Shown here: piece by piece, positions 1 through 41,336 of the stretch
Numbering within the stretch: position 1 is the first letter of the stretch
How the letters are laid out: every line of letters starts with the position of its first letter
From: a virus
Virus record (IMG/VR): IMGVR_UViG_3300047471_000084
Span: 1-41,336 of that record
Length of the DNA: 41,336 bases
Reading direction: 5' to 3' (one strand)
The notes under the pieces: model-generated
Seen by the model: only the letters and a program-made list of their open reading frames with translations
Told to the model about the DNA's origin: nothing
The model's database searches: none
Made by a program: the position numbers and the translations under genes

Positions 1-127
1 TCGCTGGGATGGCACGCAGAGAGTGGTTCTTAAGGGCAAGGATATGACCTATCTTCGACAACTAGTGTTTGAGCGTGACCACTGGACTTGCGTGGACGGC
101 GATTATGGAGATAGGTGCATGGGACCG
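1..127. repeat. Left copy of 127-bp terminal direct repeat
   Basis: Bases 1-127 are identical to 41210-41336, and the match ends exactly at the window end. The copy lies inside a gene that reads correctly across the join (41136 to 253). The contig is therefore circular or circularly permuted. The odd length of 127 is a common maximum assembler k-mer, so the repeat is more likely an assembly overlap than a biological terminal repeat. Confidence 0.95.
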
Positions 128-253
128 CTAGAGCTTAGTCACTGGCCACCACGAAGTAAGTCCGAAGGTTCTGATACGGAACAGGGAACGGCATGTAGGT
201 GCAAAAAACACCACCTGCTTTTAGATGGTCACCGTATGCCGATGCACTTTTAA
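1..253 (+). CDS. HNH endonuclease, 3' part (gene starts at 41136 across the circular join)
   Basis: This is the distal part of a 108-residue protein whose GTG start lies at 41136; the frame is continuous over the join. A GTG at 23 is internal. Visible features are an RDHWTC segment, a Ser-His-Trp-Pro-Pro-Arg-Ser segment typical of the first catalytic His of HNH nucleases, and a terminal Cys-Lys-Lys-His-His cluster. Small phage HNH proteins cut or nick DNA and often sit near replication or packaging genes. Here it follows a small membrane protein and overlaps the next gene by TAATG at 251-255. The family assignment rests on the motif pattern; the target is unknown. Confidence 0.7.
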   Translation, partial: RWDGTQRVVLKGKDMTYLRQLVFERDHWTCVDGDYGDRCMGPLELSHWPPRSKSEGSDTEQGTACRCKKHHLLLDGHRMPMHF

Positions 254-459
254 TGTGGAAAGTTAGCCATTATCGGAAGTTACGCAAGTACGTTGCCGAG
301 CGTTACCGGCTGTTTGTTGACCTGGGTATCTGCGTCTCTTGTAAGGGTGATGCTCATCCCGGTCGCGTGCGGTGCCTGAGTTGTGCAGAAGATATTAATG
401 CCAAAGCAAGAACCAAATACGCTGAGGCCAAGAGTTCTGTAGCTCTCCCAAGAGCCTAA
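253..459 (+). CDS. Small zinc-knuckle protein (68 aa)
   Basis: The ATG at 253 overlaps the TAA of the HNH gene, indicating coupled translation. The protein is basic in its first 25 residues and has two CxxC pairs (CVSC and CLSC) 13 residues apart, which look like one zinc ribbon. The C-terminus is Ala- and Lys-rich. Similar short double-CxxC proteins are frequent in early regions of tailed phages, mostly without assigned function. DNA binding or help to the preceding HNH protein is plausible but not shown. Confidence 0.6.
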   Translation: MWKVSHYRKLRKYVAERYRLFVDLGICVSCKGDAHPGRVRCLSCAEDINAKARTKYAEAKSSVALPRA

Positions 460-727
460 CTGGGAATAGTGATGCAAGCCGTACAAGATCGGCTGGTTCC
501 GTCCTCTAGGTCTGACGGTAAACGCAGACAGCCGAAGTCGGCGCGTCACCGAGCGCAGATGTTAACTGGCTCGTTAAAAACGCTCTGCCCCAAAGTGGGA
601 ACCATCGGCCCCTGGACATCCCGTACCTAGATCACCGCACGGGATGGAAGGCTGACAGAGCAGAACACATAAACCTCTTAAGAACTATAAAGAGGGATAA
701 GCAGACTGCGTAAAAAAGGCGGTGTCT
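460..727. other. Intergenic region with two inverted repeats; candidate regulatory or origin segment
   Basis: This stretch of about 270 bp lies just upstream of the O-like replication gene and holds no strong gene. Two perfect inverted repeats are visible: an 8-bp stem at 617-624 pairing with 639-646 (CATCCCGT / ACGGGATG), and a 6-bp stem at 674-679 pairing with 690-695 (CCTCTT / AAGAGG) in A+T-rich sequence. No clear iterons or T-run terminator are seen. In lambdoid phages the origin lies within or near O, so an origin or attenuator here is an inference only. Confidence 0.35.
472..630 (+). CDS. Possible 52-aa ORF, uncertain
   Basis: An ATG-initiated frame of 52 residues, basic and rich in Arg, Ser and Lys, fills part of the gap after the zinc-knuckle gene. 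There is no convincing ribosome binding site and no recognisable motif. Its stop lies in the loop of the 617-646 inverted repeat. It may be a small real gene or chance; it is listed because the gap is otherwise empty. Confidence 0.2.
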   Translation: MQAVQDRLVPSSRSDGKRRQPKSARHRAQMLTGSLKTLCPKVGTIGPWTSRT

Positions 728-1042
728 ATGGGGAAAATGAAAAAAGGAATTGAAATTCCGGTTTGGCTGGACTCGAAAAGTTGGTTGGATTATCTCGAAA
801 TGAGACGCGCCATCGGAAAGCCAATGACTCACAGAGCTAAAGAGCTGGCCATCATGAAGCTGGAAGCACTCAGGAATGAAGGAGAAGATCCAACGCAAGT
901 ATTAGAGCAGTCCATTTTCTCAAGCTGGCAAGGGTTATTTCCAGTAAAACAAAACGGGAGGCAACAATTCAATGGCCGAGGACCAATTAGTGCTAAAGAC
1001 GCTTTCAACCAGACCCTCAAAAACTTTGGAATTACTCATTAG
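728..1042 (+). CDS. O-like replication protein C-terminal domain (104 aa)
   Basis: The central segment has Pro-Val-Trp-Leu, a Trp-Leu-Asp-Tyr-Leu-Glu-Met-Arg-Arg helix, a Lys-Pro-Met-Thr turn, a Leu-Arg-Asn-Glu-Gly-Glu-Asp-Pro segment and Ser-Trp-Gln-Gly-Leu-Phe-Pro. This matches the domain commonly found at the C-terminus of phage replication initiators of the O/primosome type, which bring in the host helicase. The usual N-terminal winged-helix origin-binding domain is absent. The ATG at 728 follows an AAGGCGG ribosome binding site; a GTG at 722 is an alternative. The 3' end overlaps the helicase-loader-like gene by 71 bases. Function comes from domain resemblance and context. Confidence 0.6.
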   Translation: MGKMKKGIEIPVWLDSKSWLDYLEMRRAIGKPMTHRAKELAIMKLEALRNEGEDPTQVLEQSIFSSWQGLFPVKQNGRQQFNGRGPISAKDAFNQTLKNFGITH

Positions 1043-1559
1043 GACGCGACTGGCTCGTCTCTCCGCTATCTATGGGCGGGCAGTAGAAGCCGAGACTCTG
1101 GGTGTCTGGGTGGATGCGCTGAAGTTTCTGACTCCAACACAGATACAGGCGGGATTCGATCGAATAGAGAAGACCTTCATACCTACGTCGGCCTGTCCGT
1201 TCCCGGTTCCAGCGCAGCTATTATCCCATATCTGGGATGCCCAAGGTAACCAGTCCAAGGTGGAGGCAGAAGAAGCTTGGGAGTCACTCCTTGACTGGAT
1301 GCACCGCTATTATCGGCCCGATTGCCGGGATATGAAGTACCCGCTGATGGAAAGCAATATCCGCCATGCTGCTAGTGCTGCTGGAGGGCTAGAGCACATA
1401 AGTACGTGCCCAGTTGAAAAGGAACTACCCTGGGCTAAGAAGAAATTCATAGAAGCATATCTGCGTATGGCTCAACTGGAGAAGGATCAGCCGTTACTGG
1501 CATCTCCAGCAGTTATGAATCAGATCGGCGTTGTGGCGGAAGGGAAGCAACTGAAGTGA
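972..1559 (+). CDS. Helicase-loader-like replication protein (lambda P-like)
   Basis: This 195-residue protein follows the O-like gene, as P follows O in lambdoid phages. Residues 25-75 hold an Ala-Ile-Tyr-Gly segment, a helix ending in Leu-Lys-Phe-Leu, and Thr-Pro-Thr-Gln-Ile-Gln-Ala-Gly-Phe-Asp followed by a Pro-Val-Pro-Ala-Gln-Leu segment. This resembles loaders that deliver host DnaB to the origin. The ATG at 972 has GGGAGG upstream with about 10 bases between, which supports the unusual 71-base overlap with the previous gene. TTG at 1026 is an alternative that would shorten the overlap. The stop overlaps the next GTG start. Phage polymerase, helicase and primase genes are absent, so host replication proteins are probably recruited. 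Confidence 0.55.
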   Translation: MAEDQLVLKTLSTRPSKTLELLIRTRLARLSAIYGRAVEAETLGVWVDALKFLTPTQIQAGFDRIEKTFIPTSACPFPVPAQLLSHIWDAQGNQSKVEAEEAWESLLDWMHRYYRPDCRDMKYPLMESNIRHAASAAGGLEHISTCPVEKELPWAKKKFIEAYLRMAQLEKDQPLLASPAVMNQIGVVAEGKQLK

Positions 1560-2065
1560 GTAAGGAGTGGAGAGAAAAGAATCGCGAAAAGATCAGGATA
1601 GAAAGTCGTAAATATTACTATGCAAATAAAGAATCTCGCCGGAAGTATCGTAAAAAGAATGTTGCTCACTTCAGGGAATATGCGAGACGGTATCGGGAAA
1701 AGAATCGTGCTCATCTTGCGAAATATCATAAAAAGTATTGTAAAAAGTATTGGGAAAAGAATCGTGATCGTATCAATGAATACAGGCGGAAGTGGTCTGC
1801 AATGGATCGTGCCAGGAACCGATCTACTTACTGCAGGCGCTTCCGCGAATGGCACCGCAAACATACAGAAACTCTGCAAGAATTTGTACTCGACTTACTA
1901 ACTAAAAAAGGAGAAACAAAATGGCCCAAGTACTTGCAACAAATGGAAAGAAACAATCCGCAAAAGTTCCGGCTATTAATCGCAAGAGAAAAGGTAAAGC
2001 TGCTACGCAAGATCGGACTCCGCCCAGATGCCTTGCGGTCTCTGAAAAAGGAATTAATACCGTAA
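1556..2065 (+). CDS. Basic Tyr/Lys/Arg repeat protein (169 aa), unknown function
   Basis: The GTG start overlaps the preceding TGA (GTGA). Residues 5-100 contain a run of short degenerate repeats of the kind Tyr-Arg-x-Lys-Asn-Arg-x-x, spaced 12-18 residues apart and very basic. Such YxxxN repeats often lead into HNH or zinc-finger domains in phage proteins, but no HNH follows here. The C-terminal 60 residues look like amphipathic helices. The strong charge suggests nucleic-acid binding. Its last 145 bases overlap the next gene in another frame, and both frames look coding. Confidence 0.55.
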   Translation: MSKEWREKNREKIRIESRKYYYANKESRRKYRKKNVAHFREYARRYREKNRAHLAKYHKKYCKKYWEKNRDRINEYRRKWSAMDRARNRSTYCRRFREWHRKHTETLQEFVLDLLTKKGETKWPKYLQQMERNNPQKFRLLIAREKVKLLRKIGLRPDALRSLKKELIP

Positions 2066-2265
2066 CCAACTTCAGCAACTTCTTTAGCCTGATGATCGGC
2101 GATTTGGTTGCGGGACGTATCACTGCCGGAATATCTAATGCCGCGTGCAATGCCGGAGCAAAACTCCTTAAGGCTGTAGAAATGCAAGAAAGGTACGGAA
2201 AGCCAGTTCCGGGGCAGAACAAGAGCCTGGTGCTGTCTCCTGGTCCGATGGACAGCTTGGTATAG
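1921..2265 (+). CDS. Conserved-looking phage protein overprinted on the previous gene (114 aa)
   Basis: The ATG at 1921 has an excellent AAGGAG ribosome binding site seven bases upstream. The first 48 residues, encoded over the end of the 1556-2065 gene in a different frame, are Lys/Gln/Arg-rich and look disordered. The rest is a compact helical region (Asn-Phe-Phe-Ser-Leu-Met through Val-Glu-Met-Gln-Glu-Arg-Tyr-Gly) that resembles small phage early proteins in which a short helix pair precedes a Glu-x-x-x-Arg-Tyr-Gly end. Function is unknown. Confidence 0.55.
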   Translation: MAQVLATNGKKQSAKVPAINRKRKGKAATQDRTPPRCLAVSEKGINTVTNFSNFFSLMIGDLVAGRITAGISNAACNAGAKLLKAVEMQERYGKPVPGQNKSLVLSPGPMDSLV

Positions 2266-2320
2266 CTGCGTGGCTAGAATCGCCTGTAATTGCGTTTAAC
2301 GGTATATCTGGAGGGCATCT

Positions 2321-2998
2321 GTGACTGAAGTTGTCATACAGGGTGGGTCTTTGGCGGGATCGCAGGAAGCGGCCAACATTACCCGCTCACTGCAAGATGA
2401 GTACCAGTGTCTACAGAACCGCTGGGTGGATCTGGCTCGTCGCGTCCAGTTGGCACTAGATCGCAGGGTACCGCAGGCTCTTGGTATGGGAGTCAGGGAG
2501 TGGCTACATAAGACCTTCAACAGGGATAGCCATTATCTGGAGAAGCAGATGGACAATCTTCGGGCACTTCAGGGGGTGCCCGAGGAGATTCTAGGACAAA
2601 TCAGCGACTTCAACGCTGACCAGCTCGTTAGGCTACCGGAAGCAGACAGGCACAAGCCTGAGATTCTCAAGGCTGCGGTTGACCTGGCGGATAAGCCAAC
2701 CGAGTTTAGGAAGATGGTAACTGATATTCGGAAGACGAAGTACGGACTAGAGCCTGAGAAGTGGACCAGTCTGGTTCGCCCGCTGCCAAGCAACCTAGTA
2801 GAGCGTTGGGAGGTGCAGGAGAAGCGTATAGCCGCAGGTTTAGGAGTCAGGCTACCCAAGTCTTCGGAAGACTTAAAGGGCTGGAAGCATGGCGAGATCA
2901 ATGTCTGGGAGTGGCTGATTACGGCAATGGAACAGACTAATGTTTGGCAACTAAATTCATGGATCCATGACGAAAATCCCAATGAGAGAGAAGAATGA
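2321..2998 (+). CDS. Hypothetical early protein, possibly DNA-binding (225 aa)
   Basis: The GTG start at 2321 follows GGAGGG with five bases between. The protein is mostly helical. Residues 58-110 have an arrangement (Val-Arg-Glu-Trp-Leu ... Leu-Arg-Ala-Leu ... Val-Pro-Glu-Glu-Ile-Leu ... Leu-Val-Arg-Leu-Pro-Glu-Ala) reminiscent of the helix-turn-helix and following helices of ParB-like phage proteins, but no ParB N-terminal nuclease motif is present. It sits between replication and homing-endonuclease genes and overlaps the latter by ATGA. I infer DNA binding weakly. Confidence 0.45.
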   Translation: MTEVVIQGGSLAGSQEAANITRSLQDEYQCLQNRWVDLARRVQLALDRRVPQALGMGVREWLHKTFNRDSHYLEKQMDNLRALQGVPEEILGQISDFNADQLVRLPEADRHKPEILKAAVDLADKPTEFRKMVTDIRKTKYGLEPEKWTSLVRPLPSNLVERWEVQEKRIAAGLGVRLPKSSEDLKGWKHGEINVWEWLITAMEQTNVWQLNSWIHDENPNEREE

Positions 2999-3498
2999 TT
3001 AAAGAAATTGAAGGTTTCCCCAATTATTTCGTCCGCGAAGATGGCACTGTATTTACTGGCCACGGCAAGGAATTGAAGATACTTAGGCCATATTATACCA
3101 GAAGATATTGGTGGGTTAGGTTGTGTTGCAAGGGAAGGCGTAGGGCTTTCGGTGTTCATTGTCTCGTCCTGGAGTGTTTTGTGGGGCCCCGCCCTCCCGG
3201 AATGCAGGGTCGCCACCTTGATGGAAATAGGGATCACAATTACTTAGAGAATCTGGCATGGGGAACCCCTAAAGAAAATCACGCTGATTGTTTACGCCAT
3301 GGCACAAGGATGATGGGTAGTAAGCACCACCGCAGTAAATTAAATGAGGAACAAGTTGCCTACATAAGGTCAAGGAGACAAAAGTCGCGCACCTCCGAAT
3401 CGATCTTGACTCAAAAAGAATTAGCTGACAGGTTTTCTGTTTCCACTAGCAGCATTAGGCATATTTGGATTGGGGATGGATGGAGCCAAGTTCAATGA
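2995..3498 (+). CDS. NUMOD4-HNH homing endonuclease with C-terminal HTH
   Basis: The three-part structure is clear in 167 residues. Residues 1-45 are a NUMOD4-type motif (Ile-Glu-Gly-Phe-Pro-Asn-Tyr, then Asp-Gly-Thr-Val). Residues 50-95 are an HNH_3-type core with Val-His at 54-55, His-Leu-Asp-Gly-Asn at 74-78, an Asn-Leu-Ala-Trp-Gly-Thr segment and Glu-Asn. Residues 104-167 form a NUMOD1/HTH-like DNA-recognition tail (Ser-Lys-Leu-Asn-Glu-Glu-Gln-Val, then Glu-Leu-Ala-x-x-Phe-Ser-Val-Ser). Such free-standing homing nucleases cut phage genomes lacking them and so spread. It is linked by ATGA to both neighbours, so it is well integrated in the operon. All expected catalytic positions appear intact. 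Confidence 0.88.
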   Translation: MIKEIEGFPNYFVREDGTVFTGHGKELKILRPYYTRRYWWVRLCCKGRRRAFGVHCLVLECFVGPRPPGMQGRHLDGNRDHNYLENLAWGTPKENHADCLRHGTRMMGSKHHRSKLNEEQVAYIRSRRQKSRTSESILTQKELADRFSVSTSSIRHIWIGDGWSQVQ

Positions 3499-3872
3499 AG
3501 CCAACCTGTCCCCATCACCCGAGTATCCGTATGCGCCTAGTACCGTCCGGTGAACCTATGTTCACAAATACCCGCAGCGCCTTTAGCAACGATAAGCGTG
3601 AGCAGATACTGAAGGCAAAGAAGGAAGAAAGAAAGATCTGGCGTTGCGGGGCCCCGGGTTGCCCCCGTGTTCAACATATGTCTTCCGAGCCAGAGCTTTA
3701 CCTTTGTGTGGGTAGGGGCTGCAAGGAATACGCGGACGGAGAGTTGACAGCTAGGTCAATCTATAGGTGCAGGGCCTGTTACAAGAAGTTCAATCACGAT
3801 TATTGGAAGAACGTAGGTAAGGCCAATCATAAGAGAAACGGGAGAATGAATGCCAAGTCCGCTACAGCGTAG
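3495..3872 (+). CDS. Zinc-finger-like protein (125 aa)
   Basis: I place the start at ATG 3495, overlapping the TGA of the homing endonuclease. Clustered Cys/His pairs (Cys-Pro-His-His near the N-terminus, then CGAPGC, CVGRGC and CRAC) suggest one or two zinc-binding modules between residues 50 and 105, followed by a basic Lys/Arg/Asn-rich tail. No catalytic motif was recognised. It overlaps the next gene by 23 bases. A nucleic-acid-binding role is plausible only from composition. Confidence 0.5.
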   Translation: MKPTCPHHPSIRMRLVPSGEPMFTNTRSAFSNDKREQILKAKKEERKIWRCGAPGCPRVQHMSSEPELYLCVGRGCKEYADGELTARSIYRCRACYKKFNHDYWKNVGKANHKRNGRMNAKSATA

Positions 3873-4206
3873 CATTGCCATCCTGAAGGGGCAGGGTTAT
3901 CACGTAGCCCGTGGTGAGCACTGGAACTCCTTCGCCCGTATCAGGCAGGACTTGTACGGATTTGGCGACTTGTTAGTTACAAACGGAGATCACATCGCAC
4001 TTGTACAGGTGACTACAACGGGAAACATGGGAGCCAGGGAAAAGAAGATCTTCTCTCTTCCTGTCCATCGTATATGGCTCTCTTCTGGGGGCAGGATATT
4101 TGTTCACGGCTGGGCCAAGCGTGGGGCCAGGGGAAAGCGCAAGACGTGGACCCTGCAAGAGCGGGAGTTACTAGACACAGATACGGAGCCAAGCGGACAT
4201 GAGTGA
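3850..4206 (+). CDS. PD-(D/E)XK-like protein, possible nuclease or resolvase (118 aa)
   Basis: Residues 20-60 read Glu-His-Trp-Asn-Ser-Phe-Ala-Arg-Ile-Arg-x-Asp-Leu-Tyr-Gly-Phe-Gly-Asp-Leu-Leu-Val, then about 10 residues, then Leu-Val-Gln-Val-Thr-Thr. This is the spacing of an Asp...(Glu/Gln)-x-(Lys/Thr) site in small restriction-like folds found in many phage early regions. The canonical Lys is replaced by Thr, so activity is uncertain. A Lys-Thr-Trp-Thr-Leu-Gln-Glu-Arg tail is typical of this phage group. Start ATG 3850 has GGGAGA upstream. Its last bases, with the start of the next gene, form repeat copy B1, seen again at 7005. Confidence 0.55.
   Translation: MPSPLQRSIAILKGQGYHVARGEHWNSFARIRQDLYGFGDLLVTNGDHIALVQVTTTGNMGAREKKIFSLPVHRIWLSSGGRIFVHGWAKRGARGKRKTWTLQERELLDTDTEPSGHE
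4185..4206. repeat. Short direct repeat B, copy 1 (22 bp)
   Basis: Bases 4185-4206 are identical to 7005-7026. In this copy the repeat encodes the end of one gene and the start codon of the next (ATGAGTGA). In the second copy no such genes remain. B is the first of three repeats (B, A, C) that occur in the same order on both sides of the methyltransferase gene. Confidence 0.9.
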
Positions 4207-4405
4207 CCGACCGAACGAAAAGCAGGTATGCGACGATATTCTCAGGATTATGCGCGTTTATCACGAACAGTGGCCTAATATTTCTACTCCGGGAGGCTTT
4301 GAGCACTTAGGGGATGTCTGGTCGCAGTTCTTGAAGTGGGAAAGTCTGTTGCTAGCCGGGCAGCCCCGCGCCACACAAGAGCAGGAGCGGACCAAGGATG
4401 CGTAA
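4199..4405 (+). CDS. Hypothetical small protein (68 aa)
   Basis: The ATG lies inside repeat B1 and overlaps the preceding gene by eight bases. The protein is acidic to neutral and helical with several Trp residues (Glu-Gln-Trp, Asp-Val-Trp, Lys-Trp-Glu) and no recognisable motif. A truncated echo of its start (Met-Ser-Asp-stop) is preserved at repeat B2, 7019-7030. Function unknown. Confidence 0.5.
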   Translation: MSDRPNEKQVCDDILRIMRVYHEQWPNISTPGGFEHLGDVWSQFLKWESLLLAGQPRATQEQERTKDA

Positions 4406-4664
4406 TTTATCTGGTTCCGAACAAGATGCGCTTGCTTATCTCTACGGTGGCGGGGATGAAACGATTGAGTGTCATTCCGCTCAGTGGGTGATTACACGAT
4501 TCCCGCAGAAGTGCCTGAGCGCCCTGCACAAAGGAGCAATGACGATTCCCAAAGGCACAGAGATGATTGTCGAGCGGGCCAAGGTCGAGGGCAGATTCGG
4601 AAGCTGCTACACATGTGCGGGTTGCATTCGCAAAGCCACACAAGAGCAGGGAGGCGACAAGTGA
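4398..4664 (+). CDS. Hypothetical protein with CxxC...C (88 aa)
   Basis: It overlaps the previous gene by eight bases and the next by GTGA. The C-terminal third has Cys-Tyr-Thr-Cys-Ala-Gly-Cys followed by basic residues, a possible zinc knuckle, and a Cys-His pair lies near residue 25. Nothing identifies a reaction. It belongs to the run of small, tightly overlapped accessory genes before the methyltransferase block. Confidence 0.5.
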   Translation: MRNLSGSEQDALAYLYGGGDETIECHSAQWVITRFPQKCLSALHKGAMTIPKGTEMIVERAKVEGRFGSCYTCAGCIRKATQEQGGDK

Positions 4665-4843
4665 GCAAGCAGTTAAAGAAAAAGTTTAAGGTTGGTCAAG
4701 TTGTGGTTTTGGACGGAAGTTATCGACGCATTCATGATGTTACAAAAGCTGATCCTGTTTATGGTGGCTGGCATTACTGGATTGGTGGAATTGGATACGC
4801 CGCCTGCCTCTTGAAGCCACTAACAAAATGTGAAAAGGGCTAG
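4661..4843 (+). CDS. Small SH3-like/KOW-like phage protein (60 aa)
   Basis: The GTG start overlaps the preceding TGA, with GGAGG seven bases upstream. A basic N-terminus is followed by Phe-Lys-Val-Gly-Gln-Val-Val-Val, a Tyr-Arg-Arg-Ile strand, Tyr-Gly-Gly-Trp-His-Tyr-Trp-Ile and a closing Leu-Lys-Pro-Leu-Thr-Lys. This pattern recurs in many phage and plasmid small proteins and suggests a five-strand SH3-like barrel. The molecular role is not known to me. Its stop codon TAG is contained in repeat A1. Confidence 0.6.
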   Translation: MSKQLKKKFKVGQVVVLDGSYRRIHDVTKADPVYGGWHYWIGGIGYAACLLKPLTKCEKG

Positions 4844-4869
4844 TCGCACAGAAGTCTGAACGCGCTCGG
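4839..4869. repeat. Direct repeat A, copy 1 (31 bp)
   Basis: Bases 4839-4869 are identical to 7184-7214 (31 of 31), with mismatches immediately outside on both sides. The repeat begins at the stop codon of the SH3-like gene and is otherwise non-coding. The two copies bracket 2.3 kb containing the methyltransferase gene. Confidence 0.92.
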
Positions 4870-4943
4870 TTGGAGCGTTGCGGTTCGCTTGGGAGCAGAG
4901 TCTTTCTGTTAACCCGTCTACTGACGGAGATTGGAGTCGCAAT

Positions 4944-5165
4944 ATGGTAAAGCCAAAACTGAAGCGCCACTATTCCGGTAATCACAGCAAGCGATTCTGG
5001 AATCGCCTCAATGCCATCGACCATGTCGCCTACAAAGATGCGGCCTACTTGCTCGGATGCACGATGCAGGATTTAGAGGCTAGGGTTTTGCAGTTCGTGG
5101 AGAATGCGGAAGCGATTGTTAATAGCCGGGTTTCCAGCGATAAGCGATGTTTTCGGAAACGCTAA
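4944..5165 (+). CDS. Hypothetical basic protein (73 aa)
   Basis: ATG 4944 has GGAG seven bases upstream. An in-frame start at 4878 exists but would extend into sequence next to repeat A1. The protein has a basic N-terminus and a helical core (Ala-Tyr-Leu-Leu-Gly-Cys-Thr ... Asp-Leu-Glu-Ala-Arg-Val-Leu-Gln-Phe-Val) that could be a small helix-turn-helix. The 100 bp before it hold only repeat A1 and an imperfect stem formed by the end of A1 with the bases after it. Function unknown. Confidence 0.5.
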   Translation: MVKPKLKRHYSGNHSKRFWNRLNAIDHVAYKDAAYLLGCTMQDLEARVLQFVENAEAIVNSRVSSDKRCFRKR

Positions 5166-5186
5166 AGACCCCACTGGGACATCGAA

Positions 5187-5202
5187 GGGAGGATGCACTT
5201 GG
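5187..5202. repeat. Direct repeat C, copy 1: shared ribosome binding site and start codon
   Basis: Sixteen bases (GGGAGG directly followed by ATGCACTTGG) are identical to 7215-7230. Each copy provides the ribosome binding site and first codons of a different gene. At the second site C directly abuts repeat A2; here 317 bases and a small gene lie between A and C. Confidence 0.85.
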
Positions 5203-5513
5203 CACTAATCGAAGGACGACCAACAGTAAGTCTTGAGGTTTCGATTCGTTTAACCGAAGCGGAGGCTGGAGCACTCGACGCCCTGACAGCTTACGGGATT
5301 GAACCGTTTCTCACGACGTTTTACGAAAAGATGGGCCGCTCTGTTTTGCAGCCGTACGAGGCTGGCCTACGCTCTCTGTTTAAATCTCTCAGAGATGGCG
5401 ATGCTAATGTCAGTAGCTTGCTCAAAAAGGCGAAGGACGCTCGCGGAGTGTTTTCCGATCTAAAGAAAGTTGTCTCGAAGTCGGGAGCCGGGGGACGTGG
5501 CAACGAGCAATGA
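5193..5513 (+). CDS. Hypothetical accessory protein (106 aa)
   Basis: The first four codons are shared with the gene at 7221 (repeat C), after which the proteins differ. A beta-like start (Thr-Val-Ser-Leu-Glu-Val-Ser-Ile-Arg-Leu-Thr) is followed by helical segments with Glu-Ala-Gly-Ala-Leu-Asp-Ala-Leu and a Lys/Ser/Gly-rich tail. GGGAGG abuts the ATG, so the Shine-Dalgarno spacing is very short and initiation may be weak or use another site. No family recognised. Confidence 0.5.
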   Translation: MHLALIEGRPTVSLEVSIRLTEAEAGALDALTAYGIEPFLTTFYEKMGRSVLQPYEAGLRSLFKSLRDGDANVSSLLKKAKDARGVFSDLKKVVSKSGAGGRGNEQ

Positions 5514-5540
5514 CGCAGAGAGGCTAAAGGAAACGAAAAG

Positions 5541-6755
5541 ATGAGACTGACGAAAGAACAATTTGCAGATTACGAGATCATCCGACTTAGGGATGTTATC
5601 GACACCATTGACGCACTGGAATCCGAGGCAGCAGCGCGGGAGAAGGAACTCCTGGAGAGAGGTCCGTTCGCTAGTAAACGTCGGAGTTCGACAAGGCCGC
5701 TAAGTGCCCTGTCACTCTTTTCCGGCGGCGGCGGACTTGATTTAGGGTTTTCAGCCGCCGGCTTCGCGGTCGGATGCTCAAGCGACATAGACCCGTTTTC
5801 CTGCGAAACGTTATTGATCAACAATCGCAAGAAGCCGTTTTACACTCACGCGCATTCGATTGCTGCCGACATTAGAAAAATATCCGCGGCGGACCTTCTC
5901 AAAGAAGCCGATCTGAAAGGACAAATCGACATTGTTCTCGGCGGGCCGCCGTGCCAGGCGTTCTCCGTATTCGGTCAACGCAAAGGCATGCGTGACCCAA
6001 GGGGAAATTTGGTTTGGGAGTACCTGCGGGTTATCCGCGAGGTTCAACCAAGAGCATTCTTGTTCGAGAATGTAGCGGGCCTCAAGTCCATTCACGGCGG
6101 AGAATTGTACGGAGAAATTCTCAAACAGCTAACAGCCTGCGGGTACGCGGTATCTGCACACAGCTATCAAGTGGCGGATTTCGGCATCCCGCAGTTTCGC
6201 GACCGGGTGTTTTTTATCGGTGCCAGAAATGGCGCGGTCGTTCCCCCGATGGAACCTACTCACGGCAATACCCCCGTATTCGTAGCCCAGTATCGTACTG
6301 CTGGCGAGGCGCTGCGCTTCTTGCCGAAGCCGGGGCCGGATAGCGGTATACCCAATCACATTGGGCGGAAGCACAGCAAGCGAATAATAAATCGCTATCA
6401 GACCCTTGAGTTCGGCGAACGCGATCCGAAAACGCGCATTAACAAACTTAACCCAGTCCGCCCGAGCTTCACGATCATCGTCGGTTCCGACAAAGGCGGC
6501 GGCAAAGGCCATGTTCATCCGTTTATACCCCGCGAAGTCACTCCCCGCGAGTCGGCGCGGATGCAGACTTTTCCTGATTGGTGGGAGTTCCACGGCACAG
6601 GGCGTCACGTAATCAGGCAGGTTGGGAATGCCGTGCCGCCCCTGTTTGCCGCGGTGCTTGCCGAGCATGTGAAAATGCATGTGTTTGGCGCGAAGAAAAA
6701 AAGGAGCTATGAGGAGCTGATCGAAATTCTTGGCCTTGACTACCTTCGCGAGTAG
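5541..6755 (+). CDS. C5-cytosine DNA methyltransferase (Dcm family), orphan
   Basis: This 404-residue enzyme transfers methyl from S-adenosylmethionine to cytosine C5 in DNA. All major motifs are visible: I, Leu-Phe-Ser-Gly-Gly-Gly-Gly near 59-65; IV, Gly-Gly-Pro-Pro-Cys-Gln at 134-139 with catalytic Cys138; VI, Glu-Asn-Val at 176-178; VIII, Gln-Phe-Arg-Asp-Arg at 218-222; IX, Arg-Glu-Ser-Ala-Arg at 336-340; X, Gly-Asn-Ala-Val-Pro-Pro at 362-367. The target-recognition region is about 245-325. Residues 1-40 lie outside the catalytic fold and resemble the N-termini of the 7460 and 7848 proteins (Phe-Ala...Ala-Arg-Glu-Lys-Glu-Leu). No intact cognate restriction enzyme is present, so self-protection from host restriction is the likely role. 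Recognition sequence unknown. Confidence 0.95.
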   Translation: MRLTKEQFADYEIIRLRDVIDTIDALESEAAAREKELLERGPFASKRRSSTRPLSALSLFSGGGGLDLGFSAAGFAVGCSSDIDPFSCETLLINNRKKPFYTHAHSIAADIRKISAADLLKEADLKGQIDIVLGGPPCQAFSVFGQRKGMRDPRGNLVWEYLRVIREVQPRAFLFENVAGLKSIHGGELYGEILKQLTACGYAVSAHSYQVADFGIPQFRDRVFFIGARNGAVVPPMEPTHGNTPVFVAQYRTAGEALRFLPKPGPDSGIPNHIGRKHSKRIINRYQTLEFGERDPKTRINKLNPVRPSFTIIVGSDKGGGKGHVHPFIPREVTPRESARMQTFPDWWEFHGTGRHVIRQVGNAVPPLFAAVLAEHVKMHVFGAKKKRSYEELIEILGLDYLRE

Positions 6756-6951
6756 GGATTGGGTTAAGTTTGTAGGTGATGTCAAAGGGTTGTTCACGCG
6801 AGGTCGGCATACCAGAGGAGTCGGATTCATCAAGGACATGGAAAAATACAATCATGCCGCTTTGCTCGGATGGCGGGTACTTCGCTTCACGCCAGCCCAA
6901 GTTTTAGACGGGACGGCCATCGCCTTTATTCATCGAGTGCTGGAATCGTGA
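6730..6951 (+). pseudogene. C-terminal remnant of a DUF559/Vsr-like phage endonuclease
   Basis: The frame from about 6756 to the TGA at 6951 encodes Gly-Arg-His-Thr-Arg-Gly, a Phe-x-x-Asp-x-Glu-Lys-Tyr-Asn segment, Leu-Leu-Gly-Trp-Arg-Val-Leu-Arg-Phe-Thr and Gln-Val-x-x-Gly. This is the C-terminal half of a common phage endonuclease family with a PD-(D/E)XK fold. The N-terminal half with the usual Phe-Asp-Phe-Ala acidic strand is missing, because the frame is closed upstream and runs into the end of the methyltransferase gene. Only TTG starts are available. It is either a decayed nuclease or a short expressed fragment, and lies where a nuclease partner of the methyltransferase would be expected. 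Confidence 0.6.
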
Positions 6952-7004
6952 GACGAGCACGGGTTGCCGAAGTCGGGGCGAGCAGTGCGGAAAGTTACCC
7001 CCCA

Positions 7005-7026
7005 GGAGCCAAGCGGACATGAGTGA
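7005..7026. repeat. Short direct repeat B, copy 2 (22 bp)
   Basis: Identical to 4185-4206. Only the gene-boundary sequence is kept here: the reading frame begun by its ATG stops after three codons, and the upstream frame is unrelated to the 3850 gene. Confidence 0.9.
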
Positions 7027-7137
7027 TTGATGCAGCATTGAGATTGGGGCGGCTAGTGACGGTCATACAGAGCTGAGTGGGACAACGCCGACTCGGAGCA
7101 TCTGGACGCTAGCTAGGTGCAGGTCGCCCTATAGCTG

Positions 7138-7178
7138 CCGGGAGAGTAAGGGCAAGGCGTGTAGACGCGCTCTCCCGG
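7138..7178. other. Hairpin with perfect 9-bp stem upstream of repeat A2
   Basis: CCGGGAGAG at 7138-7146 is the exact reverse complement of 7170-7178. The loop is 23 bases. The stem is G+C-rich and would be stable in RNA, but there is no following U-tract, so a Rho-independent terminator is not well supported. It may insulate the 7221-8330 operon from the methyltransferase transcript. Confidence 0.5.
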
Positions 7179-7183
7179 TTTCA

Positions 7184-7214
7184 GCTAGTCGCACAGAAGT
7201 CTGAACGCGCTCGG
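7184..7214. repeat. Direct repeat A, copy 2 (31 bp)
   Basis: Exact copy of 4839-4869, here wholly intergenic and directly followed by repeat C2. It forms the leader of the 7221-8330 operon. Confidence 0.92.
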
Positions 7215-7230
7215 GGGAGGATGCACTTGG
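7215..7230. repeat. Direct repeat C, copy 2
   Basis: Same 16 bases as 5187-5202, giving the ribosome binding site and first codons of the 7221 gene. It abuts repeat A2 with no gap. Confidence 0.85.
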
Positions 7231-7463
7231 AAAGACGAACCGATTACAAGGAACTGGCGAAGCGGCTGGAAGTGAAAGCGTACATTCCTTCCGATTCGGC
7301 AACGGCGGTAGCGCAGGAACGGTGTAGTGGTTTACTGGAATATTTCCACGTCGCCGTTCGCAACGCAAGCTGGCTTGAAGCGTACGACATGATCGACACA
7401 CTCGTTAGGTCGGCTTACTTGCAGGGCGTCAACGATGCGGCGCGGGCAATGGTGAAAAGATGA
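7221..7463 (+). CDS. Hypothetical helical accessory protein (80 aa)
   Basis: First gene of a four-gene operon in which every junction is an ATGA overlap. The start lies in repeat C2. The protein is helical, with an Ala-Lys-Arg-Leu-Glu-Val segment, a Leu-Leu-Glu-Tyr-Phe-His core and a final Val-Asn-Asp-Ala-Ala-Arg-Ala-Met segment. No motif recognised. Small proteins of this type in phage early regions are often host-interaction factors, but nothing here shows it. Confidence 0.5.
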   Translation: MHLERRTDYKELAKRLEVKAYIPSDSATAVAQERCSGLLEYFHVAVRNASWLEAYDMIDTLVRSAYLQGVNDAARAMVKR

Positions 7464-7508
7464 AGACAGCGAGAGAATTTGCAATGCAAATCATCGACCG
7501 ACATTTCA
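7460..7508. repeat. Repeat D, copy 1 (49 bp, 47 identical)
   Basis: Start region of the 7460 gene, matching 7848-7896 with two substitutions. The similarity resumes over about 38 bp further on, around the Ala-Arg-Glu-Lys-Glu-Leu codons. This indicates a recent partial gene duplication within the operon. Confidence 0.9.
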
Positions 7509-7657
7509 CCGATGCCGGTATGGACATTGCGGAACTGTCCGAGTTAATCGAGGCACGGGAGAAGGAACTCTCAGCGTCAATCTGCGCGTTTCTGCGCCGG
7601 AACGACTTGGACTATGCGGCAACTTTGATTGAGGGGAATCTGGAGGTGAAAAAATGA
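7460..7657 (+). CDS. Small protein carrying the duplicated N-terminal module (65 aa)
   Basis: Its first 49 bases match the start of the 7848 gene at 47 of 49 positions, and a second near-identical stretch encodes Glu-Leu-Ser-Glu-Leu-Ile-Glu-Ala-Arg-Glu-Lys-Glu-Leu. After the roughly 38-residue module comes a short unrelated tail. The module also resembles residues 1-40 of the methyltransferase. It overlaps both neighbours by ATGA. Function unknown; the module looks like a short helical interaction or oligomerisation unit. Confidence 0.55.
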   Translation: MKTAREFAMQIIDRHFTDAGMDIAELSELIEAREKELSASICAFLRRNDLDYAATLIEGNLEVKK

Positions 7658-7851
7658 AGCAAGGTGAACTTGATTCCGCGATTCGCAGGGCGTTAAACAT
7701 TTTCGATGAGTGGGTGGACTGTACGGGAGCAATAGTTAAGCAAACTTCCACCTATTACGAGATTCAGGGCTGTATTGAGGATGCCGTGCATTGTGGTGCT
7801 CAGGCTGCACTCGGAGTCCATAAGCCGTTGGAATCAGAGGTGGAAAGATGA
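7654..7851 (+). CDS. Hypothetical small protein (65 aa)
   Basis: It lies between the two genes that share the duplicated module and is joined to both by ATGA overlaps. The protein is helical and mildly acidic, with two Cys residues spaced too far apart for a knuckle (Asp-Cys-Thr-Gly and Gly-Cys-Ile-Glu) plus His-Cys-Gly. No family recognised. Confidence 0.5.
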   Translation: MKQGELDSAIRRALNIFDEWVDCTGAIVKQTSTYYEIQGCIEDAVHCGAQAALGVHKPLESEVER

Positions 7852-7896
7852 AGACAGCGAGAGAATTTGCAATGGAAATCATTGACCGACATTTCA
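7848..7896. repeat. Repeat D, copy 2
   Basis: Matches 7460-7508 at 47 of 49 bases; see that entry. It encodes the same first 16 residues with one amino-acid change. Confidence 0.9.
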
Positions 7897-8330
7897 ACAG
7901 CACAAGCGCTTCGGACCTTGTGGAACTGTCCGAGTTAATCGAGGCGCGGGAGAAGGAACTCAAGGCTCCGGGGCCGTGCCCGCAGAAACATCCAAAGATA
8001 TTTTGGGTCGAGGGAGTGGGTGCACCGTTCACAAATCGGGATGCATACTGCCAAATCTGTACTGAGCAAGCCGAATTTAGGGTCGAGACAGCCAAGTTGC
8101 AGGCCGAGATCGCGGAACTTAAGGCTCGGAACGAGACATTGATTAAAGTTCAAGATGGAGAAATCGAAGAATACAAGGCCGAGATCGCGGAACTAAAAGA
8201 TCGGCATGAAAACGCAATGGCCACTCTGAGCCTATCTTATCAATCAGGCCGAGAATATGCAGAACTTATAATGGCAAGAGCCGAGATCGCGGAACTCAAT
8301 CGTAAGGTTTTCAAGGACTACCTGAAATGA
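7848..8330 (+). CDS. Coiled-coil protein with duplicated N-terminal module (160 aa)
   Basis: Residues 1-40 repeat the module of the 7460 protein. Residues 41-75 include CPQKH and CQIC, a possible metal site. Residues 80-160 form a coiled coil with three copies of Ala-Glu-Ile-Ala-Glu-Leu, encoded by the same 17-base sequence at 8103, 8178 and 8280. It is last in the operon and is followed by a hairpin at 8391. The repeat structure suggests growth by internal duplication. A scaffold or interaction role is inferred from the coiled coil only. Confidence 0.6.
   Translation: MKTAREFAMEIIDRHFNSTSASDLVELSELIEAREKELKAPGPCPQKHPKIFWVEGVGAPFTNRDAYCQICTEQAEFRVETAKLQAEIAELKARNETLIKVQDGEIEEYKAEIAELKDRHENAMATLSLSYQSGREYAELIMARAEIAELNRKVFKDYLK
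8103..8296. repeat. Three identical 17-base repeats inside the coiled-coil gene
   Basis: The sequence GCCGAGATCGCGGAACT occurs at 8103-8119, 8178-8194 and 8280-8296. The intervals of 75 and 102 bases are multiples of three, so each copy is read in the same frame as Ala-Glu-Ile-Ala-Glu-Leu. Exact codon identity suggests recent duplication or conversion. Confidence 0.9.
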
Positions 8331-8390
8331 AGTTGCGTGGCAAGGTAAAATGTACTTAGTGACCAGGCGCGACCTTAGACGCGCAACACT

Positions 8391-8417
8391 AAGGGGCCGC
8401 TTTACCCCCGGCCCCTT
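8391..8417 (+). terminator. Strong hairpin ending the accessory operon
   Basis: AAGGGGCCG at 8391-8399 pairs perfectly with CGGCCCCTT at 8409-8417 around a 9-base loop. The following bases, CCTCCCT, are pyrimidine-rich but not a U-run. Its position between the accessory operon and the lipoprotein gene makes it a probable terminator or attenuator. Confidence 0.55.
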
Positions 8418-8447
8418 CCTCCCTACTTGGGAGAAACGGAGTAAACA

Positions 8448-8873
8448 TTGCGAAAGCTACTGATTCTACCCTTGTTACTGGCTTTTACGGGATGCTCTGA
8501 TCCTTACGGGACTGCTGCCAAGCTCGCTCAGGACGTTGCCGTTACCGTGAATCAGGCCGATGTTACCGTGGATCAGTTCCGCGTTGCTGGCACGGTCTCT
8601 GCGGACGAAGAGCGGGCTATCCTTGGCTATCTGTCATCCCTGAATACCTTGGACGGCGTGTACATCGGATGCGTGCAGGCAGCGCATGGCAATACGGGAA
8701 CGGTGGGAGGGTTTACTTCTTGCGCCAAGAACCTAGCCTCATCCATAGGCAATCCTGCCACACTTGCAGCCATCCATGTGTCTAATCCAGATACGCAGGC
8801 AAAGGTTACGGCAATCGTTCAGGGAATTGTAACGCTGGTGGATACGACTATCACCGCATTGAATGGAAAGTAA
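8448..8873 (+). CDS. Phage lipoprotein (141 aa)
   Basis: The TTG start at 8448 follows a GGAG site at suitable spacing. The N-terminus has a short basic part, a hydrophobic stretch (Leu-Leu-Ile-Leu-Pro-Leu-Leu-Leu-Ala) and Phe-Thr-Gly-Cys, giving a lipobox with Cys16 as the likely lipidated residue (position -3 is Phe, slightly off consensus). The mature part is Ala/Val/Thr-rich and helical, with two further Cys (Gly-Cys-Val and Ser-Cys-Ala) that could form a disulfide. It probably sits in the envelope facing the periplasm. It could act in superinfection exclusion or lysis, but no o-spanin partner is visible. Confidence 0.65.
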   Translation: MRKLLILPLLLAFTGCSDPYGTAAKLAQDVAVTVNQADVTVDQFRVAGTVSADEERAILGYLSSLNTLDGVYIGCVQAAHGNTGTVGGFTSCAKNLASSIGNPATLAAIHVSNPDTQAKVTAIVQGIVTLVDTTITALNGK

Positions 8874-8884
8874 AGGAGATCACA

Positions 8885-9064
8885 TTGGACCCTATCGCTA
8901 CAATTAACGAAGCTCTCGCAGCCTTGGACGCCCTGCTGAATATTATAAATGCCATTCGTGGTCAGGCTGGACTGTCAGGGGATCAGATTATCGCCGCAGC
9001 CAAAGACCAGACACTAGCCAACAGCGAACAGATTCAACAATTGCTGGCCAATCTTCCTAAGTAA
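8885..9064 (+). CDS. Small helical protein (59 aa), last gene of the rightward arm
   Basis: A TTG start at 8885 has a strong AAAGGAG site just upstream. The protein is helical and Ala/Leu/Gln-rich (Ala-Leu-Ala-Ala-Leu-Asp-Ala-Leu-Leu, then Leu-Ser-Gly-Asp-Gln-Ile-Ile-Ala-Ala-Ala). It lies 11 bases after the lipoprotein stop, so the two are probably co-translated and may work together. No family recognised. Confidence 0.55.
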   Translation: MDPIATINEALAALDALLNIINAIRGQAGLSGDQIIAAAKDQTLANSEQIQQLLANLPK

Positions 9065-9081
9065 CGATAAGGTGTCTTATA

Positions 9082-9122
9082 ATGGACCATATCTCGGTTA
9101 AGGTCCATCATTACGGACCTTA
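9082..9122. terminator. Bidirectional terminator with two alternative hairpins
   Basis: This is where the two arms converge. TAAGGTCC at 9099-9106 pairs with GGACCTTA at 9115-9122. Alternatively ATGGACC at 9082-9088 pairs with GGTCCAT at 9102-9108. The two stems share the GGTCC segment and exclude each other. The second arm of the first stem contains the stop codon of the leftward gene. Long T-runs are absent. Confidence 0.55.
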
Positions 9123-9398
9123 TTCCCCAAAGTAAACAGCCTTAAGCTCCAGAACCGCATTACCGCACAGGAACTGTACCTCCCTGTCCTCATGCTCCGC
9201 GAATCCCTTATCTACCGTGGTCTGGGTGCAATTGACGGTGGATTCCTCTATGTGCCCAGACTTCAGCTTCAGGATTAATTGGGGAGCAGTGTACGGGCGA
9301 GCAACAATCATGTTGCCCTTTATTCTCTGTATGTGGACAGGGAAAGAGCCATCACCTGGCAGCGAACTGACGATTAACAACAGGACAGTGAACTTCAT
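9120..9398 (-). CDS. Possible exported small protein (92 aa), last gene of the leftward arm
   Basis: From ATG 9398 the N-terminus (Met-Lys-Phe-Thr-Val-Leu-Leu-Leu-Ile-Val) looks like a signal peptide or membrane anchor. The rest is beta-like with two Cys (Asn-Cys-Thr and Leu-Cys-Gly). A TTG at 9410 or an ATG at 9311 with AAGG upstream are alternative starts; the last would remove the hydrophobic segment and the overlap with the 9352-9501 gene. No family recognised. Confidence 0.4.
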   Translation of the reverse strand: MKFTVLLLIVSSLPGDGSFPVHIQRIKGNMIVARPYTAPQLILKLKSGHIEESTVNCTQTTVDKGFAEHEDREVQFLCGNAVLELKAVYFGE

Positions 9399-9501
9399 AC
9401 CTCTTCTCAATTACAAAGTCAGCACGTCCGCAGGGGCAGCGAAGCATCTCTGGTTTCTTGGCTTGTAACTCACGGTAGCAATAGGGACAGGTAATCTTCA
9501 C
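9352..9501 (-). CDS. Small zinc-ribbon protein (49 aa)
   Basis: The GTG start at 9501 follows an AAGGGG site seven bases upstream. The product has Cys-Pro-Tyr-Cys near the N-terminus and Cys-Pro-Cys-Gly 16 residues later, an Asp-Phe-Val-Ile-Glu strand and a basic end. This is a typical rubredoxin-like zinc ribbon of the phage Com/Zn-ribbon kind. It overlaps the next leftward gene in another frame. A nucleic-acid or protein-binding role is inferred from the fold. Confidence 0.6.
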   Translation of the reverse strand: MKITCPYCYRELQAKKPEMLRCPCGRADFVIEKRYEVHCPVVNRQFAAR

Positions 9502-9512
9502 GGATTTTCCCC

Positions 9513-10388
9513 TTATCGAATGGTAGTTTCGAACTTGCCGGAAGGCTCTAAGATAGTTCGAAGCATAATTGTATCACTAGGGGAAAGCCCCATAACTTCA
9601 GCGTATCCTCCGAAGAAATCAAGGAAACTAGATGACATTCCACCAAAACATTTCTCCAGCTTGATATTGTTCTGTCCAGGCATCCTTGTAGGCGTGGCGC
9701 ATGGCAGCAGGATACAATCGTGTAGGTGGCCAACGAGGTAAAGATGCGAGCCGGGGAAGCGGGTCATGAAGTGATAGATCATCATGGCCTTGGCACCCTT
9801 GGTCTTGGCGTTACCGGAGCCGTGCCAGAGATGGACCTTGAAACTTTTCCACTTGCCGTAGTTAATGTCTATAAATTGCTGGCCAGAGCTGTAGGGGATC
9901 TTCAGCAGATAGGCAATCATCAAGCCAATATCACCAAAGGTCTTCAGGCCCCTACGTTCATGATTCCCGCCGACGTAGCCCAGAATGCGGTGACGCATGG
10001 GGGCAACCAACTCGCAGAACTGGTAAACCTGTCCCTGAGGCCCGCAGATGTTCTCCCACGGCTGGCCTGGTGATAGCACGGTAGCAGCGTCGATCATGTC
10101 ACCGCCGAAGACTACAAAGCGGTTGGGCTTATCCAGAATCCAGTTGCAGTATTTCTTGAATTGGGGGACGTTGCAGTTGACATGCCCAAACTGCACGTCG
10201 GTGATGTGGATTATCTCAATGGTCTTGAATTCGGCAGGATCAAACTTCCAAGTTACGTATTTGTTTTCACGTCCATAGGCCATTCCGAGGGAAGGTTGTG
10301 CGGCGTATTCTTGAAGGGAGTTTTCTAAAGTAGTGAGGGCGTCTAATGTGGAGGGGGAAAGCTTCTTTCTTGGAATCAGTTCAGTCAT
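9513..10388 (-). CDS. Calcineurin-like metallophosphoesterase (291 aa)
   Basis: The metal-site motifs occur in order: Asp-Val-Gln-Phe-Gly-His at 64-69 (with Gln where Asp-x-His usually has His), Gly-Gly-Asp at 95-97, Gly-Asn-His-Glu at 141-144, Trp-His-Gly at 188-190 and Gly-His-Leu-His-Asp at 220-224. Enzymes of this fold hydrolyse phosphomono- or diesters with two metal ions; the substrate cannot be told from sequence. It overlaps the upstream zinc-knuckle gene by ATGA and lies after the lysis genes on the late transcript. Nucleotide or nucleic-acid processing in infection is possible. Confidence 0.85.
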   Translation of the reverse strand: MTELIPRKKLSPSTLDALTTLENSLQEYAAQPSLGMAYGRENKYVTWKFDPAEFKTIEIIHITDVQFGHVNCNVPQFKKYCNWILDKPNRFVVFGGDMIDAATVLSPGQPWENICGPQGQVYQFCELVAPMRHRILGYVGGNHERRGLKTFGDIGLMIAYLLKIPYSSGQQFIDINYGKWKSFKVHLWHGSGNAKTKGAKAMMIYHFMTRFPGSHLYLVGHLHDCILLPCATPTRMPGQNNIKLEKCFGGMSSSFLDFFGGYAEVMGLSPSDTIMLRTILEPSGKFETTIR

Positions 10389-10597
10389 ATTTTGTTAGCC
10401 TGAATCCTTTTCGCGCTACGTCTGGATGCTTCCTTGGCTGCTAGGTAAGCTCTCCACTTTGGCTTAGCGTGCTGCCGTTTCTTGGCCCCATACTGCGAAT
10501 ACCTGTTATGACAAGTGCAACACTGCTGCTGGCATCTGAATTGGTTGCGCCTAGACTTCAGGACCGGCCTAAGTCCGCACGTAACGCAAAGTATCAA
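10385..10597 (-). CDS. Zinc-knuckle basic protein (70 aa)
   Basis: The TTG start overlaps the TGA of the endolysin gene (TTGA). Cys pairs CVTC and CCTC are separated by a basic stretch and followed by an Arg/Lys/Ala-rich helical tail. This is a zinc ribbon with a nucleic-acid-binding look. It lies between endolysin and phosphoesterase, in step with both. Function unknown. Confidence 0.5.
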   Translation of the reverse strand: MILCVTCGLRPVLKSRRNQFRCQQQCCTCHNRYSQYGAKKRQHAKPKWRAYLAAKEASRRSAKRIQANKI

Positions 10598-11088
10598 GCG
10601 TCTAGTCCCGTGTCATCCCACACCGCTTCTTGTCCTCCGGTCTCATATGCTGCCCTTACCGCATCGTCTGGGCTTACCGGGAGTCTTCCTGTGAGTTGGA
10701 AGTGGGGACAGTCTGGGAAGGTGCGCCATCTACTTCCAGAGACGAGGCCAACTGATTCGCCCACCGCAATAATTCTCTTCCATGCGGGGTGGGAGGCGTT
10801 CCAGTCGGGTATTCCGCCATCAAACGGCGCAACATCGACTCCGAGGCCATAGTTATGCCAGCTAGTTCCGGCCTTTGCATGAGTCACCACCTGCTTAGGA
10901 TTTACGATGTTTCCCTGTGCGTCCCTACCTTCTGCGTATAGCGCAGCCTGTTCCTTCCAAGACCTGAGGGCCGTAGTTACCCGGATAGTTATGTTCTCCA
11001 GTGCTAGAAGTTCAGCCATTGACCTGACCTTCTCGGCCAGTGCGGGATGAATTTCAGCTAGTAGTTTCTCGGAGAAGGAGTCCATCAT
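10594..11088 (-). CDS. Endolysin, M15 family L-Ala-D-Glu or D-Ala-D-Ala peptidase
   Basis: This 164-residue protein has the zinc ligands of the M15 (VanY/T5 endolysin) family: Ser-Trp-His-Asn-Tyr-Gly at 76-81 (His78), Gly-Val-Asp at 83-85 (Asp85), and a Cys-Pro-His-Phe-Gln segment with His129. A Thr-Ala-Leu-Arg-Ser segment and a Phe-Pro-Asp-Cys-Pro motif also fit. It cleaves peptidoglycan peptide stems at the end of infection. There is no signal peptide, so export by a holin is expected; the two upstream membrane proteins are candidates. The gene overlaps the membrane protein gene upstream by ATGA. Confidence 0.88.
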   Translation of the reverse strand: MMDSFSEKLLAEIHPALAEKVRSMAELLALENITIRVTTALRSWKEQAALYAEGRDAQGNIVNPKQVVTHAKAGTSWHNYGLGVDVAPFDGGIPDWNASHPAWKRIIAVGESVGLVSGSRWRTFPDCPHFQLTGRLPVSPDDAVRAAYETGGQEAVWDDTGLDA

Positions 11089-11306
11089 AGCCGGATGTGG
11101 TCCACCTTGGTTTCGATTCTGGACAGACTGTTCATAATGTCCCTGTGTCTGGCTTCGTACTCGTCCCTGGTTATGAACTTTGCTGCTATGGATTGACTGC
11201 TACTGCCATTGCCGTTCTTGCCGATCAGCGATTTGGCCCAATTCAATCCCAGGATAATTCCTGCAACAACTCCACCGCTTGCACCACCGTTAACGATGTC
11301 ACTCAT
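11085..11306 (-). CDS. Single-span membrane protein, holin-like (73 aa)
   Basis: Residues 8-29 form a Gly/Ala/Ile-rich membrane helix (Gly-Gly-Val-Val-Ala-Gly-Ile-Ile-Leu-Gly) followed by a polar linker and a charged helix (Arg-Asp-Glu-Tyr-Glu-Ala-Arg-His to Glu-Thr-Lys-Val-Asp-His). The layout resembles small phage holin or antiholin partners placed just before the endolysin. It overlaps neighbours by ATGA on both sides. The lysis role is inferred from topology and position. Confidence 0.55.
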   Translation of the reverse strand: MSDIVNGGASGGVVAGIILGLNWAKSLIGKNGNGSSSQSIAAKFITRDEYEARHRDIMNSLSRIETKVDHIRL

Positions 11307-11611
11307 TCCAGCACCACAGGCTTGTGTACTACTGGACTGGGAATTGAATTAGGTGTTGGATTGGGTGTGGGATCTGGAAGCGTGGGAGTTGGCGGCTGTC
11401 CATTGGCCGTCTGTCCATCCGTGCGGGCAATGCGTCCCGTTAGGATTAGGATAAGGGCACCGAGGACGGTAGATACCTCGGTCTCTATCCATTTTAAAGT
11501 CTCGGAATCAACGTTATGGTGAACCATATGCATGATTAGTAGTCCACCAATGATGACCAAGACAAAGAGGAGCAATTTGTCGGTGTTGTGCGTCAAGAAA
11601 TTTTCACGCAT
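11303..11611 (-). CDS. Two-span membrane protein with Pro-rich tail, holin candidate (102 aa)
   Basis: Two hydrophobic helices at about 12-32 and 48-62 are separated by a charged loop. The last 30 residues are rich in Pro, Thr and Asn (a Pro-Asp-Pro-Thr-Pro-Asn type tail). Two-span proteins of this size next to an endolysin are usually class II-like holins. The odd Pro-rich tail might reach the periplasm or cytoplasm. The start overlaps the endonuclease VII gene by eight bases. Confidence 0.6.
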   Translation of the reverse strand: MRENFLTHNTDKLLLFVLVIIGGLLIMHMVHHNVDSETLKWIETEVSTVLGALILILTGRIARTDGQTANGQPPTPTLPDPTPNPTPNSIPSPVVHKPVVLE

Positions 11612-12086
11612 TGGAATGCCTCATTAGGTATTCGTGGGCCTTCCTTGCAAGTTCTGGATCATCATGTAGGTGTCCCAGAGCCGAATTGCAATGTTTACAA
11701 AGAAGCGCCCTAACTTTGTTTGTTTTGTGGCAGTGATCTACAGATAAAAGTCTTCTGCCTTTCTGTGTTTCTGGTTTACCGCAGATAGCACAAAGATCGT
11801 TTTGCCGATCTCTAAGCTTCTGGAATTCATCCATCGTTAATCCGTACTTTCTTTTTAACCAAGACTTTAGAACCGTAATCTGTTTAATCGCTCGGTGCTT
11901 GTCTTGGTACTCTCGAAAATAGGCCAAATAGGAAGCATGGTAAGAAGGATCACTTTTGATCTTTTCTTTAATTCTGGACCAGTTGCGCTTTCTTCCGTTC
12001 CTGCACTTAGGGGAACAATAGATCTGCGGAACTCCCCGATGGCCAGGGTTTTTGTCAAACCGAGAATTGCATGTGGCACATTCCAT
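11604..12086 (-). CDS. Recombination endonuclease VII (HNH/His-Me family)
   Basis: The endonuclease VII signature is clear in this 160-residue protein: Tyr-Gly-Leu-Thr at 81-84, Cys-Ala-Ile-Cys at 99-102, Val-Asp-His-Cys-His at 116-120, Cys-Lys-His-Cys-Asn at 130-134, and the trailing Leu-Gly-x-Leu-x-Asp-Asp-Pro segment. The family resolves Holliday and branched junctions before DNA packaging. An additional Cys-rich finger at residues 3-28 (Cys-x2-Cys ... Cys-x3-Cys) probably helps DNA binding. It is transcribed late with the lysis genes. Confidence 0.9.
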   Translation of the reverse strand: MECATCNSRFDKNPGHRGVPQIYCSPKCRNGRKRNWSRIKEKIKSDPSYHASYLAYFREYQDKHRAIKQITVLKSWLKRKYGLTMDEFQKLRDRQNDLCAICGKPETQKGRRLLSVDHCHKTNKVRALLCKHCNSALGHLHDDPELARKAHEYLMRHSNA

Positions 12087-12129
12087 TATTAACCAACTCC
12101 TGGTGCGCTAGGCCAAGTCACCCGCAAAG

Positions 12130-12519
12130 TTACTGCGCTACTGCGTTGACACCCTGCGGGGGATTGGGGTTTCCTATGGCTGTGGCCGATGCCTCGCTAG
12201 ACATGGCCGATTCCGAGCTGGCGCTGTCTACCACCGTAATGACATAGAAATACTTGGTTCCTGGCACCGTGGCCGTATCGATATAGCTCAGGGCGGTCTG
12301 TGGTGTGCTGTTCAGCTTGGTATAGGCGCTACCAGATACGATGCTGCGATAGACGTTATATCCAGAGATCGTCCCAGAACCACCGATAGGGGAAGGAGCG
12401 GTCCAAGTTACGGTGATCTTATGGGCGCTTTGGGCGAAGAGATGCCAAGGGGCTAACCACAATCCGATGGAAATTATTGCAAGGGCGAGAGAGCTGAGCT
12501 TGGTAGTTTTCAAACGCAT
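12130..12519 (-). CDS. Exported fibronectin type III domain protein (129 aa)
   Basis: ATG 12519 follows GGAGG six bases upstream. Residues 1-29 form a Sec signal peptide (basic start, hydrophobic core, Leu-Phe-Ala-Gln). The rest is one Fn3 domain: Ile-Thr-Val-Thr-Trp-Thr-Ala-Pro, Gly-Tyr-Asn-Val-Tyr-Arg, a Tyr-Thr-Lys-Leu strand, Tyr-Phe-Tyr-Val-Ile-Thr-Val-Val and a Ser-Glu-Ala-Ser-Ala-Thr end. Fn3 and Ig-like domains on phages commonly bind carbohydrate or surfaces, but they usually belong to virion proteins without signal peptides. An exported copy would act in the host envelope or outside. Confidence 0.75.
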   Translation of the reverse strand: MRLKTTKLSSLALAIISIGLWLAPWHLFAQSAHKITVTWTAPSPIGGSGTISGYNVYRSIVSGSAYTKLNSTPQTALSYIDTATVPGTKYFYVITVVDSASSESAMSSEASATAIGNPNPPQGVNAVAQ

Positions 12520-12670
12520 GACCTTCCTCCACAAGTTGAGATAGTGTTACAAGATCCATCTTGATATTTGCTGAGTGCTCTACCAATTCTTCGTAGTGCA
12601 GACCGCAATAACCGTGCCCATCAAATTCGTGATTCGCTAACCCATTGCAGAAGCGGCACCTAGAAGGCAT
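12419..12670 (-). CDS. Zinc-knuckle protein overlapping the Fn3 gene (83 aa)
   Basis: ATG 12670 lies 11 bases inside the end of the barrel gene. The N-terminal half has Cys-Arg-Phe-Cys and Cys-x2-His (Tyr-Cys-Gly-Leu-His), a plausible zinc finger, followed by an amphipathic helix. The last 100 bases overlap the Fn3 signal-peptide region in another frame. The gene fills an otherwise empty gap and is probably real; the function is unknown. Confidence 0.45.
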   Translation of the reverse strand: MPSRCRFCNGLANHEFDGHGYCGLHYEELVEHSANIKMDLVTLSQLVEEGHAFENYQAQLSRPCNNFHRIVVSPLASLRPKRP

Positions 12671-13490
12671 TTGCTTCCGTTGCCTTGCGCCTTGGGAACT
12701 CCATAGACAGAATGCTGCTAAATGCTCCGCTACTGGCTCCCGTGCGCGGGCAGGGTCCACCGTTAGGGCCTCCCGTTACGCCAAAGGTGCCATCACACTG
12801 GGGATTACTCTGGGTCAGTACGTGCCCAATCTTGAAATCGAAAGACAGGCGAAAACAGAAGTTCAGATGACAGGCCACTCGCATGTCGAGATTAAAGTCT
12901 CCAGCGTTAAGATGTGCCGACTCTGTCCCCGTGGCATCAATACCATTGTTGAATTGACGGACGTAATCAAACGTGAATCGCATAGGGATACCGGGTCGAG
13001 CTGTCCTGAAGGTGACTCCGCCGTTAGCGTACGTGGCATGTTTACTGATGGAGACTCTGTAGTTGGAGTATTCGACATTGCCGTTAACCCCCACAGATTT
13101 AGTGATCCAGCCAATCCCGCCAGCATAGACCTGATTGGCCCAGCCGTTACCGAGGGCGATGTGCTGTTCTATCGGGGAGAAATTGTCCTTCAGGTCCAGT
13201 TCGAAGTGCCGCGTAATGGGCCATTCCAAGGCCACAGAGGGGCCAAAGAACAGATTCCCGAAGCTATCACCCATATTGGCCCCAACTAATGCCCTAATGC
13301 CCCCAGAAGGCGCTGTAACGATAGGGCTGGGCGTGGTGTCTACTTCTGGTTTGGGGGTCTCTGCGAAGGTGACGCAGGACATGTCCTCGGCGCAGATCAG
13401 GACCGGGGTTACCTGAGCAATGGCGGGGGAAATACAGAAAAGAGCAAGTAAAAGGACTTCGCCTGACTTTCTCCGTAACCGAGATGGCAT
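12660..13490 (-). CDS. Exported outer-membrane-like beta-barrel protein (276 aa)
   Basis: A clear signal peptide (basic residues 4-8, hydrophobic core, Ala-Ile-Ala-Gln near 26) precedes a protein built of alternating strands with aromatic ends, such as Gly-Gly-Val-Thr-Phe-Arg and Met-Arg-Phe-Thr-Phe-Asp-Tyr-Val. A terminal Phe-Ser-Ser-Ile-Leu-Ser-Met-Glu-Phe strand fits an 8-10 strand barrel. It may enter the host outer membrane, for example to block superinfection or change permeability; this is inference. Its start is the first of the exported group nearest the lysis genes, and it overlaps a zinc-knuckle gene at the 3' end. Confidence 0.6.
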   Translation of the reverse strand: MPSRLRRKSGEVLLLALFCISPAIAQVTPVLICAEDMSCVTFAETPKPEVDTTPSPIVTAPSGGIRALVGANMGDSFGNLFFGPSVALEWPITRHFELDLKDNFSPIEQHIALGNGWANQVYAGGIGWITKSVGVNGNVEYSNYRVSISKHATYANGGVTFRTARPGIPMRFTFDYVRQFNNGIDATGTESAHLNAGDFNLDMRVACHLNFCFRLSFDFKIGHVLTQSNPQCDGTFGVTGGPNGGPCPRTGASSGAFSSILSMEFPRRKATEANAF

Positions 13491-13518
13491 GTACTGATTT
13501 TATATCACGTAGCAAGTA

Positions 13519-14445
13519 CTAGGACTTTGTGCAGTAGATCACTTTTACGAAGGCGGAGCGATTATCCACGCTGTTTAGCGTGCCTGTCACGGAAGATGTT
13601 CCGTTGGTTCCGGTGGCGGTTAGCGTGTGCGTATGTGTCCCAAGGGCGCTGCCCGTGAATGTCTCTGCGGGGATGGTGGAAGTAGCGTTTGTTGGCACGC
13701 CCGCAGGCCAGGATATTGTATGTGTATGCGTTCCCAGTGCCGTTCCAGTAAAGGTCTCAGCGGGTACAGTAAGGTTGGGAGCGGTGGCTTTGGCTGCGGT
13801 CAATGATCCGGTCCCAGCGGCAATGTTGGTAGCGGCAGTGTTTCCGCTAGTCGTGGTGGCGGAATTGGTTCCCGCTGGAGTACCTGCGCTCACCGCGGCG
13901 TTGGTGGGTACTCCGACAGGCCAAGAAATAACTTGTGCGGGGCCAGTTACCGTGCCATTGGTTCCCGCTGGAGTGCCCGCACTTACCGCTGAAGTCGTGG
14001 CGCTAGACCCAGTAAATGCCTGGGCTGCTGCCGTGAGAGACGCTACCGTGGGCGTAACTGTATTGGCCCCTCCGGTTGCTCCAATATCTCCATTCGCTGC
14101 GACCGTGCCAAGCGGCATGGCTGCATTCAGTGCAGAAACTTCCGTGTATCCAGCAGGACAAGATCCAGACACTACCATTGCAGTAATGCCGGACGGAACT
14201 CCACCGGCCGCTGAATCATCGACCCACGCTACTCCCGTGCATGTCCAGAGGTGTCCATTACTAGATTGGATGTAAACACTTCCAGGTGCATATGTGCTGG
14301 AAGTCCCGCAATTGGTTGGCGCTCCCGTTCCAGTTCCAATGGATGTATTGGGCAACTGGCCCTGTGCGGGAGTTGGAAACGAAGGTGCCCTAAAGAGCGT
14401 TAGAACTATTGCAAATGTTGCCATAATGAAAGTAGCTTTATTCAT
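13519..14445 (-). CDS. Exported fibre-like repeat protein with HxH tip motifs (308 aa)
   Basis: Residues 1-30 look like a signal peptide. The middle is made of Thr/Ala/Gly repeats (for example Ser-Ala-Gly-Thr-Pro-Ala-Gly-Thr-Asn, seen three times) and two copies of a unit with Leu-Gly-Thr-His-Thr-His-Thr. HxH clusters like these bind iron in the trimeric needles of short tail fibres. The end, Asn-Arg-Ser-Ala-Phe-Val-Lys-Val-Ile-Tyr-Cys, is typical of phage tail-collar proteins. It is therefore a fibre or fibre-tip protein by composition, unusual for having an export signal. GAGG lies upstream of the ATG. Confidence 0.65.
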   Translation of the reverse strand: MNKATFIMATFAIVLTLFRAPSFPTPAQGQLPNTSIGTGTGAPTNCGTSSTYAPGSVYIQSSNGHLWTCTGVAWVDDSAAGGVPSGITAMVVSGSCPAGYTEVSALNAAMPLGTVAANGDIGATGGANTVTPTVASLTAAAQAFTGSSATTSAVSAGTPAGTNGTVTGPAQVISWPVGVPTNAAVSAGTPAGTNSATTTSGNTAATNIAAGTGSLTAAKATAPNLTVPAETFTGTALGTHTHTISWPAGVPTNATSTIPAETFTGSALGTHTHTLTATGTNGTSSVTGTLNSVDNRSAFVKVIYCTKS

Positions 14446-14451
14446 AAATCC

Positions 14452-15930
14452 TCAATAGGCGAAGCAACTTATCGCCAGAACGTCGGAATCAACCCAGGCA
14501 TGAGTGCCAACGATGTCGGTATAATTTTGAAATGTGGCCGATGCCGTCGTGGATGCGGTTTGCAGCGTCGAGGCTACCAGTGTGCTCTTAGTCGTAATAT
14601 CCGTTGCATAACAGTTCCAGCCAGTAGGCGCGGTCGGGAGTGCCACGACTCCAGTGCCGGTATTCGAGGTGCCTACGCCGACACGAAAGGCTGTATGCGA
14701 GCTTCCTGCCGTGACGCTCGCGCCCGTGCCGAATCCCGACGATACCGTGGGAGCGCCGCTGATAAATTCCGCTGCGCTAATCAGACTTTTCCCGGTGGCA
14801 TTGTAGAAAGCCCAGCTATGACCGTCAGCGATGGTTTGCGTATCGGCAAAGAAAGCGGCACTGAATGTGGTCGCGGTGCTTCCATGATTTCCGGCAGCGA
14901 AGGCGTAATTATTGGTAACCGTGCCACCAGCAGAAATCGCATCGGCAGTCGAGTGAAAATCATAATTGTTGGTGACGGCTGTGGTGGGTCCGACCACAAC
15001 GCTATTTGCCCAATATCCATTACTCTCCCCAACAATCACTCCGCCCGAATAATTAGGGGAGGAAACGATGTCTTGATGCAGCGTAACGGAACCCGGCCCG
15101 ATCCATCCAGTAGCCAAGTTGATCTGGTTGGCGAGGCCAACCGTTTGCCCCATATCCACTTTACCGTTTAGATCGCTGTTCAGTACAAGGGCACCAGCAT
15201 TATGTGCATTCGTAGCAAAATAGACAGGATCAACGATTCCGCTGGTTGTTTCGGTCTGCACGAATAGGTTGGCAAACTGTGTCCCATTTTCCTGGGCCAT
15301 CCATACCTTTGCCGGATTGGTTCCCAAATAGTTCTGGAATGCTGGTTCAAAGGTGGACTGTGGGACTCCGGTATATTGGACCTTGTTCGTGGTGTCCCAC
15401 AGAAATTGTGCATCTCCAGCTAATACCGTGGGGCTGCTCCAGAATGCAACTTGTGGAGAAGCCCCGGTTCCTGTAACCGTTCCAGATCCACCAGCCCCAC
15501 TGCCACCTCTAGCTGAAGCAGTAGATAGGTTAATGGCTGCCTCTACGGTTCCGCTGGTATATGCAGATATGCGAACACGAATGCGCTGGTATCCAGCAAC
15601 ATTGACTTGCCAGACTCCCGTGGTGGTTGAAGAAGTGGCCGTTGTAGGGCTATCGCTAGGAGAAGCACTTAGAGCCACCCAGTTAGCACTGGCAACACCT
15701 ACGGTCAGGGGATCTGCCGAAGCTTCAAACTGAACCGTGGCACTGAAAGTACCGGATAGCTTGATTGTTGCCCCTCCGTGGCTGGGTCCAACTTGCAGAA
15801 CCAGACAAGCCTTGGTTTTAGTGCAGTCCGTGCTATCAATCGAGAGATTCCCCACAACTCCACCACTCTGCGCGAATGCCGGAGGACCGAGGAAAGACAG
15901 AAGCAAAAACACGTACAGAATTTTCTTCAC
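14452..15930 (-). CDS. Exported fibre-like protein (492 aa)
   Basis: It begins with a textbook signal peptide (Lys-Lys, hydrophobic core, Ala-Phe-Ala-Gln at 18-21). Residues 30-150 form a jelly-roll-like region (Ile-Lys-Leu-Ser-Gly-Thr-Phe-Ser-Ala-Thr-Val-Gln-Phe-Glu ... Arg-Ile-Arg-Val-Arg-Ile) followed by a Gly/Ser linker. Residues 160-490 resemble tail-fibre shafts with Asn-Lys-Val-Gln-Tyr-Thr-Gly segments. It belongs to a cluster of similar exported proteins. It could be a virion fibre assembled outside the cytoplasm or a secreted decoy or adhesin; sequence alone does not decide. Confidence 0.65.
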   Translation of the reverse strand: MKKILYVFLLLSFLGPPAFAQSGGVVGNLSIDSTDCTKTKACLVLQVGPSHGGATIKLSGTFSATVQFEASADPLTVGVASANWVALSASPSDSPTTATSSTTTGVWQVNVAGYQRIRVRISAYTSGTVEAAINLSTASARGGSGAGGSGTVTGTGASPQVAFWSSPTVLAGDAQFLWDTTNKVQYTGVPQSTFEPAFQNYLGTNPAKVWMAQENGTQFANLFVQTETTSGIVDPVYFATNAHNAGALVLNSDLNGKVDMGQTVGLANQINLATGWIGPGSVTLHQDIVSSPNYSGGVIVGESNGYWANSVVVGPTTAVTNNYDFHSTADAISAGGTVTNNYAFAAGNHGSTATTFSAAFFADTQTIADGHSWAFYNATGKSLISAAEFISGAPTVSSGFGTGASVTAGSSHTAFRVGVGTSNTGTGVVALPTAPTGWNCYATDITTKSTLVASTLQTASTTASATFQNYTDIVGTHAWVDSDVLAISCFAY

Positions 15931-15950
15931 TGATCTAACTCCTTTCTAGT

Positions 15951-17180
15951 TTAGTTGACGCTGGGAATTACTGTAATTTGGTAGGTGCTGTGCCCCGATC
16001 CGGTAGCGGGGGTAGCTGCAATATCTGTGGTATCGAGGTTCATCACGCCTTTAAGCGTAAAGGTCTTAACGTCGCCATTCTGGTAGTCAACCGAACTGAA
16101 TCCACCGAAAGAACTGGTCCCAATTCCTGAGTTGGATACGCCCGTTTCCGTTGCTGCCATCTGGTTGGTACCGTCATCTACCCATACGGTCATGGTTCTG
16201 TTGTTTACGCTGTTATGTTGCAATAGAGAGTAAGAGATAAACACTCGGAACGGACCACCCACAGAAGGGAAGGTGACTGCCTGGGTTGCAATGGTCGTAG
16301 TGCCCGTAGTGACCGTAATGCCAGATACGTTATTGCTGTACACTGCGGGAATAGTCTGAGGGATAACTGCCCATCCCGCTACCGTGGGACTAGATGCAGT
16401 CAACACCTGATTGGCAGTGGGCGTACCGCTGATCGTTACTCCGTTAATCGTGGCGCTTGTCTGCGCATTCATGGTTGTAAATATAGAGGTATTGGGTGCT
16501 GTGGTTCCAATCGGGCAAGGTGATGCCCAATCACAACCGTCCAAGAGGTCAGCGTTCAGGTTGGTAACCTTGGTTGTACTAGCAACGATGAGGGGAGGAG
16601 TGCCAGTGCCTACCGTGGATTGGAACTGATTAGCCACAATGGTTCCGGTAAACGTGGGAGATCCTGAGAAGTTGGGATTGCCTGTAAAAGTACCGTTCAT
16701 GGACCCGCCAGCGTTCATATTCACGGCACCGTTGAAGTTGGTGGTTCCGTTGAATGTATTGGTGCCAGTGAACGTGTTGTTTCCATTCAGGAATATGCCA
16801 ACCTGGAAGTTATCCACTGTCCATTGCAGATTGGAAGGCGAACCGCACGTTCCACCGCCAGCCAGAACGACCTTATAAGCCTGCGATTCCCACCAGATAT
16901 TGGCTCTGCCTGCCGAGTTAAGAACGATTGGATTGCTGTTCTGGACTGTTCCGGTAGAGTCCGTGTACGTTGGCTGGGGCGAGGATGTGCCTGCCGCATA
17001 CGTGCAGACAATGCCTCCAGACAGAGGCGTGCCCGTAGCATCCAGAAACTGGGTTTGTGGCTCCGGCCCCACTTGTACTGGAACTTGGGCAAAAGATGTG
17101 GTAGCGTACGCGAATGCTACGCAGAGCATGGATAGTGCTTTCAATGGTGTGGGCACTGCTTTGTGTTTACGCAAATCCAT
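15951..17180 (-). CDS. Exported tail-fibre-like protein (409 aa)
   Basis: A signal peptide (Ala-Thr-Thr-Ser-Phe-Ala-Gln, about 26-32) precedes a domain seen at the N-terminus of podovirus tailspikes: Phe-Leu-Asp-Ala-Thr-Gly-Thr-Pro-Leu-Ser-Gly-Gly, Pro-Gln-Pro-Thr-Tyr-Thr-Asp, Asn-Pro-Ile-Val-Leu-Asn-Ser-Ala-Gly-Arg-Ala and Tyr-Lys-Val-Val-Leu. Residues 130-190 are Asn/Thr/Phe/Gly repeats of shaft type (Asn-Thr-Phe-Thr-Gly-Thr). The C-terminal 120 residues look like a lectin-type beta domain. ATG 17180 abuts a GGAG; TTG 17174 has better spacing. The head-binding-like part suggests virion attachment, at odds with the signal peptide. Confidence 0.65.
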   Translation of the reverse strand: MDLRKHKAVPTPLKALSMLCVAFAYATTSFAQVPVQVGPEPQTQFLDATGTPLSGGIVCTYAAGTSSPQPTYTDSTGTVQNSNPIVLNSAGRANIWWESQAYKVVLAGGGTCGSPSNLQWTVDNFQVGIFLNGNNTFTGTNTFNGTTNFNGAVNMNAGGSMNGTFTGNPNFSGSPTFTGTIVANQFQSTVGTGTPPLIVASTTKVTNLNADLLDGCDWASPCPIGTTAPNTSIFTTMNAQTSATINGVTISGTPTANQVLTASSPTVAGWAVIPQTIPAVYSNNVSGITVTTGTTTIATQAVTFPSVGGPFRVFISYSLLQHNSVNNRTMTVWVDDGTNQMAATETGVSNSGIGTSSFGGFSSVDYQNGDVKTFTLKGVMNLDTTDIAATPATGSGHSTYQITVIPSVN

Positions 17181-17291
17181 CTCCTATTTCTGGCTGGCAT
17201 TTCTTGGACTTTCTTTCCGCTGCGCAAGTATTTATTGCGGGATTGTTTATTTATGTCTGCTGGAAATTCATTCGCGGCAAGAAAAGAATTA

Positions 17292-19100
17292 CTATTTACC
17301 GCCAGTAGCAAGAAACGCTCTGACCTCTGGACCGCTCATCGTTCCCTTCACATTCAGCATCGTAGCCAGTGAATCAATCATGCTTCTGGTCTTGGGATCT
17401 GCGAGCAGTGCATTTACTCTGGCCTTGGCTTCTGCCTGTTGTTCATTCGCTTGCAAGAATTGATCCTGTCCGAATGTATGGCCCGTCAGGATGCGTGCGA
17501 AGTTGCTCAGGGGTGTGGTCGCGCTGCCAGAGAGAATATCTGCCCTGCGTGCTTGATCTGGGCCGACATGCTTTGCTGTGGTGCCCCCAGGTTCAGACAT
17601 TCCACCCGCATAGCTAACCGCCACCAGATTGCGGATTTCATCTGGATTAAGCTGCTTGGTACTGGTCTTTCCCATCGGAGGGGAAGCGAGGGTATAGCCG
17701 CCCGACTCGTCCAGACCTAGACCTTGAACGGAATTGGGTCGCAGAAGCTCACTGACCACCGCGTGTCCCGCTTCATGGCGTGCGGTATTGAATCGCGTGT
17801 CTGGATCGGCCATGCTCTCGGTTTCATTCAGATTCTGACGGAACTTTATTGGCTTGGCTTTTTCTCCCTGATCTAGGACTTGATCTGGCTTACCTGGCTG
17901 GCGTTTAACGATGCGCTCATACGGTCCTGCCTTGGCATCCACTGCATCCGTGCCGATTAGCGGAGTCTCTTTGCCGGAGCGCGTGTCTATTTTAACCCTT
18001 GAAACATTAGCCCTGCGCTCAGATGATGCACGGTTAATTGCCTCCATGCTGGCAGAGCTTTCACCGCTGGCATTGTTGAGTTCAATCTGCGGAATGGCCC
18101 CCGGGGGAACTCCCCCCTGGGAATTGATATCTTCGGGGCGAATTACTTCTCTCGGTCCAGGATATCCCGTTCCTTCGCTGGGTTGAAATAGGACGGTTTT
18201 CCCTATATTTCTAAGGGTGTCAGCAGCTCCTGGAGTACCGCGTGCTGCTTCTCCGGGAAGGGTTCCACGGGGAACGGAGAACATTGCTCCCGGTCTATCG
18301 CCTGGTTGAAGCGGACGAGGCTCGGGAACCACATTAACTTCAGGAACAACAGAACCCGCAGGTCCGGGAATGTAAGCTCTGGGAATCCTTCCCGGTAGCT
18401 TTACCGACCATCCGATTGGGTTTGGATGATTGGGAATAATGGCGTCCGCTACGGCTGGGCCAGTAAGTCCCCCTATGATCGTTCCGCCCGTTCCCGCCGC
18501 ACTTCCAATAAGACCACCACCCACTCTCGCCGCCCCGCGCACTAGTGGCGTTAACTTACCATTTGGCTGTCTTAATATACGACCAGTGGCATCCTTGACT
18601 ATTCCCACTGCATTTTCGGGAATCGCCTCATGTGCTGCATAGCCTGCCGCCGCTTCGGTTGCTGGTACGGCAGCTTCGGCCAAGACTCCCATCGTATTAC
18701 CTTGGCTTGCGTCTTGTTCCTGACGTTGTAAATTAACGCCAACCATTGGAGCAGCTATGGGAGCTGCTACGGAATAGACTGGATTATATCCTTGTGCTCT
18801 ACGTGCTGCGTAATTCTGGACAGCATCTATGGTCCCACCAACTATTCCATTTGGATCACCGGCATGTTGCAGTGAGGAAATCGCAAATTCTTTTAGTCCT
18901 TCCCCAATACCGCCCTTCTTATAGGCTTCATATCCCGCACCAATAGGACCAAGCATTGCTTTGGCTTGGCGACCAACCACGTCGGCAGCTTGGCTAAAGA
19001 ATCCCGGTTGTTCGGGAGTCTGCGTATCCACCGGAGTAACATCCGTGAAGGTCTGCTGGATTGGCTGTACGTTTGTGAAAGTCTGCGTTTGTGGTGGCAT
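17292..19100 (-). CDS. Ejection/internal virion protein with C-terminal M41 (FtsH-like) peptidase domain
   Basis: This 602-residue protein is last of three ejection-type genes. Residues 1-250 are Gly/Ala-rich with hydrophobic glycine-zipper stretches (around 190-225), as in proteins that form a channel through the envelope. Residues 435-525 match the FtsH M41 site: His-Glu-Ala-Gly-His at 442-446 (bases 17763-17777), a Gly-Gly-Tyr-Thr-Leu strand, then Val-Ala-Val-Ser-Tyr-Ala-Gly-Gly and Gly-Pro-Asp-Gln-Ala-Arg-Arg-Ala-Asp near 513-521, whose first Asp would be the third zinc ligand. The AAA+ domain of FtsH is absent. A peptidase that processes virion or envelope proteins during entry is the inference. 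Confidence 0.72.
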   Translation of the reverse strand: MPPQTQTFTNVQPIQQTFTDVTPVDTQTPEQPGFFSQAADVVGRQAKAMLGPIGAGYEAYKKGGIGEGLKEFAISSLQHAGDPNGIVGGTIDAVQNYAARRAQGYNPVYSVAAPIAAPMVGVNLQRQEQDASQGNTMGVLAEAAVPATEAAAGYAAHEAIPENAVGIVKDATGRILRQPNGKLTPLVRGAARVGGGLIGSAAGTGGTIIGGLTGPAVADAIIPNHPNPIGWSVKLPGRIPRAYIPGPAGSVVPEVNVVPEPRPLQPGDRPGAMFSVPRGTLPGEAARGTPGAADTLRNIGKTVLFQPSEGTGYPGPREVIRPEDINSQGGVPPGAIPQIELNNASGESSASMEAINRASSERRANVSRVKIDTRSGKETPLIGTDAVDAKAGPYERIVKRQPGKPDQVLDQGEKAKPIKFRQNLNETESMADPDTRFNTARHEAGHAVVSELLRPNSVQGLGLDESGGYTLASPPMGKTSTKQLNPDEIRNLVAVSYAGGMSEPGGTTAKHVGPDQARRADILSGSATTPLSNFARILTGHTFGQDQFLQANEQQAEAKARVNALLADPKTRSMIDSLATMLNVKGTMSGPEVRAFLATGGK

Positions 19101-20488
19101 TATTCGGCTAATCCGAGGTCATGGCCTTGTGCATCAAGCCAGTGCTTTTTCTTGTCCACCGAACCAACACCCGTATGTGTGGCATTAGGAGGTTTGGAAG
19201 GAGCGCCAGAACGCGATTGACCACCTCCTTGCGCTCCCCCTGTGTCGATCTGTGACAATCTGGAATTGACGTTAGCAATAATCTTGCGGTGTTCCGTGGG
19301 ATCTTGCGTGGCAATCAATTGCTGCCGTGCCTCGTCTAATGCTTGCTGCTTGGCTGTTACCTTGTCATTCACAACCTGAGTCAATGCCCGTATTTCCCGG
19401 CGCTGTTCAGGGGTAATACTGAGGGCTTCTTTGGGGTCTAATTGCCACTTGTTTACCGCCGCCTGTAAGTCTTGCCACTTCGAGCGACCACCGACCACGC
19501 GGTTAATTTCTGCCTCATTAATGCGGATACCAGAACCCTGACCACCAGCCATAACTGTCATCAATTCCGGGGCAACTAGTGCATCAGCTTGAGGGCTATT
19601 CTGGGCGAGCGTATCGTTCAGGCGGGACAGGCGAGACACCACCGCATCAATCGGGGTCTTCATCTTATCGAGCTGCGTGCTGGAGAATTGATAGCTCTTG
19701 TCTGCCCTGGCTTGATCGTGGAAGTCTGTGTTGGGTGGCGTGCGTGCTACGTTAGTCTTCCAGTCCTCGAATGTGCCCTTATATCCCTGTTTCTGTGCGT
19801 ATTCATAATCCCGCACGTCCTGTGGCTTCATGGTTTCGGCTTGCGTTTTTTCTAGTCGCGCTTCAGATTCCTGCTTTGCCTTCGCTGTAATAGTCTTATC
19901 TGCCAGGTCCAACTGGTCCTTGGCGGAAAGAGCTTGCTGCTGAATCTGATTAACTTCATCCTGACTGAATGGCTGAGATAGGTATTTGGCAGCCGTGGGA
20001 GCGTCTATAAGATTCTCAGAGAGTGCCCTACCGATAGCATTATGGAATGAAGGTTCATCTGTGACCCCGCCAGCCAGTTGCGCCAGCCTTCCCGCAGTCT
20101 CATTGTGGTACTGGATGATGGCTTTTTTGTGGTTCAGGTCGGCAGCATCAGAATCCATTATGCTTTTCTGATATTGGAGACCCAATTGCGGATTGACAGC
20201 CATGATCTGGGGAATGGCAGACTTAAAATCGCTTCCAGAATCGGTAATAATCTTCTCTATCTTGGCTTGATCGTCAATTTCCTTCTGGGTTTGCTGAATC
20301 TTCAGCGCATTCATCTGCTGGGTCTGTTGACCGAGTGCTAGGTTCTGCTGTTGGGCCTGTAATTGCCCCGGTTGCATAGCATTTTGACCAAGCAAGTTGC
20401 CGATCTGGGCAGCTTTGGCCGCACTTCCCAGAATGTCGGGTGCTTCTGGTTGTTTAGCGGAAAGTGCTACAAGAGGAATTGTTCCCAT
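19100..20488 (-). CDS. Ejection/internal virion protein (462 aa)
   Basis: A long helical, Gln/Ala/Lys-rich protein with coiled-coil stretches at about 40-90 and 190-240, and a Gly/Ser/Pro-rich end. It lies between two other ejection-type genes, where P22 has gp20 and gp16. The start chosen, ATG 20488, follows the stop of the upstream gene; ATG 20500 is an alternative. No enzymatic motif was seen. It is expected to be packed in the capsid and released with the DNA. Confidence 0.6.
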   Translation of the reverse strand: MGTIPLVALSAKQPEAPDILGSAAKAAQIGNLLGQNAMQPGQLQAQQQNLALGQQTQQMNALKIQQTQKEIDDQAKIEKIITDSGSDFKSAIPQIMAVNPQLGLQYQKSIMDSDAADLNHKKAIIQYHNETAGRLAQLAGGVTDEPSFHNAIGRALSENLIDAPTAAKYLSQPFSQDEVNQIQQQALSAKDQLDLADKTITAKAKQESEARLEKTQAETMKPQDVRDYEYAQKQGYKGTFEDWKTNVARTPPNTDFHDQARADKSYQFSSTQLDKMKTPIDAVVSRLSRLNDTLAQNSPQADALVAPELMTVMAGGQGSGIRINEAEINRVVGGRSKWQDLQAAVNKWQLDPKEALSITPEQRREIRALTQVVNDKVTAKQQALDEARQQLIATQDPTEHRKIIANVNSRLSQIDTGGAQGGGQSRSGAPSKPPNATHTGVGSVDKKKHWLDAQGHDLGLAE

Positions 20489-20489
20489 G

Positions 20490-21266
20490 TTAAATGTCCG
20501 CCTCATGGCCATAGCCGTACCATGTATTACTACCACTGCTCGTGATCTGGTCTGGCTTATAGGCGTTATTTAGGGCATTCAGTTGAGAGATTTGCATTAG
20601 TCCGTTACCGGCATTACTCAGACCGCCACCAATCGCATTACCGAGGGACGTGTATCCGCTCGCCCGCGCAGCCGCAGCGTTATTGGTTTGCTGGTTTACC
20701 TGATTCGTTTCGTTGCCGAGGATGTTCGCATTGAGGCCGGAGGCGTTTTGTCCTGCCGCACCCAATTCATTAGCCGAGTTCTGACCAATTCCAGCCAATC
20801 CGAACTGGTTATTGGCGTTGGTCTGGTAGGTCTGCAATGCTCGGTTGTAGACATTTCCGTATTCGTTGGAGGCTGTACCCTGGGCATAATCGTTAATCGC
20901 CTTGGCGGTTCCACCAGAAAGCAATCCACCGCGAGCCGCAGCCGAATTCTCCAGGGCCTTCTGGCCTTGCTGCAAACGGAATTGATAGCCGGGGTCGTTC
21001 TGCTCGGTCACATCCGTGGGGGCCGCGAAAGGAGACATACCACTCAGCGAAGAAATAGCCTTAGTTCCAGCTTGCAGATAAGGATTCTGGTTCTGCTGGT
21101 TCTGCTGGAGTTGGGCATTGCTATAGTCAATGGCCTGGGTACCATTGTTCTTAGCAAGGGCAGAGGCTTGCTGGGCAGCTTGCTGTTGAGCGCCCGCAGC
21201 CTTGCTACCCGCAATTCCCTGGATAACACTTCCCGCTACGCTTCCCGCTACTGCTGCTAGTGGCAT
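20490..21266 (-). CDS. P22 gp7-like DNA transfer/ejection protein (258 aa)
   Basis: A Gly/Ala-rich hydrophobic N-terminus (Ala-Val-Ala-Gly-Ser-Val-Ala-Gly-Ser-Val-Ile-Gln-Gly-Ile-Ala-Gly) is followed by a Gln/Ala coiled coil and a segment typical of this group: Asp-Pro-Gly-Tyr-Gln-Phe-Arg-Leu-Gln-Gln-Gly, Ala-Ala-Arg-Gly-Gly-Leu-Leu-Ser-Gly-Gly-Thr, Tyr-Asn-Arg-Ala-Leu. The pattern is common in podovirus internal proteins that leave the capsid first and help the DNA cross the envelope. Position before two further ejection-type proteins supports this. Confidence 0.72.
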   Translation of the reverse strand: MPLAAVAGSVAGSVIQGIAGSKAAGAQQQAAQQASALAKNNGTQAIDYSNAQLQQNQQNQNPYLQAGTKAISSLSGMSPFAAPTDVTEQNDPGYQFRLQQGQKALENSAAARGGLLSGGTAKAINDYAQGTASNEYGNVYNRALQTYQTNANNQFGLAGIGQNSANELGAAGQNASGLNANILGNETNQVNQQTNNAAAARASGYTSLGNAIGGGLSNAGNGLMQISQLNALNNAYKPDQITSSGSNTWYGYGHEADI

Positions 21267-21614
21267 TTATAACTCCTTCTCGAATACGACCAATTCCGTT
21301 TTCTTGTATCCCAGGCGTTCCAGATAGCCGCCCACTTCTTCATTCTTGGCATAGGCAAACAGGGTATTTATGCCGATATTCTTAGCTTCTTTTTCCATGA
21401 GCTTAATCATGCGAACAGCGAGCGTTCCATTACGGTGCTGCTTGTTAATCCACGTACCTTCAATGTGAGCCAGTGACAGGAGAAACATGCGTCCTACCAC
21501 TTCGCCATCATCCCGAGCGACCACTACAATGCTGCCGTTAGGATCTGGGCAGTATCCATCCTCAACTTCAAGGAGCACATCGTATTGGTCTTCTGGTAAG
21601 CGTTCGACTTTCAT
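21267..21614 (-). CDS. GNAT-family N-acetyltransferase (115 aa)
   Basis: It has the compact GNAT fold: a Val-Val-Gly-Arg-Met-Phe-Leu-Leu strand, an Arg-Asn-Gly-Thr-Leu-Ala segment in the place of the acetyl-CoA loop (usually Gln/Arg-x-x-Gly-x-Gly/Ala), a Leu-Phe-Ala-Tyr-Ala strand, and Gly-Tyr-Leu-Glu-Arg-Leu-Gly-Tyr-Lys-Lys, the usual beta6-7 end. It transfers acetyl from acetyl-CoA to an amine; the substrate is unknown. It lies between fibre and ejection genes and overlaps the upstream gene by one base, a place where several phages keep small acetyltransferases. Confidence 0.75.
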   Translation of the reverse strand: MKVERLPEDQYDVLLEVEDGYCPDPNGSIVVVARDDGEVVGRMFLLSLAHIEGTWINKQHRNGTLAVRMIKLMEKEAKNIGINTLFAYAKNEEVGGYLERLGYKKTELVVFEKEL

Positions 21615-22261
21615 CAGCAGTAAATGAGCGGTTTGCTCACCCCCGAATTAGTATCATTGAATGACATAATCTCTGTGTATATGCTTACCGAACTTGCATA
21701 TGTGGCACTTAGTGAGAATGTTGCTGGAGCCTGGTTGAGTTGATCTACTAGAAAGCAGCCATCCACGTTGGCCCTGGAGTTCCACGCTCCGCTGATCGTG
21801 GGCGATAGAGCACCGTTAGTATCGTTGCCCATGAATCCAAAAACGGACCCGGCAGATAGCGTAGTGATGTTTCCTGAGCTTATGGAAGTGGCGGTTTGGT
21901 GAGCGTGATTCTGGAAGGTAAAAGGTAATACCCCGGAATACTCCGAAAGAATTACACGAATGAATCCGGTATATGCGGGATTTACCGTAACCGTATTTGC
22001 TCCAGCTTTACAACGTGGTACATAAAAAGCCGCTAAATTCGACAACGAACCATTGTTAAAGTTACCTGGAACGGCGTACCAAATGTTTCCCTGAGTATCG
22101 GTAGGAACCCATGTTGCGAATGATGTCGTGGTGGTAAAACTTCTAAATATCAATAACAAAAAGTTGTTAAGTGTATTGTTAGAAGAGTAAGCCCCGGCTA
22201 GGGATGTAGTCTGAGATCCACCCGTAGTTAACGTATTTGCCTGCACGAAAGCTTCAGCCAT
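21614..22261 (-). CDS. Beta-rich virion/fibre-associated protein (215 aa)
   Basis: I start at ATG 22261, one base after the stop of the upstream gene. The protein is rich in Ser, Thr, Asn and Phe, with beta strands such as Asn-Asn-Phe-Leu-Leu-Leu-Ile-Phe-Arg-Ser-Phe and Phe-Ile-Arg-Val-Ile-Leu-Ser-Glu-Tyr-Ser-Gly. This resembles one lectin-like jelly-roll domain found in many phage appendages. No signal peptide. Structural role inferred from position. Confidence 0.5.
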   Translation of the reverse strand: MAEAFVQANTLTTGGSQTTSLAGAYSSNNTLNNFLLLIFRSFTTTTSFATWVPTDTQGNIWYAVPGNFNNGSLSNLAAFYVPRCKAGANTVTVNPAYTGFIRVILSEYSGVLPFTFQNHAHQTATSISSGNITTLSAGSVFGFMGNDTNGALSPTISGAWNSRANVDGCFLVDQLNQAPATFSLSATYASSVSIYTEIMSFNDTNSGVSKPLIYC

Positions 22262-22262
22262 A

Positions 22263-22835
22263 TTAGCTCTGGGTGTACCAGACGGTTCCGCTGATTTGAA
22301 CCGCCGCACTATTGTTTATCTGAAATCCCTTACCGCTGCCTGTTATAAATAGTGGTTCTCCGCTTGGAGTGCCATTGAAGCTAGAGCTGGCGCTTAGGGC
22401 GAATGCACCAGAGAAGCTTGTAGGGGTACTGTCTTTAATCGTAATGTTTGTGGAGGCAGAGGGATCTGAGTTAACAAAGAATATACGCATCACGCGTATG
22501 GTTTGACCGCCGACCCCTGCTATAATCGTGTTATCTCCGCTACTGCTGAAAGAAATAGCCGCTTGCGACCATCCGGCTGTGGTGGGTGAGGCTGGCCTAT
22601 CTAATACGGGATTGGTTATGGTGGTTAAGGTAGCTAGTGTTTGTGCTGCGGCAATGGTGATAGCATCTGCCGTTACAAGCGCCTTACTACCCCCAGAAGA
22701 AAGGGGTATTGGATAGGCATTTGTGCCATCATTGCCTGCAACCTGCAATGCATTCGCAGGTTTTGTTGCACCAGAAGCAGCATCCATTACCGCTCCGGTG
22801 TTTCCGGTTACTTTTACCTGCTCAACGAAGCTCAT
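22263..22835 (-). CDS. Virion/tail appendage protein (190 aa)
   Basis: The N-terminus (Val-Glu-Gln-Val-Lys-Val-Thr-Gly-Asn-Thr-Gly) and a region of Ser/Thr/Ala-rich strands (Thr-Ile-Arg-Val-Met-Arg-Ile-Phe-Phe-Val-Asn-Ser and Asn-Ile-Thr-Ile-Lys-Asp) resemble baseplate or head-decoration beta domains. It ends in Val-Gln-Ile-Ser-Gly-Thr-Val-Trp-Tyr. It is immediately next to two similar proteins. No enzymatic motif. Confidence 0.5.
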   Translation of the reverse strand: MSFVEQVKVTGNTGAVMDAASGATKPANALQVAGNDGTNAYPIPLSSGGSKALVTADAITIAAAQTLATLTTITNPVLDRPASPTTAGWSQAAISFSSSGDNTIIAGVGGQTIRVMRIFFVNSDPSASTNITIKDSTPTSFSGAFALSASSSFNGTPSGEPLFITGSGKGFQINNSAAVQISGTVWYTQS

Positions 22836-23492
22836 TTATGCTATCCACCAATTGGTGCCACCGTCTGAGATCATTTCAATGTCCGTATATTGAAAAGTAA
22901 TCACTTGTGTCGTTGCTCCGTCTATTAAATCTCCACCGGAACGAGCTATCGTTAGTGTATTAACGTCAGCCGAGGTCTTCTTAACTCGAATAGACTTATT
23001 CAAATTAGCTGCTGCCAAAGGAAGCGTCACCGTGAAACCTCCACCACTCGTATTCCCCAAAACCATGTCATTTGCAACGGCGTTGTAATTGGCGCTCTTT
23101 GCTGTAGTGCTCCATGAGCTAACTACGATTGCCGCTATCGCCGCTTGCACGAAAGCATCCGTAGCGATTTTGGTTGTGTTGTCTCCGGGTGCTTGTGTTG
23201 GAGCGCTGGGACTGCCCGTAAATGCAGGGCTGTTGGTTGGAGCTGCCCCGGTTACCTGATTTACGTTGTAGTCACCAGAAACTGCTACAACTGCGCCAGA
23301 ACGTCCAAAAACAGATGTAACTAGGCCCGTTCCAGTGCCCGTGTTAAACGCTGCCGCTATCTCTTGAAACCACTTGATCCATCCCCAAGACGGATAGCCA
23401 GCTTCGTCTACTTTGGTTTTTCCGCCGTTGGCGGTCCATTGCTTATCCGGGAATGGCGTCCGTACTGGAGGCGCAGGGAACTGGGTAGCCAT
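22836..23492 (-). CDS. Tail fibre-like protein (218 aa)
   Basis: ATG 23492 overlaps the stop of the upstream exported gene (TAATG); a longer upstream frame exists but only shadows that gene. Residues 25-75 include Ser-Trp-Gly-Trp-Ile-Lys-Trp-Phe and the motif Val-Thr-Ser-Val-Phe-Gly-Arg-Ser-Gly-Ala-Val-Val-Ala-Val-Ser-Gly-Asp-Tyr, a very common module of phage tail fibres. The C-terminal third is beta-rich (Phe-Thr-Val-Thr-Leu-Pro). It has no signal peptide, unlike its neighbour. Confidence 0.65.
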   Translation of the reverse strand: MATQFPAPPVRTPFPDKQWTANGGKTKVDEAGYPSWGWIKWFQEIAAAFNTGTGTGLVTSVFGRSGAVVAVSGDYNVNQVTGAAPTNSPAFTGSPSAPTQAPGDNTTKIATDAFVQAAIAAIVVSSWSTTAKSANYNAVANDMVLGNTSGGGFTVTLPLAAANLNKSIRVKKTSADVNTLTIARSGGDLIDGATTQVITFQYTDIEMISDGGTNWWIA

Positions 23493-24667
23493 TACCGCCC
23501 AACACAGATGTACCTGAGATGGTCCGTATTCGCTCCACCCGTTTCCACAATGGTCACAGAAGATGAGGCATAGGTATTGAAAGACACGATTCCCGCTGCC
23601 GCAGTAAGGTCCGATCCCGTGCAGGAGTACAGGGCATCCGAGAAGGGAAGCGTGGTAATCGACTGACTGGTTGCCGTGTTTAGTGCGACATCTCCAAAGA
23701 CCACGATAGGCGTTGTCTGGATGGTCTTGGCGCAAGCTTGTGTAGCTCCAGAGGTTGCACCGCAATATTCGGTTACTCCTACCGTGGGAATGGAGACACC
23801 CGAGACACCAGAAGATCCAGAATGGGTTATCGTAAGTGTGGACGTGGGGTTAGATCCCGCTCCCAGCACGTTCTGAATGTTCCATGTGTCTAGCCCCGAT
23901 ACTGCACCCGTCCAATAGGTTCCCGTAGCCTTGTAATTACCAGAGTTGTGGTTAGCCCCACCCGTAGCAGCCGAAGTTTGGAGTGACTGAATATCGGTGG
24001 AGGCCACGATGGTAGCCGCCGAGTTAACCGTGCCGAAGTTGGTCACACCAGAGAATGTAAGTCCCCCAGAACCGGAACCTGAATGGGTGATCGTCAGGGC
24101 CGTCTGTGGATTCGTGCCTCCCTGTACGGCATTCTGAAATGAATAGGTATCCGCTTGGCTCGCTGCTCCATCCCAATAAGTGCCCGCATAAACCGTGCTT
24201 GGGGAGCTTTGATTGTTAACCCCAGTGGCTGCGGTTGTATTGGTAAATGCGGCAGTTCCGGTGGTTCCGCTGGGAGTCCACTTAAGGGAATTGCTGCAAC
24301 CCAAGGTATTGGAAGCGGTTCCATAAACAATCTGATTCGTGGTGCAGCTTCCACTAAACAATCCAGCGCCGGTAAGTGATACCCAGGAAGACCCATCTGT
24401 GCGGCAAAGGGACGCAGTAGAACCCCCGCCAGAGGTGCAATCAGAGGCGCTTTGGCCATCCGTTACCACCACAATTTCACGGGTGGGACTGGTTGTAGTG
24501 GCGTTGGGAAGCGTGCCAACGGTGTACTGAGCTAGTGCGGTAGCCAGGGAAGACGTGAAGATATTCGTTCCCGTGAAGGTGTTGTTAGTATCCTCGGCGG
24601 GGAAAGTATGGGTCTGGGCCGCTGCCGTGATAGGCAACAGCATTAGCAGGAACAGTAGTTTATTCAT
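23492..24667 (-). CDS. Exported fibre-like protein (391 aa)
   Basis: The N-terminus (Lys-Leu-Leu-Phe-Leu-Leu-Met-Leu-Leu-Pro then Thr-Ala-Ala-Ala-Gln at 14-18) is a Sec signal peptide. The body is Thr/Ser/Gly/Asn-rich with shaft-like repeats and two related units, each with Tyr-Trp-x-Gly-Ala, then Leu/Tyr..Trp/Phe-x-Ile/Asn-Gln-Asn and Leu-Thr-Ile-Thr-His-Ser-Gly-Ser. It overlaps the gp10-like gene by ATGA and the next fibre gene by TAATG, so it is made with the virion proteins. It is far from the other exported proteins at 12-17 kb but of the same style. Confidence 0.65.
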   Translation of the reverse strand: MNKLLFLLMLLPITAAAQTHTFPAEDTNNTFTGTNIFTSSLATALAQYTVGTLPNATTTSPTREIVVVTDGQSASDCTSGGGSTASLCRTDGSSWVSLTGAGLFSGSCTTNQIVYGTASNTLGCSNSLKWTPSGTTGTAAFTNTTAATGVNNQSSPSTVYAGTYWDGAASQADTYSFQNAVQGGTNPQTALTITHSGSGSGGLTFSGVTNFGTVNSAATIVASTDIQSLQTSAATGGANHNSGNYKATGTYWTGAVSGLDTWNIQNVLGAGSNPTSTLTITHSGSSGVSGVSIPTVGVTEYCGATSGATQACAKTIQTTPIVVFGDVALNTATSQSITTLPFSDALYSCTGSDLTAAAGIVSFNTYASSSVTIVETGGANTDHLRYICVGR

Positions 24668-26442
24668 CCTTGATCCGCTCCTGTCTTCAAGTAAGCATCC
24701 GTGATACGCCAGGGAATGGGGTCTGACATGCTGATTTCATATACGCGGTCCCTGGCTCGTCCCAGCCTGCGGAACATGACACGCTTGGTATATTCTCCAG
24801 CCTTGCCAGCCCCGGCAGAGTATTCATTGCTCCAGGTATGACCGCCGTCATTGGACCAGCGCAGGTTAATCATTGGGTCTCTGCCGTCTGGGTCACCAAT
24901 TCCGGTACTGACGTTGCTGGTTATAAATATATTGCTCACTGAAATCGTGGCCGAGAATCCCGATGGGCTGGTAGCAATGTCATAGGTGGTGGATTGGGAT
25001 GAATCGAAAGTAACCGAGGTGGTAGTTAGCTTTCCGGTTGTATCTATCCCTAACTGCCATGTGGTATTTGGCAAAGTATCGTCATTTATAAATATTGTGG
25101 CAACGGTTCCACTGGCAACAACCACCCTGGACAGTATTCCCGCATCGGTCATGCTCACCGACCATAGGACGTTATTAGAATCTTCCAGAACGAAGCTGTT
25201 CGCTATCGTGGAAGGAGTGAAAAGAGGGGGCTGTGGGCCTAATCCAGACTCAAGGTAGACCTGCAACTGCGAGTGGAATACCCATTCCTGCTGTCCAGAG
25301 GCGTGTGGAGCTCGTCTAACGCGGCGCAAGGGGTTTCCTGCATCGTCGAACAGAGAGATGCTCATATTGTAAATGTTGCCCGTTGCCCAATCTCCCACGA
25401 GGTGCTTCCCGAAGGCGAATGTATGGCACTGGCTGCGGTGCGCGGTGAATATGCCGTTACTGGACACCCAGTAGCCGCGTTGGTGCCACATTCCGGTTGA
25501 AACGTCATAGACCCAGGTGGCATTGGCGGTAGGGAAGTAAAGTTGGTAGAAAGAATGGCCTTGGTCTTGAAATGAATAGCCGATGGCATCGTTAAGACCT
25601 GTCTGCCCGTACTTGGTCAGGTAGCCCTGTAAGGCAAACTCTATCGCGTGATTGCTGACACGTTGTGGCGTATAGCCCTGCGCCCTCCATATCACTCCGG
25701 CCCCTCGTTCGTCACCGCCAAGCCAGAAAATAGAGTTATCCAGGCGTACACGGCTGTCAGGAGCGAAGATACCAGCCTCAATGAATCCGCCCGGAACGAT
25801 GTCAAATGTCTGAGCAGAACCAGAATCGTAGTAAACCTGTGTCTGCCGCTCACCCCAGAACCATATTTCCCGGTGGTCAATCAGCATGGAAAGGACGTTC
25901 CCGGTAAATACGGAGACCTTTTGAGTATCTAGCGGGTCCCACAAGGTCGCATCCAGCAGGGAAGACCACTGGAATTGGTTGGAGTTCTTAAGCAGTGCGA
26001 CAAAGAAACCGTCGATATAGCCGACCTGCGATATTGGACCCAGGAATGTAGCACCCACCAAAGGAGTAAAGGTATTGGTGCTAATGTCGAATACATAGCA
26101 CATTCCCGCGCTGGCAATCAGGATCTGGGTCGTACCTCCAGCCATGGAAACTAGCTTGGAATCATTCAGCAGCGTTCCAAAGTTGGTCTTGGTGCCCGCC
26201 GAATCCACTTCGTAGAACCTGCTGCCACCCACCGCAAAATAGCGGTCATTGATGATAATGGAGCCGCGTACTGGGGTATCTCCGAGGTTGGAAAATACCT
26301 CAAGTCCCCCCGTGGGATAGAGCGCAATGGGAGACTGCCCCATACCTTCCGAAGACTCAGGATATAGATTCATCGTGAGTTGATCGGCTAAGTTGGGTGA
26401 TTGGCTTGTGTAACTTGGACCGCAAAGCCCAAATGGTGGCAT
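24664..26442 (-). CDS. P22 gp10-like packaged-DNA stabilisation/tail hub protein (592 aa)
   Basis: The last 90 residues have the family signature: Asn-Leu-Arg-Trp-Ser-Asn-Asp-Gly-Gly-His-Thr-Trp, Ala-Gly-Glu-Tyr-Thr-Lys-Arg, Arg-Arg-Leu-Gly-Arg-Ala-Arg-Asp-Arg-Val-Tyr-Glu and Ser-Asp-Pro-Ile. Internal strands such as Leu-Asp-Asn-Ser-Ile-Phe-Trp-Leu-Gly and Tyr-Trp-Val-Ser-Ser-Asn-Gly form a propeller-like body. In P22, gp10 closes the portal-gp4 channel and anchors the fibres. Placement after gp4-like and before fibre genes agrees. P22 gp10 is shorter (about 470 residues); the extra length here is mainly in the 390-500 region. Confidence 0.8.
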   Translation of the reverse strand: MPPFGLCGPSYTSQSPNLADQLTMNLYPESSEGMGQSPIALYPTGGLEVFSNLGDTPVRGSIIINDRYFAVGGSRFYEVDSAGTKTNFGTLLNDSKLVSMAGGTTQILIASAGMCYVFDISTNTFTPLVGATFLGPISQVGYIDGFFVALLKNSNQFQWSSLLDATLWDPLDTQKVSVFTGNVLSMLIDHREIWFWGERQTQVYYDSGSAQTFDIVPGGFIEAGIFAPDSRVRLDNSIFWLGGDERGAGVIWRAQGYTPQRVSNHAIEFALQGYLTKYGQTGLNDAIGYSFQDQGHSFYQLYFPTANATWVYDVSTGMWHQRGYWVSSNGIFTAHRSQCHTFAFGKHLVGDWATGNIYNMSISLFDDAGNPLRRVRRAPHASGQQEWVFHSQLQVYLESGLGPQPPLFTPSTIANSFVLEDSNNVLWSVSMTDAGILSRVVVASGTVATIFINDDTLPNTTWQLGIDTTGKLTTTSVTFDSSQSTTYDIATSPSGFSATISVSNIFITSNVSTGIGDPDGRDPMINLRWSNDGGHTWSNEYSAGAGKAGEYTKRVMFRRLGRARDRVYEISMSDPIPWRITDAYLKTGADQG

Positions 26443-26444
26443 GT

Positions 26445-27188
26445 TTACTGGTTACGACCGCCTACAGGCATATCTGAAAAATAATTGTATCTGACGTTAC
26501 GCGCCGTCAGGGCTGCATCGCAGAACGCTTCCACCAAAGGAATGTTCATAGACTTAATGCGAGCCAGAGATTCATTCGCAAGTTGTAATGTTGTAGATAC
26601 CATGATTGGGTTGTATTCCCCTGGCATCTCAGCAATTAGCCGCATGGCCAGGTTGTAGCGCAGGGCCTCAATGTATCCCGGTGGGTAATTATTATCCGTA
26701 GTCAGCGTGGCGTAGGAAGTCAGTGCCGTCCAACCATAGATTCGTGTATTTACCGCTGCTGTTGGGATGGGCCAGTAGCTAAGATTGCGTAGTGGATAGG
26801 CTCCATCGTCATATACAGCCTGCGGGAGCGTTGTCTGGATGTTCTTTACCGGAACTTGCTGCCAATCCCAATCCGTATACAGATCCAGAGGCAATTCGAG
26901 TGGCTGGCTTGGATTGGTCAGTGAAATGATGCTGATGCGGTCAATCCTGGAAGGCCGTGCTGCGTTGAAATCGCCACCAACTCCGTACGTGTACACTTGC
27001 TGATTCACGATTAGCGGGAACTCGGCAATGGTGATGGTGAATACCGTCAGGCGATCCGCAGTCCAGCTATCGAGCATCTGGTTAAGAACCATGAGCGCAT
27101 CACTGGCTTCCGCAGAAGACGGAGGTTCTCCGCTTCCCAGGGCACCAATCAGACGCATTGAGCTGGAAATTAGGTCTAGGGCTTTCAT
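26445..27188 (-). CDS. P22 gp4-like tail accessory factor (247 aa)
   Basis: The N-terminal 80 residues match the family: Ala-Leu-Asp-Leu-Ile ... Leu-Ile-Gly-Ala-Leu-Gly-Ser-Gly-Glu, Ser-Ala-Glu-Ala-Ser-Asp-Ala-Leu, Leu-Asn-Gln-Met-Leu-Asp-Ser-Trp and Gln-Val-Tyr-Thr-Tyr-Gly-Val-Gly-Gly-Asp-Phe-Asn. In P22, gp4 binds under the portal as a ring of twelve and starts tail assembly. The gene overlaps its upstream neighbour by ATGA. Confidence 0.85.
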   Translation of the reverse strand: MKALDLISSSMRLIGALGSGEPPSSAEASDALMVLNQMLDSWTADRLTVFTITIAEFPLIVNQQVYTYGVGGDFNAARPSRIDRISIISLTNPSQPLELPLDLYTDWDWQQVPVKNIQTTLPQAVYDDGAYPLRNLSYWPIPTAAVNTRIYGWTALTSYATLTTDNNYPPGYIEALRYNLAMRLIAEMPGEYNPIMVSTTLQLANESLARIKSMNIPLVEAFCDAALTARNVRYNYFSDMPVGGRNQ

Positions 27189-27370
27189 TGTACGGTTGGT
27201 TCAGTCTTGAATGGCCTACCGCGCTTCTTGGGTGGTTCCGTAACTTCTGGCTCTGGCAGCTTGTTATCTATCCACTCGCCACCAAGGGCCTTTTCCTGCA
27301 CAGCGGAGGTAACAAGAATGCTACCCCCACCGCGCAAGTGATACTTGATCTTCGGGAAATTCCCGTCCAT
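27185..27370 (-). CDS. Small conserved virion-module protein with basic tail (61 aa)
   Basis: The N-terminal part, Ile-Lys-Tyr-His-Leu-Arg-Gly-Gly-Gly-Ser-Ile-Leu-Val-Thr, and the segment Lys-Ala-Leu-Gly-Gly-Glu-Trp are followed by a Pro/Glu-rich linker and an AT-hook-like Lys-Lys-Arg-Gly-Arg-Pro. Small proteins of this form recur next to gp4-like genes in related phages. A DNA-contact role is possible from the hook. It shares overlaps with both neighbours. Confidence 0.55.
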   Translation of the reverse strand: MDGNFPKIKYHLRGGGSILVTSAVQEKALGGEWIDNKLPEPEVTEPPKKRGRPFKTEPTVQ

Positions 27371-28356
27371 TAGCTAGTCACAACCGCGATGCCGGAAGTT
27401 GTGGTGGTCGGTGCTGCCCCGTCGATGTAGACCTGGCCAAACGTGGTAGCGTCTGAACACCAGTCGGTGGCTCCCAGGATCGTGCTGTCCTTGAGCAGAA
27501 TCATGCCGCCCGTGGAAGCCGCCAGCGTGATACCTGCCGTTAGGGTTGTAGAGCCAGACTTGATGGCATTCAGGAACAACGTACGCTCGAAGAGCTGTTC
27601 CCGGTCCATGCAAGCCGCTGCTGCTCCAACGATAAACAAGCTGCCCGCCGAAGAGGTATAACGGAGCACCTTGCAATCAATGAACTGGTTACGCGGAGTG
27701 CCCGCCAAGAACTCAATCTGGGCGTTGGTGGTGTTGCTGGAAACCGTATCCAAGCCAATCCAGGTATTGACGAACATGTTCTCGCCCGTACCAGAGATGA
27801 CCAAGGAACGGCTAGCAGAAGACTGTGCCGAGGCCGTATCTCCCATGCCTGCAATGTGGCAATTGGCAAACATATTACGCCCGCCAGTAACCTTCATTGC
27901 GATGGCGGAAGTCGTGCCAGTATCGAATCCGTGGAAGAATTGGATGTTGTTGAATTGGCAACCAGATCCGCTAACCACGAAGAAATTGGCATAGGCCGTA
28001 GCTGCGGCGGTTGGAGCAATGCGCGAACGGTTGGATATATTGACTCCCGAAGACACGCCAACCAAGTGCAGCGCATTCTTAGCCCAAGTAAATGTAGAGC
28101 TAACACGGGCCGTAGAAGTGGTCACGCCGTTGGAGATAAGGGCGATAACGTCATTCTTTCCCTCTCGTCCAATGCCGTAGGCTCGTCCAAGCGTATGAAC
28201 CGGGGCAGTGATACCATCATTGTTATCGCTTCCCTTGAACGGGTCCAAAAGGATCACGTTCCCATTCAGGAAACCGATGCCTGCCGCTGAAATGTTCTGA
28301 TTGATTTGATCTGCGATTGCTTTCGTAAAACTGCCGTACTGTGTAATTGGGGGCAT
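27370..28356 (-). CDS. Predicted parallel beta-helix virion protein (328 aa)
   Basis: Residues 30-65 (Val-Ile-Leu-Leu-Asp-Pro-Phe-Lys-Gly-Ser-Asp-Asn-Asn-Asp-Gly, then Leu-Gly-Arg-Ala) are a typical opening of pectate-lyase-like beta-helices. Regular rungs follow (Leu-His-Leu-Val-Gly-Val, Phe-Phe-Val-Val-Ser-Gly, Phe-Asn-Asn-Ile-Gln-Phe, Phe-Ala-Asn-Cys-His-Ile, Phe-Val-Asn-Thr-Trp-Ile). No lyase active site can be assigned. Similar genes lie beside coat and tail genes in many metagenomic podoviruses. A head or neck decoration, or a small fibre, are both possible. GGGAGG lies 37 bases upstream of the ATG, too far for that start. Confidence 0.6.
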   Translation of the reverse strand: MPPITQYGSFTKAIADQINQNISAAGIGFLNGNVILLDPFKGSDNNDGITAPVHTLGRAYGIGREGKNDVIALISNGVTTSTARVSSTFTWAKNALHLVGVSSGVNISNRSRIAPTAAATAYANFFVVSGSGCQFNNIQFFHGFDTGTTSAIAMKVTGGRNMFANCHIAGMGDTASAQSSASRSLVISGTGENMFVNTWIGLDTVSSNTTNAQIEFLAGTPRNQFIDCKVLRYTSSAGSLFIVGAAAACMDREQLFERTLFLNAIKSGSTTLTAGITLAASTGGMILLKDSTILGATDWCSDATTFGQVYIDGAAPTTTTSGIAVVTS

Positions 28357-28412
28357 TTCGTCTTGACCTCGCCAAGAGATAGTCTAAGGATTCCTCCCAA
28401 CGGGAGGGGTGT

Positions 28413-28442
28413 GTGGGCCGGGTAGTCTTCCACCGGCCCCAC
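28413..28442. terminator. Intergenic hairpin between two virion genes, possible attenuator
   Basis: GTGGGCCGG at 28413-28421 pairs with CCGGCCCCAC at 28433-28442 with one bulged base. A smaller hairpin (CCTCCC-aac-GGGAGG) lies next to it at 28393-28407. On the plus strand the large stem is followed by ACTTTTGT; on the minus strand, the transcribed one, the T-run is missing. It may lower expression of genes after the coat operon. Confidence 0.45.
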
Positions 28443-28475
28443 TTTTGTATCTCAACTAAAACAAACTACTTAAGT

Positions 28476-29138
28476 CTAAGTCCAGACCACGGGTCCGCTA
28501 TTAGTGCCGGTTCCGCCCGTGGAAATGACGTGATAAAGCAGGTTGCAAACCCGGAGCTTGATGCCTGCTCCGATTTGTGCAGGGAAGGTGCAGATCGTAC
28601 GGAGACCGGAAGCGCTGGCAACCGCGAAAGCTGCTGTCGCTGCCGTAACCGTATGGGCCTGAGCCGTTGCGCTCCAGATGTCGATGATGTTTCCTTCGTC
28701 ACCCGCTACTGGCGTGGGGAGCGTAATCGCATCCACTCCGGCAGTCATAATGACGTTGTAGGTCGACACGCTGGAAAGAACCGCATCAGCAGATCCGGTA
28801 AGTTTCACCGCATTCTGCGTGGTGCCTTCTAGCGTTTGCTGGCTGGTCATCAGGCTTCCAAAGATCTCCACGAATCTAGAGAAATCCGTAGGAATACCAA
28901 TGGTAACCAGTGCGCCGTTAGCGTGAGACGCTGCTACCGTACCACCCTGACCACGAATGACATTGATCTGCGTGCCATTCACGGCCATAACTACAAATCG
29001 TTCCTGCTCGATCTGTAGGACGGTGATACCGGAACCGGTTTGGAAGTTAGGGGCAGTGATATTGGAGGCCGAGGCCACCGCCAGCACTGTCTGCGAAGCA
29101 TCTAGCGAAGCTGCAAGGGTTGTCGTTGTGATAGACAT
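28476..29138 (-). CDS. Coat-adjacent virion protein (220 aa), possible decoration protein
   Basis: The gene begins two bases after the coat stop. Residues 1-75 form a beta domain with Ile-Thr-Val-Leu-Gln-Ile-Glu-Gln-Glu-Arg-Phe-Val-Val-Met and Ile-Asn-Val-Ile-Arg-Gly-Gln-Gly-Gly-Thr-Val-Ala-Ala-Ser-His-Ala, a pattern frequent in phage structural proteins near capsid genes. The second half is Ala/Thr/Val-rich beta. It is probably present in high copy in the virion, but decoration is only a guess. Confidence 0.5.
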   Translation of the reverse strand: MSITTTTLAASLDASQTVLAVASASNITAPNFQTGSGITVLQIEQERFVVMAVNGTQINVIRGQGGTVAASHANGALVTIGIPTDFSRFVEIFGSLMTSQQTLEGTTQNAVKLTGSADAVLSSVSTYNVIMTAGVDAITLPTPVAGDEGNIIDIWSATAQAHTVTAATAAFAVASASGLRTICTFPAQIGAGIKLRVCNLLYHVISTGGTGTNSGPVVWT

Positions 29139-29140
29139 GA

Positions 29141-30361
29141 TTAGCTCGCAATCCTTACCGCCAGTTGCGGATACAGCGTTGCCCAGCCGCCCAGCAAATC
29201 CATACGGAGAGGAGCGCGGTCCAGGTTGATGTCATAGTCACGAATGACGCGCATGGACATTTTCAGGTCCTGATCGTCCGAGATGCGGTCGCCCATATCC
29301 AACCCGCCATACAGCGGCAGATCAGCTGAAGCGAAGGTGAAAGCATCTTCGTGGAAGGCCAAACCGCGCTGGCCAGTCACCGCCGAGGCTCCGTTGACCG
29401 TCACCGCGACGTTGTTAGCAACGCCAACAGTCACGTTCTGGTAGGGGCCGGAGGTGATGATGCCAGTGCCGTTGATGGCGATGGGGATAGTCGCGTTTCC
29501 GCCGCTGTCCGAGGTAACGTCCGCAGTCACAACAAAGTCAGCCAAGCGGTTAAAAGAGGCCAAGCTCTGTGGGTTGACTGCGAACACGTTTCCGAACTGG
29601 ATCACGTCGCCGCGATTCAGAACTTGGATAGAGGCGGTCCAACCATCGGTGATGATGGAAGAGCCAGTTTGTACGGTGGCGCTATTGGCAAGCGGGGTTC
29701 CGCCCTGGAGTCCGACCGTGTGGTTGCGCACGTTCTGATCCATGTACCAATCGAAGCCAACCGTATCCTCGGTCATCATACCCTTGTCGTACTGTTCGGT
29801 AATGGTTCTCTGGGGATTAAACAAGCCAGAGAGGGCATTAACGATAGTCGCGTTCATGTTGGGGCTGATAACTACGCACCGATCTTCAAGCGGAGCCGCT
29901 TCGTTTGACAGAAGAGCGCCTGCATCAAGATAGGTCTGGAGGGTGTTGGGGATTGTTCCCGGGGTACCGACTTCGTTGTTCACGGTCTTGTACAGGTCCA
30001 GACCGTCATAGTCGATTTCGTTCGCCATGCTCTTCATGGCCTTGTCAATGAAGCGTTTTCGGAAATCATCCACGCTCAAGGCAAGGTCAGCAGAGGTAAT
30101 GGCAAAGGAGCGCTGATATTGCTTATTCAGCACCACCGGAACCGAAGATTCCGTCAGATCCTGAAGAATCAAGCCCTGACCGGAACTGGCTACGAAACGC
30201 ACAGGCAAACGCACGTTGAGTACGTTGCCAATCTTTGCGCCAGCCTTTGCAAACTGGGAATCATATGCTCGGCTGATCTGTTTCGTGAACGTAAGCTCGT
30301 TCTCAAGAACGCGCAGAGTTTCACGGGTAATCATACCGATTGTTAAAAGTGTGTTACTCAA
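29141..30361 (-). CDS. Major capsid (coat) protein, P22 gp5-like (406 aa)
   Basis: The sequence follows the P22 coat family: an N-terminal helix (Leu-Arg-Val-Leu-Glu-Asn-Glu-Leu), Lys-Ile-Gly-Asn-Val-Leu-Asn-Val-Arg-Leu-Pro, a Phe-Ala-Ile-Thr-Ser-Ala-Asp-Leu strand, Phe-His-Glu-Asp-Ala-Phe-Thr-Phe-Ala and a final Leu-Asp-Arg-Ala-Pro-Leu-Arg-Met-Asp-Leu-Leu-Gly-Gly-Trp segment. It forms the icosahedral HK97-fold shell. The start is TTG at 30361, with an ideal AAGGAGG five bases upstream and no good ATG nearby. Length is close to P22 coat (430). Upstream lie scaffold and portal, in P22-like order. Confidence 0.9.
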   Translation of the reverse strand: MSNTLLTIGMITRETLRVLENELTFTKQISRAYDSQFAKAGAKIGNVLNVRLPVRFVASSGQGLILQDLTESSVPVVLNKQYQRSFAITSADLALSVDDFRKRFIDKAMKSMANEIDYDGLDLYKTVNNEVGTPGTIPNTLQTYLDAGALLSNEAAPLEDRCVVISPNMNATIVNALSGLFNPQRTITEQYDKGMMTEDTVGFDWYMDQNVRNHTVGLQGGTPLANSATVQTGSSIITDGWTASIQVLNRGDVIQFGNVFAVNPQSLASFNRLADFVVTADVTSDSGGNATIPIAINGTGIITSGPYQNVTVGVANNVAVTVNGASAVTGQRGLAFHEDAFTFASADLPLYGGLDMGDRISDDQDLKMSMRVIRDYDINLDRAPLRMDLLGGWATLYPQLAVRIAS

Positions 30362-30548
30362 GGATGCCTCCTTTTCTTCGAAAGTTTAGAAACGCTGGTT
30401 ACTCGTTCCCGTTTCCGAAGCAGGAGGTTACGGAGCCAGGACTGGCCCCACGGATGGTCTACCTCTACAACACAGAGCGTTTATAGTCCGCTAAGACGAC
30501 TTAGGTAACAAAAACTCCCTACTTGTTTATTTTCTACCCAATGTCAAG
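30362..30548 (-). promoter_or_regulatory. Coat gene leader with inverted repeat and weak promoter-like boxes
   Basis: The largest gap in the leftward structural operon (187 bp). It ends in the AAGGAGG site of the coat gene. A perfect inverted repeat CTAAG-acga-CTTAG lies at 30491-30504. On the minus strand a TTGACA (30542-30547) and a TTGTTA (30506-30511) are present, but no matching -10 is convincing. A strong separate promoter for coat would be sensible, though this is not shown. Confidence 0.35.
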
Positions 30549-31454
30549 CTACCTGCGACCCTGGGCCACTAATTTCTTGTAAGTCTGATAATCCGTCTTA
30601 TCCAGGGGCACTGTGGATTGAGTCTTACCGCCAGAAATGGGCTTGATTGGCGCTGGTGCCTTGGTCTTGAGCTTCGGTTCTGGCTTTTCCTCTACTTCTT
30701 CAGCCTCTTCCTCTGGCTCTTCGTCATCCAGGCTGATCTTTTCGCCTGCCAACTTGCGGGATACGTCCCATGCCATCGCAATTGCCTTGGAGGGAGGCGC
30801 TGCGACCATCTTCTCGCAGAGTTCAGGGTGCTGGGCCAGGTAAATGGCCACTTCCGGCCCATTTTCCATCTCGTATTTGACTGGAAACTCAATGGCGACT
30901 GGAACCTTGATGTCTTGCTTCATCAGCTCAACATATTCTTCGTTGGTGGCCTGAAGTTCGATCATTTTGGCGTTATAGGCCTTGTCAGCCTCGGCCTTCT
31001 CGGTGGCTTGTTGCTGCTTGGCTTCTGATTCTCGCTCTGCCTTCAGTTCTTGCTTGGCTTCCCAGCGAACCACTGCACGCCAATAGGCTGCATCTGACTC
31101 GTAATTCTCTCTAGCTGGCTCGCCATCTTGCGTCTGTTCTGTTTTCGGAACGGCAGGATTAGACTTAGAGCGCAATTCTTCCTTTTCCTTGCGCTCTTCT
31201 GCCAGTTGAGCTTCCAGTGCCGCTTGCTGCTTAATCAGGCGGTCAATCCTAGCCTGCCAACCGCCCTTATGCTTGGGCTTTTCCTCTTTTGGCTCTTCGG
31301 ACTCGCTCTTGGCTTCCTCGGCGGGCTTCTCAACTTCCTGCGTTACCGTAGACTTGCCTTCAGTGCGGGCTTTCTTGTACTCCCGCATATCCGTGACTTG
31401 ATCCAGCGGTACTTCCTTGGTTTCTGGTGCTTGAACTACTGTTTCTTCGGGCAT
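30549..31454 (-). CDS. Scaffolding protein (301 aa)
   Basis: A highly charged, Glu/Lys/Ala-rich, mostly helical protein lies between portal and coat, the place of P22 gp8. It has coiled-coil stretches at about 65-100 and 125-165, an acidic block near 240-265 (Glu-Pro-Glu-Glu-Glu-Ala-Glu-Glu) and a basic C-terminus, Tyr-Lys-Lys-Leu-Val-Ala-Gln-Gly-Arg-Arg. In P22 it is the basic C-terminal helix-turn-helix that binds coat. The start overlaps the portal stop by TAATG. P22 scaffold is 303 residues, nearly the same. Confidence 0.82.
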   Translation of the reverse strand: MPEETVVQAPETKEVPLDQVTDMREYKKARTEGKSTVTQEVEKPAEEAKSESEEPKEEKPKHKGGWQARIDRLIKQQAALEAQLAEERKEKEELRSKSNPAVPKTEQTQDGEPARENYESDAAYWRAVVRWEAKQELKAERESEAKQQQATEKAEADKAYNAKMIELQATNEEYVELMKQDIKVPVAIEFPVKYEMENGPEVAIYLAQHPELCEKMVAAPPSKAIAMAWDVSRKLAGEKISLDDEEPEEEAEEVEEKPEPKLKTKAPAPIKPISGGKTQSTVPLDKTDYQTYKKLVAQGRR

Positions 31455-33610
31455 TATTGCTGCGCTCCTTCTGATTGTTGCTGCTGGGCTTGCTGTTCAG
31501 CCATGTTTTGCTCATGGGCTTGGTCAGTTGCCTGCGAAAGCTGGGCCTGTTGTGCTTGCTGCTGTGCCATATCCTGCTGGTGGGCGTGATCCTGTGCTTG
31601 CATGGCTACGTCGTGAGCCGCATCGTGCTGGGATTGCTGCTGGGCTGCGATTAGCTTGTATTGCGCAATCTCGTTCTCCGCGAACGCTTGATTGGCATCC
31701 TTGGAGGCATTAATCTGGGCCACTGCCAGCTTGGTGGCTTCTTGCAACTTCACTATCTCGGTCTTCGTCATCTCCTGAACTTGGGCTATTTGAAGCTTCC
31801 CTTGCTGCTCGATCTGCTTAGTTTCCACTACTTTTTGGGCATCCTGCAAGGCTTTAGTCAGGAGATCATGCTGCTGGGCCAGTTGCTGCATTTGGGCTTG
31901 CATCTGCTGCATCTTGACTTGCGGATCCGAGTCATCGTCACCCACAATATTGGGAGGCAGGGTCTTCTTAATGCGGTCGGCTACCTGTTCAGCCCAGGGC
32001 GTATCCATCTCGCGCACAACCAGGTCAGTCACAATGGCTGATTGCTGGGGCGGGATGGTCTTCAGTAGGTCAATGCCGGTCTGAACCGATTCCTGACGCT
32101 TGGATTGGTAGGTTGGACCAACCGATATGATCACATCGTACTTGCCAACCCCGATGTTGTAGATGTTCTTTATGTCTGACTCTTCTGCCATTGCCTGAGC
32201 CTGTTCTTGCTGCTCTTCGCCGTTGTGGATTACCACATGCTTGACCGATCCATCGGGATTAATGATTCTCTGCACCCGGGGCGTGTCATAGATGACCTGA
32301 ATCCACTCCAGAATCGACTTGCCAAGCCGTTTTAGCATCCGGCCCATATTGTCCGAATAGTTCAGGGTTGCCACGTTGCCCTGGGCCTGTAGGCGCTCGA
32401 TAGCCTTACCAGACTCATCTCCGCGGCGCTGTCCTAAAGATGGGTCATAAATACCCAATGAAGCCTTAAGGTCCAGAGAAGCCTGAGAAATCATCTGGGA
32501 CATGCCTGCAATAGGTGGTTCTGCCACGTTACGCTGTGGCGGTGGAGCTGGCTTACCGCCTACATCTGTCTGCTTATAGGTCAATACTGCGAAGTTGCGG
32601 ACGTTGGCCTGCTCCCACATTACCTGCTGTGTACCGCCGATCTGTCCTTCCGCAACGATCCAAGGGGCTTTAGGAGCTAGGCTTACTGCCTCGGTAGCAC
32701 CCGATACCATGTAATTATATTGCCGCTGTGGTCCCTTTGCGTTACGAACAAGTCCGGCCACGTACCGCTTACCGTCCACGTCGATGTCATCTGCATAGGC
32801 TGTGAAGACTGGGATGCTGGTTCCTGGTAGTTCTTGCCCTTCTTCTCCGCCTTCGAGGATTTCATATGCTGTCAGCTTCCTCCATATCACTTTCTTCTTC
32901 GGGCGCTTATCCTTACCCCGGTCAACGTCCACCACCTCGAAATACTCAGCTACCCGGATGTAATCCTTGTTAATCCAGGTCGGTGGTTGGTTTCCCGTGG
33001 CTGTCCACTCGCTGGAACTGGCCATAATGGAGTCTGGAAACTCAGTATTGAAAGTCTCCATTGGCATATCACTGATAATGAAGCAATAACGAGCCTTTTC
33101 CTGTGGTACCCCAGGTTGCCAATAGACCGAGAATCCGTTCTTAATCCATTCAATTACAATGTCTTGCTCGTCCGAATCATCGTCCGTGTAATCACTCAGC
33201 AGGCGGCAGCTATGGAATCCAGTCCTGACCATGCCTTCATGGGTCTTCTCATAGACCACCTGGGCATCTGAATTAACCTCAATATGCCTTACGCAGCCCT
33301 GGATAATCTCAGCCGTATCCACGTCCGCACCGCTACCCACGGGATTGATCGTAATGGAAGGCGGTTGCTGCCTATACTGGTTGCAGACCAGTCGGATAGA
33401 CTGCTGAATCTGATCCATGACCAGGCACGGCCTGCCATCCTTCTCCCTGATAGTCTGAATCGTTAGTGGCCATTGGTTCCCAATAGAGAAATCTAGGTCA
33501 TCCAGACATTCCTGACGCCATGACTCGTCAGCTTCAGCAGCTAGCTTGAAGCGTTCTATGGCGGTCTGAATTACTGGGGAAATGAGGTGGGATTCTTGTT
33601 TAACGGCCAT
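31454..33610 (-). CDS. Portal protein, P22 gp1-like (718 aa)
   Basis: The family is recognisable from the N-terminal Phe-Ser-Ile-Gly-Asn-Gln-Trp, Arg-Pro-Cys-Leu-Val-Met-Asp-Gln, Val-Arg-Thr-Gly-Phe segments and the central Ser-Leu-Gly-Ile-Tyr-Asp-Pro-Ser-Leu-Gly segment. Twelve copies form the vertex through which terminase packs DNA. From about 560 to 718 the protein is a long Gln/Ala-rich helix with Gln-Gln-Ala-Gln-like repeats, equivalent to the P22 barrel domain. Length matches P22 portal (725). The gene starts 11 bases inside the end of the GroES-like gene. Confidence 0.9.
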   Translation of the reverse strand: MAVKQESHLISPVIQTAIERFKLAAEADESWRQECLDDLDFSIGNQWPLTIQTIREKDGRPCLVMDQIQQSIRLVCNQYRQQPPSITINPVGSGADVDTAEIIQGCVRHIEVNSDAQVVYEKTHEGMVRTGFHSCRLLSDYTDDDSDEQDIVIEWIKNGFSVYWQPGVPQEKARYCFIISDMPMETFNTEFPDSIMASSSEWTATGNQPPTWINKDYIRVAEYFEVVDVDRGKDKRPKKKVIWRKLTAYEILEGGEEGQELPGTSIPVFTAYADDIDVDGKRYVAGLVRNAKGPQRQYNYMVSGATEAVSLAPKAPWIVAEGQIGGTQQVMWEQANVRNFAVLTYKQTDVGGKPAPPPQRNVAEPPIAGMSQMISQASLDLKASLGIYDPSLGQRRGDESGKAIERLQAQGNVATLNYSDNMGRMLKRLGKSILEWIQVIYDTPRVQRIINPDGSVKHVVIHNGEEQQEQAQAMAEESDIKNIYNIGVGKYDVIISVGPTYQSKRQESVQTGIDLLKTIPPQQSAIVTDLVVREMDTPWAEQVADRIKKTLPPNIVGDDDSDPQVKMQQMQAQMQQLAQQHDLLTKALQDAQKVVETKQIEQQGKLQIAQVQEMTKTEIVKLQEATKLAVAQINASKDANQAFAENEIAQYKLIAAQQQSQHDAAHDVAMQAQDHAHQQDMAQQQAQQAQLSQATDQAHEQNMAEQQAQQQQSEGAQQ

Positions 33611-33935
33611 TATTTTTTTTCAGAAAGATGTCACCTTCGTAGATCAAATGAAGTCCTGATGGAGTTCCAATCATCTCTTCGCCTGCAAAATGGCTCCCAG
33701 AGAACTCATTCCACTTGGAATTGAAGTAAACGATATCGCCAGGCTCAACTTCTACTGGCTTACGCACATAACCACCGTTAATGCCCTCAATCAGCTTGCC
33801 GGGTCCCACAGCTAAGACTTTACCCTTAAGTCCGCGCTCTTTTGCCACTTCAGGAACTACAAGGGCTGACTTGGGAGCATCGTCTAGGAGTTCAATCAAC
33901 ACCAGATCATTACGCGGCTGGATATCTACCTTCAC
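33600..33935 (-). CDS. Phage GroES-like co-chaperonin (Cpn10 fold, 111 aa)
   Basis: The Cpn10 layout is seen: Ile-Gln-Pro-Arg-Asn-Asp-Leu-Val-Leu-Ile-Glu, a mobile-loop region (Val-Val-Pro-Glu-Val-Ala-Lys-Glu-Arg), Leu-Lys-Gly-Lys-Val-Leu-Ala-Val-Gly-Pro-Gly-Lys, Val-Glu-Pro-Gly-Asp-Ile-Val-Tyr-Phe, and a terminal strand. GroES forms the heptameric lid of host GroEL; phage versions such as T4 gp31 help fold the coat protein. It is directly upstream of the portal and near the capsid genes. The GTG start overlaps the previous stop. Confidence 0.82.
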   Translation of the reverse strand: MKVDIQPRNDLVLIELLDDAPKSALVVPEVAKERGLKGKVLAVGPGKLIEGINGGYVRKPVEVEPGDIVYFNSKWNEFSGSHFAGEEMIGTPSGLHLIYEGDIFLKKNNGR

Positions 33936-34153
33936 TTAGCCCTCGCCAAGGAACCAATTTTAATGCTGGGGTACTTCCGATGCACCGCCGCTCTAACCTT
34001 GCCCGCTACAGGCTTGCCAGATGACCTGGCGAGCGCATTACGCGCATGGCTGGGGTTGTTAATAGGGTAGCTGCCCGACTTCGGAGCCTTGGAGGGCACC
34101 GCAAAGCTGGACTTGGGGATTCGCTTCCTTGCTGCCATCGTAAGTTTAGCCAC
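33932..34153 (-). CDS. Small conserved basic phage protein (73 aa)
   Basis: GTG 34153 has GGGAGG seven bases upstream; ATG 34138 is an internal alternative. Typical segments are Pro-Lys-Ser-Ser-Phe-Ala-Val-Pro, Ser-Tyr-Pro-Ile-Asn-Asn-Pro-Ser-His-Ala-Arg-Asn-Ala-Leu-Ala-Arg and Lys-Val-Arg-Ala-Ala-Val-His-Arg-Lys-Tyr-Pro-Ser-Ile. This pattern is widespread near portal genes in phages but has no settled role. Confidence 0.6.
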   Translation of the reverse strand: MAKLTMAARKRIPKSSFAVPSKAPKSGSYPINNPSHARNALARSSGKPVAGKVRAAVHRKYPSIKIGSLARAK

Positions 34154-34337
34154 GCGCTAGCCTCCCAATCTTCATGGTATGTTTCTTCTGCATTGCCTTG
34201 CCCTTAGCCGTTTCCTTATTGCCCTTCATGGCTCCCATGTTGTTCATTGCGCCATAGATATACTTGGCAGCACGCTTTCCAGTGAAACCCTTCTTGCTGG
34301 CCTCCGATTTGAGCTTGTTTTCAAGGAACTTGGGCAT
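34146..34337 (-). CDS. Small conserved basic phage protein (63 aa)
   Basis: A basic protein with Pro-Lys-Phe-Leu-Glu-Asn-Lys-Leu at the start, an Ala-Lys-Tyr-Ile-Tyr-Gly-Ala-Met-Asn-Asn-Met-Gly segment and Gly-Asn-Lys-Glu-Thr-Ala-Lys-Gly-Lys-Ala. Such proteins accompany the previous type near portals. A packaging or capsid-interior role is possible. Overlaps of 8 and 17 bases link it to its neighbours. Confidence 0.6.
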   Translation of the reverse strand: MPKFLENKLKSEASKKGFTGKRAAKYIYGAMNNMGAMKGNKETAKGKAMQKKHTMKIGRLARG

Positions 34338-34518
34338 GGATTTCCTCTAAGAAATCATTGAATGACTTCGCACATTCGGCACAGAACAAATATTCCAGGT
34401 CCTGTAGGGTGATTATGTCTCTACGGTAAAACATGACCCATCTTGGTTTGTCTGTTAAGTCTAGAGATTTAATGCACTTCTCAAATTTCCCACATCTATC
34501 GCAACAAACGGCCCTCAT
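34321..34518 (-). CDS. Zinc-knuckle protein (65 aa)
   Basis: Cys-Cys-Asp-Arg-Cys at 5-9 with a further Cys at 15, and Cys-Ala-Glu-Cys near 46-49, suggest one zinc site. A helical end (Phe-Asn-Asp-Phe-Leu-Glu-Glu) follows. GGGGG lies six bases upstream of the ATG. Function unknown. Confidence 0.5.
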   Translation of the reverse strand: MRAVCCDRCGKFEKCIKSLDLTDKPRWVMFYRRDIITLQDLEYLFCAECAKSFNDFLEEIHAQVP

Positions 34519-34519
34519 A

Positions 34520-34819
34520 TCAAACCCCCTTGCATGGTTTACCCTCTATCTCATAGATAGCAAAGACTTCTTGGACGGTCTTACCGGCTGGCACCTTAAG
34601 CGGGAGGATCGAAGCACCCACAAGTGGACTATCCTTGTCAACGGCAAACACAGAATCAGGGCCAATAGCATCTTCATCGATCACCACCAGATAAGACGTA
34701 TCTGCCTTAATCACTGCCTGAGCAGCTTGCTTGCTAGGTCCTTGCGTGGTCTTTACGTCCATGAAGGGAACTGCAATCAAGGACTTAATGAGGGTTCTGC
34801 GGCCAAGACTATCGGTCAT
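34520..34819 (-). CDS. Hypothetical protein with Tat-like N-terminus (99 aa)
   Basis: ATG 34819 overlaps the stop of the large terminase by ATGA. Residues 6-20 read Gly-Arg-Arg-Thr-Leu-Ile-Lys-Ser-Leu-Ile-Ala-Val-Pro-Phe, close to the twin-arginine signal pattern, though the hydrophobic part is short. The remainder is a small beta domain (Tyr-Leu-Val-Val-Ile-Asp-Glu-Asp ... Ile-Leu-Pro-Leu-Lys-Val). No family recognised. Confidence 0.45.
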   Translation of the reverse strand: MTDSLGRRTLIKSLIAVPFMDVKTTQGPSKQAAQAVIKADTSYLVVIDEDAIGPDSVFAVDKDSPLVGASILPLKVPAGKTVQEVFAIYEIEGKPCKGV

Positions 34820-36288
34820 GCTCCCATCCAAGACAGCCTAGATTCACCTGGATACCGCATCTCTGGCTCTGGCTTGGGCGCTGGAGGCGCTACCTTGACA
34901 GAGAATGTCATGGCCAGCATATCGGCCCTATCCGGGGATCCAATCTCAGGAAACCGCTTCTTTAGGTCTTCTTTTCGTTCAAGCTGTATTTGGCCCTTAT
35001 TGCTGAAGCCGTATTCAAGCGCACAGAGTTGAGCACAGAGGTCAGGATCGTCCGGTATTTCGACTTGAGAGTTAAGCCAATCACGCATGAGTCCCCAGAC
35101 CTCAGCGCGTCTATTAAAATATGTGGTGGAGTCATTAGCAGTAGCGCCTCCGTGAAATCCGTGGACTCGCTCTGCATATCCCCTGATCTCCATGTGGTCA
35201 ATGACGCCGCCTCCGACTCCATCCTCGTCAATTACGATTGCATCCGGGCTTTCCTTGCCCATGAACTCAATGACCCTCTCGGCTACCTGGGCTGTGCTCA
35301 ATCCTCGTAACGTAGCCAGAATCACTGCCTTACGTCCTTGCCGCCACCCGATAACCGTCTCGTCCGCACCGAACCTGGCCACATCCACAGACAGAATCTT
35401 AGGTAATCCCTCGTAGCCCTCAGCCTTGTACTTTCTGGCAGCTTCGACAATGTCTGATGGGATAAACTGTGCAGAACCAGCGCGGGGAAACTCACCCCGT
35501 ACCCTAACTCTAACGAAGTCTGAGTCTTCGCCGTAGTCCGCAATCCACTTCTCAATCTGTGCTTTGTTGGTTCCCTCAACGGTCCTGCTGTCTATCTGGA
35601 AGGTCTTCCATCGGTGCTTGAGGCGTCCGAAGCATTCCCTAAACCTGCCAGTGTTTTGAGTAGGATTGCCAAAGGCAAGCCAGATAATTTCTGTGTCCTC
35701 ATCTGTAAGGGCACCTTCTGCGACTTGCCATACGCTATCAGCAATTGCGCTTGCTTCGTCAAAGATAAGCAGAATGCGCTTTCCTTTGTTATGCAGTCCC
35801 GCAAAAGCCTCTGTGTTGTTTTCCGACCAGGGGATCGCATCTACCCTCCACAGCTTAGAATGCTCTGGGTCTTTAACCGTAATGCTGGTGGCCTTCATCT
35901 CCCACCAATGAGAGTTAATGCTGAGCCTAAACCACTTATGTATCTCTGGGACTGTCTTGGTGGCGAGCTGTGTACCCGTATTGGCCGTTACGATTACTTT
36001 ACAGTCCTCGCAAGTAGAAACAGCCCAGTGAATGACCATCGACACAAGCGCTGACTTACCGATTCCATGCCCAGAAGCCACAGCAACCATGCAAGGCTGA
36101 AAGCGAGTAGCAGGATTGGATAGATGGTTGCCAATCTCAGCCAGCACCCCCGCTTGCCAGGGACGCGGGCCAGTCGATCCATCCAGCTCGTCTTTTCCCC
36201 ATTCATAAGAACCTTCTGCCAATCTAACGGGATCGTGCGTGCAATCGGCAACCGCATCTATCAGCTGCTCTTCGGTGCTTGGTTCCAT
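34816..36288 (-). CDS. terL: Terminase large subunit (490 aa)
   Basis: This is the packaging motor. The ATPase has Walker A Gly-His-Gly-Ile-Gly-Lys-Ser at 73-79, Walker B Ile-Leu-Leu-Ile-Phe-Asp-Glu at 172-178 and a Gly-Asn-Pro-Thr segment near 207-210. The RNase H-like nuclease has Ser-Val-Asp-Val-Ala-Arg-Phe-Gly at 300-307 (Asp302), Val-Ile-Asp-Glu-Asp-Gly-Val-Gly-Gly-Gly at 352-361 and Asp-Arg-Ala-Asp at 453-456 giving the metal-binding acids. All needed residues are present. The ATG overlaps the small terminase stop by TAATG. The subgroup cannot be used to tell headful from other packaging without alignment. Confidence 0.95.
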   Translation of the reverse strand: MEPSTEEQLIDAVADCTHDPVRLAEGSYEWGKDELDGSTGPRPWQAGVLAEIGNHLSNPATRFQPCMVAVASGHGIGKSALVSMVIHWAVSTCEDCKVIVTANTGTQLATKTVPEIHKWFRLSINSHWWEMKATSITVKDPEHSKLWRVDAIPWSENNTEAFAGLHNKGKRILLIFDEASAIADSVWQVAEGALTDEDTEIIWLAFGNPTQNTGRFRECFGRLKHRWKTFQIDSRTVEGTNKAQIEKWIADYGEDSDFVRVRVRGEFPRAGSAQFIPSDIVEAARKYKAEGYEGLPKILSVDVARFGADETVIGWRQGRKAVILATLRGLSTAQVAERVIEFMGKESPDAIVIDEDGVGGGVIDHMEIRGYAERVHGFHGGATANDSTTYFNRRAEVWGLMRDWLNSQVEIPDDPDLCAQLCALEYGFSNKGQIQLERKEDLKKRFPEIGSPDRADMLAMTFSVKVAPPAPKPEPEMRYPGESRLSWMGA

Positions 36289-36617
36289 TACTTCTTTTTG
36301 GCTCTCAGCCGAGCTACTCGCGCTGCCAAGCCCTCGTTAACCGTCACGTCCAGCTCGTCCTTGACCTTGCCCTCTACGCGATCTGCCATCTTATCGAGCA
36401 GGAGGACTTTGGCCATGCCCTTGGATTGCAAAGTCTCCATAACTGCCTTGGCCACAAGTTCCATGTTTCCAGTATCTTCCAAGAGCTTTTCAAACATCTC
36501 CGTTATAGGCTTTTTCTTGGGTCGGCCAGACGGATTGCCGGATACACCCTTTGGCCACAGGTGCGGAGGTCGGCGCTTTGTTTTTTCGTTGTTAGCAGAA
36601 GCGGGAAGGCCCATCAT
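36288..36617 (-). CDS. DUF5681-like protein, small terminase candidate (109 aa)
   Basis: Residues 18-36 contain Trp-Pro-Lys-Gly-Val-Ser-Gly-Asn-Pro-Ser-Gly-Arg-Pro, a strong DUF5681-type motif often found in the gene just before large terminases. The rest is helical (Met-Glu-Leu-Val-Ala-Lys-Ala-Val) with a basic end Arg-Leu-Arg-Ala-Lys-Lys-Lys. Small terminases bind the packaging site and regulate the large subunit; the role here is inferred by place. Tandem ATGs at 36617 and 36614 are both possible starts. Confidence 0.65.
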   Translation of the reverse strand: MMGLPASANNEKTKRRPPHLWPKGVSGNPSGRPKKKPITEMFEKLLEDTGNMELVAKAVMETLQSKGMAKVLLLDKMADRVEGKVKDELDVTVNEGLAARVARLRAKKK

Positions 36618-36775
36618 AAATTAGGGTTAACTCCAAAAACTTGCTTCCAGGCAGATTGCCAAGAATCGTGAAAACTCCAAGTACCACCCCATTCATATCC
36701 CTCAAGACCATTCCAGGTATCCACAAGCCATTGGCCAGTCTTAAACTTAGAGATTGTGATTCTCTTGCGCTTCAT
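36614..36775 (-). CDS. Small Trp-rich protein (53 aa)
   Basis: An ATG at 36775 opens a frame that ends at 36614, overlapping the small terminase candidate by ATGA. It starts Lys-Arg-Lys-Arg and has six Trp (Gln-Trp-Leu-Val, Asp-Thr-Trp, Glu-Trp-Gly-Gly-Thr-Trp, Ser-Trp, Ala-Trp). A GGGGT site lies near the start. No family recognised; the tight overlaps with both neighbours support it. Confidence 0.5.
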   Translation of the reverse strand: MKRKRITISKFKTGQWLVDTWNGLEGYEWGGTWSFHDSWQSAWKQVFGVNPNL

Positions 36776-36879
36776 CTCGCAATCACCCCAAAATGAATGA
36801 ATAAACCCAATGTAATCACACCGATAACGAATAACGCAAGGATTAGAGCTGCCATTTGGTCTACTACCTTAGGCTTCAT
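36772..36879 (-). CDS. Single-span membrane peptide (35 aa)
   Basis: A 35-residue frame joined by ATGA to both neighbours. It has a short basic head (Lys-Pro-Lys) and one hydrophobic helix (Ala-Leu-Ile-Leu-Ala-Leu-Phe-Val-Ile-Gly-Val-Ile). No Shine-Dalgarno is visible, so translation would depend on coupling. Possibly an inner-membrane peptide; the role is unknown. Confidence 0.45.
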   Translation of the reverse strand: MKPKVVDQMAALILALFVIGVITLGLFIHFGVIAR

Positions 36880-37055
36880 CGGGTATGGTTCTTAACTAAC
36901 GGTCTGAAATCTGGTGGGTGTATGCCGTGGAGCGTCCTTGCATGGACATAGCAACCCTTAATGCTTCTGCCACCGTATTCATGCTTAACCAGCGGGCTGT
37001 ATAATCGGCAGTTCTTGTGCTTCTCGCAGGGTTGCCACCAGACATGCAGAATCAC
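36876..37055 (-). CDS. Small Cys/His-containing protein (59 aa)
   Basis: GTG 37055 overlaps the upstream TGA (GTGA), and the stop overlaps the next ATG. It has Trp-Trp-Gln-Pro-Cys-Glu-Lys-His-Lys-Asn-Cys and Gly-Cys-Tyr-Val-His, a possible zinc site. The rest is basic. No family recognised. Confidence 0.5.
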   Translation of the reverse strand: MILHVWWQPCEKHKNCRLYSPLVKHEYGGRSIKGCYVHARTLHGIHPPDFRPLVKNHTR

Positions 37056-37282
37056 TGGCTAGCCTCGTACAGATTGAGCCTTGCTGCGTATGCCTCCGGG
37101 GTCTCTAGTCGCTCTCTGTGGCGCTTGCCGTCATGCTCAAAGATGAAAGAACCGGGATAGAATCGCTTATGGGGCTCCGTGCCTATCTTCAGCTTGCCAA
37201 TATCAGACATCTGGTGCCCTGTGTGCACTGGGCCAATATAGGCGTAACGATCCGGGTCAGTCTCTTTGGCTAGCCCAGACAA
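37052..37282 (-). CDS. Hypothetical protein, possibly the 3' part of a frameshifted gene (76 aa from TTG 37282)
   Basis: The frame has Phe-Tyr-Pro-Gly-Ser-Phe-Ile-Phe-Glu-His-Asp-Gly and Glu-Thr-Pro-Glu-Ala-Tyr-Ala-Ala-Arg. It stays open upstream to about 37366 with protein-like composition (Arg-Arg-Tyr-Leu-Leu-Lys-Tyr-Pro-Asp-Gly-Ser-Lys-Lys), but no ATG or GTG start is available there. TTG 37282 has no good ribosome site. The 37338-37442 frame runs straight into it in another phase. A shift near 37365 would give one gene of about 130 residues from ATG 37442. Confidence 0.5.
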   Translation of the reverse strand: MSGLAKETDPDRYAYIGPVHTGHQMSDIGKLKIGTEPHKRFYPGSFIFEHDGKRHRERLETPEAYAARLNLYEASQ

Positions 37283-37337
37283 GACAAGATCATCCCGCTC
37301 TAGGCGGTCAATGTGTTTCTTGCTGCCATCTGGATAT

Positions 37338-37442
37338 TTAAGCAGGTATCGTCTGGAGATAGGAGAACCCTATGTTTACTTTAGGCAACGGGAAATTGGC
37401 CCGCCCGTGCTCAGGTACACCTATGTACATTCTAGCTGGCAT
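37338..37442 (-). CDS. Short leftward ORF (34 aa), likely first part of the frameshifted gene
   Basis: ATG 37442 is the first start of the leftward arm. It encodes a small protein with Tyr-Ile-Gly-Val-Pro-Glu-His-Gly-Arg-Ala and Phe-Pro-Leu-Pro-Lys-Val-Asn-Ile-Gly. The protein-like signal continues after it in a different frame (see 37052-37282). No strong ribosome binding site is visible. Confidence 0.4.
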   Translation of the reverse strand: MPARMYIGVPEHGRANFPLPKVNIGFSYLQTIPA

Positions 37443-37493
37443 GTCAACTTTCGCTTTTTCTTCATATTATTTTAGGTCTGACTAACTTTTCTC

Positions 37494-37522
37494 TTGACAA
37501 TTACCGATAGTAGTAGTAATCT
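37494..37522 (+). promoter_or_regulatory. Early promoter 1, leaderless, with operator-like sequence
   Basis: TTGACA (37494-37499), a 17-base spacer and TAATCT (37517-37522). The ATG at 37529 begins six bases after the -10, so transcription probably starts at or near it and the mRNA has no leader. The spacer end carries GATAGTAGTA (37506-37515), the reverse complement of 37748-37757 in promoter 2. The region lies between divergent arms. Confidence 0.6.
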
Positions 37523-37528
37523 CTAAGC

Positions 37529-37717
37529 ATGGAGACTAACCACATGACCTACAAAGAACTCTACCGAGCAGCGACCACCTGGACCGCACGCCACATCGCA
37601 CAAGATTACCTGTCGATGTATGGAGCCAAGGAACTGGCGGCGATCATCGACATCGAAACCGTGAGCAGCTTCCAAGTGAAAGAGGGTGGTCAGCCGATCA
37701 CCCCGCAGGCCCAGTAA
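37529..37717 (+). CDS. Small early protein (62 aa), first gene of the rightward arm
   Basis: It starts at ATG 37529 directly behind a strong -35/-10 pair with no Shine-Dalgarno, suggesting leaderless translation. The protein is helical (Lys-Glu-Leu-Tyr-Arg-Ala-Ala, then Ala-Arg-His-Ile-Ala-Gln-Asp-Tyr-Leu) with a short loop-strand end. It is unlike known repressors by eye, but its place as first early gene suits a host-takeover or regulatory role. Confidence 0.55.
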   Translation: METNHMTYKELYRAATTWTARHIAQDYLSMYGAKELAAIIDIETVSSFQVKEGGQPITPQAQ

Positions 37718-37727
37718 TAGATTTCCC

Positions 37728-37756
37728 TTGACAAGTAAAGTGACTGATACTACTAT
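37728..37756 (+). promoter_or_regulatory. Early promoter 2, leaderless, with operator-like sequence
   Basis: TTGACA (37728-37733), 17-base spacer, TACTAT (37751-37756; 4 of 6). ATG 37764 starts seven bases after the -10. TACTACTATC at 37748-37757 covers the -10 and is the reverse complement of a segment in promoter 1. The shared sequence in the same place relative to both promoters suggests one regulator for both. Confidence 0.62.
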
Positions 37757-37763
37757 CAAGCCA

Positions 37764-37904
37764 ATGAACGCACAAACACAAACCGAATGCAAGTGCCCCA
37801 AGTGCGAATACCGCTGGTCGCCCAGGGTGGAAGATCCCAAGGCTTGCCCACGCTGTAAATCTCGCCTAGATTCAATCTCCAAGCAGAAAGTGCAGGTATC
37901 CTAA
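37764..37904 (+). CDS. Zinc-ribbon protein (46 aa)
   Basis: Start at ATG 37764, just after promoter 2. Cys-Lys-Cys-Pro-Lys-Cys and Cys-Pro-Arg-Cys, 17 residues apart between their second cysteines, with Tyr-Arg-Trp between, form a small zinc ribbon of the kind that binds nucleic acid. The leaderless position suggests early expression. Function unknown. Confidence 0.6.
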   Translation: MNAQTQTECKCPKCEYRWSPRVEDPKACPRCKSRLDSISKQKVQVS

Positions 37905-37970
37905 AATGAATAACTCTTTTTTTATGGCTGACCAACTTCCTGTAAGCTATATTAAACAAAGGGTTTATAG

Positions 37971-38291
37971 TTATTTGGGTATTGTTTTAGTAGCTCCAGT
38001 ATCAACTGTCTTATCACCCAGGGAACATAATTCTTCTGCAACACCTCGTCCGATAGACCTTCCATCTAGCAAATTGGGCTGCTCAAGCGAAGCCATTGCT
38101 TTTCTGATCTCGTCTCTGTGGTTCAGCATCCAGCGAGCGAATGCCGCTTTTATGGCTGCGTCTATCATCTGGTCTATCTCCATACGCAGCGCCTTACGGT
38201 GGTTTGCTGCCTCATTCTCACTACTGAGCATTAAGTCCTCAATGCTTCGGATCGAGCAATTGGCCAAGAAGTCTATCGGTATCTCAGACAC
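37971..38291 (-). CDS. Lone leftward gene in the early arm (106 aa)
   Basis: GTG 38291 has a GGGAGG site five bases upstream, and its own promoter is at 38321-38349. The protein is helical: residues 1-25 (Ile-Pro-Ile-Asp-Phe-Leu-Ala-Asn-Cys-Ser-Ile-Arg-Ser-Ile-Glu-Asp) and a long charged helix (Met-Glu-Ile-Asp-Gln-Met-Ile-Asp-Ala-Ala-Ile-Lys-Ala-Ala-Phe). No helix-turn-helix was recognised. Its inverse orientation and palindromic operator make it a candidate regulator or lysogeny/immunity gene. A rightward frame covering the same bases (37906-38352) lacks a ribosome site and is less protein-like. Confidence 0.6.
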   Translation of the reverse strand: MSEIPIDFLANCSIRSIEDLMLSSENEAANHRKALRMEIDQMIDAAIKAAFARWMLNHRDEIRKAMASLEQPNLLDGRSIGRGVAEELCSLGDKTVDTGATKTIPK

Positions 38292-38320
38292 ACGGGCCTC
38301 CCAGGGTAATTTGCACGTTG

Positions 38321-38349
38321 ATTATGTGATTACCGTCACATTGGGCCAA
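38321..38349 (-). promoter_or_regulatory. Promoter with CRP-like palindrome in the spacer
   Basis: On the minus strand TTGGCC (38344-38349), a 17-base spacer and CATAAT (38321-38326; 5 of 6). Within the spacer and touching the -10 is TGTGA-N6-TCACA at 38325-38340, a perfect palindrome matching the CRP/FNR-family half sites. A protein bound there should block RNA polymerase. The divergent early gene at 38390 lies 40 bases to the other side. Confidence 0.6.
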
Positions 38350-38389
38350 TAGGACTGAAGTTCTAGCGGTTAACAGTACGGAGGGGTAA

Positions 38390-38524
38390 ATGGATAGAAA
38401 AAATGAAATTCTGGAAGCGTGCGAAAGGGCAATCCGGCTAATCACTAAATATAGCAGTGGGGTCGCCGTCGATGAGGCGATAGATGTTCTGAAGGAAGCC
38501 ATCGCCAAAGTGGAGGGTGAGTAA
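38390..38524 (+). CDS. Small helical protein (44 aa)
   Basis: ATG 38390 follows GGAGGGG. Two helices are seen (Asn-Glu-Ile-Leu-Glu-Ala-Cys-Glu-Arg-Ala-Ile-Arg-Leu-Ile and Val-Asp-Glu-Ala-Ile-Asp-Val-Leu-Lys-Glu-Ala). The stop is directly followed by the ATG of the Arc-like gene, so the pair is probably co-regulated. Function unknown. Confidence 0.55.
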   Translation: MDRKNEILEACERAIRLITKYSSGVAVDEAIDVLKEAIAKVEGE

Positions 38525-38782
38525 ATGGCTTTTAACGGAAAACGCAGCGCAAGAGAGCGAATACCGTCCCAGGTCAATCTTGACCCTGATCTGGCCTCTA
38601 TCATCGCGGATCGCGCAGCTCGTAATCGCCGTACCAAGGGAGCCGAGATTGTCCATCTGCTCACGTTCGCAATCTTGAACGATCCGGAAGCTGGAATCCA
38701 CGAGCATTTCCGCATGAATGCTCCCCAATACGCACAGCCGCGCAATGTTACGCACATCGACGCACAAAGGCGCACGGCATGA
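38525..38782 (+). CDS. Arc/MetJ-like ribbon-helix-helix DNA-binding protein (85 aa)
   Basis: Residues 14-55 fit the ribbon-helix-helix fold: a strand (Ser-Gln-Val-Asn-Leu-Asp), helix A (Asp-Leu-Ala-Ser-Ile-Ile-Ala-Asp-Arg-Ala-Ala-Arg), a turn (Arg-Arg-Thr-Lys-Gly), and helix B (Ala-Glu-Ile-Val-His-Leu-Leu-Thr-Phe-Ala-Ile). Two copies would pair the strands and lie in the DNA major groove. P22 Arc and Mnt are the model phage members. It is a candidate regulator of the nearby promoters, but no binding site is demonstrated. The N-terminus and C-terminal tail are basic. Confidence 0.65.
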   Translation: MAFNGKRSARERIPSQVNLDPDLASIIADRAARNRRTKGAEIVHLLTFAILNDPEAGIHEHFRMNAPQYAQPRNVTHIDAQRRTA

Positions 38783-38973
38783 GCGAATACCTGGACGCAC
38801 GCAACGAGGCACTGGGCGAGCTACCGGAATGCATCAACTGTGGGCATCACTACCACGCTGGCGAATGTGAGCATGAAGGCGGAGACCGTTGGATAGATGG
38901 AGAGAGCATGGGTGCTTGGATGGCTGTGGGTCCTTGTGGTTGCAGGAACTTCGAAGCGGGAGGAAACGAATGA
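38779..38973 (+). CDS. Cys-rich small protein (64 aa)
   Basis: ATGA overlaps with both neighbours. The motifs Cys-Ile-Asn-Cys-Gly-His-His-Tyr-His-Ala-Gly-Glu-Cys and Gly-Pro-Cys-Gly-Cys suggest a zinc-binding fold; the rest is acidic. It fits the run of small Cys proteins of this early operon. Function unknown. Confidence 0.5.
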   Translation: MSEYLDARNEALGELPECINCGHHYHAGECEHEGGDRWIDGESMGAWMAVGPCGCRNFEAGGNE

Positions 38974-39086
38974 GAGCCTATGCCGGATTCGGAACTGTTC
39001 TGGAATGTAATGGCAAATTCCAGTGGGGTAGAAAGGTTACCTTCCTTCACAACTGGATTTCCAGCATGGTCTGGTGGTCACAGTGA
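38970..39086 (+). CDS. Small protein (38 aa)
   Basis: ATG 38970 lies in the ATGA overlap with the previous gene, with AGGAA upstream, and its stop overlaps the next GTG. The sequence has aromatic residues (Phe-Gln-Trp-Gly-Arg-Lys and Met-Val-Trp-Trp-Ser). Kept because of its double coupling. No function can be given. Confidence 0.45.
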   Translation: MRAYAGFGTVLECNGKFQWGRKVTFLHNWISSMVWWSQ

Positions 39087-39250
39087 ATAACTTCAGCCGC
39101 ATTACTGACCACGAAGTTAAAGAGCTGTGCCATGAAATCAACCAGGACATGAAGAGGGAGCGCAACGACTTACTGGCTGTGATTACGTGTCTGATCGTCA
39201 TCGAACTGGGATGCTTTTACGGAATCCTCAAGCTAATAGGAGTGCTCTGA
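39083..39250 (+). CDS. Small membrane protein (55 aa)
   Basis: GTG 39083 is in a GTGA overlap. A charged N-terminal helix (Val-Lys-Glu-Leu-Cys-His-Glu-Ile-Asn-Gln-Asp-Met-Lys-Arg-Glu) is followed by one hydrophobic segment (Leu-Leu-Ala-Val-Ile-Thr-Cys-Leu-Ile-Val-Ile) reaching near the C-terminus. It is probably an inner-membrane protein with a cytoplasmic head. Function unknown. Confidence 0.5.
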   Translation: MNNFSRITDHEVKELCHEINQDMKRERNDLLAVITCLIVIELGCFYGILKLIGVL

Positions 39251-39504
39251 TGAACCTCAAAGACTCAAAAGACATTGATGCCATCGTAGCCGCCTGTAAC
39301 GAAGCGGTAGATCACGTAATGAACGCACGGCGCTGCCCCAACTGCCACTTCCGGGGTCTTGAGATATTCTCCCTAAGCCATCCCTGCAATTACACGGGAA
39401 TCTTCCGGTGCATGAACCCGGACTGCCACATTAACGAGTTTGATCCCCAACTTCCCTATATCAGACCAACCGAGAAGAACCCAAACAACCGGAGTTCCAT
39501 ATGA
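39250..39504 (+). CDS. Zinc-knuckle protein (84 aa)
   Basis: The start overlaps the previous TGA (TGATG). Two pairs, Cys-Pro-Asn-Cys-His-Phe-Arg-Gly and Cys-Met-Asn-Pro-Asp-Cys-His, flank a beta region with a His-Pro-Cys-Asn segment, as in Com-like or topoisomerase-type zinc ribbons. An N-terminal helix comes first. Nucleic-acid binding is likely but unproved. Confidence 0.55.
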   Translation: MNLKDSKDIDAIVAACNEAVDHVMNARRCPNCHFRGLEIFSLSHPCNYTGIFRCMNPDCHINEFDPQLPYIRPTEKNPNNRSSI

Positions 39505-39548
39505 CCGGAGATTGGCTGGATCTTATGAATGGGGAGGGTCTGTCCTAA
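39501..39548 (+). CDS. Possible 15-aa coupling peptide
   Basis: ATG 39501 overlaps the previous stop and the TAA at 39546-39548 overlaps the next ATG. Such a mini-gene could carry ribosomes to the following gene. A GGGGAGGG inside it can also serve the next start. It may be just sequence kept for translational coupling. Confidence 0.25.
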   Translation: MTGDWLDLMNGEGLS

Positions 39549-39676
39549 TGTGCTCCGAATGTGGTTATGACTACAGCCATCCTCCCTGCGATAACTGCGG
39601 TGAATCTTGGGAGGAATGTGACTGCGGACACTACAAGGCTGTTGAACTTGAAGACCTGGAGGAAGAATGGCAGTAG
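39548..39676 (+). CDS. Small double zinc-ribbon protein (42 aa)
   Basis: Seven Cys in 30 residues: Cys-Ser-Glu-Cys-Gly-Tyr, Pro-Cys-Asp-Asn-Cys-Gly, Cys-Asp-Cys-Gly-His. The end is strongly acidic. It could hold one or two metal ions. GGGGAGGG is about 12 bases upstream. Role unknown. Confidence 0.5.
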   Translation: MCSECGYDYSHPPCDNCGESWEECDCGHYKAVELEDLEEEWQ

Positions 39677-39897
39677 TCACCAAGTACATCTGTGATGGCT
39701 GCGGGGCAGAGAAGGGCCTCGTCAATCACTGGTGGATGACCTGGGAAAACGGGGTCATTTGGGAAGTAATGACCTTCGATGAAACAAGGATTTTTCATCT
39801 GGCCTATTGCGGGGAATCTTGCGTGAGCAAAGCGTTCTCCGAGTGGATGCGGGCACGTAGTGAGCAAGGCAAAGACACAGATACAGGAAAGGGGTAA
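39667..39897 (+). CDS. Hypothetical protein with Cys motifs (76 aa)
   Basis: ATG 39667 overlaps the previous gene by 10 bases, with GGAGG seven bases upstream. Cys-Asp-Gly-Cys-Gly near the start and Cys-Gly-Glu-Ser-Cys further on suggest a zinc site around a Trp-rich middle (Asn-His-Trp-Trp-Met-Thr-Trp-Glu-Asn-Gly). No family recognised. It ends just before the ERF gene. Confidence 0.55.
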   Translation: MAVVTKYICDGCGAEKGLVNHWWMTWENGVIWEVMTFDETRIFHLAYCGESCVSKAFSEWMRARSEQGKDTDTGKG

Positions 39898-39901
39898 CGA
39901 G

Positions 39902-41023
39902 ATGAACGAAGGAGTGCAACTACCGGGAAACATGATATCGCTTCCAGAAAAACCAGGCTTGGTTAAAAAGCTCTGCGAGGTAATGGCGGAGGCTGGCTAT
40001 ATCAAGAAGCGCGGCCACAATGAACGATTCAACTATGACTATGCCACCGAAGCGGACGTTGTAGACGCCCTGCGGGACAAGCTGGCAGCACGCAATATCT
40101 TCATATTCCCCAGCGTTATAAGCGCAGAGCGCAAACTGCTTTCGCAGACCGCCAAGGGCGCAGATATGTTCATCACCGACATAATGATGCGCTGGACTTT
40201 CGTTGACGGAGATACGGGCGAGACCCACGAATGCATTATGCCTGGATGTGCTTCCGATACTGGCGACAAGGGTATCTATAAGGCCATAACCGGATGCTCT
40301 AAATATCTCTTCCTTAAAGCGTTCATGCTTCCCACTGGAGATGATCCAGAGAATGAGAAACCAGAGCACTATGAAGGTGTTAAGGCAGCTCAGTCCGTAG
40401 CCACCGCTAAACTGCGGTCCAAAGACGGCAGTGAGATCTTAAGCATCATTCCATATATGCAAGGATTTGCGGCCCTATCTGGCTCTGGCCTGTCCTTGGT
40501 TCGCGCCAACATGGATGATGCGATGCGCGGTAAGTTTGGCTGGGTCCAGAAGGGCAACGTCTTCATGATCCCGGTAGAGAAGGTCTCCGCACTTGTTGAG
40601 TTCTGTACCTTCCACAGCATTAGCGTACTAAACGAAGTCCCCGCAGTCGCAATCCAGCCGGAGCAGAAGCCAAAGACCAACGGCCATGCTCCGGCTACAC
40701 CTATGACTACTGATAAGTTCAAAGAAGCATGGACAGCACTTACTAACGATGGATCTACGGATCCGCTGATCCTCAGCGCCAAGATAACAATGAGCAGGGC
40801 TGGAAAAGCTACCATGTGGATAAAGTGGAACGGCCATGAAATCAGCACCTTCGACAAAGACCTATTTCCAGTTCTTGAAATGGCTATCAACAAGCCAGCC
40901 ATGCTGGAGTTCAAGGAAAACGGTAAATACAAGAACTTAGTGAAAGTGGTTCGCTTGGGAGGTCTGGACTTCTCTAAACCAGATCAACCTTACGAGGCTA
41001 GCGATTCGGATGTGGGATTCTAA
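39902..41023 (+). CDS. erf: ERF-family single-strand annealing protein (373 aa)
   Basis: Residues 18-150 match the ERF family (P22 Erf): Phe-Asn-Tyr-Asp-Tyr-Ala-Thr-Glu-Ala-Asp-Val-Val at 43-54, Leu-Arg-Asp-Lys-Leu, and Thr-Gly-Asp-Lys-Gly-Ile-Tyr-Lys-Ala-Ile-Thr-Gly-Cys-Ser-Lys-Tyr, then Lys-Ala-Phe-Met-Leu-Pro-Thr-Gly-Asp-Asp-Pro-Glu at 139-150. These proteins bind single-stranded ends and anneal them, so they circularise phage DNA and drive recombination. The last 100 residues (Ile-Leu-Ser-Ala-Lys-Ile-Thr ... Phe-Lys-Glu-Asn-Gly) look like an OB-type beta domain. ATG 39902 has an AAAGGGG site; a GTG at 39860 lacks one. No partner exonuclease gene was recognised. Confidence 0.85.
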   Translation: MNEGVQLPGNMISLPEKPGLVKKLCEVMAEAGYIKKRGHNERFNYDYATEADVVDALRDKLAARNIFIFPSVISAERKLLSQTAKGADMFITDIMMRWTFVDGDTGETHECIMPGCASDTGDKGIYKAITGCSKYLFLKAFMLPTGDDPENEKPEHYEGVKAAQSVATAKLRSKDGSEILSIIPYMQGFAALSGSGLSLVRANMDDAMRGKFGWVQKGNVFMIPVEKVSALVEFCTFHSISVLNEVPAVAIQPEQKPKTNGHAPATPMTTDKFKEAWTALTNDGSTDPLILSAKITMSRAGKATMWIKWNGHEISTFDKDLFPVLEMAINKPAMLEFKENGKYKNLVKVVRLGGLDFSKPDQPYEASDSDVGF

Positions 41024-41139
41024 TGAAGACACTTATTCTGGCACTTGCGGGCATGTTCCTGGCTATGGGTGCAACGATTGCCTTCTATGTGGCCGTTGGA
41101 TGGGCTGTAGTCCACCTACTTAGCAAGTTCTGGCTGTGA
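41023..41139 (+). CDS. Small membrane protein (38 aa)
   Basis: The start overlaps the ERF stop (TAATG) and the stop overlaps the HNH start (GTGA). One hydrophobic helix (Leu-Ile-Leu-Ala-Leu-Ala-Gly-Met-Phe-Leu-Ala-Met) and a second weaker one fill the protein. It is probably placed in the inner membrane. Role unknown; it is not near the endolysin. Confidence 0.5.
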   Translation: MKTLILALAGMFLAMGATIAFYVAVGWAVVHLLSKFWL

Positions 41140-41336
41140 GATTCGCTAAGTACAGCGAGAGCCTGACGAAGGAAGCCAAGTTCAAGGATAAGCGTAGCAA
41201 GATCGGCATTCGCTGGGATGGCACGCAGAGAGTGGTTCTTAAGGGCAAGGATATGACCTATCTTCGACAACTAGTGTTTGAGCGTGACCACTGGACTTGC
41301 GTGGACGGCGATTATGGAGATAGGTGCATGGGACCG
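41136..41336 (+). CDS. HNH endonuclease, 5' part (continues at base 1 or 128 after joining)
   Basis: GTG 41136 overlaps the TGA of the membrane protein gene. This part gives a basic N-terminus (Lys-Tyr-Ser-Glu-Ser-Leu-Thr-Lys-Glu-Ala-Lys-Phe-Lys-Asp-Lys-Arg) and the first HNH-type Cys. The complete protein, with the part that ends at 253, has 108 residues. Because 41210-41336 repeats 1-127, this copy is cut by the window end. Confidence 0.7.
   Translation, partial: MRFAKYSESLTKEAKFKDKRSKIGIRWDGTQRVVLKGKDMTYLRQLVFERDHWTCVDGDYGDRCMGP
41210..41336. repeat. Right copy of 127-bp terminal direct repeat
   Basis: Identical to 1-127. Removing one copy gives a 41,209-bp circle with an intact HNH gene across the join. 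Confidence 0.95.

Follow-up and report, generated by a model that had tools for sequence, protein, structure and literature searches.

FtsH-type peptidases are familiar mainly as fusions to an AAA+ motor. Zincin domains on injected polyvalent phage proteins, such as P1 DdrB and N4 vRNAP, are already known; the polyvalent MPTases fall into 12 clades that are not specifically tied to earlier-known zincin clades, and the 2017 polyvalent-protein survey names neither FtsH nor M41 (PMC5512222). A HExxH domain is also present in the ejected N4 vRNAP (PMC12633501). For podovirus ejection proteins, a review describes swapped peptidoglycan-hydrolase and transglycosylase domains and no protease (PMC8954989), and our search of the open-access literature turned up no ejection protein described with an M41 domain. 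The locus examined here adds to this picture an M41-like peptidase, not FtsH itself, as the cargo of a probable ejection protein.

The DNA that was analyzed (the window) is a 41,336-base virus record of a P22-like phage, a soil virus of bacteria. The features discussed below are as follows.

34816..36288, minus strand: terminase large subunit (phrog_2)
31454..33610, minus strand: P22-like portal (PF16510, E = 8e-136)
29141..30361, minus strand: major head protein (phrog_283)
24664..26442, minus strand: head closure Hc3 (phrog_578)
20490..21266, minus strand: first ejection gene, phrog_598 "DNA ejection" (E = 6.5e-26)
19100..20536, minus strand: second ejection-position gene, 478 amino acids (assigned by position; no family match)
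17292..19100, minus strand: third ejection-position gene, 602 amino acids, ATG start (open reading frame)
18996..19100, minus strand: conserved N-terminal 35 residues of the third protein, MPPQTQTFTNVQPIQQTFTDVTPVDTQTPEQPGFF (87% DNA identity to a sibling phage, from alignment)
18078..18995, minus strand: variable N-terminal ejection-type part, residues 36 to 341, Gly/Ala-rich (DNA without a match in the sibling)
17868..18068, minus strand: connector, residues 345 to 411 (common to late proteins with other or no cargo)
17295..17849, minus strand: M41-like peptidase domain, residues 418 to 602 (profile, model and Foldseek; boundary from the relative L004/L006)
17763..17777, minus strand: HEAGH, residues 442 to 446, with predicted ligands His442 and His446 and catalytic Glu443 (conserved in all relatives)
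17691..17699, minus strand: Gly-Tyr-Thr, residues 468 to 470 (aligned at the place of M41 "GVT")
17538..17564, minus strand: GPDQARRAD, residues 513 to 521 (proposed third zinc ligand Asp515 at 17556-17558)

The window shares with the P22 system of gp7, gp20, and gp16 a P22-like portal, a phrog_598 ejection gene, and a mosaic third protein of the kind reviewed previously (PMC8954989); unlike the P22 ejection proteins, it has an added enzyme domain in residues 418 to 602. A first-pass annotation, made from the sequence alone, had taken the 602-residue protein to be the product of the third ejection-type gene. This placement was borne out: the phrog_598 gene, of the gp7 type, lies two genes upstream, and the three-gene order was the same in most of the 53 related loci found with the first ejection gene as the query. 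The annotation had also regarded an M41-like peptidase as uncommon on ejection proteins, in agreement with our finding that none of 39 other third-position proteins had a HExxH or M41 match. Likewise, all proteins of the 53 related ejection loci scored 10.4 bits or less with the broad M41 profile described below. In L013, another phage, the third ORF matched residues 92 to 155 of the variable part (E = 5e-8). Given the gene order, and given that the N-terminal part matches late ORFs in the corresponding position of other phages, we infer that the 602-residue protein is present in the virion. The host is likely a member of the Acidobacteriota, since two related ejection genes sit in genomes of this group, including one of Candidatus Sulfotelmatobacter.

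Within the protein, HEAGH is the sole HExxH motif, and Asp515 sits 69 residues past His446. The residues and coordinates first reported for HEAGH, Gly-Tyr-Thr, and GPDQARRAD were confirmed. The proposed absence of an AAA+ motor also held, since neither a Walker-A pattern nor an AAA match was found in the 602-residue protein (Pfam and motif check); the fused AAA+ module that characterizes FtsH is missing.

To what extent the domain resembles M41 depends on the profile used. The Pfam Peptidase_M41 model gave 13 bits against the 602-residue protein, under the 29.9-bit cutoff. When PF01434 was run against all six frames of three virus genomes, it produced a single match in each, on the M41-carrying gene (15.3, 14.9, and 12.0 bits); the match in the window (15.3 bits, E = 3.9e-4) likewise fell below the curated cutoff of 29.9. 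A broad M41 profile comprising 32 FtsH and AAA-less M41 domains, with the window family left out, covered the whole window domain at about 42 bits and scored 43 bits on the relative L004; over all translated loci, the window protein scored 39 bits (E = 4e-10). The part following HEAGH, taken alone, scored 15.3 bits in the window, a value reached by 1 of 4,000 shuffles, and 21.5 bits in L004, reached by none of 4,000. On this same part, six non-M41 HEAGH proteins scored at most 2.9 bits, and three held-out AAA-less M41-like proteins scored 11 to 24 bits. Under these shuffle and non-M41 controls, the broad profile shows residues 418 to 602 to be M41-like over the whole domain. FtsH-only profiles supported the HEAGH helix alone; with an Acidobacteriota FtsH-only profile, the post-HEAGH part did no better than shuffles (580 of 3,000 reached the real score).

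Other searches returned few relatives. A phmmer search of the PDB gave nothing relevant. Among 50,697 phage records, tblastn detected no relatives of either the 602-residue protein or its connector; the domain gave just one meaningless match (E = 5). Gapped DNA patterns spanning HEAGH to GPD recovered just the two known relatives, a scan of genome contigs for the domain found none, and a profile of the phage domain gave three weak matches in 396 Acidobacteriota genomes, two of which were divergent FtsH proteins.

When viral contigs were surveyed for TAxHEAGH[AV] (at least 80 loci), many FtsH proteins were recovered; among the matches listed were also more than 10 proteins that have an M41-like GG helix and Asp segment but no AAA module, as well as several large proteins of another zincin type. 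Small AAA-less M41-like proteins appeared fairly common in viral contigs (L104, L107, L113, L121, L122, L151, L155, L159, L169, L176, and L181) and form a group meriting its own profile. Such phage proteins (L121, L155, L169, and L181; BFVD A0A6J5RJ76) resemble the window domain in lacking an unfoldase and in occurring in phage genomes. They are, however, mostly stand-alone proteins of about 200 to 250 residues, whereas the window domain forms the C terminus of an ejection protein.

An AlphaFold2 model of the domain made with its own family only (3 sequences) had a pLDDT of 45. With alignment A7, which includes ten other M41 domains (FtsH and AAA-less) among its 13 sequences, pLDDT rose to 83.4 and pTM to 0.83 (pLDDT 78 to 83 across five models). 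Because A7 holds M41 sequences and was picked for aligning Asp515, the model is conditional on the M41 hypothesis and is not independent evidence for it. In a Foldseek search of the PDB, ranks 1 to 23 were all FtsH-family structures (FtsH, AFG3L2, YME1, and FtsHi; lowest E, 1.3e-5; highest TM, 0.73), and the next-ranked match had a probability of 0.06. Against viral models, the named confident matches were M41 and FtsH proteins; one match, from a tailed phage, was a 214-residue "Peptidase M41 domain-containing protein." The fold, modeled from the M41-containing alignment, is of the FtsH family; in a local hhalign comparison, just the HEAGH helix aligned.

His442 and His446, predicted zinc ligands, share one helix of the model (HEAGH in helix 4-24), and all three relatives retain both HEAGH and the GPD segment unaltered. 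Asp515 fell on the M41 Asp in all three MAFFT modes when the alignment was limited to the first 95 residues, and also in A7; it fell off the M41 Asp in full-length alignments (A6 and others). Full-length MAFFT usually misplaces Asp515 (about 8% of reference sites matched, as a mean over random subsets). Asp515 is the proposed and probable third zinc ligand; Glu503 may instead serve as a ligand. Overall, the domain shares with FtsH and the MEROPS M41 family (PF01434) the HEAGH helix, GxT strand, GG helix, GxD segment, and C-terminal helical hairpin, and its model matches FtsH, AFG3L2, and YME1. Unlike FtsH, it is motorless, about 180 residues long, below the Pfam cutoff, and carried on a phage ejection protein.

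Outside the window, the domain recurred in a sibling phage and in a polyvalent-type protein of a 98-kb phage, and in none of the 39 other third-position proteins. In the sibling (L002, 39,794 bases), the C-terminal 260 residues were near-identical and the first 35 were similar, with 87% DNA identity over gene nucleotides 7 to 106 and no match over nucleotides 107 to 990. The shared C-terminal part differed by 50 silent and 3 amino-acid changes (dN/dS = 0.016), an excess which argues that the reading frame is real and under selection; dN/dS was higher in the neighboring first (0.037) and second (0.097) ejection genes. In the 98-kb phage, the M41-like domain (70% identity) closes a 2,038-residue polyvalent-type protein (L006:433-6549), which also carries DUF7178 and a second, mid-protein HELGH segment and is encoded downstream of the terminase, portal, and major head protein genes. 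The domain around that HELGH segment, with GSDGQRA downstream, was itself weakly M41-like (10.5 bits).

The connector (residues 345 to 411) was found in two further phages. In L225, a 469-residue late protein ends soon after the connector, without a peptidase. In L226, a late gene (L226:2210-8191) encodes a protein of at least 1,994 residues in which the connector (about 65 residues; 59% identity) is combined with a C-terminal part that is DarB-like antirestriction (phrog_10089, 1,153 bits). The L226 protein has in common with the window protein the connector and a late gene, and the two differ in cargo, a methylase plus helicase in L226 and a peptidase in the window. Neither phage matched the first two ejection proteins of the window, so that third-gene position in L225 and L226 is assigned by gene order only. 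A remote connector-like segment was also seen in a 1,217-residue open frame of an Acidobacteriota genome (L227, G059:C24:44691-44894; 25.5 bits, E = 6.7e-5 for one genome); this segment may be a chance match or a chromosomal relative of injected effectors. Judged from these comparisons, the M41-like domain is an exchangeable C-terminal cargo module, and a possible role of the connector is as a signal for packaging or delivery that exchangeable cargos have in common.

With an N-terminal part, a connector, and one enzyme domain, the window protein is itself a polyvalent candidate. Like the polyvalent proteins with a zincin-like MPTase (P1 DdrB and N4 vRNAP), it is a modular late-gene product with a predicted zinc peptidase domain, and it is predicted to be injected; in those MPTases the third ligand is Glu (PMC5512222), whereas in the M41-like domain of the window it is probably Asp.

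Taken together, these results point, with somewhat better than even confidence, to a P22-like podovirus whose third ejection protein is modular and bears, as swappable cargo, an M41-like zinc peptidase that is ejected and acts early on a host protein. The 602-residue protein, whose variable N-terminal part and conserved connector carry the peptidase at the C terminus, would be packaged and then ejected with the DNA. By alignment, His442, His446, and probably Asp515 would hold the zinc, with Glu443 as the general base. Without an AAA+ unfoldase, the enzyme would be expected to cut just flexible or locally unfolded segments. Its most likely substrate would be a protein of the host, located at or inside the inner membrane and cut early in infection; the second most likely would be its own connector or another ejection protein. 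An early role against a host protein is suggested by the co-occurrence of the domain and connector with polyvalent-type and DarB-like proteins. The original interpretation stands in part: the M41-type domain, its intact HEAGH, the missing motor, and its rarity in this gene position hold, and the finding that the cargo is exchangeable and the connector shared with a DarB-like protein shifts the likeliest role to an early-infection effector or self-processing. More tentatively, P22-like phages and larger phages of soil bacteria may load exchangeable enzymes, among them an FtsH-type peptidase and a DarB-like antirestriction enzyme, onto a late injected protein through a common connector, and the peptidase would then be an effector, injected to cleave a protein of the host at the moment of entry. 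If the preferred reading is true, a motorless FtsH-type peptidase would add a catalytic class to the injected phage enzymes, and the connector common to a DarB-like protein provides a sequence handle for further injected payloads in uncultured phages.

Four alternatives were weighed. The main rival, which we hold at well below even likelihood, is self-processing: within the head or once inside the cell, the peptidase would cleave either its own connector or a different ejection protein and so free the N-terminal part. Iyer et al. proposed such a role for the polyvalent MPTases, citing processing of P1 DdrB (PMC5512222), and in the window a strongly conserved connector directly precedes the domain. 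However, conservation of the connector is just as strong in L225, which has no peptidase after it, and where the cargo is DarB-like, and the connector therefore need not be a cleavage site. It is unlikely that catalysis has been lost and that the M41-like fold serves as a binding or membrane-docking domain, in the manner of plant FtsHi subunits. The best structural matches include FtsHi complexes, the AAA+ motor is absent, and the match to catalytic M41 models is weak; yet HEAGH and the GPD segment are intact in three relatives, and selection on the domain is very strong. We consider it improbable that HEAGH arose by chance or convergence on an unrelated helical domain, or marks a gluzincin of the polyvalent type. 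This reading draws on the FtsH-only statistics, which back the HEAGH helix alone, and on the dependence of the structure model on an M41 alignment, but it is opposed by the broad M41 profile with its shuffle and non-M41 controls and by a confident fold whose only confident matches are FtsH. The polyvalent gluzincin type in particular was disfavored, as non-M41 HEAGH proteins failed the profile and no gluzincin appeared among the fold matches. The 602-residue protein matched no such gluzincin model in Pfam or PHROGs. Least probable of all is a virion-assembly protease acting in the prohead on scaffold or head proteins, with ejection incidental: several phages do use maturation peptidases (PMC7824862), but related operons lack the domain, so that assembly of such virions does not need it, and an unrelated larger phage carries the domain as cargo too.

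Several minor features of the surrounding late region were also observed. Three late genes beside the ejection operon (14452-15930, 15951-17180, and 23492-24667, all minus strand) have a tail-fibre-like composition and start with apparent Sec signal peptides, which is odd for virion proteins; in L225, the gene after the third gene likewise starts with an apparent Sec signal peptide. Downstream of the M41-carrying gene, the window encodes an endonuclease VII-type nuclease (11604-12086, minus strand), and in the 98-kb phage a similar-looking gene (L004:5537-6058) adjoins the M41-carrying gene.
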